Positions 1-64,000 of a DNA stretch of 64,000 nt are shown here, piece by piece. The stretch is from an uncultured bacterium. GTDB lineage: Bacteria > Bacillota > Clostridia > Oscillospirales > Oscillospiraceae. Numbering within the stretch: the stretch's first letter is position 1; each line of letters opens with the position of its first letter. The stretch spans positions 1 through 64,000 of the forward strand of contig CAMNQF010000011.1 of assembly GCA_946548895.1 (NCBI GenBank), written 5' to 3'. A program made the translations under genes and the position numbers. The notes under the pieces were generated by a model. That model worked only from the letters and a program-made list of their open reading frames with translations. It had not been told where the DNA came from and searched no databases.

Positions 1-174
1 CCGGGGCGGGGGGGGGGGCGGGGGCGCCCCCCCCCCCCCTCCGCCCTTTTTCCCCCTCCCCCACAAAACCCATTAAATTCCCTCCTTTCTCCCTTTCCGG
101 GGGGGGGGGGGGGCCCCCCCCCCCCCCACGGCAGTTTGAACCGGTGGAAAGGGGGCAGTCGCGCAGGGACCGCC

Positions 175-1656
175 TTACAGCATTTTCTTCAGCTCGTCGT
201 ACACGAACTGGACCTTCGGGCCGATGATGACCTGGCAGGCGGTCTTGCTGGGACGGATGACGCCCGCGGCCCCGGCGGCCTTGATGGCCTTCTCGTTGAC
301 GGCGGTGTAGTCCTTGATCTCAAAGCGCAGGCGGGTGGTGCAGTAGTCCACGTTGGACACGTTCGCCTTGCCGCCGATGGCCTCCAGCACGCCGGACGCG
401 ATGGCGGTGAAGTCGTTGTTGGCCAGCACGATCTTGGCCTCCTCGGCCTCGGCGTCCTCGTCCTCGTTGCCGGGGGTCTTGAGGTCAAACTTCTTGATGG
501 CGAAGTAGAACACCAGGTAGAACACCACCAGGGCCACCAGGCCGATGGGGAGGATCAGCAGGGTGTTGCTGGCGGCGGGCAGGGAGGCGGAGAACACCAG
601 GTCCGTGGCGCCGGCGGAGAAGCAGAAGCCCGCCCGGAAGCCCAGGGCCACGGTGACCATGGCGAAGATGGCGTACAGCAGGGCATAGACCACGTACAGC
701 GGGAAGGCCAGGAACATGAAGGAGAACTCGAAGGGCTCGGTGACGCCGCACAGGAACGCGCAGATGGCGGCGGAGAGCACGATGCCCAGAGCGACCTTCT
801 TGTTTTTGGCGGCGCGGACCATGGCCGCGGCCGCGCCCGCGATGCCGAACATCATGCAGGGGAAGAAGCCCGCCATGTACATACCCACGCTCCAGGTGAC
901 CTCGGCGGGGTTGCCCTGGGTGTGGCCCGCCCAGAAGTGCTGCAGGTCGCCGATGCCCACGGTGTCAAACCAGAACACGTTGTTCAGGGCGTGGTGCAGG
1001 CCGGTGGGGATGAGCAGGCGGTTCAGGAAGGTGTAGATGCCCACGCCCACGATGTCCAGGCCCAGGATGGCCTCGCCCACGGCGTACAGGGCGCCGAAGA
1101 TGATGGGCCACACGAACAGCAGAATCACGGAGGCGCCGATGGACACCACGCCGGTGACGATGGCCACGCAGCGCTTGCCGCTGAAGAAAGCCAGCCAGTC
1201 GGGCAGCTTGGCGTTCTTGAACCGGTTGTAGCAGAACGCGCCGATCAGGCCGGCCAGGATGGCGGGGAACACGTTCTCGAACTTCTCGAAGGCCAGCAGC
1301 TTGACGCGGTCATCGGCGACGGCGGGCATGATGGTGGTGACCACGGCCGGGGCCAGCAGGGACTTCATCATCAGGAAGCTGACCAGGCCGGCCAGGGCGG
1401 AGGTGCCGTCCTTGTCATCAGCCATGCCCACGGCCACGCCGATGACGAACAGCCACGCCATGTTGTCGATGAGGGCGCCGCCCGCCTTGATGAGCAGGAA
1501 GCCCACGATGTACGCCGCGCCCTCGGTGGGCGCGTCGGGCACGCCCATGACGGCGGGGGCCAGGGCGTAGCCCAGGCCCATCAGAATACCGCAGATGGGA
1601 AGGGCCGCTACGGGCAGCATCAAAGATTTGCCCAGCTTTTGCAGGAACTTATACAT
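175..1656 (-). CDS. PTS transporter subunit IIBC, N-acetylglucosamine/glucose type
   Basis: 493 aa; MYKFLQKLGKSLMLPVAALPICGILMGLGYAL start, IIC membrane region, C-terminal IIB domain with NVDYCTTRLRF Cys motif; RBS GGGAGG upstream. Confidence 0.9.
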   Translation of the reverse strand: MYKFLQKLGKSLMLPVAALPICGILMGLGYALAPAVMGVPDAPTEGAAYIVGFLLIKAGGALIDNMAWLFVIGVAVGMADDKDGTSALAGLVSFLMMKSLLAPAVVTTIMPAVADDRVKLLAFEKFENVFPAILAGLIGAFCYNRFKNAKLPDWLAFFSGKRCVAIVTGVVSIGASVILLFVWPIIFGALYAVGEAILGLDIVGVGIYTFLNRLLIPTGLHHALNNVFWFDTVGIGDLQHFWAGHTQGNPAEVTWSVGMYMAGFFPCMMFGIAGAAAAMVRAAKNKKVALGIVLSAAICAFLCGVTEPFEFSFMFLAFPLYVVYALLYAIFAMVTVALGFRAGFCFSAGATDLVFSASLPAASNTLLILPIGLVALVVFYLVFYFAIKKFDLKTPGNEDEDAEAEEAKIVLANNDFTAIASGVLEAIGGKANVSNVDYCTTRLRFEIKDYTAVNEKAIKAAGAAGVIRPSKTACQVIIGPKVQFVYDELKKML

Positions 1657-1738
1657 AACTCAATTCCTCCCTCTTAGAAAATTGGGTTTTTCAAGGGGCG
1701 CGGTCCCGCTGGCGTTGTGGGCCGTACCCCTTGTTAAC

Positions 1739-1754
1739 AGTATGTTAACATACT
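1739..1754. promoter_or_regulatory. 16-bp perfect palindrome AGTATGTTAACATACT, candidate operator upstream of the PTS gene
   Basis: Direct reading; lies about 85 nt upstream of the PTS start codon; GTTAAC half-site repeated just beside it. Confidence 0.5.
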
Positions 1755-1859
1755 TGGGAGGAAATGAAAAGAGTTTTCAGGAAAACAAAAAGAAGATTTC
1801 TTTTTCCACCAAATTTTTCAAGGCAGTTTTGTGCATATCTTCCAAAATTTTGTCGATGG

Positions 1860-2483
1860 TCAGGGGAAGCAGGGGCGGACGGCCGCCCAGATCCGCCGGG
1901 CCACCTCCTCCTGGGAGCCGACGCCGTCCACCACCGCCACCCGCTCCGTGTCCCTCAATCGGTCGAAGGCCTGGAAATACAGCTCCCGGGTTTTGCGCAG
2001 CCGCTCCTCCCCGTCGAAAATTTCTTTCACAAAGCGGTTTTGACAGATGCGCTCCCGCGCGGTCTCCGCCGGCACGTCCAGAAACACGGTGAGGGTGGGC
2101 CGCAGCAGCTGGGCGCTGAGGGCGTTGGCCTGGATGACCCAGTCCATGTCCACGTCCACGCTGTGGTAGGCGTAGGAGGAGAAATAGTAGCGGTCGGACA
2201 CCACGGTGATCCCCTGGCCAATGGCGGCGCACAGGCCGTCCACCCCGTTGACCAGGTGGTCGATGCGGTCTGCGGCGTACAGCGCGGCGATGACCCGGTT
2301 GTCGGCGGTGACCCGCCCGGTAAAGATCTGCCGGATCAGTGAGCCCACGGGGCCGCCGGTGGGCTCCCGGGTCTCCCGGCAGGGGACGCCCAGCGCCTCC
2401 AGCCGCTTCACCAGCGACCCGATTTGGCTGCTCTTGCCGGAGCCGTCAATGCCCTCCAGCACGATGAATTTTCCCGGCTCCAT
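1860..2483 (-). CDS. tmk: Thymidylate kinase
   Basis: FIVLEGIDGSGKSSQ P-loop, DRYYFSSYAYH motif. Confidence 0.93.
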   Translation of the reverse strand: MEPGKFIVLEGIDGSGKSSQIGSLVKRLEALGVPCRETREPTGGPVGSLIRQIFTGRVTADNRVIAALYAADRIDHLVNGVDGLCAAIGQGITVVSDRYYFSSYAYHSVDVDMDWVIQANALSAQLLRPTLTVFLDVPAETARERICQNRFVKEIFDGEERLRKTRELYFQAFDRLRDTERVAVVDGVGSQEEVARRIWAAVRPCFP

Positions 2484-2484
2484 C

Positions 2485-3051
2485 TCACAGCGCCTTGCCG
2501 CTGCCGTTGAGGAACAGCAGGTACATCACGTAGCCCACCAGCTGGACGATGGAGGAGACCGCCAGCACCAGCGCGGCGGCGATATTGATAATGGGGATGA
2601 AGCCCAGCGCCTGGCACACGATGGAGATCACGGTGCAGGCGGCGTAGATTTTGATGACCGTGCCCCCCCGCTGGGACAGTTCCTCCTGCCCGATGGAGTG
2701 GAGCAGGTTGGAGGTGGTGTTGCACACGCTGAACACCACCATAAGATTGAGGACCTCAGAGACCATGTCTAGGATGGAGCCCAAAAAGCCCTCGCCCTTA
2801 AAGCCTGAGATGAAATTCACCATCAGCACAAGGGCGACGAACACCAGGGCGCCGCGGTAGTTTTCGTCGTCGGCTCCAGCCTTGTAGACGCCCACCAGCT
2901 CTGCGATGGGGGCGGCGATGATGAGCAGAGCGCCCACGAGGGGCACCCAGGCCAGCAGGACGCCCACGATCATCAAAATCTGCCCGAAGAACATCATCCT
3001 CAGGCCCTGGGCCGCGTTGGGATATCTCATTGCCGTTACCTCCTCAAACAT
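2485..3051 (-). CDS. Multi-pass membrane protein of unknown function
   Basis: 188 aa ORF with several hydrophobic segments; packed between tmk and mscS-like gene on the same strand. Confidence 0.7.
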   Translation of the reverse strand: MFEEVTAMRYPNAAQGLRMMFFGQILMIVGVLLAWVPLVGALLIIAAPIAELVGVYKAGADDENYRGALVFVALVLMVNFISGFKGEGFLGSILDMVSEVLNLMVVFSVCNTTSNLLHSIGQEELSQRGGTVIKIYAACTVISIVCQALGFIPIINIAAALVLAVSSIVQLVGYVMYLLFLNGSGKAL

Positions 3052-3063
3052 TTGCGCTCCGCG

Positions 3064-3912
3064 CTATTTATCCCCTATCATATGCACGTTAACGTGGGGA
3101 TAGGTCATCTCGATGCCCGCTTTGTCAAAGGCGGGCTTGAAGCCGTCCATCAGGTCGTAGTACACCGTCCAATAGTCGGCGTTGGCGCACCAGATCCGCA
3201 TGACATAGCTGACGGCGTTGTCGCCGTACCCGTCCACGTGGACGGCGGGCTCCGGGTCGTCCAGCACCAGGGGGTGATCCGCCGCCAGTTTGGACAGCAG
3301 GGAGGTGACCTGGCCCGTGGGGGCGTCGTAGCTGGCGGACACCCGCAGCTCCACCCGGCGGGTGGGCTGGGCGGAGAAGTTGATGATATTGGCGGACACG
3401 ATGGTGCTGTTGGGCAGCTGGACCAGCCTGTTGTCCGGGGTGGTGAGCTTGGTGTAGAACATCCCGATCTCCGCCACCGTGCCGGAGCAGCCCCCGGCGT
3501 CCACGAAGTCGCCCAGGGCGAAGGGATGGGAGGCCAGGATCTGCATCCCGCCCGCCAGGTTGGACAGGAAGTTCTGCAAAGCCAGGGAGAAGGCCAGCCC
3601 CACCACTGACAGCACCGCCACCAGCGACGTGACCTCAATGCCCAGGCAGCCCAGCACGATGATGGCCGCCACCGCCCACAGCGCGCCCCGGAGCAGGCTG
3701 CGGATCATCCGCTGGAGGGGCGGGTCCAGCTTGGAGCGGCCCAGGGCCCGGTCCAGCACCTTGGTCAGCACCTTGATGAGGATCAGGCTGATTACAACGG
3801 ATAAAACCGCGCTGAAAATATTACTGGCAGTAACATTTTGAATGCTGTTCCACAGGCTTTGCGCCGCCTCGCCGTCCGGCAGGCCGGCCGTGAGGACCAA
3901 AGGGATGGGCAT
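3064..3912 (-). CDS. Small-conductance mechanosensitive ion channel (MscS family)
   Basis: GLAFSLALQNFLSNLAGGMQIL and LVQLPNSTIVSANIINFS MscS motifs. Confidence 0.9.
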   Translation of the reverse strand: MPIPLVLTAGLPDGEAAQSLWNSIQNVTASNIFSAVLSVVISLILIKVLTKVLDRALGRSKLDPPLQRMIRSLLRGALWAVAAIIVLGCLGIEVTSLVAVLSVVGLAFSLALQNFLSNLAGGMQILASHPFALGDFVDAGGCSGTVAEIGMFYTKLTTPDNRLVQLPNSTIVSANIINFSAQPTRRVELRVSASYDAPTGQVTSLLSKLAADHPLVLDDPEPAVHVDGYGDNAVSYVMRIWCANADYWTVYYDLMDGFKPAFDKAGIEMTYPHVNVHMIGDK

Positions 3913-3940
3913 GGGCCCTCCTCCTCTCTCTATTATGGGG

Positions 3941-5290
3941 CTATTCTACCACATTGCGTGCCGCGGCGCAAGGCTCAGGCTGGGCCGCCCGCAGGCTGCC
4001 GGTCAGGGCGCCTCCCTCCGCGCCGGTGATTTCCACGTCCAGGACCTGGTTGTGAAGGGCCTCCCCCCGCGCCCGCACCAAGGCGTAATGGGGGGTGTGG
4101 CCCTGCCAGAGGCCGTCCTTCTCCTCCTCGAAGAGGACGGGCAGGACGCGGCCCTTCTGCCCCTCTAACCAGCGGCGTTCCAGCCCCTTCCCCAGGGCGA
4201 TGGCCCGGCGGGCCCGGTCCTCCTTCCCGGCGGCGGGTATCTGGCCGGGCATATCCGCCGCCGGGGTGCCGGGCCGGCGGGAGTAGGGGAACACGTGCAT
4301 GGCGGTAAAGGCGCACCGCTCCACAAAGGCCAGGGTCTGGGCGAACTCCTCCTCCGATTCCCCGGGAAAGCCCGTGATGAGGTCGGTGGTGATCCCCGGG
4401 TCCTGAAAGTGGTCCCGGAGTAATCTTACGCTCTCATAATACCGGGCGGTATCATACCTGCGGTTCATGCGGGCCAGGGTGGCGTCGCACCCGGACTGGA
4501 GGGACAGGTGGAAGTGGGGGCATAGGTTGGGCAGGGCGGCGGCCCGGCGGCAGAAGTCCCCGGTGACGGTCCTGGGCTCCAGGGAGCCCAGCCGCACCCG
4601 CAGGCCCGGCGCGGCCCCGCACACCCCCTCCACCAGGTGGATGAGGGTTTGGCCGTTCTTCAGGTCCCGGCCCCAGGAGGAGATCTCAATGCCGGTGAGC
4701 ACCACCTCCCGGCAGCCCTCCTCCGCCAGCCGGCGGGCCTCCTCCTCCGCCTCGGCCAGGGGCAGGGACCGCACCGGCCCCCGGGCGTAGGGGATGACGC
4801 AGTAGGAGCAGAAGTTGTCGCAGCCGTCCTCTACCTTGAGCATGGCCCGGGTGCGGCCCAGCGCCCCCCCGGCGGGGAGGCGCTCGAAACCCCTGCGGGG
4901 CGAGTCCCTGCGGGCCAGGGCCTTGTCAACGGTGATCACTTGCGCGCCCCTAGTCTGGAGCAGCTCCTCCAGCCGGTCTAAAAAGGCCATCCGGCCCGTC
5001 GAGCCGGAGACCAGGTCCGCCCCCAGCGCCGCCACGGCGTCCGGGTCGGTCTGGGCGTAGCAGCCGCACACCGCCACCACCGCGCCAGGGACGGCCTTCC
5101 GGGCCCGCCGGATGAGGTTGCGGCATTTCTTGTCGCTGACGGCGGTGACGGTGCAGGTATTGACGATGTAGGCGTCCGCCGGGCCGCCGAAGGGGACCAG
5201 GGCGTGGCCCCGGCGGAGCAGCTCCCGCTCCATGGCCTGGGACTCCACCTGGTTCACCTTGCAGCCCAGGGTGTAGATTGCGATGTTCAA
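3941..5290 (-). CDS. mtaB: tRNA (t6A37) methylthiotransferase MtaB (radical SAM)
   Basis: MNIAIYTLGCKVNQVESQAME; radical SAM DNFCSYCVIPYARG. Confidence 0.93.
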   Translation of the reverse strand: MNIAIYTLGCKVNQVESQAMERELLRRGHALVPFGGPADAYIVNTCTVTAVSDKKCRNLIRRARKAVPGAVVAVCGCYAQTDPDAVAALGADLVSGSTGRMAFLDRLEELLQTRGAQVITVDKALARRDSPRRGFERLPAGGALGRTRAMLKVEDGCDNFCSYCVIPYARGPVRSLPLAEAEEEARRLAEEGCREVVLTGIEISSWGRDLKNGQTLIHLVEGVCGAAPGLRVRLGSLEPRTVTGDFCRRAAALPNLCPHFHLSLQSGCDATLARMNRRYDTARYYESVRLLRDHFQDPGITTDLITGFPGESEEEFAQTLAFVERCAFTAMHVFPYSRRPGTPAADMPGQIPAAGKEDRARRAIALGKGLERRWLEGQKGRVLPVLFEEEKDGLWQGHTPHYALVRARGEALHNQVLDVEITGAEGGALTGSLRAAQPEPCAAARNVVE

Positions 5291-5401
5291 ACCGGGTACT
5301 CTCCTCGCGTCAGACTTAGCAGGCGCACGGGCCTTGCCCAGCGGCGGCCCCGCCGCTGTTTGAAAACCGGCATTTACCGATTTTCAAGTGTGCCGGCTAC
5401 A

Positions 5402-5430
5402 ATTATACCATCTCCCCGGCGAAATAGCAA
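5402..5430 (-). promoter_or_regulatory. Sigma-A-type promoter, TTGCTA-17-TATAAT, for the mtaB operon
   Basis: Reverse complement shows TTGCTA N17 TATAAT. Confidence 0.6.
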
Positions 5431-5459
5431 TTTACTTTTCCCGCCCGGCGTGGTACAAT
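5431..5459 (+). promoter_or_regulatory. Sigma-A-type promoter, TTTACT-17-TACAAT, for yfbR
   Basis: Direct reading; abuts the divergent promoter. Confidence 0.55.
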
Positions 5460-5493
5460 GTCAAAACAGCTTTGGAAAGGGCGGCGTATCAGA

Positions 5494-6069
5494 ATGGTCC
5501 ACAGCTTTTTCGCCTACATATTCCGAATGCGCCACATCGCCCGGTGGGCGCTGATGCGCAACACCCGCACGGAGAACGTGGAGGAGCACTCCTACGAGGC
5601 CGCGGTGCTGGCCCACGCCCTGGCGGTCATCGGCCGGGACGTGTTCGGCAAGGGGCTGGACCCGGACAAAATCGCCGTGGCGGCGCTGTTCCACGACGCG
5701 CCGGAGATCATCACCGGCGATATGCCCACCCCCGTCAAATACCACAATCCCTCCCTGCAAAACGCCTATAAGCAGGTGGAGACGGCGGCCCAGGACAAGC
5801 TGCTGTCCATGCTGCCGGCGGAACTGGCCCCCGCCTACGCCCCCCTGGTGCGGGAGAGCGACCCCCAGATCCGCCGGTATGTGAAGGCGGCGGACAAGCT
5901 TTCGGCGTACATCAAGTGCGTGGAGGAGGGGAAGGCGGGCAATTCCGAGTTCAAAAAGGCGGCGGAGCAGACCCTGGCGGCCCTGCGGGAGATGGACATG
6001 GAGGAGCTGGAGTGGTTCATGGAGCGGTTCCTCCCGGCGTTCAGCCTGACGCTGGACGAGCTGCAATAG
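5494..6069 (+). CDS. 5'-deoxynucleotidase YfbR-like HD hydrolase
   Basis: MVHSFFAYIFRMRHIARWALMRNTRTENVEEHS; HD motif ALFHDAPEIITGD. Confidence 0.9.
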   Translation: MVHSFFAYIFRMRHIARWALMRNTRTENVEEHSYEAAVLAHALAVIGRDVFGKGLDPDKIAVAALFHDAPEIITGDMPTPVKYHNPSLQNAYKQVETAAQDKLLSMLPAELAPAYAPLVRESDPQIRRYVKAADKLSAYIKCVEEGKAGNSEFKKAAEQTLAALREMDMEELEWFMERFLPAFSLTLDELQ

Positions 6070-6082
6070 AGGGAGCAAAAGC

Positions 6083-6556
6083 ATGAGCAGGCATTTTAAG
6101 AGCTATGCCGCCGTTTTGCCCGTTATCCTGCGGGAGCGGGAGGGCCGGGAGGAGGTACTGCTTCACCGGCGGGCCAATACCGGCTATATGGACGGGAAAT
6201 GGGACTTTGCCGGCAGCGGCCACGTGGAGGAAGGGGAGACCGCCTCTCAGGCGGCCTGCCGGGAGGTTTTTGAGGAGACCGGCCTTGTGACCCGGCCCGG
6301 GGCGTTTCGGTTCCTCCATCTGAGCCACCGGGTGAAAGAGCCTGCCTATTACGACCTCTATTTCGAGCTCAGGGATTGGACGGGGGAGCCCGCCATCCAA
6401 GAGCCGGAGAAGTGCAGCGCCATGGCCTGGTTTTCAACGCAGGAGCTCCCCCAGGACATGATCGCCAACCGTCGGCGGACCTTTCTTCTGGCCCGCTCCG
6501 GCGCGGCATACAGCGAGATCATCTATCACAACCCGGAAGAGGAGGAACTGTTATGA
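6083..6556 (+). CDS. NUDIX hydrolase
   Basis: GHVEEGETASQAACREVFEETGL Nudix box. Confidence 0.9.
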   Translation: MSRHFKSYAAVLPVILREREGREEVLLHRRANTGYMDGKWDFAGSGHVEEGETASQAACREVFEETGLVTRPGAFRFLHLSHRVKEPAYYDLYFELRDWTGEPAIQEPEKCSAMAWFSTQELPQDMIANRRRTFLLARSGAAYSEIIYHNPEEEELL

Positions 6557-6822
6557 GAGCAATCGTCACCGTCATCGGCAGGGACCAGGTGGGCATCATC
6601 GCCGCCGTGTGCGCCCTGCTCAGCGAGAAGAACGTCAACGTGCTGGATATCAGCCAGACGGTTTTGCAGGAGTACTTCACCATGATTATGCTGGTGGACG
6701 CCTCCCAGGCCACGGTGCCCTTCGCCCGGCTGCGGGAGGACCTGGCCGAGGCGGGCAAGGAGCGGGGCCTGGACATCCGGGTGCAAAGAGAAGATATCTT
6801 TGATGCGATGCATCGAATCTGA
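6553..6822 (+). CDS. ACT domain protein (UPF0237 family)
   Basis: MRAIVTVIGRDQVGIIAAVCALLSEKNVNVLDISQT; ATGA overlap with the NUDIX gene. Confidence 0.9.
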   Translation: MRAIVTVIGRDQVGIIAAVCALLSEKNVNVLDISQTVLQEYFTMIMLVDASQATVPFARLREDLAEAGKERGLDIRVQREDIFDAMHRI

Positions 6823-6971
6823 GCGTGGAGAAGCGGACAGCGAGGGCGCTTGGACCGGAGCGAGGGCGAGGGGAGGGCCGCAAAGCGGCCCGGACACCAG
6901 CCCGAGACGGAGGGAAAGCAACCGAGCGTCATGGCCGCTTCGCAGCGTGACAACATCGGAGGGCCAAGGCC
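6823..6971 (+). repeat. Structured intergenic repeat, copy A
   Basis: Outer arms 6830-~6855 and ~6920-6941; apical hairpin GGGCCGC-AAA-GCGGCCC 6875-6891; tail GCAGCGTGACAACA. Confidence 0.8.
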
Positions 6972-8330
6972 ATGATTAACACCAACGACATTTTACAGAC
7001 CATTCGGATGATCGACCACCAGCACCTGGACGTGCGCACCATCACCATGGGCGTGTCCCTGCTGGACTGCTGCGACCCGGACCCCCACGCCGCCTGCCGG
7101 AAGATCTACGACAAGATCACCACCTCGGCGGAGCGCCTGGTGAAAACCGGGGAGGATATCGAGACGGAGTTTGGCATCCCCATCGTCAACAAGCGGATTT
7201 CCGTCACCCCCATGGCCCTGGTGGCGGGGGCGTCCCGGACCCATGATTACGTCCCCTTCGCCGCCGCCATGGACAAGGCCGCCAAGGCGGTGGGGGTGAA
7301 CTTCATCGGCGGCTTCTCCGCCCTGGTGCAGAAGGGGATGACCGAGGGGGACAAAAAGCTCATCGCCGCCATCCCCGAGGCCCTGGCCGCCACCGACGTG
7401 GTGTGCTCCAGCGTCAACGTGGGCTCCACCAAGGCGGGCATCAACATGGACGCGGTGCGCCTGATGGGCGAGACCATCAAAGCGTGCGCGGAGCGCACCG
7501 CCGGCCAGGGCGGCTTCGGCTGCGCCAAGCTGGTGGTGTTCTGCAACGCGGTGGAGGACAACCCCTTCATGGCCGGGGCTTTCCACGGCGTGGGGGAGGC
7601 CGAGCGGGTCATCAACGTGGGGGTGTCCGGCCCCGGGGTAGTCCACCACGCCCTCCAGAGGGTGAAGGGCCAGCCCTTCGACGTGGTGGCGGAGACCATC
7701 AAAAAGACGGCGTTCCAGGTGACCCGGATGGGCCAGCTGGTGGCCCGGGAGGCCAGCGCCCGGCTGGGGGTGCCCTTCGGCATTGTGGACCTGTCCCTGG
7801 CCCCCACCCCCGCCATCGGGGACAGCGTGGCCCGGATTCTGGAGGAGATGGGGCTGGAGGTGTGCGGCACCCACGGCACCACCGCCGCCCTGGCCCTGCT
7901 CAACGACGCGGTGAAGAAGGGCGGGGTCATGGCCAGCTCGTCGGTGGGCGGGCTGTCCGGGGCCTTCATCCCGGTGAGCGAGGACGAGGGCATGATCGCC
8001 GCCGCCCAGTCCGGGGCGCTGACCCTGGACAAGCTGGAGGCCATGACCTGCGTGTGCTCGGTGGGGCTGGACATGATCGCCGTCCCCGGGGACACCTCCG
8101 CCGCCACCCTGTCCGCCATCATCGCCGACGAGGCGGCCATCGGCATGGTGAACCAGAAAACCACCGCCGTCCGGCTCATCCCCGCGCCGGGGAAAAAGGT
8201 GGGGGACGTGGTGGAGTTTGGCGGGCTGCTGGGCTCCGCCCCGGTGATGCCCTGCCACACGGGCGGCGCGGAGGATTTTGTGGCCCGGGGCGGCCGGATT
8301 CCCGCGCCCATGCACAGCCTGAAAAACTGA
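6972..8330 (+). CDS. UPF0210 (DUF711/PFL family) protein
   Basis: [33 protein letters not shown]; follows the UPF0237 ACT gene as in many genomes. Confidence 0.88.
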
Positions 8331-8358
8331 GCGGGGCGCCTCCGGGAGCGTATGAATT

Positions 8359-8400
8359 GAAAAAGCAGCTGTGCAAAGGGTCTGCACAGCTGCTTTTTTC
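8359..8400 (+). terminator. Rho-independent terminator
   Basis: AAAAGCAGCTGTGCA AAGGGTC TGCACAGCTGCTTTTTT. Confidence 0.85.
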
Positions 8401-8451
8401 ATGCGCGGGGCGCCGCCTTTGCGGGGCGGTCCCGCCGGGGCCCCGCGGGGG

Positions 8452-9126
8452 TCAGCCTTCGACGGCCATATCTAGCTCAAGGCCCAGCTGCTCCAGGGCG
8501 TTATCCAACCAAGGATGATTGACACTGGTAAAATAGATACCGCCATCCTCATCTGCCACCTGCTCCCGCTGTGTATCGGTGAGGTCAAAGAGGGAAACCT
8601 TGCGCCCGTCGGGAAGGTCAACAAAGCTGTCACTGTAATTTTGCCCCACCTCAGCAGCGATCTTGCCATCCATAATGGCATATTCGATCCAGCCAAAGTT
8701 TTCAATCGTGCCTCCCACGACCACATAGCCCTTCCCGCCGGTAGCGGGGTCCGTGCGCTCATAGATATAGGGGGTGTTTTCATCCACCTTGTCGGTAATG
8801 TCCACCTTCTGACCGTCGGCCTGAAACCACAGCCGTCCGCCTTCCACTTTGATAGGGGCAACCTCGCCGCCGACAGTCATACCGCCTTGGCTCGTGCCGG
8901 GTATATGGTAGGTCTGATTCCCAGACACAAAATGATACACCTGGGCGGGCAGGCCCGCCGCGATGGACAGCACGCACCCCACCGCCAGCGCCGCCGCCAG
9001 CGCGATCTTGCCCGCTTTGGGCATACGGTGCTTCCGGGCGTCCTTGTTTTCCAGCATTTCCATGATTTCCTCCTTTTTCTGGTCACTCAGCGTGACCTGC
9101 TCCATCATGCGCCAATAGTTCCTCAT
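8452..9126 (-). CDS. Putative membrane-anchored anti-sigma-like protein
   Basis: Single N-terminal TM (KIALAAALAVGCVLSIAAG); overlaps the 3' end of the ECF sigma gene. Confidence 0.6.
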   Translation of the reverse strand: MRNYWRMMEQVTLSDQKKEEIMEMLENKDARKHRMPKAGKIALAAALAVGCVLSIAAGLPAQVYHFVSGNQTYHIPGTSQGGMTVGGEVAPIKVEGGRLWFQADGQKVDITDKVDENTPYIYERTDPATGGKGYVVVGGTIENFGWIEYAIMDGKIAAEVGQNYSDSFVDLPDGRKVSLFDLTDTQREQVADEDGGIYFTSVNHPWLDNALEQLGLELDMAVEG

Positions 9127-9580
9127 CGTCGCTCAGCTCCTTTCTCAGCATGGCCCGGGCCCGGGCCATCCGCGTTTGGACCGCCGTGCGGGAGATGCGC
9201 AGCACGTCCGCGATCTCCCCCTGATCGTAGCCCTCCCAGTAGTAGAGGTGGACCACCGCCCGGTATTTGGGGGGCAAGGCCATCACCGCGTCCCACACCG
9301 CCCGGTCCCGGCTGTCCCGGAAGGGGAGGGACTCGTCCAGTTCCCCCACGTTCCGCCGCCAGAAGGACCTGAGCTGGCTTTTGCACAGGTTGGCGGCGCA
9401 GGTGAGCAGCCAGCTTTTCTCCCGGCCGGGCAGGAGGACGGCCCTGCCCTCCGCCAGCTTGAGGAACACGGTCTGGCACACGTCCTCCCCGTCGGCGCGG
9501 CTGCCCAGGTAGCTGTAGGCCAGCCGGAACACGTCGTCGCCGTACCGGCGGAACAGGTCCGCCAGCGCCTGTTGATCCAT
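9083..9580 (-). CDS. ECF-type RNA polymerase sigma factor
   Basis: From MDQQALADLFRRYGDDVFRLAYSYLGSRADGEDVCQTVFLKL; sigma-70 region 2 and 4; upstream part of the 237-aa ORF is repeat copy E. Confidence 0.88.
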   Translation of the reverse strand: MDQQALADLFRRYGDDVFRLAYSYLGSRADGEDVCQTVFLKLAEGRAVLLPGREKSWLLTCAANLCKSQLRSFWRRNVGELDESLPFRDSRDRAVWDAVMALPPKYRAVVHLYYWEGYDQGEIADVLRISRTAVQTRMARARAMLRKELSDDEELLAHDGAGHAE

Positions 9581-9590
9581 CCCTATCCCT

Positions 9591-9795
9591 CCGTTCAGTC
9601 GCTGCGCTTTCACGCGCCGCCGCCCGCGGCGGCTTCGCGCTTCTGTGTTGTCACGCTCCGCCTGCTCGCGACGCGGTTCTAAGTCCTCCGACTGCGCGAA
9701 TTGCCCCGCTCCGCCTTTGGCGGATTGGGCCATTCGCTCCGCTTCGGCCTTAGCCCGCTGCTCGCGGCGGCTTCGCGCTTCTTGTTTTGTGGCCA
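9591..9795 (-). repeat. Structured intergenic repeat, copy E (5' leader of the sigma operon)
   Basis: Reverse complement: CTAAG/CTTAG and CCGA/TCGG outer pairs, apical TCCGCC-AAA-GGCGGA (plus 9710-9724), tail GGCGGAGCGTGACAACA. Confidence 0.75.
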
Positions 9796-9840
9796 CGCCT
9801 ATAAAACGACTGAGGGGCCCCGATTATCACAGGGCCCCTC

Positions 9841-9875
9841 AAAAAATTTGACCGGCCGGGGCGTCCCGGCCGGTC
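9841..9875 (-). terminator. Rho-independent terminator
   Basis: Reverse complement GACCGGCCGGGACGCCCCGGCCGGTCAAATTTTTT. Confidence 0.8.
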
Positions 9876-9879
9876 CTGG

Positions 9880-10767
9880 CTATGATTGCGCCGGCGCCTG
9901 CACCCGGCTGTAGAAATATCGCTCCCGGTCCGCCGTGTGGGTGCGCAGGTAGTCCGCCCAGGGCTTGTAGGCGTTGAAGGCGAAATGGCACCCGTCGTTG
10001 GCCAGCTCGGCGGGCAGCTGGCCGTCCGCCCCGGTGTAGACCTCCGCCACGTTCAGCAGCACGACCTTTTTCTCTTCCGCCACCCGGACAATGGCCTCGT
10101 TGAACCGGGCCAGGTTGGCGTTGTTGATGTAGTCCGCCAGCTTGTTCTGGCGGCACATGGCGTCGTTCAGCGGGGGCATGATTTGGAGGTACACCACCGC
10201 GTCCACCTGGGCGGCAAGCACCGCGTCCACCAGCTTGGCCAGGCTCGCCTCGTATTCCTCCGGCGGGAAGCCCAGCTCGTTGACGCCGATCATGATATAG
10301 ACAGATTCATAGCTCTTTTGGCCCAGCGCGCCCAGCAGGGAGTACTTTTCCCCCTCAATCTCGAAGGGCTGGTATTCCTCGTCCACCGCCTTGAACACGC
10401 TCATTCCACGGGCCCAGAAAAAATCCCCGTGCTTCAGGCCGCTGAACAGCTGAAGGCCCTCGGTCCGGGAGTCCCCCAGGAACGCGGCGGTGTCGAAAAA
10501 GCTGTCGTCATCCACCGGCGCGGCCTCTTCCAGGGGCGTGCCGAATTCATAGGGCGCCCAGGGAAGCGGGGTGGGGGTGGGTTCCGGCGTGGGGGTGGGC
10601 TCCGGCGCGGGCGTGGGAGAGGAGGACGGCGCGGATTCCGGCGGGACGGAGGGTTCCGCCGCCACCGGGGAGGAAGAGGGCGTGTCATGCCCCTGGGCGG
10701 TTTTGCAGCCCGCCAGCAGGGCCGCCAAAACCAATGTACAAAGAACGATAGAACACTTACGGCACAT
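9880..10767 (-). CDS. SGNH/GDSL-like hydrolase lipoprotein
   Basis: Lipobox LAALLAGCKT; Pro-rich linker; AAFLGDSRTEGL and IMIGVNELG blocks. Confidence 0.8.
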   Translation of the reverse strand: MCRKCSIVLCTLVLAALLAGCKTAQGHDTPSSSPVAAEPSVPPESAPSSSPTPAPEPTPTPEPTPTPLPWAPYEFGTPLEEAAPVDDDSFFDTAAFLGDSRTEGLQLFSGLKHGDFFWARGMSVFKAVDEEYQPFEIEGEKYSLLGALGQKSYESVYIMIGVNELGFPPEEYEASLAKLVDAVLAAQVDAVVYLQIMPPLNDAMCRQNKLADYINNANLARFNEAIVRVAEEKKVVLLNVAEVYTGADGQLPAELANDGCHFAFNAYKPWADYLRTHTADRERYFYSRVQAPAQS

Positions 10768-10898
10768 GAGAGTAAGAGCTCCTTTTTTATATTAACGAGC
10801 CGGGGGATCCCCGACCGCTGGGACTATGGTAGCACGAACCCCGGCGGAGGTCAAGGAACGAAACGGTCACAGAACTGTATCAGAATGGTAACAGGGGG

Positions 10899-12137
10899 TC
10901 AGGGGCGCTTCCGCCGCTGGAGCAGGGACAGCACCGCCGACACCAGCAGCAGGCCCAGGGCCAGGCACCCGGCAATGCCCATGGTGCGGAAAAACCGCTC
11001 GAGGAACTGGTCGGTGCTGCCCCGGAGCCCGAAGTCCATGGCCTGATAAATGGTCAGCCCTGGCACCAGGGGGAACATTCCGATAATCAGGTAGGAGGTG
11101 GCGGGGCACCGGCGGACGCGGGCCATGCGCTCCGACCAGGCGGCCACCGCCGCCGCGGCCAGCAGGCTGGCGGCAAAGGGATTGTCCGCCAGGGCCATGG
11201 CCCCCAGGTACACCGCCCAGCCCAGGGCTCCCCCCAGGCCGCACAGCAGCGCGCCCACCCCCTGGGCGTTGTAGGGCACACAGAACCCCAGGCACGCCGC
11301 GAAGGCGAACAGGCAGTACAGCAGGGGGGCGTACTCCACCGGGCCGCCGGGGGCCGGGGGCTCCAGCCCCTGAAACAGGGCCATGGCGGTGCCGGCGCCC
11401 AGGGCGATGGCCCCCGCGGACAACACCGCCCGGGCGAAGGTGGCCAGCCCCGCCACCAGGTCGCCGGTGAGCAGGTCGCTCATGAAATTGGTGAACACCA
11501 GCCCGGGCACCAGCACCATGATGCTTCCCGCCACCGTGACCTCCAGGCTGATGGGGGCGCCCAGGGCTCCCAGGCCGCAGGCGGACGCCCCCAGCACAAA
11601 GGCGGACGCCACCGTGGCGAGGAAGGGGTTGGCCCCCGCCCGGTCCAGGGCGGTGAGGCAGGCGCCGCAGGCCAGCCCCGCCAGCCCCGCGGCGGCGCCC
11701 TCCGCCCAGCCGCCGGAAAAGAACAGCCCGAAGAAGAACGCCCCCACGAAGTAACCCAGCAGGCACAGCGCCGTGGGATACCGCCGCAGGCCGGCCGCCG
11801 TCTCCCGGCACAGGCGCAGGATGTCCCCCGGGTCCTCCGGCGGGGCCGCGCACAGCCGCCGGGACAGGTCGTTGAACCGCTCGATTCCCTCGATGTCCAC
11901 CGACGAGGGGGGCACCCGCCGCATCACCGTGTGGCTCCGGCCGGAGGGGTCCGGCGCGCTCACCCACACGCAGTTGGGGATGGCGAACACCTCCCCCGTC
12001 AGGCCGTAGGCCGCCAGCAGGCGGCGGACCGTGTCCTCCGCCCGGGGGATCTCCGCGCCGCAGCGCAGCAGCTGCCTGCCCATCTCGCAGCAGCCCTGTA
12101 ACAGCAGGTCGTGCTCCATAAAAACGGTCCTCCTCAA
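10899..12137 (-). CDS. Threonine/serine exporter family (fused ThrE-type) membrane protein
   Basis: GAEIPRAEDTVRRLLAAYG N-terminal block; about 10 hydrophobic segments. Confidence 0.85.
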   Translation of the reverse strand: MRRTVFMEHDLLLQGCCEMGRQLLRCGAEIPRAEDTVRRLLAAYGLTGEVFAIPNCVWVSAPDPSGRSHTVMRRVPPSSVDIEGIERFNDLSRRLCAAPPEDPGDILRLCRETAAGLRRYPTALCLLGYFVGAFFFGLFFSGGWAEGAAAGLAGLACGACLTALDRAGANPFLATVASAFVLGASACGLGALGAPISLEVTVAGSIMVLVPGLVFTNFMSDLLTGDLVAGLATFARAVLSAGAIALGAGTAMALFQGLEPPAPGGPVEYAPLLYCLFAFAACLGFCVPYNAQGVGALLCGLGGALGWAVYLGAMALADNPFAASLLAAAAVAAWSERMARVRRCPATSYLIIGMFPLVPGLTIYQAMDFGLRGSTDQFLERFFRTMGIAGCLALGLLLVSAVLSLLQRRKRP

Positions 12138-12169
12138 AAAAAGGGAGCCGGACGACCGGCCCCCTTTGC
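12134..12169 (-). terminator. Rho-independent terminator
   Basis: Reverse complement AAAGGGGGCCGGTCGTCCGGCTCCCTTTTTTT. Confidence 0.7.
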
Positions 12170-12174
12170 GCGGT

Positions 12175-12321
12175 TCACTGTTTCAGCCCGGAGATGTAGG
12201 CGTCGATCAGCGTTTCAAGCTCTTCATAGGTATACGTCCGGCCTGGGTCCGCCTTTAAGAGCTTGAGCAAATCATACGCCATGGCTTTTTGAACATCCTT
12301 GCGCTCGTTTTCAGGTGGCAT
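12175..12321 (-). CDS. 48-aa hypothetical small protein
   Basis: MPPENERKDVQKAMAYDLLKLLKADPGRTYTYEELETLIDAYISGLKQ; below the ORF track length cutoff; upstream GAAAGGGGG. Confidence 0.6.
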   Translation of the reverse strand: MPPENERKDVQKAMAYDLLKLLKADPGRTYTYEELETLIDAYISGLKQ

Positions 12322-12487
12322 ACTGACGGCCCCCTTTCATTCTGGTGTATGAAATCATTATATCACGCCGGGGCGAAAAGCGCAAGCCCCGGCGGGGGGA
12401 CAGGCGCGCCGCCGGGATCATGAGGGCGGGCTTTGGCGGAACCTGCCGGAAGCTCCAGTTTTTTTTCCAAAAAATTTCGGTTAAGCC

Positions 12488-12515
12488 TTGCAAATTTTTG
12501 CCGATAGAGTATAAT
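12488..12515 (+). promoter_or_regulatory. Promoter TTGCAA-16-TATAAT for the SLH protein gene
   Basis: Direct reading; leaves a leader of about 155 nt. Confidence 0.65.
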
Positions 12516-12675
12516 GAACGATGTATAACTGTGACGGCGGAGGCGTCAGCCAATCAATCCGATGGAGGGAGGGCCGAATGCCCGGTCACGCCCCTACGGG
12601 GGAACAAACGAAGCCAATTCTGGCATAACCCATGCATCGCGAGACCCAAATCACGAAAACAGGAGGAACAGAGAC

Positions 12676-15600
12676 ATGAAGAAACGACTTTTGTCGGCAT
12701 TTTTGGCCCTGGCCATGGTGCTGACATTGCTGCCCGCCACCGCCTTCGCGGTGGACTACACCAAGCCAGTTACAAAGGCGGCTCCCAACACTGTTACAAA
12801 CAGTAAGACCGGCCAACATTTCTATGATGACAGCAATCCCAATTCGATCAAGACTGTCACCGTGACCCGCTGCACCAGCACCAATTTGACCGAGGGGCGC
12901 GAGTACGGCAAGTGGTACTGGCTGGACAACCAGAACAGCTCCACCACCTACACGTACTACGAGGTGGATACCGGCATCGTGACTGGCACCAGCGGCAGCG
13001 GCCAGTGGTATCCCGACGTAGCTGCTTATACTAACAACACCACCGAAAAAGTGAAGGGCGCTTTCACTTTCCTGGGCGGCACGGCTCCTGACCTGAGTGC
13101 TTACAAGGACACCAGCCTGACGATTGATTTCGTGGGCAGCGGTGCTCTCACTGTTCCAAGCACTCTCACCAACCTGACCCTTACCGCCAAGTTTACGGAG
13201 ACCTCCACCGGTAGCGGTGTTGCGGCTAAGGGCAATGTAAACGCGATTACCACGGCTCGTGGCACCTATACTCCTACTGAGGGCAAAAATGGCCTGACTA
13301 TCACCGCGACCAACATTGACTTCGGCAACATCACCATGGTTGGCCGGGCCAATACCCTGCGTCTGACCGACTGCGAGGTGGACGCGATTAGCATGAACGG
13401 CGAGACGGACAGTAATGCCGCCGGAACGAATAAGTCCTACAATGCCCAGACTATCAACGCTACCAACAGCACCATTGCCAGCATCGCCATCTCTAACGGC
13501 AACGGCGGCGGCGTTACCCTGCAGGATTCCACCGTCACGACTACCATTGGCTTTACCAGTGACGGCGGCAACATCCAGGTGGGCGGCCTTTCCGATACGG
13601 GCGTGATCACCGTGACCCCGCGCACTGAGACCGGCGCCTATGCCAACGTTCGGATTACCGGCGGCCAAGTGGACGGTGTTACCCAGGGCGTTCAGGGCAC
13701 CAACGATAAGGCCATCAGCATTACCGTCACCGGCACCAACACCAATTTTGGCGACATTGACGCCGAGGTTAACGGCACCGTCAACATCACCGACGCCGAC
13801 GGTACCTCCGTCACGGTGGACAAGGGCACCCTGACCATCGGCGGCTCCGGCGTGAACATCACCGGCGACGTGACCGTGGGCGAGGACGACAAGACCACCC
13901 TGAATATGCGGGCCACCGGCAGCTCCTTCGGCGGCATCAAGGCCGTTGCCAATAAGGGCGCCAACGTGATCATCGGCGCCTGGGAAGGCAAGCGCCAGAT
14001 TCAGGGCGGCAATGACTACGGCGTGCTGGACCTGAAAGACTACAAAGGCAAGAAGGTCACCGGCGGTACGTTCTCTGGCGCCGCCACTATTATTGACACA
14101 TTTGTCGATGAGACCTGCCTGCCTTGGCTGGACACCGCCAATCTCCAGTTTGTTACAACCAGCGGCACGAATATTTATGACCTCTACACCAAGGACGAAC
14201 TGGCCCGGGCCATTTCCGACATCGGTACGACAGCCGCCCTTCAGCCTTGGGGCATCACCGTTCTGGGCCAGGGCGGGACAAGCGAGGAAGGAGGCAAGAC
14301 TGAACTTATTTTGAAGACCGGCCAGAACGAGGTGGCCAGAATCGGTTACAACAGCACCACCCCCCTGATCCTGCCTGAGAAGATCAACAACATGACCATT
14401 TCCACCTGGTTCACCGAGGCGAACCGCAACGTGTCCTTCCCCTCTGGCTCCACGGTGAACATACCCTATCAGGCAGGGCTGACGCTGAACGCCACCGGGA
14501 CCAGCACCGCGGTGAACAAAATCACCAAGGCCAGGGCTTCGGCGCCGGTTGCGTCCTCGGATGGCAAGCCCGTGGTGAACCAGAACGTCACCGTCACCCT
14601 GAATGGAAACACGATCCATGTGACCGGGGCGGTTACCCCCAACGCGGGCGGCGTCGCCACCGTGCGGGTGGACTTGGACACCGATGTGGTGGATAAGAAT
14701 GGCACTTACATTACCCTGGAAGGGGTCCGCCTTGATTACAATGTGAACACCAAGGTGATCTCTTTCAACGCTATCCTGCCTGAAAGTGCGCTTAATGCGG
14801 GCGCTCTGGTGCAGGACGGCCTGCTGGTGCTGAACCATGGCACCGGCGAGAAGTACTCTGTCACCGCCAACCTGAACGAGTCCGCTTCCAGTCTGAGCAT
14901 TGCCCCGGATACCGACGTCGAAAACAGCATTGTGGTCACCTTTGGCGGCAAGCTGTCCAGCATGACCACCGCGCAGAAGAATGACCTGACCGAGCTGCTG
15001 TCCGGCGCGGGCACTTCCTTCACCTATGGCGCCAACCAGGCCATGCAGCAGGCCATTAACGCCGCCCAGGCCACCATCACGAACAACACCAACGTGGAGA
15101 GCTGGGTTACCAACGCCAAAAACACCATCTGGCGGCAGGGCTTCAAGAGCCCCAACACCACGCTGAACGTGAACTACGGCTATGTGGCCAATATGGCCCC
15201 CCACACCGGCAACTTTAACTCCGCTACCACTGACGGCGGGGTGATTGCCACCGCCTTCCAGAAGGCCTACATTGTGCCTTACCTGGTGGTAAACGTCACG
15301 GATTATGATGCCGCGGGCGGCACTCTTTCCGCCACCCTCACCCCCTATTACCGTGTGGACGTGAGCGGCGTCGCCTATGATGACGAGAAGGCTTATACCG
15401 TGCAGCAGGGCCGTGCCCTCACCCTCAGCGGCGACATTACCAGCCCGAATGCCGCAAACCAGGTCAAGGTGAAGTTCAATCTGGGCGCCAGTTTTGCTAC
15501 TCAGTATATGCACCAGGACGGCAAGTACGTCTATAAAGGTGTTGCCGGCGAGTGGATGATTAGCCACATCGGGTCCAACGGCGGCCTGGGAAGCATCGTA

Positions 15601-17040
15601 ATCAACGGCAGCGACGGCCTGGTGAAATTAGGCCCCACTGTCACGGGCGGCCCCGATGTGATTGCTAACCGTGTGCCCGCCCTGACTTCCCTGAATTGCA
15701 AGTATGATACCCTTCAGGCAGCGATCGACGATACCGTGCGCGGCACGATTATCCAGACGACAGGCGATGTCACTGGTGTTTTGACGGAGACTATGGACAC
15801 CGTCACCATTGACGGCAAGTATACCGGCAGCGGCGCCGTCAATATGACCGGGATTGCGCGGAAGGTTTACGTGGCGGCCGAGGGCCAGCAGGACGTGACC
15901 AGCAACACCGGCAATGTAAGTGTGCAGACCCAGGGTGGCTACCGCTATCTGGTGGAGCTGAAACAGGACAACGTGGCCGCCGGCACTGTGGCCATCGCGG
16001 TCACCTCCACCGGCAACGGCACCCTGTCCGCCAACCGCAGCACCGCCAAGCCCGGCGAGATTGTCACCATTACCACTATTCCCACCACCGGTCAGGCTGT
16101 GTCCAGCATTTCCGCCAAGACCAACAGCGGCGCCAACGTGTCTGTCACCAGCACCGGCGTGGCCAACCAGTACAGGTTCACTGTGCCTCAGAACGCCACC
16201 AGCGTCACCGTGACCGCCAGCTTCGGCGTGGCTACCGCGGCCAATCTGACCATCACCAGCTCCAACTATGGCCTGGCGGCCACCAACTCCACCCAGGTTT
16301 ACGCCGGGCAGGAGGTCACCGTCACCACCACGCCGTACACGGGCTACCGCGCCACCGGCGTCACCGTCACCACCAACGCCGGTACGCTGACCGCCACCCG
16401 CACGGCCGACAACGTGTACAAGTTCACGGTGCCCGCCAACGCCACCTATGTCACCGTGACCCCCACCTTTGCCGCTGACACCGGCCTGCCCTTCGTGGAT
16501 GTGCCCGCCAACGACTTCTATCTGGACGCGGTGAAGTTTGTGTACGAGAAGAACCTGATGAACGGTATCACCGCCACGACCTTCGGCGGTTCCCGCACCA
16601 TCACCCGCGGCCAGATCGTGACGATTCTGCACCGTCTGTCCGGGAGTCCCGCTGTTTCTGGCACCAGCAGCTTCCAGGATGTGCCCGCCAATGAGTACTA
16701 CGCGACCGCCATTGCCTGGGCTGCCAACAACGGCATCGTAAATGGCCGCAGCTCCACCAGCTTTGCGCCCAACGACGCCATCACCCGTCAGGAGCTGGCC
16801 GCGATTCTGTACCGCTATACCAGCTTCCGTGGCCTGACCAACAACAAACTTGCCAACCTGAGCGGCTACACCGATCAGGGCCAGGTGGACGGCTACGCGG
16901 CCACTCCCATGCAGTGGTGCGTGGGCAACGGCATTATCAACGGCACCAGCAACACCACCCTGACTCCGCGGGGCACCGCCCAGCGTTATCAGGCGGCCAT
17001 TATGCTGATGCGCTACTGCCAGACGTTCCTGAATATGTAA
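12676..17040 (+). CDS. Large secreted S-layer protein with three C-terminal SLH domains
   Basis: Signal peptide MKKRLLSAFLALAMVLTLLPATAFA; SLH repeats FVDVPANDFYLDAVKFVYEKNLMNG, FQDVPANEYYATAIAWAANNGIVNG; AGGAGG RBS. Confidence 0.9.
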   Translation: MKKRLLSAFLALAMVLTLLPATAFAVDYTKPVTKAAPNTVTNSKTGQHFYDDSNPNSIKTVTVTRCTSTNLTEGREYGKWYWLDNQNSSTTYTYYEVDTGIVTGTSGSGQWYPDVAAYTNNTTEKVKGAFTFLGGTAPDLSAYKDTSLTIDFVGSGALTVPSTLTNLTLTAKFTETSTGSGVAAKGNVNAITTARGTYTPTEGKNGLTITATNIDFGNITMVGRANTLRLTDCEVDAISMNGETDSNAAGTNKSYNAQTINATNSTIASIAISNGNGGGVTLQDSTVTTTIGFTSDGGNIQVGGLSDTGVITVTPRTETGAYANVRITGGQVDGVTQGVQGTNDKAISITVTGTNTNFGDIDAEVNGTVNITDADGTSVTVDKGTLTIGGSGVNITGDVTVGEDDKTTLNMRATGSSFGGIKAVANKGANVIIGAWEGKRQIQGGNDYGVLDLKDYKGKKVTGGTFSGAATIIDTFVDETCLPWLDTANLQFVTTSGTNIYDLYTKDELARAISDIGTTAALQPWGITVLGQGGTSEEGGKTELILKTGQNEVARIGYNSTTPLILPEKINNMTISTWFTEANRNVSFPSGSTVNIPYQAGLTLNATGTSTAVNKITKARASAPVASSDGKPVVNQNVTVTLNGNTIHVTGAVTPNAGGVATVRVDLDTDVVDKNGTYITLEGVRLDYNVNTKVISFNAILPESALNAGALVQDGLLVLNHGTGEKYSVTANLNESASSLSIAPDTDVENSIVVTFGGKLSSMTTAQKNDLTELLSGAGTSFTYGANQAMQQAINAAQATITNNTNVESWVTNAKNTIWRQGFKSPNTTLNVNYGYVANMAPHTGNFNSATTDGGVIATAFQKAYIVPYLVVNVTDYDAAGGTLSATLTPYYRVDVSGVAYDDEKAYTVQQGRALTLSGDITSPNAANQVKVKFNLGASFATQYMHQDGKYVYKGVAGEWMISHIGSNGGLGSIVINGSDGLVKLGPTVTGGPDVIANRVPALTSLNCKYDTLQAAIDDTVRGTIIQTTGDVTGVLTETMDTVTIDGKYTGSGAVNMTGIARKVYVAAEGQQDVTSNTGNVSVQTQGGYRYLVELKQDNVAAGTVAIAVTSTGNGTLSANRSTAKPGEIVTITTIPTTGQAVSSISAKTNSGANVSVTSTGVANQYRFTVPQNATSVTVTASFGVATAANLTITSSNYGLAATNSTQVYAGQEVTVTTTPYTGYRATGVTVTTNAGTLTATRTADNVYKFTVPANATYVTVTPTFAADTGLPFVDVPANDFYLDAVKFVYEKNLMNGITATTFGGSRTITRGQIVTILHRLSGSPAVSGTSSFQDVPANEYYATAIAWAANNGIVNGRSSTSFAPNDAITRQELAAILYRYTSFRGLTNNKLANLSGYTDQGQVDGYAATPMQWCVGNGIINGTSNTTLTPRGTAQRYQAAIMLMRYCQTFLNM

Positions 17041-17071
17041 TGTTGGGAGTAACCTGACGGCATAAAGCTCT

Positions 17072-17109
17072 AAAAAACGACCGGCCGGATATCCGGCCGG
17101 TCGTTTTTT
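17072..17109. terminator. Rho-independent terminator (bidirectional)
   Basis: AAAAAACGACCGGCCGGATATCCGGCCGGTCGTTTTTT. Confidence 0.9.
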
Positions 17110-17221
17110 GCCCCGCGGTCACAAATTCTGAGAAGTTTCTTAAGATGTGGAAAACAGGCTTGCAAAGCCGCTCCGCCTGATATATGATATAGGCATTCAA
17201 AAACAGGAAGTGCTGCGGCAT

Positions 17222-18397
17222 ATGAACAAGGAATTTTTGAAAAAGATTTTTTTCCAGTCCCTGACGGGCTTTTTGTCCTTAGCCCTGGCAATTCTGCTGT
17301 TCTTTTGCATTCAGCGGATGGACCAGATCCGTCAGGGTTTCCAGTGGCTGATGGGGGTGCTGATGCCCTTCATCTACGGAGGCACTATGGCGTATTTGCT
17401 CAAAACGCCCTGCAGCTTTTTGGAAGAGAAGATTCGGGATATACTGCCGGAAAAGCATAAAAAGCAGGCCAGCATTCTGGCGGTTGTGGCGGTGCTGCTT
17501 CTCAGCGTATTGGTGCTTTATCTGCTGTTGAGCATGATTATTCCGGAGATGGCTAGGAGCATTGTCGCGCTGGCGGTGGCGGTGCCGCCCAAAGCGGAAG
17601 AGTTCACCCATTGGGTGATTGGCCATTTAGAGGGCAATGAGGCCCTGCAAAACTATGTAAATAACGCGTTTGCCAGCCTGGAGGCGTGGCTGTACAATTG
17701 GGCCACCACCGACCTGCTGCCCACCATGCAGGGAATGATGGACGGTGTGGTGACGACCGTGAGCTCCGTGTTCACCGTGATGAAGAACATCGTGTTGGGT
17801 GGGATCATCTGTATCTATCTGCTTGCGGGCCGAAAAAAATTCGCGAAGCACGGAAAAGCGCTGGTTTACGCCGTATTAAAGCCCCGGTGGGCGGAGGGAC
17901 TGCTCCGGGAGCTGGCCTTTGTGGACAAAACTTTCGTGGGATTTTTCGGCGGAAAGATTCTGGACAGCGCCATTGTTGGGGTGATCTGCTACATATTCTG
18001 CCTGATCATGACGGTTGCGGCGGGGTTCCAAAACGCGGTGCTGATTAGCGTGATTATCGGCGTGACCAACGTGATCCCCTATTTTGGGCCTTTTATCGGG
18101 GCGGTGCCCGCTGCCTTGCTGACCCTCATTTCCAGCCCCAGAAACTGCCTGATTCTGCTGATTTTTATTGTGATTTTGCAGCAATTTGATGGAAATGTGT
18201 TGGGCCCCAGATTGCTGGCGGACAGCGTGGGGCTCAACGGCTTCTGGGTGCTCTTCGGAATTACGCTGTTTGAGGGGCTGTTCGGCTTTGTGGGCATCCT
18301 GGTGGGGGTTCCAGTTTTTGCCGTCATCTATGATCTGGTGCGGCGGTGGATTTTGGCCGGCCTCCGAAAGCATGACAAGATGGACGTTTTGGAATAG
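17222..18397 (+). CDS. AI-2E family transporter
   Basis: MNKEFLKKIFFQSLTGFLSLALAILLFF; VTNVIPYFGPFIGAVPA motif. Confidence 0.9.
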   Translation: MNKEFLKKIFFQSLTGFLSLALAILLFFCIQRMDQIRQGFQWLMGVLMPFIYGGTMAYLLKTPCSFLEEKIRDILPEKHKKQASILAVVAVLLLSVLVLYLLLSMIIPEMARSIVALAVAVPPKAEEFTHWVIGHLEGNEALQNYVNNAFASLEAWLYNWATTDLLPTMQGMMDGVVTTVSSVFTVMKNIVLGGIICIYLLAGRKKFAKHGKALVYAVLKPRWAEGLLRELAFVDKTFVGFFGGKILDSAIVGVICYIFCLIMTVAAGFQNAVLISVIIGVTNVIPYFGPFIGAVPAALLTLISSPRNCLILLIFIVILQQFDGNVLGPRLLADSVGLNGFWVLFGITLFEGLFGFVGILVGVPVFAVIYDLVRRWILAGLRKHDKMDVLE

Positions 18398-18399
18398 GG

Positions 18400-18437
18400 A
18401 AAAAAGGCCGCCCGGACAATGTCCGGGCGGCCTTTCC
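18400..18437. terminator. Rho-independent terminator
   Basis: AAAAAAGGCCGCCCGGACAATGTCCGGGCGGCCTTT. Confidence 0.85.
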
Positions 18438-18446
18438 GCAAATGCA

Positions 18447-20111
18447 TCAGCGGTAGCGAGCGGTTGCCTTTAACTTAAACCGATTGGTCTGATCCTCCAG
18501 CAGATGGACCTGATCGAACAATTCGGTGCTGACTGCGGCGGACTCCTCGCTGCTCGCGGAGTTGGTCTGAACCACGGAGGAGATTTGCCCAATGCCCTCG
18601 GACACCTGGGCCAGAGAGTCCGCTTCCTGGTGAATGGCCTCCGCGATGGTTTCAATGGCCCTGTTGGACTGCACCACCAGATCCATGGCTTTCTTCAGGG
18701 AGTCGGATACCTCGCCCACAATGTCGGTGCCCCGGCGGGTGGCCTGGATGGAGTTCTCAATGAGGCCCTTGGTGGCCTTGGCGGCCTCGTCGGATTTGGA
18801 CGCCAAGCTGCGCACTTCATCGGCCACCACGGCAAAGCCCTTGCCGGCGGCGCCGGCCCGGGCGGCCTCCACCGCCGCGTTCAGCGCCAGAATGTTGGTC
18901 TGGAAAGCGATATCCTCGATGGTGGCAATGATGCGGCCGATCTGCTGGGAGGCGTCGGAAATGTTCGCCATAGCGGCCACCATCTCTTCCATCTGCCGGC
19001 TGCTCAACGTGACCTGCTCGTTGGTGAGCCGGGCGCTGTCCTGGGCGTCGGCAGCGGCCTGGGCGTTGCGGCCGGCGCTCTTGGACAGGTCATCCACCGT
19101 GGCATAGAGTTCCTGCACCGCGCTGGCCTGCTCCGTCGCACCCTGGGCCAGGGCCTGGGCGCCGCTGGACAGCTGCTCGGCGTGGCTGCTCACGCGCTGT
19201 TCCGCCTGGCCAATGTTGCCCAGCGCGTCAGAGATGGCGGAGGTAAAGGTATTCAGCGCCACTTCGATGGACTGGAAATCGCCAATGTATGGAGTAGAAA
19301 CGGACACGTCGAAATTACCCCCGGCCAGCTCGCCCATAATGCGGTTGATGTCCTCCACATATTGGCGGATGCGGCCCACCGAGTCCTCCAGGGTCTGGGC
19401 CAGCTGGCCCAGCTCATTCTTGGAAGTATAGTTCAATTGCAGGTTCAAATCGCCATCCTGAAGGGGTTTGGTCCGCTCCGTGATGAGGAGCAGGGGCTGG
19501 ATGACGTGGCGCATAATGAACACCACCAGGCTGATCAGGGCGATCAGGTTAAGCACAAGGCAGATCACGGTGAGGGTGTGCATGAGGGCGATGGTGCTGC
19601 TCATGCGCTGGGCGCAGCTATTGCTCAGGACACTGCCCCGCTCCACCACCTGGTCCAGCAGGCCCACCAGGGTGGTGAGGTTTGCCTGGATGGTCTCTTG
19701 ATAGTACTGCTGGGCCTGAATCCGGCTGTTGGCGAACATATTCAGGGCAGTGCCCGCGGAGGCGTGGAGTTCCCGGTGGAGGGGCTCAATTTCGGCGCGC
19801 AGCCGGTCGATCTCATCGTCATGCAAGTCGATCTCACTGTACAGCCACTTGCCCAGGACGCAGCCGGTATGGTCCATGCTGCCGGTGAACTCCGTCCCGG
19901 CGTACAGGGCGTTGCTCAGGTTGGCCGACCACTTGTAGTGGGCCACCTCCGCCCGCTGGGCGCTGTCCAGCAGGGCGCTGGCCTGGACGTTTTCGGCCTG
20001 AGTGCCCTCAATGCGCAGAATGTTTAGGGTGGTCACGCCGCTGAACAGCGCCACCGCGACAATGGCGCAGATGACGCGTATGTTGACCGATCTTTTGATA
20101 CTTTTACCCAT
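18447..20111 (-). CDS. Methyl-accepting chemotaxis protein with extracytoplasmic CZB-like domain
   Basis: HAMP; MCP hairpin IATIEDIAFQTNILALNAAVEAARAGAAGKGFAVVADEVRSLA; HYKW...HTGCVLGKW...H...H between two TMs. Confidence 0.92.
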   Translation of the reverse strand: MGKSIKRSVNIRVICAIVAVALFSGVTTLNILRIEGTQAENVQASALLDSAQRAEVAHYKWSANLSNALYAGTEFTGSMDHTGCVLGKWLYSEIDLHDDEIDRLRAEIEPLHRELHASAGTALNMFANSRIQAQQYYQETIQANLTTLVGLLDQVVERGSVLSNSCAQRMSSTIALMHTLTVICLVLNLIALISLVVFIMRHVIQPLLLITERTKPLQDGDLNLQLNYTSKNELGQLAQTLEDSVGRIRQYVEDINRIMGELAGGNFDVSVSTPYIGDFQSIEVALNTFTSAISDALGNIGQAEQRVSSHAEQLSSGAQALAQGATEQASAVQELYATVDDLSKSAGRNAQAAADAQDSARLTNEQVTLSSRQMEEMVAAMANISDASQQIGRIIATIEDIAFQTNILALNAAVEAARAGAAGKGFAVVADEVRSLASKSDEAAKATKGLIENSIQATRRGTDIVGEVSDSLKKAMDLVVQSNRAIETIAEAIHQEADSLAQVSEGIGQISSVVQTNSASSEESAAVSTELFDQVHLLEDQTNRFKLKATARYR

Positions 20112-20340
20112 ATGGAAAAGTCCCCCCTCTTGGTTGTTTTGACGTGCGCGGCTCTTGCCGTGCAAACCGCCCTGTCATGTCCGGCGGAATGCCGCCGAAA
20201 GCATACGATGTCTTTTTTATTATATACCAAGACGGACCTGATTGCAACAGGAAGAACGGCATACAAAAAGATGCAGAAATTCCCATCCGGCGAGGCAGGA
20301 AAGGGGGCCGGGCGCGAAAGGCCCCGTCCTCCCCAAAGAA

Positions 20341-20580
20341 TCACAGCTGCCGGTACATGGCCTCCGCGCCCGCCTTGCCCACGATGTCGGCGGTGGACAG
20401 AACCTCCACCTGAATGAGCTTTTCGCCAAATTTCAGCTCTAAAATGTCCCCGGTTTTCACATCATAAGACGCCTTCACCGGCCTGCCGTTGGCGGTCACC
20501 CGCCCGGCGTCGCAGGCCTCGTTGGCCACGGCGCGCCGCTTAATGAGCCGGGAGACCTTCAGCCATTTATCTAGCCGCAT
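20341..20580 (-). CDS. S4 domain RNA-binding protein (HslR/YabO-like)
   Basis: [36 protein letters not shown]. Confidence 0.88.
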
Positions 20581-20605
20581 AGTATACCTCCACAATTGCG
20601 CAAAA

Positions 20606-20632
20606 TGAGGCAGGGCCCATTGCCCTGCCTCA
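20606..20632 (-). terminator. Rho-independent terminator after HU
   Basis: TGAGGCAGGGCAATGGGCCCTGCCTCA followed by TTTTG on the minus strand. Confidence 0.65.
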
Positions 20633-20643
20633 CCGAATGAACG

Positions 20644-20919
20644 TCAGCCAGCCACAGTATCCTTCAGGGCCTTGCCGGCCTTGAACACGGGCACCCGGGA
20701 CGCGGGGATCTCGATCTGCTCCTTGGTGTGGGGGTTGCGGCCCATGCGGGCGGAGCGGCTCTTTACCTCGAAGGAGCCAAAGCCCACCAGCTGCACCTTC
20801 TCGCCCTGCACCAGGGACTCGGTGATGGCGTCCACCACGGCGGCCACGGCGGCGTCGCTGTCCTTCTTGGACAGGCCGGTCTTCTCCGCCACGGCGGCGA
20901 TCAGTTCGGTTTTGTTCAT
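20644..20919 (-). CDS. HU-family DNA-binding protein
   Basis: [54 protein letters not shown]. Confidence 0.95.
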
Positions 20920-21029
20920 TATTTCTCTTCCTCCTAAAATTTGTGTGGTCAGGCGGGGCACAAAGGCCAGGTCCTCCCCTTGCGGCATCGCCGCGTATAT
21001 ACTTAAAGCGCGGCGTGGCGCTGTAAGTG

Positions 21030-21845
21030 TCATGCCAACTCCTCTTTGGCTGCGTTCCACAGGGTTAACTGCTCCCCGTCGGACAGCTCGTCCAGTTTTA
21101 CGCCAAGCTCTGCCGCCCCCTCCTCCACATTGCGGAACAGGCGGGCAAACCTGTCACAGGCGGCGTGGAGAGCCTCCTCTGGGTCGGCTTTCAGGTGCCA
21201 TGCCACCCACACGGCGGCAAAGAGCAGATCGCCCAGTGCCTCCACCGGATTACCCGCTGTCTCCGGGAATACGTCCCCCTCCAGAGCGGCTACTTCCAGA
21301 TTGCCCAGTTCATCGGACAGCTTCTCCATCGCGCTGCCGATATCCCGCCAATAAAAACCTGCCTTGGCGGCTTTCTTGTTCATCTTCTCCGCCCGCCACA
21401 AAGCGGGCAGGGTGCGGGCCACGGCGTCCACCGCGTCGGCCTGGGTATCCTGGTGCTTTTCCTTCTTTTTCAGCTCTTCCCAGTTGGAGAGGACTTCCTC
21501 GGTGGAGCGAACGTTCACTTCCCCAAAAACGTGGGGGTGCCGGTAGATCAGCTTCTTGCACACCCCGTCCGCCACGTCGTCCAGCGTGAACCGGCCCGCG
21601 TCCTCCTCAATGGAGGTGTGAAAATACACCTGAAGAAGCACGTCTCCCAGTTCCTCCTTGAGGCCGTCCACATCACCGTTGTCAATGGCCTCCGCCGCCT
21701 CGCAGGCCTCCTCAATAAAGTTGCGGCGGATGGACTGGTGGGTCTGCTCCTGGTCCCAGGGACAGCCCCCCGGGTGGCGCAGTACCCGGACCAGTTCCAT
21801 CAGGTCCTGGCTGTTATAACTTTTTTTCGAAGTCCAATTTACCAT
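21030..21845 (-). CDS. mazG: Nucleoside triphosphate pyrophosphohydrolase MazG
   Basis: [34 protein letters not shown]. Confidence 0.93.
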
Positions 21846-21914
21846 AGTATCACCTGAATTGCAAGGTTTTTTTCCCGCGGACGCAGATTATTCCCGTTTT
21901 TTTCTGAAAAAGCT

Positions 21915-23588
21915 TCACTCGACCCGGAGAATCCGGGCGATTTTGTCTCCCTTGGGGATGAGGGACAGGTCGTCCCGGGAGATGGCGCGGGTGACGAGGA
22001 TGAGGGCGAAATAGACGATCACCGCCACGCCGATGGCCGCCAGCACGGACAGGGCGTTGCCTGTGCCGCTGAGAGCCATGGCGGTGGAGCCGTCCGGCAG
22101 GAGCTCCTCCGTTTCGGTTACAAAAATCTTCAGCGCCAGCATGGCCTTGTTCGCCAGCCCGTTCACCGCCCAGGCGGTCAGCCCCATGGCCGCCGACGCG
22201 GCCACCGGCTTGACGAACACCCGGCTCAGGCTCAGGGAGCGGGGCAGGGTACGCCAGATGATGAACAGGTCCAGCAGGGCGATGATCCAGAAGCAGGCCA
22301 CCGTGCTGATGGCGCCGCCCTTGACGCCGATGTCCGGGTTGCCGATGAGGAAATAGCCCACCGCCAGCTTCAGCGCGCAGCCGATGACGGTGGTGGCCAT
22401 GGGCAGGGCCACCATGCGGTAGGCCTGGAGGACGGAGTTGCACACCAGCATGAAGCACACCGCCACGGAGGCCACCCCCAGCACGGACAGCATCCAGCCC
22501 CCCAGCGCCACGTCGGTGCCGGGGTAAAGCAGACGCATAATGGGCTCCCCCAGCACGAACAGCCCCACCCCGGCGGGTATGGCCAGCAGGGCGGTGGTGC
22601 GCAGGGTGGTTTCGCTGATCTGGGCGGCCTGGCGGCGGCGCTTCACCTTCAAGGCGGCGGACACGTGGGGGATGACGCTGGCGGTCAGCGGCACCATGAA
22701 GGAGGCGGGCAGGTTGTACAGGGTCAGGGCCTTGTCATACACGCCCTTGGTCTCCCGGGCCGCGTCCAAGGTGAGGTTCAGAGCGTCCTGGAGCTGCCCC
22801 AGCAGGATGCGGGAGTCCAAAATGTTGGTCAGGGCGATAACGGAGGAGCTCAGGGTGATGGGAATGGCCAGCTTGGCCAGGGTGGCCAGAATGGTGCGGG
22901 AATCCTCCGGCTCGTCGGTGCTGCCGGGCAGGGTGCGCAGGTGCCGGCGGTAGCAGATATACACGTACAGGGCGCCCAGGGCGCAGCCCACCGACACGCC
23001 CAGGATGGCCCCGGCGGCGGCCAGCGCCTCGTCCTTCATCTGGGTTTTGAAGAAGGAGGCCAGGGCCAGGCCGATGACCAGCTTGCACAGGGCTTCGATG
23101 ATCTGGGACACCGCGGTGGGGGTCATGAGGGCGTGGCCCTGGAAATAGCCCCGGTAGGCGGACAGGGGGCAGATGAAGAACACCGCCGGTGCCAGGGCCA
23201 GGATGCTGTAGGCGGCCTGGCTGTCCCGCATCAGGTCGGCCAGCTGGTGGGGGAACACGGCCATCACCAGGAAGCTGATGGTGCCCAGCACGCAGAAGGC
23301 GGCCATGGACAGCTGGAATACCCGCTTTACCTGGTTGCCCCGGCCCACGGCGTTGGATTCGGACACCATCTTGGACAGGGCCACCGGCAGGCCGCCGGTG
23401 GAGATGATGATGAGCAGGGAGTAGATGTTGTAGGCGGTGTTGAAGTCGGCGAAGCCCGCGTCGGACAAAATGCCGCCCAGGGGGATTTTGTACAGCGCCC
23501 CGATGAGCTTCACAATGATGACGCCCGCCGTCAGAATTCCGGCGCCGCCGAAGAAGGAGTTCTTTTTTGGTGTGGATGCAGAAGACAT
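21915..23588 (-). CDS. Putative polysaccharide/lipid flippase, SpoVB/MOP family
   Basis: 14-TM-like; GILTAGVIIVKLIGALYKIPLGGILSDAG; synteny spoVB-mazG-HU-S4. Confidence 0.88.
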   Translation of the reverse strand: MSSASTPKKNSFFGGAGILTAGVIIVKLIGALYKIPLGGILSDAGFADFNTAYNIYSLLIIISTGGLPVALSKMVSESNAVGRGNQVKRVFQLSMAAFCVLGTISFLVMAVFPHQLADLMRDSQAAYSILALAPAVFFICPLSAYRGYFQGHALMTPTAVSQIIEALCKLVIGLALASFFKTQMKDEALAAAGAILGVSVGCALGALYVYICYRRHLRTLPGSTDEPEDSRTILATLAKLAIPITLSSSVIALTNILDSRILLGQLQDALNLTLDAARETKGVYDKALTLYNLPASFMVPLTASVIPHVSAALKVKRRRQAAQISETTLRTTALLAIPAGVGLFVLGEPIMRLLYPGTDVALGGWMLSVLGVASVAVCFMLVCNSVLQAYRMVALPMATTVIGCALKLAVGYFLIGNPDIGVKGGAISTVACFWIIALLDLFIIWRTLPRSLSLSRVFVKPVAASAAMGLTAWAVNGLANKAMLALKIFVTETEELLPDGSTAMALSGTGNALSVLAAIGVAVIVYFALILVTRAISRDDLSLIPKGDKIARILRVE

Positions 23589-23609
23589 AACCTCAGACCT
23601 TTCCCGTTG

Positions 23610-24920
23610 TCACTTGAACAGAAGGGGCAGGGCGTACTGCCTGACCTCCGCCTTGACGCGGTCCAGGTCCAGCGTCAGGAAGGCCCCGTTTTGGTATATG
23701 ACGCGGCCCCGGGCCATATTCATCACCACGTTGGAGCCGTGGGCGGAGAACACCAGGTTTTCCGCCACGTCGTGGCAGGGGATGAGGTTGGGGGCGTCGA
23801 AGTCCACCAGGATCAGGTCGGCGGGGCGGCCCGCCTCAATGCGCCCGGTGTGCCGGCCCAGGGCCTTCCCGCCGCTGGCGGTGGCCATCTCCAGGGCCTG
23901 GCGGGCGGTCACGGCCATGGGGTCCCGGCCCACGCCGTTGTGGAGGACGGCGGCCAGCTTCATGTCGGCAAACGGGTCCACGCTGTTGTGGGAGCTGACG
24001 CCGTCGGTGCCCAGGGCCACGTTCACCCCGGCCTTCAGCATAGCGGGGATGGGCGCCACACCGGAGCCCAGCTTCAGGTTGGAGTAGGGGTTGTGGACGC
24101 AGGACACCCCTTTTTCCCGCATGATGGCCCAGTCGCCGGGGGTGGTGTACACGCAGTGGGCGGCAATGGCCCGGGTGCTTTTGCTCCACACGCCGTACTG
24201 GTCCAGGGCCTGGATGGGGGAGCGCCCGCCGTGGCGGAGCTGGCATTCCCGGTGCTCCCGTTCCGTCTCGGAGATGTGGACGTGCATCCCCAGGCCGTAG
24301 GCCTGGGCGTAATCCGCCATCCACTCCCACAGGGGGGCGGAGGAGGTGTATTCCCCGTGGATGGAGGCGTCGACGAGGATCTGGCCGTCCCCGGCGCCGT
24401 GCCACTCCTCCCGCAGGGCCCGCATATTGGCGCAGTCCTCGCAGGTGTCCGGGTTAAAGTCCGCCGGGTCGCCGAAGTACACGCCCCCCACGGACAGGTT
24501 GGCGGAGATGCCGGCGTCGTACACCTGCCGGGCCACCACCCCCATGCGCATATACATATCGGCGATGCAGGTGACGCCGGAGGCGATCATCTCCGCCAGG
24601 CCCAGTTGGGCGGCGGCGGCAATGGCCCGGTCGTCCCACTTGTCCTCGGCGGGGAAAATGTAGTCCTGGAGCCAGCTCTGGAGGTCGTGGCCCCCGCCGT
24701 ACCCCCGCATGAGGGTCATGGGCACATGGGTGTGGGCGTTGACGAAACCGGGCATCATCACCTTGCCGGTGCAGTCGATGGTCTGGTCGAAGTCCCCCCA
24801 GGGCCGGTTGGGGCCCACGTAGGAGATTTTAGAGCCGTCCACCGCCACGTAGCCGTACCGCAGGGTGGTAAACGCCTCGTCCATCAGCAGGGCGGTGACG
24901 TTGGTGAACAGGGTGGTCAT
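23610..24920 (-). CDS. Amidohydrolase, MTA/SAH deaminase-like
   Basis: MPGFVNAHTHVPMTLMRGYGGGHDLQSWL; HVHISET; ALGTDGVSSHNSVD. Confidence 0.9.
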   Translation of the reverse strand: MTTLFTNVTALLMDEAFTTLRYGYVAVDGSKISYVGPNRPWGDFDQTIDCTGKVMMPGFVNAHTHVPMTLMRGYGGGHDLQSWLQDYIFPAEDKWDDRAIAAAAQLGLAEMIASGVTCIADMYMRMGVVARQVYDAGISANLSVGGVYFGDPADFNPDTCEDCANMRALREEWHGAGDGQILVDASIHGEYTSSAPLWEWMADYAQAYGLGMHVHISETEREHRECQLRHGGRSPIQALDQYGVWSKSTRAIAAHCVYTTPGDWAIMREKGVSCVHNPYSNLKLGSGVAPIPAMLKAGVNVALGTDGVSSHNSVDPFADMKLAAVLHNGVGRDPMAVTARQALEMATASGGKALGRHTGRIEAGRPADLILVDFDAPNLIPCHDVAENLVFSAHGSNVVMNMARGRVIYQNGAFLTLDLDRVKAEVRQYALPLLFK

Positions 24921-24940
24921 GGAAAAAACCTCCTTTTATA

Positions 24941-25765
24941 TTACAGCTTGCGCAGGCAGCCCAGCACCAGCCGGGAGAACTTGTCCTTGGCGGCTTCGGC
25001 GGCGTCCAGCACCTCTTTCTCGCTGAGAGGCTGGTCCAGGATGCCCGCCGCCATGTTGCTCAACAGGGTGAAGCCCAAAATCTCCATGCCGCAGTGGCCC
25101 GCCGCGATGGCCTCCGGGGCGGTAGACATCCCCACCGCGTCGCCCCCCAGGAGGCGGACCGCCCGCACCTCGGCGGGTGTCTCGTACTGGGGGCCGTAGC
25201 AGTAGAAATAGACCCCCTCCCGCAGGGGGATGAACATATCGGCGGCGGTTTCCCGGGCGATCTTCTGGAGCCGGGGGGTGTACAGGTGGGAGGCGTCGGG
25301 GAAGCGGACGCCAAACTCTGGGATGTTTTCCCCCCGCAGGGGGGACTCGGAGAACAGCTTGATCTGGTCGGTGATGAGCATCAGGTCCCCCGCCTGCCAG
25401 TCGGTGCGCACGCACCCGGCGGCGTTGGTGACAATGAGGGTGTCGCAGCCCAGCAGCCGCAGGACGCGGACGGCGTAGGACACGTCGTCGTAGCCGTAGC
25501 CCTCGTAGTGGTGCATCCGGCCCTGCATGACGGCCACCGGCCGGCCCGCCAGGGAGCCGAACACCAGGCGGCCCTTATGGCCGGGGGCGGTGGACGCCTT
25601 GAAGTGAGGAATGTCCCCGTAGGGGATGGCGGTGGGGGATTCCACGATGTCGCCCAGGAAGCCCAGGCCGGAGCCCAGAACCATGGCGACTTTGGGGATA
25701 AATCCCCCGATTTTTTCCCGGATGTAATCAGCGCTCTCCTGATACTGTGCAAACGTGTACGCCAT
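24941..25765 (-). CDS. Purine-nucleoside phosphorylase
   Basis: VLGSGLGFLGD; MQGRMHHYEGY; VTNAAGCV. Confidence 0.93.
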   Translation of the reverse strand: MAYTFAQYQESADYIREKIGGFIPKVAMVLGSGLGFLGDIVESPTAIPYGDIPHFKASTAPGHKGRLVFGSLAGRPVAVMQGRMHHYEGYGYDDVSYAVRVLRLLGCDTLIVTNAAGCVRTDWQAGDLMLITDQIKLFSESPLRGENIPEFGVRFPDASHLYTPRLQKIARETAADMFIPLREGVYFYCYGPQYETPAEVRAVRLLGGDAVGMSTAPEAIAAGHCGMEILGFTLLSNMAAGILDQPLSEKEVLDAAEAAKDKFSRLVLGCLRKL

Positions 25766-25888
25766 AGCCGTAACCTCCCATGATAAAATTTTGTAGAATC
25801 AATATAGTCTACACCAGTTTTTCGCAAAAATCAATGAACAGGATATAAATTCCGAAAAAAAGCCGCAAGAGTTTGTCAGTCCTTCCCG

Positions 25889-25917
25889 TTGCATTTTTGG
25901 CTGAATTGGGGTATGAT
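25889..25917 (+). promoter_or_regulatory. Promoter TTGCAT-17-TATGAT for nadE
   Basis: Direct reading. Confidence 0.6.
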
Positions 25918-25920
25918 ACC

Positions 25921-25965
25921 GAAGCGCGGAGCCGTACGCCGCGAACAGGCGCAGCGTGACAACAG
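25921..25965 (+). repeat. Structured repeat family, 3'-tail fragment F in the nadE 5' UTR
   Basis: GAAGCGCGGAGCCGTACGCCGCGAACAGGCGCAGCGTGACAACA matches tails of copies B-E. Confidence 0.65.
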
Positions 25966-25989
25966 GAAACTGACAAAGGAGGCCGCACA

Positions 25990-27921
25990 ATGAGAGACGG
26001 CTTTATCAAAGTGGCGGCGGGCACGCCGAAAATCCGGGTGGCGGACTGCGGCTACAACGCGGGACAGATCATCGCGCTGATGAAAGAGGCGGCGGCGCAG
26101 GGGGTAAAGGTGTTGGCCTTGCCGGAGCTGTGCGTCACCGGGTATACCTGCGGCGACCTGTTTTTGCAGCCCACCCTGCTGGACGGGGCGGAGCGGGCGC
26201 TGGGGCGGATTTTGGAGGAGACGAAGGAACTGGATCTGCTGACGGCGCTGGGTATGCCGGTGCGGTATCAAAACAAGCTGTATAATTGTGCTGTTGTGAT
26301 ACGAAACGGAGAGATTTTTGGGGCGGTTCCCAAGACCTATATTCCCAGCTATGGGGAGTTTTACGAATCCCGCTGGTTCACCACCGGGGAATTGGGGACA
26401 ACGCTGTTCCAGGCCAGAGGACTTGTCCTGTGCGGCAATAATGTCCCGTTCCACACGAAGCAGGTGTTCCGCTGTGAGGACGTTCCAAACCTCGTTATTG
26501 GCGTGGAAATCTGTGAGGATTTGTGGGCGGTTGAGCCGCCGTCCAGCACGCTGATCCAGGCGGGGGCCACCATTATTTTGAACCTGTCCGCCAGCGACGA
26601 GGTGGCCGGCAAGGCGGACTACCGCCGCCAGCTTGTCACCGGACAGTCGGCGCGGCTGATGTGCGGTTATGTCTACGCGGACGCCGGGGAGGGGGAGTCC
26701 TCCACTGACCTGGTATTCTCCGGCCACAACATGATTGCGGAAAACGGAACCATACTGGCGGAAAAACGGTTTGCAACCGGGCTGACGGTTTCGGAGATTG
26801 ATGTGGATCGGCTGGCCTATGAGCGTCAGCGGGTGAACACCTTCCCTGCGGGCGATACAAGCCCTGCCAGTGAATTTCACTGCTTCGGGTTTGACATGAA
26901 TCCATCCAAAACGACCCTCACCCGCCCCGTCTCCCCCACCCCCTTCATCCCATCGGACGAATCCCGCCGGGGGGAGCGGTGCGAGGAGATTTTGACCATC
27001 GCCGCCTTGGGCCTGAAAAAGCGGCTGGAGCACACGAGCGCCTCCTGCGCCGTGGTGGGTTTAAGCGGCGGGCTGGACTCCACTCTGGCCATTCTCATCA
27101 CCGCTAAGGCCTTCGATATGCTGGGCCGGGACCGCAAAGGGATTTTAGCTGTCACCATGCCCTGCTTCGGCACCACCAAGCGCACCCGCTCCAACGCGGA
27201 ACTGCTGGCCCTGGAGCTGGGGGCGGACTTCCGGGAGGTCAACATCGGCAAAGCCGTGGAGCAGCACTTCGCCGACATCGGCCAGTCCATGGAGGACCAC
27301 AGCGTCACCTTCGAGAACGCCCAGGCCCGGGAGCGCACCCAGGTGCTCATGGACCTGGCCAACCAGCGGGGGGGCCTGGTCATCGGCACCGGGGACCTGT
27401 CCGAGCTGGCCCTGGGCTGGGCCACCTACAACGGGGACCATATGTCCATGTACGCCGTCAACGCCTCCATCCCCAAGACCCTTGTGCGCCATCTGGTGGC
27501 CTGGGAGGCGGACCGGCTGGGGGGCCGGGCGGGAGAGGTTCTCCAGGACATCCTGGACACCCCCGTCTCCCCGGAGCTGCTCCCCCCGGAGGACGGGGAG
27601 ATCACCCAGAAAACCGAGGATCTGGTGGGGCCCTACGAGCTCCACGACTTTTACCTCTATTACGCCATCCGCTGGGGCTTTCCGCCCCGGAAGGTATTCC
27701 GCCTTGCCCAGCTCGCTTTTGACGGGCGGTACGGACGGGAGGCGCTGCTGAAGTGGCTGAAGAACTTCTACCGCCGGTTCTTCTCCCAGCAGTTCAAGCG
27801 GTCCTGCCTGCCCGACGGGCCCAAAGTGGGCTCGGTGGCGCTGTCCCCCCGGGGGGACTGGCGGATGCCGTCGGATGCCGTGGCGAAACTGTGGTTAGAT
27901 GAGTTAGAGGAAATTCAATAA
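25990..27921 (+). CDS. nadE: Glutamine-dependent NAD(+) synthetase
   Basis: N-terminal nitrilase domain (LPELCVTGYTCGDLF), C-terminal VVGLSGGLDSTLAILI PP-loop. Confidence 0.94.
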   Translation: MRDGFIKVAAGTPKIRVADCGYNAGQIIALMKEAAAQGVKVLALPELCVTGYTCGDLFLQPTLLDGAERALGRILEETKELDLLTALGMPVRYQNKLYNCAVVIRNGEIFGAVPKTYIPSYGEFYESRWFTTGELGTTLFQARGLVLCGNNVPFHTKQVFRCEDVPNLVIGVEICEDLWAVEPPSSTLIQAGATIILNLSASDEVAGKADYRRQLVTGQSARLMCGYVYADAGEGESSTDLVFSGHNMIAENGTILAEKRFATGLTVSEIDVDRLAYERQRVNTFPAGDTSPASEFHCFGFDMNPSKTTLTRPVSPTPFIPSDESRRGERCEEILTIAALGLKKRLEHTSASCAVVGLSGGLDSTLAILITAKAFDMLGRDRKGILAVTMPCFGTTKRTRSNAELLALELGADFREVNIGKAVEQHFADIGQSMEDHSVTFENAQARERTQVLMDLANQRGGLVIGTGDLSELALGWATYNGDHMSMYAVNASIPKTLVRHLVAWEADRLGGRAGEVLQDILDTPVSPELLPPEDGEITQKTEDLVGPYELHDFYLYYAIRWGFPPRKVFRLAQLAFDGRYGREALLKWLKNFYRRFFSQQFKRSCLPDGPKVGSVALSPRGDWRMPSDAVAKLWLDELEEIQ

Positions 27922-27955
27922 AAATGATACAGTGCCAGCCAGCCGCCCAATGGGG

Positions 27956-27988
27956 CCCCCGCAAAGCCGCCCTTTGGCTTTGTGGGGA
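27956..27988. other. Hairpin between nadE and the chromate transporter pair
   Basis: CCCCGCAAAGCC-GCCCTTT-GGCTTTGTGGGG. Confidence 0.6.
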
Positions 27989-28035
27989 GAGGAGTCACAA
28001 TCTGTGGCTGGATGAATTGGAGGGATTGGAATAAC

Positions 28036-28629
28036 ATGAACATTCTCATCGACCTATTCCTCACCTTCGCCCGCATCGGCGTGTGCACCTTTGGCGGCGG
28101 CTACGCCATGCTGCCCATCCTTCAGCGGGAGTTGGTGGAGAACAAAAAATGGGCCACCGAGACCGAGCTGGCCGACTACTACGCTGTGGGCCAGTGCACC
28201 CCGGGCATCATCGCGGTGAACACCTCCACCTTCGTGGGCCGCAGCCAGGCCGGGATCGCCGGGGGGATCGTCGCCACCCTGGGGCTGGTGTTCCCCTCCC
28301 TGGTCATCATCATGGTGATCGCCGCCTTCCTGCAAAACTTCATGCACCTGGAGGCGGTGGCCCACGCCTTCAACGGCGTGCGGGCCGGGGTGGTGGCCCT
28401 GATCGCGTCCAGCGTCATCAAGCTGTTCAAAAACGCCGTCATCGACTGGCCCACCCGGGTCATCTACGCCGTGGTGCTGGTGATGGCCGGATACGGCGCC
28501 TTGTTCTCTCTGCCCCAGGGACCGCTGGGGGCGGTGCTGGGGGTGGCGGCCTCTCCGGTGTTCCTGGTCATCGCGGCGGGCGTGGCGGGGCTGTGTGTGC
28601 GCTGGGCGAAAGGAGGGCTCAAGGGATGA
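28036..28629 (+). CDS. Chromate transporter, short-chain subunit 1
   Basis: FARIGVCTFGGGYAMLPILQRELVE. Confidence 0.9.
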   Translation: MNILIDLFLTFARIGVCTFGGGYAMLPILQRELVENKKWATETELADYYAVGQCTPGIIAVNTSTFVGRSQAGIAGGIVATLGLVFPSLVIIMVIAAFLQNFMHLEAVAHAFNGVRAGVVALIASSVIKLFKNAVIDWPTRVIYAVVLVMAGYGALFSLPQGPLGAVLGVAASPVFLVIAAGVAGLCVRWAKGGLKG

Positions 28630-29195
28630 TCCTGGTCAGACTGTTTTTAGAATTCTGCCGGGTGGGGCTGTTCTCCGTGGGGGGCGGCCTGGCCACCATC
28701 CCCTTTCTCACCGACCTGGGGGAGCGCACCGGCTGGTTCAGCCCCGGCGACCTGGCCAACATGATCGCCATCTCCGAGTCCACCCCCGGCCCCATGGGGG
28801 TGAACATGGCCACCTATGTGGGCTTCCACACCGCCGGCGTGATCGGGGGCGTGGTGGCTACTCTGGGGCTGGTGTCCTCCTCCATCGTCATCATCCTCGT
28901 CATCGCGGGATTCCTCCAGAAATTCCGCCAGTCTAAGGCGGTGGACGCGGTGTTCTACGGCCTGCGGGCGGCGTCGGTGGCCCTCATCACCGCCGCGCTG
29001 CTCCAGGTGGCGAAAATTGCCCTGCTCCGCCCGGCCCAGGGCCTGGAGAGCGCGTTTCCCTACTACCCCAATGGAATCGCGATTCTCCTGGCGGCGGTCA
29101 TCTTTGCGCTGGTGAAGTTCACCCCGCTGAAAAAGCTGCATCCCGTCTGCTTCATCGGGCTGTCGGCCCTTGTGGGCGCCGTCCTTCAGATGTAG
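28626..29195 (+). CDS. Chromate transporter, short-chain subunit 2
   Basis: MILVRLFLEFCRVGLFSVGGGLATIPFL; ATGA overlap. Confidence 0.9.
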   Translation: MILVRLFLEFCRVGLFSVGGGLATIPFLTDLGERTGWFSPGDLANMIAISESTPGPMGVNMATYVGFHTAGVIGGVVATLGLVSSSIVIILVIAGFLQKFRQSKAVDAVFYGLRAASVALITAALLQVAKIALLRPAQGLESAFPYYPNGIAILLAAVIFALVKFTPLKKLHPVCFIGLSALVGAVLQM

Positions 29196-29235
29196 CGGGC
29201 GCGTCCCGTTCCGGCATTTGGACGCTTCTCTTATA

Positions 29236-29277
29236 AAGGACAGCGCACCGCGGGCCTGCGGTGCGCTGCTTTTTTGA
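29236..29277 (+). terminator. Rho-independent terminator
   Basis: CAGCGCACCGCGGGCCTGCGGTGCGCTGCTTTTTT. Confidence 0.8.
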
Positions 29278-29281
29278 TATT

Positions 29282-30280
29282 TCAGGCGCGATGGAAGCTG
29301 ATGTAGCCGTAGTGTGGTACGGCGTAGTCGGCCAGACCGAAGGAATAGCCCATGGCGTCCATATTTCGGACCTGAGAGGCCATGGTGCCGGAGCCGTTCC
29401 GGGCGGGGTCCACGATCAGGTAGCCCCCCAGGCCGTCCCGGCCCACCACCACGACCCAATGGTGCCGGCTGGCGGCGGAGTTCACGGCGGCCACAATGGG
29501 GAGCCCGCTGTCCAGGGCGGAATCCACCTCGTCCCGCAGCTCCCGCAGGCTGCCCGCGTAGCTGTCCGTTTTATAGGTGGCGCGGTAGGTGTGTCCGTCG
29601 GAACCCGTGAAGCGGTCCCCTTCCAGGCTGCGGCACAGCACACCGCTGTAGATCATGTCCGCGGTGGAATACTGGCTGCGGCCCAGAATGAGGTTCACCG
29701 CCATGGCCGCCGCGGTGGCCTTGCAGGTGTCCTTGTCCTGGCGGATGAAGGACACCCGGTCCAGATTGCCGGCGGCCAGCCCCTGGGAATGGGCCGGAGC
29801 GGCGGAGCTGTCCGGCTTTAGCAGCCTGCCCTGCCGCAGCAGTTCCAGCATCCGGGTGTTCTGGGCGGCGGCGCCCCGGTAATCGCTGATGCCGTTGGCG
29901 GCGGCGATTTCAGCGCGGTAGGAGTAGCTGGACGGAACACCCAGGGCGTCCAGGGCGGCGGCGATGGAGGGGGAGCCGCCGGTATAGGCGGGGAAGTATG
30001 GGCTGGCGGGGGAGGGGTCGATGAGGACGCCCTGCCGCAGCAGCTCCAGCATCCGGGTGTTCTGGGCGGCGGTGCCCCGGTAATCGCCGATGCCGTTGGC
30101 GGCGGCGATCTGGGCGCGGCTGCCGTAGGAGGGATCGGCTCCCAGGCTGTCCAGGGCGGCGGCGATGGAACCGCTGTCCCCGGTGTACCGGGGGAAATAG
30201 GAGGCCGCGCCCGCGGTGGCGGTGAGGGCGGTCAGGGCCAGGCATAGCGCCACGGTCAGGGCGGCAAATCGTTTCGTCAT
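29282..30280 (-). CDS. Secreted C39-like cysteine peptidase with two N-terminal YFPxYTG repeats (probable cell-wall-binding)
   Basis: Signal peptide; tandem ~60-aa repeats YFPRYTGDSGSIAAALDSLG...NGIGDYRGTAAQNTRMLELLRQG; RQDKDTCKATAAAMAVNLILG and HHWVVVVGRD catalytic-like blocks. Confidence 0.75.
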   Translation of the reverse strand: MTKRFAALTVALCLALTALTATAGAASYFPRYTGDSGSIAAALDSLGADPSYGSRAQIAAANGIGDYRGTAAQNTRMLELLRQGVLIDPSPASPYFPAYTGGSPSIAAALDALGVPSSYSYRAEIAAANGISDYRGAAAQNTRMLELLRQGRLLKPDSSAAPAHSQGLAAGNLDRVSFIRQDKDTCKATAAAMAVNLILGRSQYSTADMIYSGVLCRSLEGDRFTGSDGHTYRATYKTDSYAGSLRELRDEVDSALDSGLPIVAAVNSAASRHHWVVVVGRDGLGGYLIVDPARNGSGTMASQVRNMDAMGYSFGLADYAVPHYGYISFHRA

Positions 30281-30428
30281 GGTGGATACCTTCCTTTCTG
30301 TCTGCGGTATGGATGGGGAGGGGACGGCCGCGCCGCCCCGCATATTTAAAATTCGTCCAAAAAATTCGACGCTTTACCTTTTTTAGAAAACTTTTATCAT
30401 GCAAATACTGGAATTTTTCTAGACGCAA

Positions 30429-30462
30429 AAATAAGGAGCGCCTGGATGCAAATCCAGGCGCT
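30429..30462 (-). terminator. Rho-independent terminator of the adhesin gene
   Basis: Reverse complement AGCGCCTGGATTTGCATCCAGGCGCTCCTTATTTTT. Confidence 0.75.
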
Positions 30463-30500
30463 CTTTGTTGGTTTGCCGCGCACGGCGCGCGGTCAGGGGA

Positions 30501-33500
30501 TTAGCTCTCCTTGCCCTTTTTCCGGCCGAGGAGGGTCATGACCATCAGGCCCAGCGCGGACAGGATGGACGCGCCGTACCAGCCCAGCGGGGTGTCGCCG
30601 GTCTGGGGAATGTCGCTCAAGGGCACGTCGGGGTCCTCCAGCTCCAGCTCTTCCGCCTTCTCGGGCTCCGCGGGGATCTCGGCCAGGGGAAGGTCGGGCT
30701 CGTCGAGGGGGACCTCGGGGTCGTCAAGGGGAACCTCGGGATCGTCCGGGTCCTTCGGCGTGGGCGTGTTGCTGGGGTCCTCGTCGCCGGGTTTGCTGCT
30801 GGGGTCGGGATCGGGGTCGGTGCTGGGAGTGGGGGTGGGATCGGGGTCGGTGCTGGGGGTGGGCGTGGGATCGGGATCGTCGGGCTTGGTATAGGTGTTG
30901 TTGAACACGATTCCGTTCTCGGCCTTCACGTAGCTGACGGCGCCGTCCCCGCTGACAACCTCCACCAGGATCTCGGGCTCGCCGATGGACAGGGTCTCCA
31001 TGGTCACGGTGTCCTTGCCCAGCTTGACCTCTTCGACGGTCCGGGTGATCTTGATGACCACCTTGTACTGAGTGCCGTCATAGGTGACGTTTTCCTGGCC
31101 GTCGTTGACCTCGCTCACAAAGAACACGAACTCCTTTTCGAACTCGTCCTCGTCGAACTTCACATTGTTGAAGTACTCGGGCGGGAAGTTGAACACGGCC
31201 TTGCCGCTCTCGTTGTTGGTGACGCTGCCGCCCTCCACAAGGTTGCCCTCCGCGTCCCTCATCTCGAAGGTGAAGGTCTTGTTGGCGATGCTGACGCTGT
31301 CGTCATTGGACTCCAGGTTCTTGGTCAGTTCGGTCTCAGAGGGCTTGCTGTTGGTGCCGCTCATGGGGCCCTCGCCGATGGTCAGCACGCCGTTGTTGGC
31401 GATGCCGCCGCCGTGGCTGTTGGCGGACAGGTTGCCGGCGATAATCACGCCGCCCTGCATGGCCTGGACGGCCTTCTGCACGGACTCCTGATCTGGTTTG
31501 GCGGTCAGGAACACCAGGCGGTTGCCGTAGACCACGCCGTTGTTGTCCTCGGTGACCTCGGTCAGCTCGAAGATATAGTTGCCGTTGCTGTCCTTTACGG
31601 GAGTGCCTTTCTCATCGGTCACGTAGCAGTAGGTGTAGCCCTTCCAGTTGGCGGTGCCGCCGTTGGCGCCGGGCAGGTTGTTGCTGACGAGGATGCCGGC
31701 GGTGCCCTGAGCGTTCGCGGCCACGTTGGGGTTGCTGAAGCTGGCGTGGAAGCTGTCGCCCGCGGCGAAGATGTCCTGGCCCATATCCTTGAGGATGTCC
31801 TTGGCGGAAGCCCAGTAGGTGTAGCCGTCAATAAAGCTGCCGTTGTAAACGCCCTCAGTGACCTCATGGCCCTGGGTATGGCCCTGGCCCAGGGCGGTGT
31901 TGCCGGTGATGACGGCGCCCTCGAGGGCGTACACGTAGGTCTTGCCGTGGACGCAGGCGGCGATGCCGCCGCCCATGCCGTTGGCGGTGTTGCTGGTGAT
32001 GATGGCGTTCTTCAGGGTCAGAACGCCGTCGGACTCAATATAGATGCCGCCGCCGCCCAAGTCCTCATAGGTATAGGTGGCGTTGTTGGTGATGGCGCCG
32101 CCGGTGATGGTGCCCTCGCCCTTGACATACACGCCGCCGCCCTCGCCGGTGACGGCGGTGTTGCCGTCGATGGCGCCGCCGGTCATCTGGAACTCGCCGG
32201 ACGTATAAGGGCCGCTGCCGTTGACCTTGTCGCGGTCCACAAAGACGCCGCCGCCTTCGCCGGCGGTGTTGCCGCTGATGGCGCCGCCGCTCATAGCGAA
32301 GCTGCCGCCGGGGCCCACGGCTACGCCGCCGCCCTGGCCGATGGGTTCATCCTTGTCGTCACGCTTCGTGGTGTCGGTGCTGTTGCCGGAGATGGCGCCG
32401 CCGGTCATCTCGAACTTGCCGTTGTTGCCGACGTAGACGCCGCCGCCGTTCTCACTCGCGGTGTTGCCGTCAATGGAGCCGCCGGACATGGTGAACTGGC
32501 CGTTGTTTTCCACCAGCACCCCGCCGCCGTTGGTTGCGGCCTGGTTGCCGGAGATGGCGCCGCCGGACATATTCAGCTGGCTGTTCCCGCCGCTGACATA
32601 GACCGCGCCGCCGCCGTAGGCGTTGCCGCCGGACAGGGTGCCGCCTTTCAGGTTGACGGTTCCGTTTGTCACCATGATGAGCCGGAGGTTGCTGCCGCCA
32701 GACTCCCCGCTGATCCCGCCTCCGCCGATGGCGTCCTCGATGTTCAGCGTCTGTCCGCCGTTCACCAGAATGGCAACGTCGGCGCGCTCGTTGCCCTTAA
32801 CGTCTAGGCCCGCGTGGTTGCCTGTGCCATACTGGTAGCCCAGGACCTGGCCGTTGAGGATCAGGGTGATCTCATTGTCCTTGCCGCTGTTCAGGACCTC
32901 CTTCAGGGCCTCCTGAAGGGTCTTTTCCGTAGCCTGGCCATCGACAACGGCTTTGTTCTCAAAGCACGCCGCGGTGTGGGTATGTGCCTCCAGCTCGCAG
33001 ATCAGGACCTTCTGCTCCTCGGCCTCGCCGTAGCACTCCTCGGTGTGCTCATGGGCGGGGACCTCCTCCAGGGTGCACAGCAGCTGGCCCCGCACCTTGG
33101 CGTAGCACTCCTGGGTGTGCTTTTCCTCGGGCAGGTCGGACTGGGTGCAGATCAGCTTCTTGCTGGTGGTGCAGGCGTCGGTATGGGTGTGCTCCTCCAG
33201 GGAGCAGGTCATCTGGCACGCGCTGCTGTGGGTGTGCTCCGGGATCGCGCAGTCCTCCCCGCAGCTGTCATCGTGCTGGTGCTCCGCGGCATCGCAGGTC
33301 TTTTGGCACGCGTCGCTGTGGGTGTGCTCCTCTTTGGGGCACTGCAGGGTGGTTGCCGCGTAGCACCCCAACTCCTCGCTGTGGGTGTGCCCGGCTGCCG
33401 CGTGGTCGCAGACCAGCTCGGTGCCGTAGCTCCACGCGTAGCAGCCGTCGGTGTGGGTGTGGCCCTCGGCGGTCATCCCGCAGATCAGGGGCCGCACCGT

Positions 33501-33656
33501 CTGGATCTCATAGCAGTCTTCGCTGTGCACGTGTTCGGTAGTCGTACAGGTCAGTTTGGCTTCCACCGTCGCCGCAAAGGCGCTCATGGGCAGGAGGGAG
33601 ACGATCAAAGCCAGAGCCAGCGGCCAAACACATACGCGCTTGATAATGGTTTTCAC
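30501..33656 (-). CDS. Sortase-anchored surface adhesin: His/Cys repeats, beta-helix, pilin isopeptide-like domain, IPQTGD sorting signal
   Basis: GTG start; signal peptide; ten C-x-HxH-x-C units; GGGVYVxNNGxFxMTGGAIxGN repeats; C-terminal DIPQTGDTPLGWYGASILSALGLMVMTLLGRKKGKES. Confidence 0.88.
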   Translation of the reverse strand: MKTIIKRVCVWPLALALIVSLLPMSAFAATVEAKLTCTTTEHVHSEDCYEIQTVRPLICGMTAEGHTHTDGCYAWSYGTELVCDHAAAGHTHSEELGCYAATTLQCPKEEHTHSDACQKTCDAAEHQHDDSCGEDCAIPEHTHSSACQMTCSLEEHTHTDACTTSKKLICTQSDLPEEKHTQECYAKVRGQLLCTLEEVPAHEHTEECYGEAEEQKVLICELEAHTHTAACFENKAVVDGQATEKTLQEALKEVLNSGKDNEITLILNGQVLGYQYGTGNHAGLDVKGNERADVAILVNGGQTLNIEDAIGGGGISGESGGSNLRLIMVTNGTVNLKGGTLSGGNAYGGGAVYVSGGNSQLNMSGGAISGNQAATNGGGVLVENNGQFTMSGGSIDGNTASENGGGVYVGNNGKFEMTGGAISGNSTDTTKRDDKDEPIGQGGGVAVGPGGSFAMSGGAISGNTAGEGGGVFVDRDKVNGSGPYTSGEFQMTGGAIDGNTAVTGEGGGVYVKGEGTITGGAITNNATYTYEDLGGGGIYIESDGVLTLKNAIITSNTANGMGGGIAACVHGKTYVYALEGAVITGNTALGQGHTQGHEVTEGVYNGSFIDGYTYWASAKDILKDMGQDIFAAGDSFHASFSNPNVAANAQGTAGILVSNNLPGANGGTANWKGYTYCYVTDEKGTPVKDSNGNYIFELTEVTEDNNGVVYGNRLVFLTAKPDQESVQKAVQAMQGGVIIAGNLSANSHGGGIANNGVLTIGEGPMSGTNSKPSETELTKNLESNDDSVSIANKTFTFEMRDAEGNLVEGGSVTNNESGKAVFNFPPEYFNNVKFDEDEFEKEFVFFVSEVNDGQENVTYDGTQYKVVIKITRTVEEVKLGKDTVTMETLSIGEPEILVEVVSGDGAVSYVKAENGIVFNNTYTKPDDPDPTPTPSTDPDPTPTPSTDPDPDPSSKPGDEDPSNTPTPKDPDDPEVPLDDPEVPLDEPDLPLAEIPAEPEKAEELELEDPDVPLSDIPQTGDTPLGWYGASILSALGLMVMTLLGRKKGKES

Positions 33657-33937
33657 AAATATCTTCCTTTCTTTGCATTCACGGACGCAAAGTATCCGGT
33701 GACCGAACGAGCGTAGGGCGGATGGGTCCGCCCCGTAGCCTCTGGTTTTGCCGTCCCGGCGTTTCCGCCGGTTTGCCGGATTGCAGCCGAACGAGCATGG
33801 CGCGGGAAACGCGCCGAAGCCTTCTGGCTTTGCGTCCCATTGTTTCCAATGGTTTGCCGTCGCACCTCAATCGCTCCCCCGCCGGCGGCGGCGCGTGTGC
33901 CGGCGGGGTGCGCCCACGGCGGATCCGTCCTGTTCAT
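33653..33937 (-). CDS. Possible 94-aa leader ORF running through both aptamers and overlapping the adhesin start
   Basis: AAAGGAGG RBS then ATG; stop TGA overlaps the GTG start of the adhesin (TTGTGA); could be coincidental. Confidence 0.35.
   Translation of the reverse strand: MNRTDPPWAHPAGTRAAAGGGAIEVRRQTIGNNGTQSQKASARFPRHARSAAIRQTGGNAGTAKPEATGRTHPPYARSVTGYFASVNAKKGRYL
33694..33781 (-). ncRNA. c-di-GMP-I (GEMM)-like aptamer, copy 2 of tandem (start-codon proximal)
   Basis: Reverse complement ATCCGGCAAACCGGCGGAAACGCCGGGACGGCAAAACCAGAGGCT...CTCGTTCGGTCACCGGAT; P1 ATCCGG/CCGGAT. Confidence 0.65.
33781..33872 (-). ncRNA. c-di-GMP-I (GEMM)-like aptamer, copy 1 of tandem (distal)
   Basis: Reverse complement CGGCAAACCATTGGAAACAATGGGACGCAAAGCCAGAAGGCT...CTCGTTCGG matches the GEMM core GGCAAACC-stem-GAAA-stem-GGGACGCAAAGCC. 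Confidence 0.7.
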
Positions 33938-33955
33938 GGGGACTGCCTCCTTTCT

Positions 33956-34013
33956 ATGCGGGCCGTCTGCGGGAGGGTTTCCCTGCCGGGCATGGCCGGG
34001 TTTCCGCCCGCAT
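33956..34013 (-). other. Additional structured leader segment
   Basis: 8-bp closing stem ATGCGGGC/GCCCGCAT enclosing GGGAAACCC-type sequence just before the leader ORF RBS. Confidence 0.4.
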
Positions 34014-34027
34014 CCGTTTTTCAAAGA

Positions 34028-34060
34028 GCAGCCTGCAAAAACCAGTTTTTTGCAGGCTGC
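34028..34060. other. Perfect 14-bp stem hairpin near the 5' end of the adhesin leader
   Basis: GCAGCCTGCAAAAA-CCAGT-TTTTTGCAGGCTGC. Confidence 0.7.
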
Positions 34061-34082
34061 CGTATCCCTTACTCTATCATAT

Positions 34083-34111
34083 AATTTAGCACAAAAACGC
34101 CCGCTTGGCAA
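34083..34111 (-). promoter_or_regulatory. Candidate promoter TTGCCA-17-TAAATT for the adhesin leader
   Basis: Reverse complement reading; gives a leader of about 420 nt. Confidence 0.45.
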
Positions 34112-34290
34112 GCCCTGTCACGCGGATTTATGGGGGCTCCGCCCCACGAAATACGGTCTGTTTCGTCATTTCGCCCGTTTGGGAAAGCCCTCCAGCAGCA
34201 GTATATGCCGCGGCCGCCGGATTTGAAAACAGGAATTTCAGAGCCGCCGGGAGGCGGTGGGAAATAAAGCGGATTTTTGCCGGTATTTTG

Positions 34291-34319
34291 TTGACAATAG
34301 GCCGACAAAATATTACAAT
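34291..34319 (+). promoter_or_regulatory. Promoter TTGACA-17-TACAAT for the M60-like gene
   Basis: Direct reading. Confidence 0.7.
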
Positions 34320-34386
34320 GAACTCCCCCATAATTTTCTGCTTTACATAACAATATCACTCGACAGCGTGAAAGGATGGTTTTACG

Positions 34387-37300
34387 ATGAAACCAGCAAG
34401 GCGATTGATTTCCGGAGCGCTCGGCCTGGCCATGGCGTTCTCCCTGTGGGCGGGCGCGCTGCCCGGTGCCCAGGCCGCGCCCGCCGCGCCGGCGGGACAG
34501 GCCCAGGCCCTCACCGGGTCCATCGGGCTGACCCTTCGGTTCGACCTGCCCCAGACGGCGGCGAACGCGGCTGACCGGGAGATTGCGCTCCAGGTCAGCG
34601 GCCCCGGGGGCACGGCGTCGGTGGCCCTGCCCGGCGGGGCCCTGACGTCCAACTCCCTGGGGGCCCAGGCTGCCGTCCTGGTCAAAAATGTGGACGGCGT
34701 GGAGCTGACCTCCGAAACCCGCGTGGGCTATTATGAGGTGGAGCTGTCCGGCCTGCCCGCCGGCGGGGCGCGGTATACCCTCACCCTCACCGGGACGGGG
34801 TACAAGACCTACTCCACCGGCGTCACCCTGGACGGGTACAGCCGCCACGTGATTGTGGGCACCGGGGACGGCACCTTCTCCCTGGGCGATATCGACGGGA
34901 ACGGCGCGGTGGACGCCGGGGACCTAAACGCCTTTGAACCGTTCCTGGGTGATGGGGATACGGCCGAAGGCTTTGACCTGAACGGCGACGGCCAGGTGGA
35001 CGTGACCGATCTGGCCTATGTGAACCACAACCGGGGGATCTCGGGGGAGTCCCAGGTGCTGGACGCCGCCGCCATTGTCAGCCCCAGCGTGGATACGGCG
35101 GGGCTGTCCGTCAACGGCCAGGTGGCGGATCTGTTCCGGGACGGGGGCGTGGTGGCCCTGGCCCCTGCGGCGGGGGACGGCGGTCCGGCCATCCCCATTG
35201 AGCTGGCCCAGCCCGTGGAGATGAGCCGGATTCAGATCACCTGCCCCGAGGGGAACGGCGCCATCCGGGCGGGCGAGGCGGTTGTGGAGCTGGACGGCGG
35301 CTCCACCCTCCGCGTGCCCTTTGACGTGTCCCTCCCGGAGGGGGTCCACGCCATCGGCCGGACGGCGGGCCAGCGGGTGGTCACCGTTGACCTGGGCAAA
35401 AAGGTGGCGGTGAAGAAGGTCACCATCCAGGTGACGGCCACTGACGGCCCGGAGGGCTACGCCGCGGTGACAAAAATCGAGTTCCTGAAAGATATCGTGC
35501 CGGAGAATCCCAAGAACGACGCCGACCAGGCGAAGGGCCTGGCCGCCGCCCCGGGGGACGGCCAGGTGGTCCTGACCTGGAACGCGGTGCGCAACGTGAC
35601 GGGCTACACGGTGGCCTACGGCGAGAGCGCCGGCGACCTGTCCAGAACCTCCTCCGTCAACACCAACCGGGCGGTGATCTCCGGCCTGGAAAACATGAAA
35701 ACGTATTATTTTCAGGTCACCGCCGTCAACGGCGGCTGGCGGGGCACGCCCTCCGAGGTGGTGTCCGGCACGCCGGAGCCGGGTAAAATCCCCGGCGCGC
35801 CCTCCAATATCCGGGTGACCGCCTCCGACGAGTCCCTGCGCTTGAGCTGGGGCTCCACCAAGGACGCCACCTATTACCAGGTATTCTACCGGGAGGCGGG
35901 CCAGAGCGCTTTCCGGCAGTTCGGCGGCAATCTGAGCGGCACCTCCGCCGCCATCACCGGCCTTACCAACGGCACCACCTACCAGGTGGCGGTCAAGGCG
36001 GGCAACGGCAAGGGCGTGGGGCCCTACTCCGCCATCGCCGCCGGTACCCCCCGGCGGGAAACCCTGGAGCTGCCCCCCCTGCCGGAGGAGGACCGCATCG
36101 ACAACAGCATGGTCCAGTCGGTGGTCATGGAGAACCCGGGCAATGTGGACCTCACCCGATGTCCCCGGTTTACCACGGCGGACGTGCTGGACGGCGACGG
36201 CTCCACCTTCTGGATCGCCCAGAGCTGGAGCCTCAGCAGCCGGTTTACCTACACCTTCCGGGAGCCCCAGGACATGAATTACGCCGTCCTGGTGCCCTGT
36301 CTCAGCGGCAACTACAAGTATGCCCTGCGCAGCTACACCGTCTCCGCCAAAAACAGCGCGGGCGAGACGGTGCTGGAACAGGCCCTGTACCCCGCCGCCC
36401 GCATGGACGGGGGGAAGAACTACCTGGTGCTCACCTTCCCCATGACCAAGGGGGTGAAGGAGCTGTCCATCACCCTGAACGAGTGGGAGGGCAACGGCTG
36501 CCGGGTGAGCGTCTCCGAGATGGCATTCTACAAGAGCGATTCCCTGGCGGACGACATCGCGGCCCTGTTCACCGACGGGTCCTTCACCGCCCTGCGGCCC
36601 GGCGTGGACGCGGAGCGGACCGGCGCCCTGTCCCAGCGGCTGGAGGCCAGGGCGGACTTCTACCTGGACCTGGCCCGCCTGCGGGATGAGCTGGACCTGG
36701 CGAAAAACCTGCTGGCGGGTGCGGACGGCGCCCTGGGCGTGGTCCGGGACAGCGTGCAGAGCCGCAGCGCCGCCAGGGACAGCCAATACGGCCAGGGGGC
36801 CAGCGACCTCCAGCCCCTGGGCGTCACCGCCCGGGCGGGGGCCGTGGCGGCCGTCTACGCCCAGCTGCCCTCCGACGCGCCGGTCTACGTGGTGCCCACC
36901 CAGTTCTACGGCGAGTCCGGCGTGTGGCGCGGCGCCCCCATCCAGCTGGTGAACGGCCGCAACTACATCACCGTGCCCCAGATCGGCTCCCTCACCGACG
37001 AGCGGGGCGGCCCCCTCTACCTGGCCTACGCCGGGGACCATCCCGAGCAGATCCGCATCCAGGTCCGGGGGGACGAGAATGTGTTCGCCATGCCGGTGCT
37101 GGAGCTGTCCGGCTGGTATGATATGAGCGAATCCGCCCGCCGGGAGGCCATCCGGGCCTATGTGGTCCAGCTCCAGGCCTACGTGTCTGCCCTGAACAGC
37201 GCCGCCCTGGGGGTGGATGTGCGCAACGCCACCGAAATCTCCACACCCAGTGTGCTGCTGTCCATCCCCGCCGACCGGGCGCTGGCCGGACTGCGGGGGG

Positions 37301-39234
37301 TCAACGGCTCGGTGGACCAGATGGCGGAGACCATGTACCAGGATGTGCTGGCCTGGGAAGAGGAGCTCTTTGTGGCCAACAAGGTCCAGGGCATCATCGC
37401 TTCCGACGCCCAGCTGAACGGCTACCGCTATCCCATGACCACCCGCCAGAACATTCGGTATATGCGGATGTTCGCCGGGGCCTTCATGTACGCCGCCGGG
37501 AACCACGTGGGCGTGGGGTACGGCTCTACCTCCGGGCTGATGTCCGGCAGGACCTCCGCCGCCGCGGGGGAGGGCCGGGCCAACGGCCTGTTCGGCTGGG
37601 GCATCGCCCATGAGATCGGCCACAACATGGACAAGCTGGGCAAGGCGGAGATCACCAACAACATCTACTCCCTGGCCATCCAGGCCTGGGACGGGGGCTC
37701 CATGGCCTGGCCCACCCGCCTGACTATCAGCAATATCTGGCCCGCCGTCTTTGAAAAGACCGCCGCGGCCCGCCCCGGCGCCGCGGGCAACGTGTTTGTC
37801 CAGCTGGGGATGTACTGGCAGCTCCACCTGGCCTATGACCAGGCGGACCGGCCCCTGGATTTCTTCAACCGCTTCTTCCGCAGCTGGAAGGCGGGGGAGT
37901 ACGGCGGCTACAGCTATGACGAGCGGGTGGCCCTCATCGCCTCCAAGACCGCCAGCCGAAACCTTGCCCCCTTCTTCACCCGCTGGGGCCTGACCCTCAG
38001 CCAGGAGGTGAAGGACCTGCTGGCCCAGTATGACCCGGAGCCCCGGGCCGTCTGGTACCTCAACGACGACGCCTACGCCTACCGCCTGAAGGGCGGCGCG
38101 GCCTTTGAGGGTGGGGCGGAGGTCTCCGCCGCGGTGGAGGACAACCAGGTCCGGCTGACCATCGCGGGCGGCAATGAGTCCGTGCTGGGCTACGAGGTGC
38201 TGCGGGGCGGAAACCCCGTGGGCTTCATCACCCGGAATGACGCCGGGGAGACGGTGTATACCGACGACCTGGGCGCCGCCAACAACCTGACCTACTCCTA
38301 CTCCGTTGTCCCCGTGGACAAGCTGGGGAATGCGGGGAAGGCCGCCGCTCCCGTGGAGGTCCGGGTGGCCTATGACAAGGCCATTCGGGACGATTTGTAC
38401 ACAGCGGCCCGGGACGGGAATGTGGTAACCATCACCATGAAGGGGAACCCGGTTCCCGTCACCGGCGTGAAAATCACCGGGACGGCGCTGGACGGCGGTT
38501 ACAAGGTGGAGCTGAAGGCCAGCCCCGAAGCGGCCTGGACCACCGTCAAGCAGGGGGCCCTGTCCGGCGGCACGGTGGTGGAGTACTTTGCCAAGCCCGG
38601 CGCGGAGGACGGCGACGCCCGCATCTGGACCTATGACGCGGCGGCCCTGCGGATCACGGGCGTGCCGGAGGGGGCCTCGGTGGTTCCGCTGGACTACCCC
38701 GGCGACCGGGTGGACTTCTATGAGGACGCTTTTGTGGGCCTGCTCAAGGAGGACTGCCGGTACGCGGAAGGGGAGGACGGCGTGATCCCCAAGGGCACGG
38801 TGGTGGTTCTGGGCACCTACCGGGGCGACCCGGTGTACAACACCGTGGAGATTCAGGCCCGCTACAGCACCACCCCGGAGGCGGGAGAGGCCACCGAGGC
38901 GGGGGCCACCTTTAAGGAACAGCCCATGAACGGCTACGCGGTGCTCTTCGCGGAGATCCCCAAGGACGGCGCGGTGAGCGACACCAGCGACGGTTTCTGG
39001 ATCTTTGTGCCCGACTGGGAGAAGGAGGACGCCTTCCTGCGGGAGCTGCTCAAGGAGGAGGAGCTCCCCGGCGGGGGAGAGGTCGTCCACAGCCCGGCGG
39101 AAATCCGGGCGGTGTTCTACCGCAACGACGACCCGGAGGACAGCGCCAGCCGCCGGGAGACCAGCCAGACCCTGTGGATCAGCTTCCCGGAGCGGGCCAG
39201 CCTGCCCGAGATTGAGCTGAAGGGCGGAAATTGA
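34387..39234 (+). CDS. Secreted M60-like (enhancin/mucinase-type) metalloprotease with dockerin and fibronectin III domains
   Basis: Signal peptide; GDIDGNGAVDAGDL...FDLNGDGQVDVTDL dockerin pair; two FN3-like domains; GWGIAHEIGHNMDKLG HExxH site. Confidence 0.88.
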   Translation: MKPARRLISGALGLAMAFSLWAGALPGAQAAPAAPAGQAQALTGSIGLTLRFDLPQTAANAADREIALQVSGPGGTASVALPGGALTSNSLGAQAAVLVKNVDGVELTSETRVGYYEVELSGLPAGGARYTLTLTGTGYKTYSTGVTLDGYSRHVIVGTGDGTFSLGDIDGNGAVDAGDLNAFEPFLGDGDTAEGFDLNGDGQVDVTDLAYVNHNRGISGESQVLDAAAIVSPSVDTAGLSVNGQVADLFRDGGVVALAPAAGDGGPAIPIELAQPVEMSRIQITCPEGNGAIRAGEAVVELDGGSTLRVPFDVSLPEGVHAIGRTAGQRVVTVDLGKKVAVKKVTIQVTATDGPEGYAAVTKIEFLKDIVPENPKNDADQAKGLAAAPGDGQVVLTWNAVRNVTGYTVAYGESAGDLSRTSSVNTNRAVISGLENMKTYYFQVTAVNGGWRGTPSEVVSGTPEPGKIPGAPSNIRVTASDESLRLSWGSTKDATYYQVFYREAGQSAFRQFGGNLSGTSAAITGLTNGTTYQVAVKAGNGKGVGPYSAIAAGTPRRETLELPPLPEEDRIDNSMVQSVVMENPGNVDLTRCPRFTTADVLDGDGSTFWIAQSWSLSSRFTYTFREPQDMNYAVLVPCLSGNYKYALRSYTVSAKNSAGETVLEQALYPAARMDGGKNYLVLTFPMTKGVKELSITLNEWEGNGCRVSVSEMAFYKSDSLADDIAALFTDGSFTALRPGVDAERTGALSQRLEARADFYLDLARLRDELDLAKNLLAGADGALGVVRDSVQSRSAARDSQYGQGASDLQPLGVTARAGAVAAVYAQLPSDAPVYVVPTQFYGESGVWRGAPIQLVNGRNYITVPQIGSLTDERGGPLYLAYAGDHPEQIRIQVRGDENVFAMPVLELSGWYDMSESARREAIRAYVVQLQAYVSALNSAALGVDVRNATEISTPSVLLSIPADRALAGLRGVNGSVDQMAETMYQDVLAWEEELFVANKVQGIIASDAQLNGYRYPMTTRQNIRYMRMFAGAFMYAAGNHVGVGYGSTSGLMSGRTSAAAGEGRANGLFGWGIAHEIGHNMDKLGKAEITNNIYSLAIQAWDGGSMAWPTRLTISNIWPAVFEKTAAARPGAAGNVFVQLGMYWQLHLAYDQADRPLDFFNRFFRSWKAGEYGGYSYDERVALIASKTASRNLAPFFTRWGLTLSQEVKDLLAQYDPEPRAVWYLNDDAYAYRLKGGAAFEGGAEVSAAVEDNQVRLTIAGGNESVLGYEVLRGGNPVGFITRNDAGETVYTDDLGAANNLTYSYSVVPVDKLGNAGKAAAPVEVRVAYDKAIRDDLYTAARDGNVVTITMKGNPVPVTGVKITGTALDGGYKVELKASPEAAWTTVKQGALSGGTVVEYFAKPGAEDGDARIWTYDAAALRITGVPEGASVVPLDYPGDRVDFYEDAFVGLLKEDCRYAEGEDGVIPKGTVVVLGTYRGDPVYNTVEIQARYSTTPEAGEATEAGATFKEQPMNGYAVLFAEIPKDGAVSDTSDGFWIFVPDWEKEDAFLRELLKEEELPGGGEVVHSPAEIRAVFYRNDDPEDSASRRETSQTLWISFPERASLPEIELKGGN
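34885..35037 (+). other. Dockerin type I-like domain inside the M60-like protein
   Basis: Two Ca-binding F-hand motifs DxDGNGxVDxxDL and DLNGDGQVDVTDL. Confidence 0.75.
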
Positions 39235-39248
39235 GGAGGATTGCGCCG

Positions 39249-40370
39249 ATGAAACGGATTTTTTCTCTGCTGCTGGCCGCCGCGCTGGCCGCCGGACTGC
39301 TGATCAGCCCGGCGGCGGCCGCCTCCGCCCCCTGGGTGCGGATCGACGGGCGGGGGACGAACAGCCAGACGGTGACGGTCCAGGGCCTGTCCGGCAGCTA
39401 TAACGGCGTGCAGCTCACCCTGAACCTGAACAAGGCCCCGGAGAGCTTCCAGTTCGACCAGGCCCTGTCCGGCGGCGGCACCTACGCCACCAGCGCCCTG
39501 GACGGCGCCAGCATCACCGTTTACGTGGCCTCCCGGGGCCCCCTGAACCAGGGCGGGGCCGTCTCCCTGGGGGTGCTGCTGGGGAGCGAGAGCTTCCAAG
39601 TGCTGTCCGTCACCAATGTGAAGCTGCTGGAGATCAGCCCGGACGGGGCGGCGGAGTCCTCCTTCGGCCAGGTGAGCGTCAGCAGCGGCTCCGGCGCCGG
39701 CGGCACAGGGGGCGGCACATGGACCCCCGGCACCGGCTCTGGAAATGGAGATGGCACGGGCACGGGGACCGGCGGCGGGACTGGCTCGGGCGGCGGCGGG
39801 ACAGCCGGGACGGTTTCCCTGCCCTTCACCGATGTGCGGGAGGGGGACTGGTTCCGCCCGGCGGTGGCTTACGTCTACGGCGCGGGGCTGATGAACGGCA
39901 CCGGGCCCAACACCTTCACCCCCGGCGGGACCACCACCCGGGGCATGATCGTCACCATCCTCCACCGGCTGGAGGGCTCCCCGGCGGCGTGGGGCGGGTC
40001 CTTCCCCGACGTGGCCCCTGGGCAGTATTACTCCCAGGCGGTGGCCTGGGCCGCCGCCAACGGCATCGTCAACGGCTATGACACCGGCCTGTTCAAGCCG
40101 GACGCCAGCATCACCCGGGAGCAGATGGCGGCGATCCTCTACCGCTACGCCGCCTACAAGGGCTACAGCGTCACCGCCCGGGCGGACCTGTCCGCCTACG
40201 CCGACGCGGGGCAGGTGAGCAATTACGCCCTGGACGCCATGTCCTGGGCCAACCAGGCCGGGCTGATTACCGGCTCGGGCAGCAGCCTGCTTCCCGGCGG
40301 GGACGCCATCCGGGCCCAGTCCGCCGCCATCCTGATGCGCTTCTGCCGGAATGTGGCCGGCATGAACTAG
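39249..40370 (+). CDS. SLH-domain surface protein with cohesin-like N-terminal domain
   Basis: Signal peptide; beta-rich N-terminus (NGVQLTLNLN...ASITVYVASRGPLNQGGAVSLGVLLGS); Gly/Thr linker; SLH repeats FTDVREGDWFRPAVAYVYGAGLMNG. Confidence 0.8.
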   Translation: MKRIFSLLLAAALAAGLLISPAAAASAPWVRIDGRGTNSQTVTVQGLSGSYNGVQLTLNLNKAPESFQFDQALSGGGTYATSALDGASITVYVASRGPLNQGGAVSLGVLLGSESFQVLSVTNVKLLEISPDGAAESSFGQVSVSSGSGAGGTGGGTWTPGTGSGNGDGTGTGTGGGTGSGGGGTAGTVSLPFTDVREGDWFRPAVAYVYGAGLMNGTGPNTFTPGGTTTRGMIVTILHRLEGSPAAWGGSFPDVAPGQYYSQAVAWAAANGIVNGYDTGLFKPDASITREQMAAILYRYAAYKGYSVTARADLSAYADAGQVSNYALDAMSWANQAGLITGSGSSLLPGGDAIRAQSAAILMRFCRNVAGMN

Positions 40371-40392
40371 GCCGGCCGGACCCGGGACAATC

Positions 40393-40430
40393 AAAAGGGA
40401 CCGCCTGCATTGCGCAGGCGGTCCCTTTTT
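40393..40430. terminator. Rho-independent terminator (bidirectional)
   Basis: AAAAGGGACCGCCTGCATTGCGCAGGCGGTCCCTTTTT. Confidence 0.9.
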
Positions 40431-41406
40431 ACAGCATTGTTACGGTGCCGGAGAATATGATATGCCTGACGCCGCCGCCGTCCTCCGCCAGCAGGGCGAA
40501 ATTGCCGTCCACCCCGACGGCAACGCCGGTCTGGGGCCCGGCCTCCCCGTCAAAGCGGATCCGCCGCCCCAGGGTGGCGCAGTGGGCGCGGTAGCGTTCC
40601 AGGTAGCTCTCCCGTTCGGCCGGAAAGCTTCGGACCAGCCGGTCCAGCTCCTCCAGCAGGCACACCGCCAGCCGGTTGGGCTCCACGGGGAAGCCCTCCA
40701 GCGCCAGGGAGGTGGCGGTGTCCCCCAGCCCCTGGGCCCGGAAGGTTTCGGCGGTCTGGCGCATATTGATTCCCACGCCGGCCACCACGTAGTCCGGCTC
40801 GCCGCTCTCCCCCAAAAAGGACAGCTCGGTGAGGATGCCGCACAGTTTCTTTCCGTTGAGGTACAGGTCGTTGAGCCATTTGATATCCGCCGGGGCCCCG
40901 CTGGCCCGCTCCACGGCATCCCGGGCGGCCACCCCCACCCAGCCCGTCAGGGTGAGCAGGTCCTGCAATTTGGCGAGGGCGGGCCGCAGCAGCACCGACA
41001 GGTACAGCCCCTCCCCCCTGGGGGACTGGAAGGACCGCCCGTGGGTGCCCCGGCCCCCACTTTGCTCCTCCGCCAGCAGGACGGAGCCCGTGGGCGCTCC
41101 CGCCGCGGCCCGGGCCTTCAGCTGGGTGTTGGTGGAGTCCACCAGCGGCTCCACCGCAATGTTTCCGGCAAACACATTGCCCCTGTCCAGCTGGGCGGCG
41201 ATGTAGGGCGCGGACAGGGACGGGGGCGGCCCCGCCAGCCGGTATCCCTTCCGGGTGGACGACTCAATGGGCCAGCCCGCCTGGCGCAGGGCTTCGACTT
41301 CCTTCCACACCGCCGCCCGGGTGACGCCCAGGGCGCGGCTCATCTCCTCGCCGGAGAGGTACTCCGGGCTTCCGGCCAGCAGCGCGGCCACCTGATTCCG
41401 TTCCAT
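40429..41406 (-). CDS. birA: Biotin--[acetyl-CoA-carboxylase] ligase / biotin operon repressor
   Basis: N-terminal HTH; SGGRGTHGRSFQSPRGEGLYLSVLLRP; KWLNDLYLNGKKLCGILTE. Confidence 0.93.
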   Translation of the reverse strand: MERNQVAALLAGSPEYLSGEEMSRALGVTRAAVWKEVEALRQAGWPIESSTRKGYRLAGPPPSLSAPYIAAQLDRGNVFAGNIAVEPLVDSTNTQLKARAAAGAPTGSVLLAEEQSGGRGTHGRSFQSPRGEGLYLSVLLRPALAKLQDLLTLTGWVGVAARDAVERASGAPADIKWLNDLYLNGKKLCGILTELSFLGESGEPDYVVAGVGINMRQTAETFRAQGLGDTATSLALEGFPVEPNRLAVCLLEELDRLVRSFPAERESYLERYRAHCATLGRRIRFDGEAGPQTGVAVGVDGNFALLAEDGGGVRHIIFSGTVTML

Positions 41407-41416
41407 GGCGCCGCCC

Positions 41417-42715
41417 TCAGTCCTGGGCCATGCTGTCCATGAGGGGGAAGGTGACGGTGTGCTCCGCGCCGTTGCGCAGGACAACGCAGGTCAGCTCGGC
41501 GTCCGCCCCGGTGCGGTAGAGGACCCTCCTCAGCTCCACTAGCGACGTCACTGGAACGCCGTTGGCGGAGAGAATCAGGTCGTTCTCCCGCAGCCCCGCC
41601 TCCCGGGCGGCGGCGCTGGTCACCTCGGCCACACGGATGCCCTTCCGGCCGTCCAGCTGGGCGGCCTGGCAGCGGATGCCCATGGCGGGCCGCCAGGTCT
41701 TGCCGGTGGCCAGGATGTGGTTGAGGAAGGGGACCGCGTCGGTAATGGGGATGGCCAGCCCCATGCCCTCCAGCACCACGGCGTTTTCAATGGATTCGCC
41801 CGGCTCCCGCTCGAAGCCGGTGATTTTGGCGCAGGTGATGCCCACCACCTGGCCGGACTCGTTGAGCAGGGCCCCGCCGGAATTGCCGGGGTTCAGGGGG
41901 TTGGACACCTGGATCAGGCCCAGGGCGTTTCCCGACCGGTCCTCGTCCCGGTCCAGGGCGGACACAATGCCCACCGACATGGAGCCCAGCAGATAGCCCA
42001 TGGGGTTGCCCACGGCGTATACCCAGTCCCCCACGGCCAGCTGGTCGGAGTCCCCCAGCCGGGCGGGGGTGAGCTCCGCCCCCTTGGGGTCGAACTTCAG
42101 CACGGCCAGGTCGAACTCCTCGTCAAAGCCGATGACCCTGGCGCTGAACAGGCTGCCGGAGCCGTCCAGCAGCCCCACGTCGATTTTCACCGCTTCGTCG
42201 ATGATGTGGTAGTTGGTGACCACATAGCCGGCCCTGTCCACCACCACGCCGGTGCCCACGCTGCCCTCAAAGGGGGAGGAATGGGTCGTTTCCACGCACA
42301 CCAGGGTGGGCAGCGCGGCCTGGTACAGCTCCCGCCCCGACAGGACGGGGCCTGCGGGCTGCGGCGACAGCTCCACCGAGGGGTCCGGGTCCCCCCAGGG
42401 CAGGTCATCCGGGGTCCAGCCGGAGGAACTGTTTTCCAGGTGGCGGCTGACCCAGGGGCGGGGGTCGTCAGGCATGGAAGGGACAGCCTGGGCAATGGCG
42501 TTCGCGATGGCAGTGACCGCCCAGAAGCTGATCCCCCCCAGCAGGGCCAGCACCAGAAGAATGGAGACCGCGGGGACCAGCCAGCGCCGGGCCCCCCGCT
42601 TGAAGCCGCGGCCGGAGCCGTCCGGCCGTCCTGTGGGCAGGGGGGGCGGCGGAGCGCCGGGGCCCTTTGGCCAGCGGGCAGACAGGTAGTTGTCCATGGT
42701 GGGTCCTCCCATCAA
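41417..42715 (-). CDS. HtrA/DegP-like trypsin-type serine protease with PDZ domain
   Basis: GTGVVVDRAGYVVTNYHII; NPGNSGGALLNESGQVVGI; C-terminal PDZ. Confidence 0.93.
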   Translation of the reverse strand: MMGGPTMDNYLSARWPKGPGAPPPPLPTGRPDGSGRGFKRGARRWLVPAVSILLVLALLGGISFWAVTAIANAIAQAVPSMPDDPRPWVSRHLENSSSGWTPDDLPWGDPDPSVELSPQPAGPVLSGRELYQAALPTLVCVETTHSSPFEGSVGTGVVVDRAGYVVTNYHIIDEAVKIDVGLLDGSGSLFSARVIGFDEEFDLAVLKFDPKGAELTPARLGDSDQLAVGDWVYAVGNPMGYLLGSMSVGIVSALDRDEDRSGNALGLIQVSNPLNPGNSGGALLNESGQVVGITCAKITGFEREPGESIENAVVLEGMGLAIPITDAVPFLNHILATGKTWRPAMGIRCQAAQLDGRKGIRVAEVTSAAAREAGLRENDLILSANGVPVTSLVELRRVLYRTGADAELTCVVLRNGAEHTVTFPLMDSMAQD

Positions 42716-42728
42716 AAAAGCGTTGGGT

Positions 42729-44162
42729 CTATGCTCTGGTCATGGTGAAGATGAACTTGGTCACGCCATCCTCGCTGACGCAGGAGATGGTCTCCTTGTG
42801 GCTGTTGAGGATGGTTTTGACGATATACAGCCCCAGGCCCACCCCGTCCCGGTCGGCGGAGCGGGAGTGGTCGGTTTTGTGGAACCGGTCGAAGATGAGG
42901 GACTGCTCCTCCCGGGGGATGGTCTCCCCCTGGTTGCTGATGGTGATGGTGGCCTTGGGGCCCTTGACGGTGACGGACAGCCCCAGCATCCCCCCCTCCT
43001 TGGAGAACTTGATGGCGTTGTCCAGCAGGTTGTAGCACACCTGGGTGATGGCGTCCTGGTCGCCCCACACGGGGACGGGCTCATCGTCGGGGAACTGGGC
43101 GTCCACCTCCAGGTGCTTGGCGTTCACCTTGCCCTCCAGGGTGACCAGGGCCCGCACCAGGGTTTCGCAGATGTCGAACTGCTGCTGGGCGGCCCGCTCG
43201 TCGGACTGGAGGCGGGACAGGTCCAGCATGGACCGCACCAGCCGGGACAGCCGCCGGGTCTCCGAGGAGATGATCTGGAGGTAGTGCCGCTCCTCCTCGG
43301 GGGGGATGGTGCCGTCCAGGATGCCGTCGGCGAAGCCGGCGATGGTGGTCATGGGGGTTTTGAGCTCGTGGGACACGTTGGCGATGAACTCGGAGCGCCG
43401 CTTCTCGCTGTTGGACAGGGACTCGGCCATGGCGTTGAAGGCCTCGGCCAGCTCGCCCACCTCGTCCCGCCGGCTGCCCACGTCCACCCGCACATCCAGC
43501 TGGCCCAGGCCGAACTGCCGGGCGGCGGCGGCAATCTCCTTGATGGGCTGGGACTGGCGCATACTGGTCACGGAGCTGATGATGGCGGCGATGAGGATGA
43601 CCGCCAGGGTTGTCACCAGCAGGATGGCGAACAGGTCCCGCCACACCCCGCTGATGTTGGACGCGGAGCAGGACACCAGCACCAGCCCCTGGAGGTAGTC
43701 CGTGCCGTTGACGGAGGTGGTGATGGGCAGGCCCACCAGGTACCGGGGCTCGCCGTACAGCCCGTCCAGGGTGGTCATGCCGGTGAAGGAGCCGCTCACG
43801 ATGGCGTTTACCATCTGCGGGCTCAGGGGGGCGTACTGGAGGTCGGTGAGGGCGGCGTCGCCGCTGGCGGCGTAGACGATGACCCCCTCCGCGGTGGCCA
43901 CGATCACGTGGGAGTCGGACACCAGGGCCACCGAGCTGAGGTAGCTCTGAAAGGCCTTGGTCTGCCACACCACGCTGCCCCCGGTGTTCACCGAGTCGGA
44001 GGTGAACTGGGCGATATATTTGGCGTTGCGCTCCAGGGTGTCCTTTTTCTCCCGGATGGTGTACTGGTAGCTCAGGGTGGCGAAGGACGCCCCCAGCATG
44101 AGGAAGGACAGCAGCACCATGCCCACCATGGTGGCGAACTGGCGGCCGTACATGGTTTTCAC
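42729..44162 (-). CDS. Sensor histidine kinase (HAMP, HisKA, HATPase)
   Basis: FIANVSHELKTPMTTIAGF; VCYNLLDNAIKFS; DGVGLGLYIVK. Confidence 0.93.
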   Translation of the reverse strand: MKTMYGRQFATMVGMVLLSFLMLGASFATLSYQYTIREKKDTLERNAKYIAQFTSDSVNTGGSVVWQTKAFQSYLSSVALVSDSHVIVATAEGVIVYAASGDAALTDLQYAPLSPQMVNAIVSGSFTGMTTLDGLYGEPRYLVGLPITTSVNGTDYLQGLVLVSCSASNISGVWRDLFAILLVTTLAVILIAAIISSVTSMRQSQPIKEIAAAARQFGLGQLDVRVDVGSRRDEVGELAEAFNAMAESLSNSEKRRSEFIANVSHELKTPMTTIAGFADGILDGTIPPEEERHYLQIISSETRRLSRLVRSMLDLSRLQSDERAAQQQFDICETLVRALVTLEGKVNAKHLEVDAQFPDDEPVPVWGDQDAITQVCYNLLDNAIKFSKEGGMLGLSVTVKGPKATITISNQGETIPREEQSLIFDRFHKTDHSRSADRDGVGLGLYIVKTILNSHKETISCVSEDGVTKFIFTMTRA

Positions 44163-44866
44163 GGGGTTGTCACCTCGAACTTATACCCCACGCCCCACAC
44201 GGTTTTCAGCGACCACTGGTCGCTGACCCCTTCCAGCTTTTCCCGCAGGCGCTTGATGTGCACATCCACGGTGCGGGAGTCGCCGAAGTAGTCGAAGCCC
44301 CACACCTCGTCCAGCAGCTGGTTCCGGGTGAACACCCGGTTGGGGGAGGAGGCCAGGTGGAACAGCAGCTCCAGCTCCTTGGGGGGGGTGTCCACCCGCT
44401 TGCCGTCCACCAGCAGCTCATAGGAGTCCAGATTGACCACCAGCTTGTCAAAGGCCAGGCGCTTTTCCGGCTGTTCCTCCTCGCCGTAGCGGCGGAGGAC
44501 GGCGTGGACCCGTGCCAGCACCTCCTTGGTCTCGAAGGGCTTGGTGATGTAGTCGTCCGCCCCCATCTCCAGGCCGGACACCTTGTCCTCCAGCTCACCC
44601 TTGGCGGTGAGCATGATGATGGGGGTTTTGGAGGTTTCCCGGATCTTCCGGCAGACGGACCAGCCGTCCATGGAGGGCAGCATGATGTCCAGGATGACCA
44701 GGTCGGGCTGGACGGCCTGGAACTTCTCCAGCCCTTCCAGGCCGTCCCCGGCCACGTGGCAGGTCATGCCCTCCTTTTCCAGGTACAGCCGGAGCAGGTC
44801 GGCGATGTTTTTGTCGTCCTCCACAATCAGGATACCGCGGGGCATGGCAACCACCCTTTCGTTCAT
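44159..44866 (-). CDS. OmpR/PhoB-family response regulator
   Basis: ILIVEDDKNIADLL; DLVILDIMLPSMDG; winged-helix C-terminus. Confidence 0.95.
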   Translation of the reverse strand: MNERVVAMPRGILIVEDDKNIADLLRLYLEKEGMTCHVAGDGLEGLEKFQAVQPDLVILDIMLPSMDGWSVCRKIRETSKTPIIMLTAKGELEDKVSGLEMGADDYITKPFETKEVLARVHAVLRRYGEEEQPEKRLAFDKLVVNLDSYELLVDGKRVDTPPKELELLFHLASSPNRVFTRNQLLDEVWGFDYFGDSRTVDVHIKRLREKLEGVSDQWSLKTVWGVGYKFEVTTP

Positions 44867-44965
44867 ATGCGCACAGCCGCCGTGGACGGCGCGGCAGCGC
44901 TGGCGCTTCTTTTGTCATTATAAGCCGTACGGCGTCGGATTTCCAGAAAAATTTGTGAACAAACC

Positions 44966-44994
44966 AAAAAACGGGGCCGCCGCGAAAGCGGCCG
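44966..44994 (-). terminator. Rho-independent terminator
   Basis: Reverse complement GGCCGCTTTCGCGGCGGCCCCGTTTTTTGG. Confidence 0.65.
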
Positions 44995-45010
44995 TCAGCT
45001 TTTGCGGCGG

Positions 45011-46171
45011 CTACAGCACATGGGAGCGGTCCACCTGGATGACGGGGCGGCAGTCCGGCTCCCGCTCCATCAGCTTTTGGGTGAGGGTGTCCCGCACCTG
45101 CCCGTCGGACAGGGCCACGTCGTAGGGCATCACCACGTCGAAAGACACCGCGCCTCCTCCGCCGCGGCGGAAGTCGTGAATGGTGGCGGCGGGGTCCATC
45201 TCCCGGGCCAGGGACTCCGCCAGGGCCCGCAGGCGGTCCGATTGGGGGTCTCCCTGCTCCACCGGGTCCAGGTGGATGACGGCCTCCAGCCCGAAGCGCC
45301 GGGCCAGCTCCCGCTCCGCCTGGTCCACCACTCCATGGAGGGCCACCAGGGAGCCGGTGGCGGGCACCTCGGCGTGGGCGGACATCATCCGCCGGCCGGG
45401 GCCGTAGTCGTGGATCACCAGGTCGTGGACGCCCAGAATCTGGGGGTCGCTGAGGATGAGCGCTTCAATGTCCGCCACCATGGCGGGGTCGGGGGGCGTG
45501 CCCAGCAGGGGGTCCAGGGTGTCCCGGGCGGCGGACCACCCGGTGCGCAGGATGAGGGCCGCCACCAGCAGGCCCAGCCAGCCGTCCAGCTGGATGTGGA
45601 GAAAGTGGGAGGCGGCCAGCCCCGCCAGCACCGCCGACGTGGCCAGCACGTCGGAGCGGGCGTCCGCCCCCGCCGCGGCCAGGGCGGTGGACTGGGCCCT
45701 GCGCCCCATCTCGCCGTAGAACCAGCCCATCCACAGCTTTACCAGGATGGACAGCGCCAGCAGGCCCACCGCCAGGGGGCCCAGGGCGGCGGGCGCCGGG
45801 TGGAGGATTTTTTCCAGGGACCCGCGGCCCAGCTCCACCCCCACCAGCAGGATGAGCAGGGACACGCCCAGACCCGCCAGGTACTCCACGCGGCCGTGGC
45901 CGAAGGGGTGGCGTTCGTCCGCCCGCTGGGAGGCCAGCTTGAAGCCCGCCAGGGTCACGGCGGACCCGGCGGCGTCGGACAGGTTGTTGAAGGCGTCGGC
46001 GGTGACGGAGATGGCCCCGGTGAGCACGCCCGCCAGCAGCTTGACGGCGAACAAAAACAGGTTGAGCCCCAGCCCCACGCCTCCCGCCAGCAGGCCGTAC
46101 CGCTCCCGGACGATGGGGTCGTGGGTGTCTTGGTAGTGTGGGATAAACCGGCGCAAAAGTGCCTCCAGCAT
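45011..46171 (-). CDS. Cation diffusion facilitator transporter
   Basis: SVTADAFNNLSDAAGSAVTL; DERHPFGHGRVEYL. Confidence 0.92.
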   Translation of the reverse strand: MLEALLRRFIPHYQDTHDPIVRERYGLLAGGVGLGLNLFLFAVKLLAGVLTGAISVTADAFNNLSDAAGSAVTLAGFKLASQRADERHPFGHGRVEYLAGLGVSLLILLVGVELGRGSLEKILHPAPAALGPLAVGLLALSILVKLWMGWFYGEMGRRAQSTALAAAGADARSDVLATSAVLAGLAASHFLHIQLDGWLGLLVAALILRTGWSAARDTLDPLLGTPPDPAMVADIEALILSDPQILGVHDLVIHDYGPGRRMMSAHAEVPATGSLVALHGVVDQAERELARRFGLEAVIHLDPVEQGDPQSDRLRALAESLAREMDPAATIHDFRRGGGGAVSFDVVMPYDVALSDGQVRDTLTQKLMEREPDCRPVIQVDRSHVL

Positions 46172-46320
46172 GGTGAGGCCCCCTCTCTGGAATTTCTTTC
46201 CTTATAGTATGCCCAGGAGAGGGCATATAGCAATCTGCCTGGGTGAGCTACCCAGGCAGATATTGTATTCAGACGGGTTTGATTTACGCTCCGGCGGGGC
46301 GCGTGGCCGGGGCGCTTGCG

Positions 46321-47535
46321 CTATGAGCTAGGCCGGCAGGCCCTCACGATGGACAGGGGCGGGACCTGGCGGGGCAGCTTCATGCGGAACGCCATCTGGG
46401 GGCGCCGGGGCTCCGCCAGGCCGAAGCCGTCCATGTCCCGCATCATGGGGGCGGTCATGGCGAAGGCGGGCACGCCCGGCCCCACCACCTCAATCTCATC
46501 CCCGGCGGCGAACTTGTTGCGCAGGGACAGCCGGGCATTGCCCAGGGCGTCGCAGGACTGGACGATGGCCAGCACCTGCCAGTCCCGGACGTACCGGGCG
46601 GAGTCGGTATACTGCCCCGGCTGGCCGAACCAGAACCCGGTGGAGTAGTGCCGGTGGCTCACCTTGTCCACCTCCGCCCGCCAAGCCGGGTCCAGGGGCC
46701 TGCCCTCCGCCGCCGCGTCCACGGCATGGCGGTAGGCGGCGGTGGTCATGGCGGCGTAGTAGGCGCTCTTGGCCCGGCCCTCGATTTTCAGCGAGTCCAC
46801 CCCGGCCTGGATCAGCTCCGGGATGTGGTCGATCATGCACATATCCCGGCTGTTCATAATGAAGGTCTCGCCGCCCTCCTCGAACACGGGGAAGTACTCC
46901 CCGGGGCGTTTTTCCTCCATCAGGGCGTACTGGTAGCGGCAGGGCTGGGCGCACGCCCCCCGGGAGGCGTCCCGCCCGGTCATGTAGTTGGACAGCAGGC
47001 ACCGCCCCGACCAGGACACGCACATGGCCCCGTGGACGAAGCACTCCACCTCCAGGCCCCGGGGGGCTTTGGCCTTCAGCTCCGCCACCTCGTCCAGGGA
47101 CAGCTCCCGGGCCAGAATCACCCGGGACGCCCCCAGCTCATGCCACACCCGGGCGGCCTCATAGTTGGTGATGCCCGTCTGGGTGGACATATGCACCTGG
47201 ACATGGGGGGCGTGGCACCTGCACAGGTCCAGCACGTCGGGCCCGGCGGCGATCACCGCGTCCGCGCCGATGGCGTCCAGATACTCCAGGTATTCGGGGA
47301 GGCGGGCCACCTCGCCGTTCCTCGCCAGGGTGTTGCAGGTGACGTGGACCCGGACGCCCTTGGCGTGGGCGGCGGACACGGCGTCCTTCAACCCGTCCCG
47401 GTCGAAGTTGCCGGCGAAGGCCCGCATCCCGAAGGAATCGCCGGCCAGGTACACCGCGTCCGCGCCGTAGGCCAGCGCCATGTCCAGCCGCTCCCGGTCC
47501 CCGGCGGGGGAGAGCACCTCCGGTTTAGCCGCCAT
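46321..47535 (-). CDS. U32 family peptidase-like protein
   Basis: PEVLSPAGDRERLDMALAYGADAVYL; ECFVHGAMCVSWSGRCLLSNYMTGRDASRGACAQPCRY. Confidence 0.92.
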   Translation of the reverse strand: MAAKPEVLSPAGDRERLDMALAYGADAVYLAGDSFGMRAFAGNFDRDGLKDAVSAAHAKGVRVHVTCNTLARNGEVARLPEYLEYLDAIGADAVIAAGPDVLDLCRCHAPHVQVHMSTQTGITNYEAARVWHELGASRVILARELSLDEVAELKAKAPRGLEVECFVHGAMCVSWSGRCLLSNYMTGRDASRGACAQPCRYQYALMEEKRPGEYFPVFEEGGETFIMNSRDMCMIDHIPELIQAGVDSLKIEGRAKSAYYAAMTTAAYRHAVDAAAEGRPLDPAWRAEVDKVSHRHYSTGFWFGQPGQYTDSARYVRDWQVLAIVQSCDALGNARLSLRNKFAAGDEIEVVGPGVPAFAMTAPMMRDMDGFGLAEPRRPQMAFRMKLPRQVPPLSIVRACRPSS

Positions 47536-48700
47536 TGCCCTGGTAGCGCTGCACCAGCACGCTGTGCTCGGCGAAAGTGCGGCTGAACTCGTGCTCCTTG
47601 GTCTCCGGGTTGAGGACGTAGAAGTAGTAATTGGTATCCTCCGGCTCCATGGCGGCCAGCAGGGAGGCCATGCCGGGATTGGAGATGGGGCCGGCGGGCA
47701 GCCCCTGGTAGAGGTAGGTGTTATAGGGGGAGTCGATGGACTTGTCCGCCTCGGTGGGCACCTTGCCGCCGTTGAGGTAGACCAGGGTGGCGTCGATCTG
47801 AAGGTAGCCCGCCGTCTCGGCGGTGGGGTTGTTCAGACGGTTGTAGATGACGGAGGCGATGGTCTTATAGTCCTTGCCGGAGGTCTCCTTCTCGATCATG
47901 GAGGCGATGGTGACGATGTCGTGGAGGGAATAGGCCGGCTCCGTCTCCCCGTCCCCGGCAAAGCGGGACATATACTGGTCCATTTTGGCGTCAAAGTTCA
48001 CCAGCATTTTATTGATGACGTACTTGGGGTTTTCCCCCAGTTGGAAGGTGTAGGTGTCGGGGAAGAGGTAGCCCTCCAGCCGGTGGTAGTCGCCCAGGGG
48101 GCGGCCCTTCAGCCAGTCGAAGGCGTAGTCCCAGTTGGCGGCCATGTCCCGGAGCTTGTCCACCGAAGTGACGCCCCGCTCGTCCAGCAGGGCAAAGACC
48201 TGGTCGATGGTATAGCCCTCGGGGATGGTGATGTCCGTCTCCTGCCGGGTGGAGGAGGAGGAGCTCATGCTGGACACCAGGGCGTGGTAGTCCATTTCGG
48301 TGTTCAGCTTGTAGGTGCCCGGGGCAATTTTGCCTTCCGCGTGGGAGAACCAGGCGTAGAGCTTAAAAAGGAACTTGTACTGGATCAGGCCCTCCGCCTC
48401 CAGCTGATCCACCACGGCGCTGAAGTCGGTGTCCTCTTCAATTGTAATCACGGTGGAGGCGGGCTCCTTGTTCAGGCCCAGCAGGTCGCAGGCCCATACC
48501 CAGCCCACCGTGGCCAGTATGGCGGAGGCGCCGATGACCAGCAGGACATACAAGAGCGCGCCCGCCACGCGGGAGGCGGCGCTGCGCCGCCGGGGGGACC
48601 TGCGGCGGGACTGTGCGGGCTGCTGGCGCCCGGGCGGCTCCCGCCGGGAGGGGGGCTGGCTGCGTCCGGGTGTGCGATGCTCATCTGCCATGTGATTCAC
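47525..48700 (-). CDS. mltG: Endolytic murein transglycosylase MltG
   Basis: TIASMIEKETSGKDYKTIASVIYNRL; TYLYQGLPAGPISNPG. Confidence 0.93.
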   Translation of the reverse strand: MNHMADEHRTPGRSQPPSRREPPGRQQPAQSRRRSPRRRSAASRVAGALLYVLLVIGASAILATVGWVWACDLLGLNKEPASTVITIEEDTDFSAVVDQLEAEGLIQYKFLFKLYAWFSHAEGKIAPGTYKLNTEMDYHALVSSMSSSSSTRQETDITIPEGYTIDQVFALLDERGVTSVDKLRDMAANWDYAFDWLKGRPLGDYHRLEGYLFPDTYTFQLGENPKYVINKMLVNFDAKMDQYMSRFAGDGETEPAYSLHDIVTIASMIEKETSGKDYKTIASVIYNRLNNPTAETAGYLQIDATLVYLNGGKVPTEADKSIDSPYNTYLYQGLPAGPISNPGMASLLAAMEPEDTNYYFYVLNPETKEHEFSRTFAEHSVLVQRYQGNGG

Positions 48701-48809
48701 TCCTTATGGGTTTCGGGGGGTCCGAACAGGGTGGGAACCAATTTTCCGGCCCCCACATAGTATGACGCAGAAACGGGGAGAAAAGCCGGCCGGGGGGCCG
48801 GCAAGCCAC

Positions 48810-48955
48810 GGGGCTCGGCCCCGGCGCCGCCGGGTGACGGCGTCCGGGCCGGTCTCCGGGACCGGGAAAGCCAAGGTGAACGGGGGCCGCCCCTGGCGCC
48901 GCCGGGGGCGGCGTCAGGGCCGGTCTCTGTGACCGGGACATCAAATGTGAGGTGA
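48810..48955 (+). repeat. Imperfect tandem duplication (~70 bp x2) of a hairpin leader
   Basis: Both units contain GCGCCG...CGGCGTC and CCGGTC-N5-GACCGG hairpins (loops TCCGG and TCTGT) then AAGGTGA / GAGGTGA. Confidence 0.6.
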
Positions 48956-48962
48956 CAAAATC

Positions 48963-49184
48963 ATGTGTTGTGGTAACAATGGTGGTTTCGGCGGGGGCTG
49001 CTGGTGGATCATCATCCTGATCCTCCTGCTGTGCTGCTGCTGCGGCGGCGGCAACAACTGGGGCGGCAATAACAACGGCTGTTGCTGCTGCTGCTGTGGC
49101 GGCAACAACAACAATAACTGCGGCTGTGGCTGCTGCTGCGGCGGCAACAACAACGGCTGCGGCTGCAACGACGGTTGTTGTTGA
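48963..49184 (+). CDS. 73-aa Cys/Gly/Asn-rich small protein
   Basis: MCCGNNGGFGGGCWWIIILILLLCCCCGGGNNWGGNNNGCCCCCCGGNNNNNCGCGCCCGGNNNGCGCNDGCC; GAGGTGA RBS. Confidence 0.75.
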   Translation: MCCGNNGGFGGGCWWIIILILLLCCCCGGGNNWGGNNNGCCCCCCGGNNNNNCGCGCCCGGNNNGCGCNDGCC

Positions 49185-49355
49185 GCCGTCGCGAGCAGCG
49201 CGGATGGAGCGGAGCGAAGGCAAAAGCCCAGGGCCCGCGTAGCGGGGCCGGGTTTTGCCTGAGTTGAAGCGAAGCCGCGCCGCGAGCAGGCGCAGCGTGA
49301 CGAGGAAGCGCGGAGCCGTCCCAAACAGGCGGGGGGCGCGCGTGAGCGCGGATCA
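49185..49355 (+). repeat. Structured intergenic repeat, copy D
   Basis: AGGCAAAA/TTTTGCCT mid stem; apical GGCCCGC-GTA-GCGGGGCC 49232-49249; tail CGCGAGCAGGCGCAGCGTGAC. Confidence 0.75.
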
Positions 49356-49374
49356 CCGCCAATACCATACCCAC

Positions 49375-49400
49375 AGGCGGAGGGCAAATGCCCTCCGCCT
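49375..49400. terminator. Strong hairpin terminator-like element between convergent genes
   Basis: AGGCGGAGGGCAAATGCCCTCCGCCT; no long T-run. Confidence 0.5.
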
Positions 49401-49403
49401 CTG

Positions 49404-49931
49404 CTACTCCTCAATCAGGACAAGCTTTACCGGCACGTCAAAGTCCTCACGGGGCACGTGGTCCGCCAGCCGCCCGGGACGGCAGATGCACACCGTGAAG
49501 CCGGGGAAATCCGCCAGCCAGCGGTCGTAATACCCCCCACCCCAGCCCAGGCGGTAGCCCTCCCGGTCCACCATCAGGTGGGGGATGAGGGCCGCGCCGA
49601 TTTCGCCTTTTTCCACCACGGGGCTGGAGCCGTCCGGCTCCGGGATGCCGAAGCGGTTGGGAATCAGCTGGTCCACATCCAGTACCTGCCGGGCCTCCAT
49701 GCCCCGGTGGGGCAGGACCACGGGCAGGGCCACCCGCTTGCCCCGCTCCAGCAGGGCACGGATGAGGGGGACGGTGTCCGGCTCCCGGCCGGTGCCGTAA
49801 AAAACCATGACGGTGTCCGCCGCCTCCACCTCCGGGAGGGCCAGAAACCGGGCAAACAGCGCCCCGGCCTCCATCTGGGGCAGGCTGGCGGCATGGCGGC
49901 GCAGCTCCGCCTTGCGCTCCTGGACCGTCAT
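49404..49931 (-). CDS. 5-formyltetrahydrofolate cyclo-ligase
   Basis: C-terminal DREGYRLGWGGGYYDRWL. Confidence 0.93.
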   Translation of the reverse strand: MTVQERKAELRRHAASLPQMEAGALFARFLALPEVEAADTVMVFYGTGREPDTVPLIRALLERGKRVALPVVLPHRGMEARQVLDVDQLIPNRFGIPEPDGSSPVVEKGEIGAALIPHLMVDREGYRLGWGGGYYDRWLADFPGFTVCICRPGRLADHVPREDFDVPVKLVLIEE

Positions 49932-50488
49932 ACGCCGGCGTAATGCAGGGCGGCGCGGACCTGGGCGGCGGCTTCGGCGCCCTTCAGCGCCTCCGCCAGG
50001 GCCAGGCCGAAGTCGAACGCCGCTCCGGGGCCTTTGCCAGTGATGAGCCTACCCGCCGCGGCGGTGGGGCGGTCCATGGCGGGGACAGCCCCGGCGGCGG
50101 ACAGCTCGCCCTCCATACCGGGGTAGCACACGCAGCGGGCCCCCTGGGGGAGCAGCCCCGCCCGGGCCAGCAGGGTGGGGGCGGCGCAGATGGCGGCCAG
50201 CCACAGGGCGGGGCCCTCCGCCGCGCGGCGGACCAGGGCCATGGCGGCCTGGGAGCCCTCGATGGAGGCCACGCCGCCCATGCCGCCGGGGAGCACCACC
50301 ATGTCGCCGTCCGTTAAGGACACGGCGTCCACGGGCAGGTCGGCCTGGACCGTGATGCCATGGGAGCCGGTGACGAGTTCCCCGCCGATGCCCGCCAGGG
50401 ACACGGGAATGTCCGCCCGGCGCAGCACGTCGGCGGTGACCAGGGCCTCGGCCTCCTCGAAGCCAGCGCCCAGCAGGATATAGACCAT
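49928..50488 (-). CDS. DJ-1/PfpI family protein
   Basis: VYILLGAGFEEAEALVTADVLRRA; AAICAAPTLLARAG. Confidence 0.92.
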   Translation of the reverse strand: MVYILLGAGFEEAEALVTADVLRRADIPVSLAGIGGELVTGSHGITVQADLPVDAVSLTDGDMVVLPGGMGGVASIEGSQAAMALVRRAAEGPALWLAAICAAPTLLARAGLLPQGARCVCYPGMEGELSAAGAVPAMDRPTAAAGRLITGKGPGAAFDFGLALAEALKGAEAAAQVRAALHYAGV

Positions 50489-50525
50489 AGAGCATCTGCC
50501 TTTCCTTAAATAATTGACGGTGGGA

Positions 50526-51248
50526 TTATTTTCCTCTGAGCCGGGCCCCGGCGGCGGACACCAGGAACAGGGGAAGCTTGGCCATGCGCCCGATGCGGGA
50601 GGGCTGCTTCACCAGCCGGTACAGCCACTCCAGCCCCAGCTTTTGGAAGGATTCCGGGGCCCGCTCCACCTTGCCCGCGAACACGTCCAGCGAGCCGCCC
50701 AGGCCGACGTACAGCCGGGCCCCGGCGGCGGCCCCGTTGGCGGCGATCCATTTTTCCTGCTTCGGGGCCCCCAGGCAGACGAACACGAGATCGGCCCGGG
50801 CCTCCCGGATGGCGTCCGCCACCGGGCCGTCCTCCTTGAAGTAGCCGTCGTGGGTCCCGCACACCGTCAAGCCGGGATAAGCCGCCCGCAGGTTCGCCGC
50901 CGCCAGCTCCGCCACGCCGGGAGCCGCGCCCAGGAGGAACAGCCGTTTTCCCGTCCCGGCGACGCGGCCCAGCAGGGCGGAGGCGAAGTCGATGCCGGGC
51001 ACCCGGGCCCGCAGGGGGCGGCCCAGGATCTTGGCGGCGTAGATGACGCCCACCCCGTCGGGGAGGACTAAGTGGGCCTTGGACAGGATTTCCGCGAATT
51101 CCGGGTCCTTTTCCGCCCGCTGGACGATCTCCGGGTTGGGCGTGACCACCAGGTGGGGCCCCTCCTCCTCCAGCAGGGCCAGGGCCCGGTCCACCGCCTC
51201 GTCCAGGGTCACGTTGTCAAAGGCCACGCCCAGCACGTCGGTCCGCAT
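50526..51248 (-). CDS. WecB/TagA/CpsF family glycosyltransferase
   Basis: TPNPEIVQRAEKDPEFAEIL; VFVCLGAPKQEKWI. Confidence 0.92.
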   Translation of the reverse strand: MRTDVLGVAFDNVTLDEAVDRALALLEEEGPHLVVTPNPEIVQRAEKDPEFAEILSKAHLVLPDGVGVIYAAKILGRPLRARVPGIDFASALLGRVAGTGKRLFLLGAAPGVAELAAANLRAAYPGLTVCGTHDGYFKEDGPVADAIREARADLVFVCLGAPKQEKWIAANGAAAGARLYVGLGGSLDVFAGKVERAPESFQKLGLEWLYRLVKQPSRIGRMAKLPLFLVSAAGARLRGK

Positions 51249-51357
51249 GGGGCATTCCTCCTCATAATGCACAACTTTCCATTTTCCTTTGGCATTTTAA
51301 CACAACCCACGGAAAAAGTCCACCCATGGTGAAAAGTATTTACAGTACGTTAAAGAA

Positions 51358-51531
51358 GAAGCGCGGAGAAGCGGCCAGCGCGGGAGCTTGGAGCGAAGTG
51401 AAGGCAAAAACAAGATTTGCGGAGCAAATCAGTATTTTGCCTGAGACGGAGGGAAAGCGACCGAGCGCCCTGGCCGTTTCGGAGCGTGACAACATCGAAG
51501 CGCGGAGAAGCGGCCAGCGCGGGAGCTTGGA
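51358..51531 (+). repeat. Structured intergenic repeat, copy B, followed by a truncated second copy
   Basis: Outer arms 51368-~51392 and ~51459-51480; mid AGGCAAAA/TTTTGCCT; apical GATTTGC-GGA-GCAAATC 51414-51430; exact 35-bp direct repeat 51358-51392 = 51497-51531. Confidence 0.82.
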
Positions 51532-51584
51532 TTGGAGCGAAAGTCCAGCCCCCGAGAATTTTACAAAAAACCGCAAATCGCCCT

Positions 51585-51612
51585 TGACACCAGCGCGTTA
51601 AAGCGTTATACT
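51585..51612 (+). promoter_or_regulatory. Promoter TTGACA-16-TATACT for the ABC transporter operon
   Basis: Direct reading. Confidence 0.8.
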
Positions 51613-51619
51613 AGCGTCC

Positions 51620-51673
51620 GTGAGCTGAAAAGCTCACTGCTTTGCGCCCATGCCGCTTTGGTGGCGCAAAGCA
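51620..51673 (+). promoter_or_regulatory. Two-hairpin 5' leader of the ABC operon
   Basis: GTGAGCT-GAAA-AGCTCAC directly followed by TGCTTTGCGCC...GGCGCAAAGCA. Confidence 0.65.
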
Positions 51674-51702
51674 GTAAAGTAAACCGTTTGGAGGAATACA
51701 GA

Positions 51703-52761
51703 ATGAAAAAGACCGCGAAATTCACCGCCCTGCTGCTGGCGCTGGTGATGTCCCTGTCCCTGGCCGCCTGTTCCAATAATCCTGGCGCGGACAACAGCGC
51801 CCCCGCCGCAAATTCCCAGCCCGCCGAGAGTACCCAGCCCAGCGCCGCCCCCGCGGAAAACAGCGCCGAGCCCGCCGGCGGCGGCAAATATGTGGTGGGC
51901 ATCTGCCAGCTGGCCCCCCATGTGGCCCTGGACGCCGCCACCGAGGGCTTCATCGACGCGCTGAATGAGAAGCTCCCCGGCCAGGTGGACATCCAGAACA
52001 AGAACGCCGCCGGCGACACCCCCACCTGCGCCACCATCATCAATGGCTTCGTATCCGACAACGTGGACCTGATTATGGCCAACGCCACCGCCCCCCTCCA
52101 GGCCGCCGCCTCCGCCACCGGCACCATCCCCGTGCTGGGCACCTCCATCACCGAGTACGGCGTGGCCCTGGGCATTGACAACTTCTCCGGCACCGTGGGC
52201 ACCAACGTGTCCGGCACCTCCGACCTGGCCCCCCTGGACCAGCAGGCCCAGATGATTAAGGACTGGTATCCCGACGCCAAGACCGTGGGCCTCATCTACT
52301 GCTCCGCCGAGCCCAACAGCCAGTACCAGGTGGACAACGTCCAGAAGTACCTGGAGGACATGGGCTATGCCTGCACCCAGTACCCCTTCTCCGACACCAA
52401 CGACATGGCCAGCGTGGTGCAGAACGCCGTGGACAACAGCGACGTGCTCTACGTGCCCACTGACAACACCGCGGCCAACAACACCGGCATCATCAACAAC
52501 ATCTGCCAGGGCGTGAAGCCCGTGTTCGCCGGCGAAGAGGGCATCTGCGGCGGCTGCGGCGTTGCCACCCTGTCCATCAGCTACTACGATATCGGCTACA
52601 AGACCGGCGAAATGGCCGCCCAGATCCTCACCGGCGAGGCCGATATCTCCACCATGCCCATTGAGTACGCCCCCCAGTTTGTGAAGAAGTACAACCCCGT
52701 CACCTGCGAGGCGCTGAACATCACCGTGCCCGACGGCTACGTGGCCATCGACGTCCAGTAA
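51703..52761 (+). CDS. ABC transporter substrate-binding lipoprotein (TrpX/COG2984-like)
   Basis: Lipobox SLAACSN; GICQLAPHVALDAATEGFIDAL; YCSAEPNSQYQVDNVQKYLE. Confidence 0.9.
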   Translation: MKKTAKFTALLLALVMSLSLAACSNNPGADNSAPAANSQPAESTQPSAAPAENSAEPAGGGKYVVGICQLAPHVALDAATEGFIDALNEKLPGQVDIQNKNAAGDTPTCATIINGFVSDNVDLIMANATAPLQAAASATGTIPVLGTSITEYGVALGIDNFSGTVGTNVSGTSDLAPLDQQAQMIKDWYPDAKTVGLIYCSAEPNSQYQVDNVQKYLEDMGYACTQYPFSDTNDMASVVQNAVDNSDVLYVPTDNTAANNTGIINNICQGVKPVFAGEEGICGGCGVATLSISYYDIGYKTGEMAAQILTGEADISTMPIEYAPQFVKKYNPVTCEALNITVPDGYVAIDVQ

Positions 52762-52848
52762 CCAGCCCGGCGTGAAACGGCGGGAAGGGCCAGGCCCTTT
52801 CCCGCCGCTTTCGCGCACTCCGGGATAACACAGGGAGGAATATCCACT

Positions 52849-53808
52849 ATGACAGGCTTTCTCAGCGCGCTGCCGGGGGCGGCGTCCCAGGGGCTCATCT
52901 GGGGCGTGATGGCCATTGGCGTATACATCACCTATAAGATACTGGACATTGCGGACTTGACGGTGGACGGCTCTTTTTGCACCGGGGGCGCGGTGTTCGT
53001 CATGCTGTTCTCCAGCGGGGTCAACGTGTGGCTGGCCATGCTGGCTGCCCTGCTGGCGGGTATGCTGGCCGGGCTGGTGACGGGGCTGCTCCACACCGTG
53101 TGCGGCATCCCCGCCATTCTGGCGGGCATCCTCACCCAGCTGGGGCTGTACTCGGTGAATATGGCCATCATGGACATGAAGGCGTCTGTGGCCCTGCCCA
53201 TCACCCAGGCGGATACCCTGGACAAGCTGCTGGTGTCCCTGCGGTTTGTCCAGGGGCCCAAGGCGGGTTATCCCGCCTGGCGGCATCCCATTGTGGTGGT
53301 GGGGCTGTTTACCGCCGTCCTCATCGCCATTTTGTACTGGTACTTCGGCACCGAGCTGGGGGCGTCCCTCCGGGCCACCGGCTCCAACCCCAATATGGCC
53401 CGGGCCCAGGGCATTGACACCGACCTGGCCAAGGTGCTGGGGCTTATTCTGTCCAATGGCATGGTGGCCCTGTCCGGGGCGCTGCTGTGCCAGTACAACG
53501 GGGCCAACGACATCAACGTGGGCCGGGGCGCCATCGTCATCGGCCTGGCCGCCGTCATCATCGGCGAGGTGCTCTTCTCCAAGGTGTTCATCAACTTCGC
53601 CCTCAAGCTGCTGGCGGTGTCCATCGGCGCCATCATCTACTATGTGGTCATCACGGCGGTGCTCAAGCTGGGCAATCTCAACGCCAACTACCTGAAGCTG
53701 CTCACCGCCCTGGTGGTGGCTGTGTTCCTCACCATCCCCTACTGGAAGGGGAAATACTTCTCCAAGCCCGTCAATCCCGCGAAAAAGGAGGAGGGCTCCC
53801 ATGCTTGA
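52849..53808 (+). CDS. ABC transporter permease (COG4120-like)
   Basis: GLIWGVMAIGVYITYKILDIADLTVDGSFCTGGAV. Confidence 0.9.
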   Translation: MTGFLSALPGAASQGLIWGVMAIGVYITYKILDIADLTVDGSFCTGGAVFVMLFSSGVNVWLAMLAALLAGMLAGLVTGLLHTVCGIPAILAGILTQLGLYSVNMAIMDMKASVALPITQADTLDKLLVSLRFVQGPKAGYPAWRHPIVVVGLFTAVLIAILYWYFGTELGASLRATGSNPNMARAQGIDTDLAKVLGLILSNGMVALSGALLCQYNGANDINVGRGAIVIGLAAVIIGEVLFSKVFINFALKLLAVSIGAIIYYVVITAVLKLGNLNANYLKLLTALVVAVFLTIPYWKGKYFSKPVNPAKKEEGSHA

Positions 53809-54595
53809 CGTACAGAACATCCGCAAGACCTTCAACCCGGGCACCGTCAACGAAAAGGCCGCCCTGCGGGGGGTGTCCCTCACCCTGAACGACGGGGACT
53901 TCGTCACCGTCATCGGCGGCAATGGGGCGGGCAAATCCACCCTGCTCAACGCAGTGGCGGGGGTGTGGCCGGTGGACTCCGGCACCATCTCCATCGGCGG
54001 GGTGGACGTGACCAGGCTCCCGGAGCACAAGCGGGCCAAATACATCGGCCGGGTGTTCCAGGACCCCATGATGGGCACCGCCGCCACCATGCAGATCGAG
54101 GAGAACATGGCGCTGGCGGCCCGCCGGGGCCAGGCCCGCACCCTGCGCCCCGGCATCACCCGGGACGAGCGGGACCACTACCGGGAGATGCTGAAAATCC
54201 TGGACCTGGGCCTGGAGGACCGGCTCACCTCCAAGGTAGGGCTGCTGTCCGGGGGCCAGCGGCAGGCGCTGACTCTGCTGATGGCCGCCCTGCGCAAGCC
54301 GGACCTGCTGCTGCTGGACGAGCACACCGCCGCCCTGGACCCCAAGACGGCGGCCAAGGTTCTGGACGCCACCGAGCGCATCGTCCAGAAGGACCATTTG
54401 ACGACCCTGATGATTACCCACAACATGAAGGACGCCATTGTCCATGGCAACCGCCTGATTATGATGTACGAGGGGCGCATCGCCCTGGACATCTCCGGGG
54501 AGGACAAGAAAAAGCTCACCGTGGAGGACCTGCTGGCCCGGTTTGGCCAGGCCACCGGGTCCGACGAGGCGGACGACAAGCTGCTGCTGGGCTGA
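53801..54595 (+). CDS. ABC transporter ATP-binding protein (COG1101-like)
   Basis: VIGGNGAGKSTLLNAVAG; LLSGGQRQALTLLMA; LLLDEHTAALDP. Confidence 0.95.
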   Translation: MLDVQNIRKTFNPGTVNEKAALRGVSLTLNDGDFVTVIGGNGAGKSTLLNAVAGVWPVDSGTISIGGVDVTRLPEHKRAKYIGRVFQDPMMGTAATMQIEENMALAARRGQARTLRPGITRDERDHYREMLKILDLGLEDRLTSKVGLLSGGQRQALTLLMAALRKPDLLLLDEHTAALDPKTAAKVLDATERIVQKDHLTTLMITHNMKDAIVHGNRLIMMYEGRIALDISGEDKKKLTVEDLLARFGQATGSDEADDKLLLG

Positions 54596-54615
54596 CACGG
54601 GGCCGCGGCAGGGAA

Positions 54616-54651
54616 AACGCGGGCGCTGGTTTTCAGCGCCCGCGTTTTTTT
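54616..54651 (+). terminator. Rho-independent terminator
   Basis: AACGCGGGCGCTGGTTTTCAGCGCCCGCGTTTTTTT. Confidence 0.9.
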
Positions 54652-54740
54652 GTTCCGCCACAGGGGCCGCGCCGCCGGGGCTTCCCTTGGGCCCTGCGAA
54701 GTGGTACAATAGGAAAAAAGGATGAGAGGGGGCGCCGGTT

Positions 54741-55979
54741 ATGTCGGTGGGCCGTCAATTTCAGATGGTGTACCTCCTGCTGGAGCGGGGCCGCATGACC
54801 GCCGGGGAGCTGGCCCGGCGGCTGGAGGTCTCCCAGCGGACGGTGCTGCGGGACGTGGACGCCCTGTCCGCCGCCGGGGTGCCGGTCTACACCACCCAGG
54901 GGGCGGGGGGCGGCGTGGCCCTGCTGGACGGCTACGTGCTGGACAAGGCCGCCTTTACCGACGAGGAGCAGCGCCAGCTCCTGACCGCCCTCCAGAGCCT
55001 GCCCGGCCAGGAGGGGGCGGAGGCGCTGACCAAGCTGTCCGCCCTGTTCCGCCGGGGGACGGAGGACTGGCTCCAGGTGAAGCTGTCCCGCTGGGGGGCG
55101 GGGGAGGCGGACAGCGAGAAGTTCCAGCTGCTCAAAAAGGCGGTGCTGGGGCGGCAGATCCTGGCCTTCGGCTACGCCAGCTCCTACGGCTCCACCCGGG
55201 CCCGCCGGGTGCTCCCCGCCCGGCTGGTGTTCAAGGGGCAGGGGTGGTACCTTCAGGCCTTTGACCTGGACCGGGAGGACTTCCGCACCTTCCGCCTGTC
55301 CCGCATCCTGTCGCCGGAGCCCACGGGGGAGGTGTTCCACCGCCGCCTGGACCCGCCGGACATCGAATTTTCCGGGGATATCCCGCCCCTGTTCCGGGTG
55401 GAGGCAAAGCTGCGGTTCGCCCCCTATATGGCCTACCGGGTGTACGACGAGTTCGACCAGAACTGCGTAACCCCTCAGCCCGACGGCTCCCTGCTGGTGG
55501 AGGCGGTGTTCCCCGAGGACCAGTGGCTGTACGGTTATCTGCTCAGCTTCGGCGCGGGGGTGGAGGTGCTCTCGCCCGACGCCCTCCGGCGGAGGCTGGC
55601 CGCGCTGGGCTGGAAAATATATTGGGCCCACGCGGGGGAACATGACACACCTTGTCAGGGTTGCGGTGCTATGATGGGACCATCCAAAACCAAGGAGGTT
55701 CCAACTATGGAAGACTACAAAGACATGAAATTCTGCCAGTCCTGCGGGATGCCCCTGGCCCCCGGCGCGGCCGTGGGCACCGAGGCGGACGGCTCTCCCA
55801 GCGCCGACTACTGCTCCTACTGCTACCAGGGGGGAAAATTCGTGGGGGAGATGACCATGGAGGAGATGATCGACTTCTGCGCCCCCATGATGGCCCAGGC
55901 CAACCCCGGCATGACCCAGGACCAGGCCAAGGCCCAGATGCACCAGTTCTTCCCCATGCTGAAGCGGTGGAGAAAATGA
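54741..55979 (+). CDS. HTH/WYL-domain transcriptional regulator in frame with a C-terminal zinc-ribbon protein
   Basis: HTH TAGELARRLEVSQRTVLRDVDAL; WYL region; from 55707 MEDYKDMKFCQSCGMPLAPGA...YCSYCYQGG with its own AAGGAGG RBS. Confidence 0.8.
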   Translation: MSVGRQFQMVYLLLERGRMTAGELARRLEVSQRTVLRDVDALSAAGVPVYTTQGAGGGVALLDGYVLDKAAFTDEEQRQLLTALQSLPGQEGAEALTKLSALFRRGTEDWLQVKLSRWGAGEADSEKFQLLKKAVLGRQILAFGYASSYGSTRARRVLPARLVFKGQGWYLQAFDLDREDFRTFRLSRILSPEPTGEVFHRRLDPPDIEFSGDIPPLFRVEAKLRFAPYMAYRVYDEFDQNCVTPQPDGSLLVEAVFPEDQWLYGYLLSFGAGVEVLSPDALRRRLAALGWKIYWAHAGEHDTPCQGCGAMMGPSKTKEVPTMEDYKDMKFCQSCGMPLAPGAAVGTEADGSPSADYCSYCYQGGKFVGEMTMEEMIDFCAPMMAQANPGMTQDQAKAQMHQFFPMLKRWRK

Positions 55980-56145
55980 GCGCGGAGAAGCGGTCAGCGA
56001 GGACGCTTGGACCGAAGCGAGGCCGAGCGCAGGGCGGCTATGCCGCCCCAGACCAGGCCGAGACGGAGGGAAAGCGTCCGAGCGTCCTGACCGCTTCGAA
56101 GCGTGACAGCGAGCGCGGAGCCGTCGTGAGCGGCGCGGATGGAAT
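55980..56145 (+). repeat. Structured intergenic repeat, copy C
   Basis: Outer GAAGCGGTCAG(CG)AGGACGCTTGGAC pairs with GTCCGAGCGTCCTGACCGCTTC; apical GGGCGGC-TAT-GCCGCCC 56032-56048. Confidence 0.85.
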
Positions 56146-56196
56146 AGAACAAACAAGAGCCCCCAGACTCTGTCCGGGGGCTCTTGCTTGCCGGAT

Positions 56197-57384
56197 TTAC
56201 TCCACCGTGTTCAGGGTTTGGGGGTCAAAATTCATAGACACCATGCTGTCGGACAGGCTGATGAATTCCGTCACCTCGAACTCCACCACGGACACGCGGT
56301 CCCGGAGGGTGAACGCGCACTGCACCTCCGATTCCGCCCCCGGCCGGATGCTGCGGGAGGCGGTGCCGGAGTCATAGCCGGGGGTGTTTCGGGAGTAGAC
56401 CACGGCCCGGTCGATCTGCACGCCGTTCTGGAACGCCTTCTCCGAAAGGGCGGCCAGGGCGCTGACCGTCTCGTCGCTGTTGTTGGCCCAGGTGTATGTG
56501 ATGATGATGGCCGGGTTGCCCTCGAAGTCGTCGGCAATGAAGGCGTCCTGAATCTCCACGTGGTAGTCGCCCAGGTCGCCGGAGCTGGTTCCGGCGGGGG
56601 GCTCGGAGGGACTGCCGGAGGGGCTTCCAGAGGGGGAGGGAGAGGCGGACGGCGCGGGGGTGGGCGCGGCGGAGGCCGCCGGGGCGCTGGGGGAGGCGGA
56701 GGGCGCGGGGGCTCCGCTGCCCCATCCCCCCCGGAAGGTGAGGAAGATGATGATGCCCGCGATAAAGACCAGCGCGGTGCACGCCGCAGCGACGATGGCC
56801 GTCCGGCCCGGCTGGGGCCCTCCGTCCTCGTCCTCCAGCTCGGGGGGCAGGATGGGGGCGCGGTTGATCAGCGCGGTGACCGCCTGCTTCAGGTAGTTTT
56901 TGGCGTCGCGTTCCGGCAGGGCGTCGATGACGGCCTCCCGCTTTTTGGGGCTGTGCTCCAGAATGACGGACCGAAGGGTGGGCACCTCGGGCGCGTCGGG
57001 AGCGCCGAAGCCGTCCGCCTCCGGGCCGGCGGAGGGCCCGTCTTCACTGAAATAGGAGACGAAGAAATCCACCACCGCCAGGGCGGCGCACAGCAGGCAC
57101 CAGAGTGCCCAGAGCAGCAGGCTGTCATAAGTACCGAACATGGTGAACCCCACCAGGGAGCCCACGCCGTACAGGCAGATCATGGCGATATCGGCGGCCA
57201 TGCTGCCCCGGCTGGAGGCGATGGAGACGGCCCCGCCCGCCAGCAGCATGGCGGCCACGGCCATCCCGGCGCCGCCGGTGGACTGGCCGGTGATGTGGAG
57301 CAGCCCGGCAAAAAAGGACGGAAACGCCACCAGCGCGGCGATGGCGATGGACAAAACGCCGGATAGGATCTTCCAAATTCTCAT
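56197..57384 (-). CDS. Membrane protein with C-terminal DUF5067-like domain
   Basis: MRIWKILSGVLSIAIAALVAFPSFFAG; C-terminal GDYHVEIQDAFIADDFEGNPAIIITYTWANNSDE. Confidence 0.8.
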   Translation of the reverse strand: MRIWKILSGVLSIAIAALVAFPSFFAGLLHITGQSTGGAGMAVAAMLLAGGAVSIASSRGSMAADIAMICLYGVGSLVGFTMFGTYDSLLLWALWCLLCAALAVVDFFVSYFSEDGPSAGPEADGFGAPDAPEVPTLRSVILEHSPKKREAVIDALPERDAKNYLKQAVTALINRAPILPPELEDEDGGPQPGRTAIVAAACTALVFIAGIIIFLTFRGGWGSGAPAPSASPSAPAASAAPTPAPSASPSPSGSPSGSPSEPPAGTSSGDLGDYHVEIQDAFIADDFEGNPAIIITYTWANNSDETVSALAALSEKAFQNGVQIDRAVVYSRNTPGYDSGTASRSIRPGAESEVQCAFTLRDRVSVVEFEVTEFISLSDSMVSMNFDPQTLNTVE

Positions 57385-57546
57385 GTCGGGGGACCTCTCT
57401 CTACTTCTGATGGTGTGGCCGGACTGTATTAATTCAGTATACCACAGGCCCGCCGGAAATGGAAGGAGATTTTTCATCCGCTCCCTTGCGGCCCGGCGCG
57501 GAAAGGGGTATAATGGGTCAGATATGAGAAAAGGAGCGTGCCCGCT

Positions 57547-58995
57547 ATGTCCCAGCCCATGACCCCCGCCGCCGTCCATAAGCAGTACGACGAGACGATG
57601 ACCGCCTTCCGCCGCCAGATTGCCGATCCCGCCGTCCGGGTGTCCTTCGGCCGGGAGGCCGACGCTTTCATGCGCCAGTGCGCCTGCGGCGTGTGGCACG
57701 CCGACCAGGGCATGACCCCCCGCCATGTGGAGTACTACAACGCCATTTACTCCAAGGGCAACCCGGTGCCCTCCGTGCTGTACTGGGAGCTGGCCTCCCA
57801 GGTGGAGGGCTACGACCGCTTTGTGCTGCCCAATTTCTTCCGCCGGATGGTAAAGGCCGACCTGGAGCGGGGCGGCGGCCAAAGCCGCCGCTTTGTGGAC
57901 ACGTTCACCCTCATGCTGCTGCTGTTCGCCGCGGTGGACGGCAAGGTGAGCGAGACGGAGGCTGGGTTTGTCAACGCCTGCGCGGACTCCCTGTCCGCCT
58001 TCTGCGGCCAGGCCGGGGTGGACGGGGCCGGGCCTGGGGTGGATGTCAGCGAGTTTGTGGCCCGGCGCACCGACGGCGCCCCCGTCAAGACCGGCCGCCC
58101 GGAGGACGAGGCGGTGTCCCCGGCCCCCGCCGGGGCGGCGGAGGAGGTGCCGCCGGCGGAGAAGAAGCCCACCCTGGAGGAGCTGCTGGCCGAGTTGGAC
58201 GGCCTGTGCGGCCTGGACAAGGTGAAGGCGGACGTGAAGGGGCTCATCAACCTGGTGAAGGTGCGCAAGCTGCGCCAGGAGGCGGGGCTGCCGGTGCCCC
58301 CCATGTCCCTGCACCTGGTGTTCATGGGCAACCCCGGCACCGGCAAAACCACCGTGGCCCGGCTGCTGGCCAAGATCTACCACGCGGTGGGGGTGCTGTC
58401 CAAGGGCCAGCTGGTGGAGGTGGACCGCTCCGGGCTGGTGGCGGGCTTTGTGGGCCAGACCGCCCTCAAGACCCAGGAGGCGGTGGACAAGGCCCTGGGC
58501 GGGGTGCTGTTCATCGACGAGGCCTATGCCCTGGCCAACCAGGACAACGCCAACGACTTCGGCCGGGAGGCCATTGAGGTGCTGCTGAAGGGGATGGAGG
58601 ACCACCGGGACGACCTGATCGTCATCGTGGCGGGGTACACCGACCTGATGGCCGACTTCATCCACGCCAACCCCGGCCTGGAGAGCCGGTTCAACAAGTA
58701 TTTCCATTTCGAGGACTACGACGGGAAGCAGCTGGCGGAGATTTTCCGCTCGGTGTGCAAAAAGAACGGCTACTCCCTGGACGAGGAGACGGACAAGGCG
58801 GCGGCGGAGGCGTTCCAGGTGATGTACGACCGCCGGGACGAGAATTTCGGCAACGCCCGGGATGTGCGCAACGTGTTCGAGGCGGCGGTGGCGCGGCAGG
58901 CCAACCGGGTTGCGGCCATGGAGTCCCCCAAGATGGAGGACCTGATGGCGCTGACCATCGCCGACCTGGACCTGGAGGACGGGGAGGAATCATAA
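57547..58995 (+). CDS. AAA+ ATPase, CbxX/SpoVK family, with TerB-like N-terminal region
   Basis: LHLVFMGNPGTGKTTVARLLAKIY; GVLFIDEAYALAN; LLLFAAVDGKVSETE. Confidence 0.9.
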   Translation: MSQPMTPAAVHKQYDETMTAFRRQIADPAVRVSFGREADAFMRQCACGVWHADQGMTPRHVEYYNAIYSKGNPVPSVLYWELASQVEGYDRFVLPNFFRRMVKADLERGGGQSRRFVDTFTLMLLLFAAVDGKVSETEAGFVNACADSLSAFCGQAGVDGAGPGVDVSEFVARRTDGAPVKTGRPEDEAVSPAPAGAAEEVPPAEKKPTLEELLAELDGLCGLDKVKADVKGLINLVKVRKLRQEAGLPVPPMSLHLVFMGNPGTGKTTVARLLAKIYHAVGVLSKGQLVEVDRSGLVAGFVGQTALKTQEAVDKALGGVLFIDEAYALANQDNANDFGREAIEVLLKGMEDHRDDLIVIVAGYTDLMADFIHANPGLESRFNKYFHFEDYDGKQLAEIFRSVCKKNGYSLDEETDKAAAEAFQVMYDRRDENFGNARDVRNVFEAAVARQANRVAAMESPKMEDLMALTIADLDLEDGEES

Positions 58996-58999
58996 AACG

Positions 59000-59038
59000 G
59001 GCGCGGCCCCGGACGCATCCGCGTCCGGGGCCGTTCTG
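59000..59038. terminator. Hairpin terminator between convergent genes
   Basis: ACGGGCGCGGCCCCGGACGCATCCGCGTCCGGGGCCGTTCT. Confidence 0.6.
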
Positions 59039-59050
59039 TGCCTGTGTTCT

Positions 59051-59785
59051 TTATTTCCGCACGAGCCTGGCGATGGCGGCGCTCATCTTCCGGGCCGTGC
59101 CGGGGCCGTACTTGTCCAGGTTTTCCTGGAACCTGGGGTCGTTTTCGTACATCTGGCCCAGGCAGGCCAGGATGCCGTCGGTGCAGTTGTAGTGGTACCG
59201 GGTGATGTGGGCCTGCCAGCGGCGCGCCAGCGCCTGGCCCTCCTGGCCCTCCGGGTCCCCGCAGGCCCCGAAGGCCTGGAAGATCTCCTCCATCTCGGCG
59301 TTGATCTGGGCCTCCTGCTCCGGGGTATAGCCCGCGTGCTTCTCCCGGCTCTCCAGGAACGCCTCGGTGTTGCCCCAGCGGTCCGCCGCCTCCTGGGCGT
59401 ATTGCTTCTTGACGGCCTCCCAGTCCGCCTGGGTGGGTTTGGGTCTCTCGTCGTACATTGCGATGCCTCCTATCGTCTCATCCACCAGCCGCAGCATATC
59501 GTCCAGCCGCTGCCGCTTCATCAGCAGCAGGGTCCGGTGCTTTCGCAGGGCCTCGGTGCGGTCGTTGCCGGGGGCGGACAGGATGCGCCCGATCTGCTCC
59601 AGCGGCACGCCCAGCTCACGGTAGAACAGGATCTGCTGCAAAGACGCCATGGCCGCGCCGTCGTAAAACCGGTACCCGGCCTGGGTCGTCTCCGACGGTT
59701 TCAGCAGTCCGATCTCGTCGTACCAGCGCAGTGTCCGCACACTGACGCCCGCCCGCTTCGCCGCCTCGCTGACCGATAACCTCAT
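59051..59785 (-). CDS. MerR-family regulator with TipAS-type domain
   Basis: MRLSVSEAAKRAGVSVRTLRWYDEIGLLKPSETTQAGYRFYD; C-terminal TipAS-like helices. Confidence 0.92.
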   Translation of the reverse strand: MRLSVSEAAKRAGVSVRTLRWYDEIGLLKPSETTQAGYRFYDGAAMASLQQILFYRELGVPLEQIGRILSAPGNDRTEALRKHRTLLLMKRQRLDDMLRLVDETIGGIAMYDERPKPTQADWEAVKKQYAQEAADRWGNTEAFLESREKHAGYTPEQEAQINAEMEEIFQAFGACGDPEGQEGQALARRWQAHITRYHYNCTDGILACLGQMYENDPRFQENLDKYGPGTARKMSAAIARLVRK

Positions 59786-59806
59786 CTCGCTCACCTCCGT
59801 AAAAAG

Positions 59807-59837
59807 ACTGTAACCCATGACGTAACGGCAGAGTCAA
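59807..59837 (-). promoter_or_regulatory. MerR-type promoter with 19-bp spacer (TTGACT-19-TACAGT)
   Basis: Reverse complement CTTGACTCTGCCGTTACGTCATGGGTTACAGTC immediately upstream of the MerR gene. Confidence 0.65.
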
Positions 59838-59922
59838 GGGGTTTTCCAAAAAATATCCCAAGAGAATATTTGTCAAGGGGGATTTCACCTAAAAGATGAA
59901 ATCCCCCCCGATAAACAGGAAG

Positions 59923-60363
59923 TTATCTCTCTGCTGATAGCCGACAGTTCAACTCATAAAGTGCTGTTTTATTAGAATCCCACGTCAAACGCAACATAGC
60001 ATCGTGGTAACTCAGCCATTCGCAATCAAGGTGTTCATCGGATAGTTTTATATCGAGAATACATTCAAATGCAAAATGATACTCAGGCAGAACAAAAGTA
60101 TCCTTTGCCCAGTACTTTCGATGGCGTTCTGAAATAACATCTGCGGGGACAAATGCCATTGAGACCAGTTTAGTTATGCTATCCACTTTAATCCCTGTTT
60201 CTTCTGAAACCTCCCGGGTTGCAGCTTCTATCGGTGTTTCATTATCTTCTCCACCGCCTGCCACAAATTGCCATTGATCTACATCTGCACGGTGAAAAAC
60301 ACAAAACTGTAAATCTGGATCTCGTCTATAAGGAATCGCCAATATCTGAAAAGGTGCTCTCAT
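59923..60363 (-). CDS. NUDIX hydrolase (low-GC gene)
   Basis: GGGEDNETPIEAATREVSEETGI Nudix box. Confidence 0.9.
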   Translation of the reverse strand: MRAPFQILAIPYRRDPDLQFCVFHRADVDQWQFVAGGGEDNETPIEAATREVSEETGIKVDSITKLVSMAFVPADVISERHRKYWAKDTFVLPEYHFAFECILDIKLSDEHLDCEWLSYHDAMLRLTWDSNKTALYELNCRLSAER

Positions 60364-60489
60364 ATAATTAACCTCTAACCTCCACAAAACAAATTTGTCG
60401 ATTAATACAAGCAGAGTATACCATCATTGCAAGCGGCTTTCAACCCTCATTGATAGGCGCTGGTAGTAGTGGCAAGCAATGCACAGGAC

Positions 60490-60529
60490 AAAAAACCGGG
60501 GAGGCGGCTCCCTGGGAAGCGCCTCCCCG
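60490..60529 (-). terminator. Rho-independent terminator of queT
   Basis: Reverse complement GGGGAGGCGCTTCCCAGGGAGCCGCCTCCCCGGTTTTTT. Confidence 0.8.
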
Positions 60530-60560
60530 CTGTGCGGATGGTTTGGTTTGTGCCGGGGCG

Positions 60561-61079
60561 TCACTGGGCGGCGCGCTCCAGGGCGGGCCGCAAAGCGCCG
60601 ATTTTGGGCAGCAGCTTCAGCAGCAGCGTGCCCAGCACGTAGCAGGCCAGGGCCTCGCCGGGAATGAATGTGGCGGCGTGAAAGCCGTAAGCCATCCAGA
60701 AGGCGGCGTTGACCGCCCCCACCTCCGCCCAGGCCCACATGGCGGGCAGGATCAGGGCGTTGACCAGGATAGGGGGCAGGGCCGCCAGGTACCACTTGGG
60801 CGCCTTCATGGTGAGGTACGCGGCAATGGCGGTGGCCAGGGTGCCCAGCAGCCAGTCCAGCGGGAAGGGGGAGCCCAGCAGGTTGGTGAGGAAGCAGCCC
60901 ACCGCCAGCCCCGGCGCGGCGGCGGGGAACAGGAAGGGCAGCACGGTGAGGGCTTCGGCGAAGCGGCACTGCACCGGGCCAAAGGCCAGGCCGAAGATGT
61001 TGGCGAAATAGCCCATCACAGTGTAGAGCGCCGCCACCATGGCGGCCAGGGTCAGGTCACGGACGGAAAATCTGCGCAT
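60561..61079 (-). CDS. queT: QueT-family (queuosine precursor) transporter
   Basis: LTLAAMVAALYTVMGYFANIFGLAFGPVQCRFAEALTVLPFLFP. Confidence 0.88.
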   Translation of the reverse strand: MRRFSVRDLTLAAMVAALYTVMGYFANIFGLAFGPVQCRFAEALTVLPFLFPAAAPGLAVGCFLTNLLGSPFPLDWLLGTLATAIAAYLTMKAPKWYLAALPPILVNALILPAMWAWAEVGAVNAAFWMAYGFHAATFIPGEALACYVLGTLLLKLLPKIGALRPALERAAQ

Positions 61080-61411
61080 AAAAAAGCCTCCTTTATCTTT
61101 AGAGTGCCAGCGCATTGGCACAGCGGCGGGCGTTCCTTCCGGGCGGGAACGCGCTTTCCCGCCCGCGGCTGTCTGCCCGCCGGTTGGACCGAGGTGGAGG
61201 TCGGTCGGCAGCATTTTACCACAGCCCCCCGCCCTTGTACAGGATCAAACCGCCCGGATTTCCGCCCTGAAAAAAGATTCGTCATTTTCCTCAAATAACC
61301 GTTGCCAAGCCAGCGGTTTTATTGTATAATTACCTTTAGCGACGCTGCGCGTCCGGGACGCTTTGGCCGTCTGCCGGGCCGGGCACTAAAGTTTAAGGAG
61401 TGGAACAAACT

Positions 61412-63481
61412 ATGAGCTATTCTCCCCACAATATCCGCAACATCTGCCTGCTGGGCCATGGCGGCAACGGCAAGACCACCCTGGTGGAAAGCTTCCTGCG
61501 CATGACCGGTGTCATCGACCGTCTGGGCAAGACCACCGACGGCAACACCGTTTGTGATTACGACCCCGAGGAGATCAAGCGCCAGATCTCCATCTCCGCC
61601 GCCGTGGCGCCCGTGGAGTACAACGGCTGCAAGATCAACGTGCTGGACGCCCCCGGCAACTTCGACTTCGCCGGCGAGGTGGCCGAGTGCCTGTCCGTGG
61701 CCGACGCGGGCGTGCTGGTGTGCGCCGCCAAGGGCGGGCTGTCCGTGGGCACCGAGCGGGCCTGGCGGCTGCTGGACGAGCGCAAGCTGCCCCGCATCGT
61801 CTACATCTCCAAGATGGACGAGGACAACATCGACTTCAACTCCGCCTTCGACACCCTGCGGGAGTGCTTCGGCAAGAGCGTGGCCCCCCTGGTGGTGCCC
61901 ATCTGGGACGCCAGCAAGAAGGTCACCGGCATTGTGGACGTGATCCACAAGCGCGCCTTTGAGCCCGCCGGCAACAAGCGCAAGGAGATCCCCATCCCCG
62001 AGGACAAGGTGTCCGTCATCGACGAGATCTACGGCCAGCTGATGGAGTCCGTGGCCGAGACCAGCGAGGAGTTCATGGAGAAGTTCTTCGGCGGCGAGGA
62101 GTTCACCTACGCCGAGATCATGCAGGGCCTGCGGGCCGGCGTGCGGGACTGCTCCCTGGTCCCGGTGGTGTGCGGCTCCTCCTTCACGGGCCTGGGCACC
62201 CTGATGCTGTTGGATATGATCGTGGACCTGCTGCCCAACCCCCTGGAGGGCGTTCCCGCCTCCGCCGCCAACAAGGACGGCGAGCACGAGGACTTCATCG
62301 TGTCCCAGGGCGCGGTGCCCGCCGCCTTCGTGTTCAAGACCGTGGCCGACCAGTACGGCAAGTTCTCCTTCGTCAAGGTCATCTCAGGCAGCCTCACCTC
62401 CGACATGACCCTGGTGAACGCCACCAGCGGTTCCAACGAGAAGCTGGGCCGCCTCTACATCATGCGGGGCAAGAAGAACGAGGAGGTCAAGGAGCTGGGG
62501 TGCGGCGACATCGGCGCCATCGGCAAGATGGACCGCATCAAGACCGGCGACACCCTGTGTGACGCCCGCAAGTTCATCAAGCTGGACCCCATCCCCTTCG
62601 CCGAGCCCAACTTCTCCAAGGCCATCGCCCCCAAGACCCGGGGCCAGGAGGACAAGATTGCCGCCGGCCTGGGCCGCCTCAACGAGGAGGACCCCACCTT
62701 CACCGTGGTGAACAACGCCGAGACCCACCAGATGGTGGTCACCGCCGCCGGCGACATCCAGATGGACGTGCTGGTGAACAAGCTGAAGAGCCGCTTCAAC
62801 GTGGATGTGGAGCTGTCCGAGCCCCGGGTGGCCTACCGGGAGAAGATCCGCAAGCCGGTGTCCAAGCAGGGCCGGCACAAGAAGCAGACCGGCGGCTCCG
62901 GCCAGTTCGGTGACGTGTGGATCCGCTTCGAGCCCTGCGACAGCGAGTCCCTGGAGTTCTGCGAGGAGGTCGTGGGCGGCGCGGTGCCCAAGAACTTCTT
63001 CCCCGCGGTGGAAAAGGGCCTGCGGGAGGCCTGCGTCCACGGCGTGCTGGCGGGCTACCCCATGGTCAACCTGAAGGCCACCCTGTACGACGGGTCCTAC
63101 CACCCCGTGGACTCCTCTGAAATCGCCTTTAAGACCGCCGCCCAGCTGGCCTACAAGGCCGCTCTGCCCGAGGGCTCCCCGGTGCTGCTGGAGCCGGTGG
63201 GCGAGCTGAAGGTCACGGTGCCCGACAACTACATGGGCGACGTGCTGGGCGACCTGAACAAGCGCCGGGGCCGCGTGATGGATATGCAGCCCGTGGGCGG
63301 TGGCAACCAGACCATCACCGCCGAGGTGCCCATGGCCGAGATGATGACCTACGCCATCGACCTGCGGGCCATGACCCAGTCCAGGGGGACCTTCGTGCTG
63401 CACTTTGTGCGTTACGAGGACTGCCCCCCCGCCGCTCAGGAGAAGGCCATCGCCGCGGCGAAGGCCATGGCGGAGGAATAA
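61412..63481 (+). CDS. Elongation factor G-like GTPase (paralog type)
   Basis: NICLLGHGGNGKTTLVESFLR; VLDAPGNFDFAGEV; EF-G domain IV/V C-terminus; ~690 aa. Confidence 0.9.
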   Translation: MSYSPHNIRNICLLGHGGNGKTTLVESFLRMTGVIDRLGKTTDGNTVCDYDPEEIKRQISISAAVAPVEYNGCKINVLDAPGNFDFAGEVAECLSVADAGVLVCAAKGGLSVGTERAWRLLDERKLPRIVYISKMDEDNIDFNSAFDTLRECFGKSVAPLVVPIWDASKKVTGIVDVIHKRAFEPAGNKRKEIPIPEDKVSVIDEIYGQLMESVAETSEEFMEKFFGGEEFTYAEIMQGLRAGVRDCSLVPVVCGSSFTGLGTLMLLDMIVDLLPNPLEGVPASAANKDGEHEDFIVSQGAVPAAFVFKTVADQYGKFSFVKVISGSLTSDMTLVNATSGSNEKLGRLYIMRGKKNEEVKELGCGDIGAIGKMDRIKTGDTLCDARKFIKLDPIPFAEPNFSKAIAPKTRGQEDKIAAGLGRLNEEDPTFTVVNNAETHQMVVTAAGDIQMDVLVNKLKSRFNVDVELSEPRVAYREKIRKPVSKQGRHKKQTGGSGQFGDVWIRFEPCDSESLEFCEEVVGGAVPKNFFPAVEKGLREACVHGVLAGYPMVNLKATLYDGSYHPVDSSEIAFKTAAQLAYKAALPEGSPVLLEPVGELKVTVPDNYMGDVLGDLNKRRGRVMDMQPVGGGNQTITAEVPMAEMMTYAIDLRAMTQSRGTFVLHFVRYEDCPPAAQEKAIAAAKAMAEE

Positions 63482-63490
63482 ACCAGACAC

Positions 63491-63530
63491 AAAAAGATCC
63501 CCACCCGGTTTCGGGTGGGGATCTTTTATG
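63491..63530 (+). terminator. Rho-independent terminator
   Basis: AAAAAGATCCCCACCCGGTTTCGGGTGGGGATCTTTT. Confidence 0.88.
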
Positions 63531-63639
63531 CTGACTGTCAATGACAGTCATTGTAACACAATGTTTTACAATGTTTGACGTGACAATCCATGCGGCTTCT
63601 GATAACCTTATGATAAACCCCGCAGGGGAGGTGATTATC

Positions 63640-63837
63640 ATGAAAGGCTACCAGGCCCTGTCCGAGGAACGCTGCGGAACCTGCAAATACTTCCGCCTGC
63701 ACTACCGGCGCACGGAAGGAGGGCGCTACTACCCCCTGCGGTGCGGGCACTGCGTCCATCCCAGGCTGAAAAACCGCCGGGTGGAGGAGCACTGCCCCCA
63801 CTGGGCCCCCAGGGACGCGGAGGCGCGGGACCGGTGA
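63640..63837 (+). CDS. Small Cys-rich (putative zinc-binding) protein
   Basis: MKGYQALSEERCGTCKYFRLHYRRTEGGRYYPLRCGHCVHPRLKNRRVEEHCPHW; GGGGAGG RBS. Confidence 0.7.
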   Translation: MKGYQALSEERCGTCKYFRLHYRRTEGGRYYPLRCGHCVHPRLKNRRVEEHCPHWAPRDAEARDR

Positions 63838-63844
63838 GGGGCGC

Positions 63845-64000
63845 TCAGAACACCGCCTGCACCAGCACCATGTAGAGGATGGTCCCCCCCACGATGGACA
63901 GCATATTGTTCTTTTTCCAGACGTGGAGGGCCACCACCGCCAGCCCGGCGATGAGGCCGGGGGCCCAGCCGCCGGGGGCGGCGAAGCTGGCGCCCCGGTA
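63845..64000 (-). CDS. AzlD-like branched-chain amino acid transport subunit (partial, runs off window)
   Basis: C-terminus ...[37 protein letters not shown]. Confidence 0.75.

What the first reader, a model, noticed from the sequence alone, without database searches (positions are those of the whole stretch)
33694..33872. Tandem c-di-GMP-I (GEMM)-like aptamers upstream of a sortase-type adhesin
On the minus strand two units share GGCAAACC-stem-GAAA-stem-GGGACG(G)CAAA(A/G)CC, the hallmark of GEMM/c-di-GMP-I aptamers. Stems covary between units (CCATTG/CAATGG vs CCGGCG/CGCCGG; distal GGCGCG/CGCGCC vs GGGCGGA/TCCGCCC). The 3' half (CTCGTTCGG) departs from the usual GGTAGC...GGTTGCC, so it may be a variant class. 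c-di-GMP riboswitch control of adhesins is established in Clostridioides difficile.
Basis: partly seen in the sequence, partly recalled or inferred. Interest (0 to 1): 0.75.

Follow-up and report, generated by a model that had tools for sequence, protein, structure and literature searches.

The report
Fused c-di-GMP aptamer arrays, one switch
Two RNA sensors for the bacterial messenger c-di-GMP are fused end to end upstream of a surface-adhesin gene, and they belong to a widespread, apparently undescribed family in gut Clostridia in which one to five such sensors share a single conserved pseudoknot beside the ribosome-binding site of secreted-protein genes.

Summary
Both units score as Rfam RF01051 c-di-GMP-I aptamers (64.0 and 47.4 bits, cut-off 35) and keep the canonical ligand contacts G20/A47/C92, so in this window they are not a ligand-variant class. 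The new part is the architecture. The units abut (5-nt junction) with no expression platform between them. They lie inside a larger element: (i) a short ORF, M-x(2-6)-PP-[W/G], with a ribosome pause motif and codon-level conservation; (ii) a hairpin starting a few nt later, whose loop pairs with the 5' flank of aptamer 1, a pseudoknot with strong covariation (z about 8.5); (iii) one to five fused aptamers; (iv) one conserved 3' platform, CGGA-NN-CTTTGC-R-TCCG-N-GCAAAG-AAAGGAAG, readable as an H-type pseudoknot touching the Shine-Dalgarno. I found 108 such arrays in Oscillospiraceae- and Lachnospiraceae-type gut bacteria; nearly all readable downstream genes encode secreted or surface proteins. 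Position 20 is G in first units (86/89) but often A or C in last units (43/89), hinting at graded or mixed ligand specificity elsewhere. Published surveys class tandem c-di-GMP-I riboswitches as independent switches with separate platforms. I propose translational control through the shared pseudoknot. ON or OFF is undecided; I lean weakly to OFF.

The parts
33935..33953 (-). Shine-Dalgarno (AAAGGAGG, 33953-33946) and ATG (33937-33935) of the short upstream ORF
   Evidence: sequence; SD-ATG at a similar place in 63 of 89 non-redundant arrays
33914..33922 (-). CCG CCG TGG = Pro-Pro-Trp pause motif of the uORF (MNRTDPPWAHPAG...)
   Evidence: codon-like conservation: codon positions 1/2 carry 1.16/1.29 and 1.66/1.71 bits, position 3 only 0.42 and 0.14; PPW listed as a strong pausing motif in PMC4739656
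33877..33908 (-). 5' hairpin: stem 33908-33899 / 33886-33877, loop 33898-33887
   Evidence: conserved hairpin upstream of unit 1
33861..33895 (-). 5' pseudoknot: loop CGCGCC (33895-33890) pairs with GGTGCG (33866-33861) in the 5' flank of unit 1
   Evidence: covariation across 64 non-redundant arrays: score 877.5 vs shuffled-partner mean 605, sd 32, max 700.5; holds at 60% and 50% identity cuts and against letter-shuffled and reversed flanks
33779..33868 (-). c-di-GMP-I aptamer unit 1 (G20 = 33858, A47 = 33831, C92 = 33783)
   Evidence: RF01051 64.0 bits
33695..33787 (-). c-di-GMP-I aptamer unit 2 (G20 = 33777, A47 = 33749, C92 = 33699); only AATCC (33782-33778) separates C92 of unit 1 from G20 of unit 2
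   Evidence: RF01051 47.4 bits
33671..33698 (-). 3' platform, H-type pseudoknot: stem 1 CGGA (33698-33695)/TCCG (33685-33682); stem 2 CTTTGC (33692-33687)/GCAAAG (33676-33671)
   Evidence: 108 arrays carry it: stem 1 CGGA/TCCG in 106, CAGA/TCTG in 1 (compensatory), CGGG/TCCG in 1; stem 2 identical in 106 with G-U variants in 2; model R1 61.6 bits here. Most of these loci were collected with a pattern or model for this motif
33654..33670 (-). Shine-Dalgarno AAAGGAAG (33670-33663) and GTG start (33656-33654) of the adhesin, directly after stem 2
   Evidence: sequence
30501..33656 (-). controlled gene: 1051-aa secreted adhesin with FctA domain and IPQTG sorting signal
   Evidence: PF12892; NF033073, just below its cut-off

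Best explanation
This is a multi-aptamer c-di-GMP-I riboswitch: two canonical aptamers fused in series feed one translational expression platform. Shown by sequence and comparison: two complete aptamers with canonical ligand contacts; no room for a platform between them; a covarying pseudoknot between an upstream hairpin loop and the 5' flank of aptamer 1; a conserved 3' element whose two helices would form an H-type pseudoknot ending at the adhesin SD, its first strand (CGGA) starting at the nucleotide after ligand contact C92 of the last aptamer; and a conserved short uORF with a Pro-Pro-Trp pause motif just before the 5' hairpin. Inferred: ligand occupancy orders the fused aptamers and the last one passes its state to the platform through CGGA, which stands in for the 3' strand of P1. 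CTTTGC can pair with GCAAAG beside the SD or with the same sequence in an aptamer core (CTTTGCGTCC is the exact antisense of GGACGCAAAG in unit 1). The most likely outcome is that c-di-GMP favours the pseudoknot at the SD and lowers adhesin translation (OFF, about 0.5), with ON about 0.35. Several sensors on one platform should steepen the response. A ribosome pausing at PPW would sit against the base of the 5' hairpin and could gate the 5' pseudoknot.
For: Rfam scores of both units. 108 arrays with 1-4 detected units (one locus with five core matches). All platform hits in the genus lie at the 3' end of a c-di-GMP-I unit, in 12 of 42 genomes. 5' pseudoknot covariation. Internal-unit P1 from consecutive linkers supported (0 of 1000 shuffles), while the first unit's own P1 (z 0.76) and a helix closing the whole array (z 1.0) are not. 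Platform stem 1 compensatory change CAGA/TCTG in L221. uORF codon signature. Platform-bearing genomes all have GGDEF proteins, 12/12 vs 15/30 of the others, p = 0.003. Downstream genes begin with signal-peptide-like sequences and carry SLH, MucBP, FctA, TED and similar domains. Own genome has GGDEF, EAL-like and six sortase matches.
Against: Stems of the 3' platform are almost invariant, so covariation support rests on very few changes, and most loci were collected with an exact pattern or a model for that motif. Nested folding with the aptamer fixed raises local CTTTGC/GCAAAG pairing only from 0.44 to 0.55 and leaves mean SD accessibility at 0.69, so it does not predict a direction. The antisense match to the aptamer core is imperfect in many arrays (CTTTGCATCC; last-unit cores GCAAAA). 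In this window, and in few other arrays, unit 2 could form its own P1 (ATCC/GGAT), which would compete with stem 1 and favour ON. No ligand binding or expression was measured.
Confidence: 0.75

Rival explanations
1. Same element, but an ON switch: ligand binding lets unit 2 form its own P1 (ATCC 33781-33778 with GGAT 33697-33694) or otherwise breaks platform stem 1, dissolving the pseudoknot and freeing the SD.
For: ATCC/GGAT is possible here and in L057, L121 and L202. Known tandem c-di-GMP-I in B. thuringiensis switches transcription on (PMC4759541). Adhesins are usually induced by c-di-GMP (general knowledge).
Against: A P1 of the last unit is not supported across arrays (59 of 1000 shuffles reach the observed score).
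Confidence: 0.35
2. Two ordinary, independent c-di-GMP-I riboswitches in tandem, each with its own platform (pseudo-cooperative).
For: This is how published surveys class tandem c-di-GMP-I (PMC9481103; PMC4759541). Such pairs do occur in this genome (L036) and in L223 and L236, with terminator-like hairpins after unit 1.
Against: Here C92 of unit 1 and G20 of unit 2 are 5 nt apart, with no terminator or SD between; 2-5 nt is the commonest linker length in related arrays.
Confidence: 0.05
3. The leader is mainly a ribosome-pausing attenuator: the PPW uORF and 5' pseudoknot sense translation (EF-P, proline supply), and the aptamers modulate it.
For: uORF codon signature; a hairpin stem begins 5-6 nt after the Trp codon in the window, and PPWxxPA spacing recurs; PPW is a strong pause motif (PMC4739656; PMC11381351).
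Against: uORF length and stop are not conserved and some arrays lack a recognisable PP uORF; the aptamers and 3' platform are the most conserved parts.
Confidence: 0.1
4. The open frame through the array (94 codons from 33937, ending at 33653) is a real protein and the aptamer-like pattern is incidental.
For: The frame is open and its stop overlaps the adhesin GTG.
Against: In the close relatives L057 and L052 the uORF stops inside or before unit 1; conservation follows RNA pairing, not codons, after the PPW region.
Confidence: 0.02

Closest known systems
c-di-GMP-I (GEMM-I) riboswitch, Rfam RF01051
   Same: Aptamer sequence and structure, GNRA loop, G20/A47/C92
   Different: Units fused with 1-11 nt linkers in most arrays; the first unit's 5' flank pairs with an upstream hairpin; the last unit's 3' flank belongs to the platform pseudoknot
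Triple-tandem c-di-GMP-I riboswitch Bc3-5 of Bacillus thuringiensis (PMC4759541)
   Same: Several c-di-GMP-I aptamers in one 5' UTR
   Different: There each aptamer has its own terminator; here there are no internal platforms and control is probably translational
Tandem glycine riboswitch (two aptamers, one platform)
   Same: Homologous aptamers in series with a single expression platform
   Different: Different ligand class; one to five aptamers; pseudoknots at both ends; uORF
c-AMP-GMP (cGAMP) variants of c-di-GMP-I with A20
   Same: 31 of 89 last units in related arrays carry A20
   Different: The window units carry G20; sampled GGDEF proteins keep the canonical Asp, giving no sign of a cGAMP synthase of the Hypr type

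Membership tests
c-di-GMP-I riboswitch (RF01051) | Covariance score above the gathering cut-off (35 bits) | tested here: met
   64.0 and 47.4 bits
c-di-GMP-I riboswitch (RF01051) | Ligand contacts G20, A47, C92 | tested here: met
   Both units, read from the alignments; numbering from the Vc2 structure is from memory
c-di-GMP-I riboswitch (RF01051) | GNRA tetraloop on P2 and its receptor on P3 | tested here: inconclusive
   GAAA loop present in both; receptor contacts not modelled
c-di-GMP-I riboswitch (RF01051) | P1 helix closing each aptamer | tested here: inconclusive
   Not supported for first and last units, supported for internal units; possible for unit 2 here
c-di-GMP-I riboswitch (RF01051) | Binds c-di-GMP | not testable with these tools
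   needs in-line probing
Tandem riboswitches with independent platforms (pseudo-cooperative) | A terminator or SD-masking platform after each aptamer | tested here: not met
   5-nt junction between units
Cooperative multi-aptamer riboswitch with one platform (glycine type) | Homologous aptamers followed by a single platform | tested here: met
Cooperative multi-aptamer riboswitch with one platform (glycine type) | Cooperative ligand binding | not testable with these tools
   needs binding curves
c-AMP-GMP (cGAMP) riboswitch | A at position 20 | tested here: not met
   G20 in both window units; A20 in many last units of other arrays

The most novel reading that the evidence does not exclude
The arrays are ribosome-gated, multi-input RNA sensors: the first aptamer reads c-di-GMP, later A20 or C20 aptamers read a different or weaker signal (such as 3',3'-cGAMP or an unknown dinucleotide), and the combined occupancy, together with a ribosome paused at PPW, sets one pseudoknot that controls a whole regulon of surface proteins in gut Clostridia.
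Probability: 0.15. Interest if true: 0.88.

Novelty: new variant of a known kind. Interest (0 to 1): 0.7.

Why it matters
Published surveys list one-platform multi-aptamer riboswitches for only a few classes (glycine, guanidine-II, NAD+-I; PMC9481103) and place tandem c-di-GMP-I among independent switches. This would be a c-di-GMP-I example, with up to five aptamers, flanking pseudoknots and a pause-motif uORF, apparently controlling the surface proteome of common gut Clostridia. Overlap removal in standard Rfam scans hides neighbouring units, so such arrays are probably undercounted. Cultured strains carry them, so the switch direction, cooperativity and the meaning of A20/C20 units are directly testable.

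Tried and rejected
Variant ligand class in the window: rejected, canonical contacts. Own P1 of the first unit and a helix closing the whole array: not supported. Own P1 of the last unit: not supported in general. Direction of switching from nested folding: uninformative. Extended antisense pairing with the aptamer core as the sole switch: weakened by CTTTGCATCC platforms, GCAAAA cores and L233, which loses the antisense match but can still pair GCTG with CAGC next to the SD. cGAMP synthase of the Hypr type: no sign in the GGDEF proteins read. Leader as a protein-coding frame: rejected. A Lachnospiraceae-centred platform search could not be run with a locus as centre. A literature search by host taxa gave only unrelated papers.

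Full report
What is there. The minus strand of 33953-33654 carries, in transcript order, a strong SD and ATG of a short ORF (MNRTDPPWAHPAG...), a GC-rich hairpin, two c-di-GMP-I aptamers, and a compact element next to the SD of a 1051-aa secreted adhesin. Both aptamers exceed the RF01051 cut-off (64.0 and 47.4 bits) and both have G20, A47 and C92. The window-wide Rfam scan reports only one, apparently because the matches overlap by 9 nt and only the best of overlapping matches within a clan is kept; the same seems to happen in relatives.

The architecture recurs. Searching relatives with RF01051 gave runs of two to four abutting units in some genomes of the genus and none in others. Of 82 matches in the 80 loci shown, 69 had at least one aptamer core upstream. 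A model of the element found it in 12 of 42 genomes of the genus, at the 3' end of c-di-GMP-I units, and in 9 of 201 genomes of the family. In a class-wide sample of 392 it was convincing only in the window's own genome; the two other hits, at E 0.0016 and 0.017, lack aptamers and look like chance. After removing duplicates I had 108 arrays: 19 with one detected unit, 55 with two, 26 with three, 8 with four. My unit finder is strict and misses some units, for example unit 2 of L052.

5' pseudoknot. The loop of the hairpin upstream of unit 1 is complementary to the 5' flank of unit 1. The partners change together: TAGCCCCA/TGGGGCTA, GGTCC/GGACC, AGCGTCA/TGACGCT, GCATTG/CAATGC, CTGTGCC/GGCACAG; window CGCGCC/GGTGCG. 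In 64 non-redundant arrays the pairing score was 877.5 against 605 (sd 32, maximum 700.5) when partners were exchanged between arrays. The result holds at 60% and 50% identity cuts and against letter-shuffled and reversed flanks. Exchanging partners does not fully remove relatedness, but the variety of sequences makes inheritance alone unlikely. The first unit's own P1 is not supported.

3' platform. CGGA-NN(N)-CTTTGC-R-TCCG-N(3-13)-GCAAAG-AAAGGAAG can form CGGA/TCCG and CTTTGC/GCAAAG, an H-type pseudoknot ending at the SD. CGGA starts immediately after C92. Conservation is so high that covariation is scarce: one double change (CAGA/TCTG, L221), three G-U variants, and a shifted pairing in a diverged copy (L233). 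CTTTGC is also complementary to the aptamer core GCAAAG. I regard the local pseudoknot as the better supported partner and the core pairing as possible. Nested folding cannot decide the direction.

uORF. An SD-ATG 60-140 nt upstream of unit 1 was found in 63 of 89 non-redundant arrays; a Pro-Pro pair follows in frame in 48, against 34 and 5 in the other two frames, so the frame count alone is not decisive. Aligned on Trp, the Pro codons vary at the third position only, a coding signature, though the alignment was selected on a Pro-codon/TGG pattern. PPW, PPG and PPD are listed as strong EF-P-dependent pausing motifs (PMC4739656); PPW and PPG were tested in B. subtilis (PMC11381351). In the window the hairpin stem begins 5-6 nt after the Trp codon, so a ribosome with Pro2 in the P site would have its leading edge near the hairpin base (footprint from general knowledge). 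The uORF stop is not conserved.

Ligand position 20. In arrays of two or more units, first units have G in 86 of 89, last units G 46, A 31, C 12 (p about 1e-12, ignoring relatedness). A20 is the known c-AMP-GMP signature (PMC9481103; G20A structures in PMC6274999). C20 has no Rfam variant name that I know of. The window units are both G20. Sampled GGDEF proteins keep the canonical Asp, so A20 may mean altered affinity rather than a second ligand.

Targets. All but a few truncated or open frames downstream start with signal-peptide-like sequences. Among 42 scanned, SLH, MucBP, List-Bact repeats, FctA and TED recur. The 12 platform genomes all have GGDEF proteins, against 15 of 30 others.

What is known. 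Tandem c-di-GMP-I riboswitches are common (347 doublets, 12 triplets) but classed as having multiple platforms (PMC9481103); the B. thuringiensis triplet has a terminator per unit (PMC4759541); a 2025 survey treats them likewise (PMC12452182). I found no description of the fused, one-platform form; subscription papers were not searchable. Novelty is therefore a new variant of a known kind.

Noticed in passing
L071, L078, L099, L105, L118, L120, L121, L129 and others, about 130-270 nt upstream of unit 1: A small AP2-like protein gene (YIDGTCVEMLRAKTVRKNNTSGVPGV-W...CFKGKRYYLGSY) lies directly upstream of the array in 20 of 64 testable loci; PF00847 scores 28.7 bits, just below its cut-off. It may be co-transcribed.
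   Followed up: partly
own genome C1:46253-46572 (L036); L223; L236: Conventional tandem c-di-GMP-I riboswitches with a terminator-like hairpin after unit 1 and what looks like an anti-SD arrangement after unit 2, upstream of other secreted proteins, coexist with the fused arrays.
   Followed up: partly
own genome C3:36951-37377 (L037): A second fused array with three units and the same platform, upstream of another secreted protein.
   Followed up: partly
L085, L091, L125, L145: Lachnospiraceae-type arrays have AT-rich, partly palindromic linkers (TAATTAATTA-like) that could let neighbouring units compete for P1, and a different 5' region with PPD or PPG in place of PPW.
   Followed up: partly
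window 34387-40370 (+): Divergent to the adhesin: a 1615-aa M60-type peptidase with fn3, F5/8 C and dockerin-like domains, followed by an SLH-domain protein.
   Followed up: no
L196: A diverged platform with two GCAAAG copies before the SD; the first could act as a decoy.
   Followed up: no
window 12001-22000: A stretch of lower G+C (0.58-0.61 against about 0.65) that may be an acquired region.
   Followed up: no
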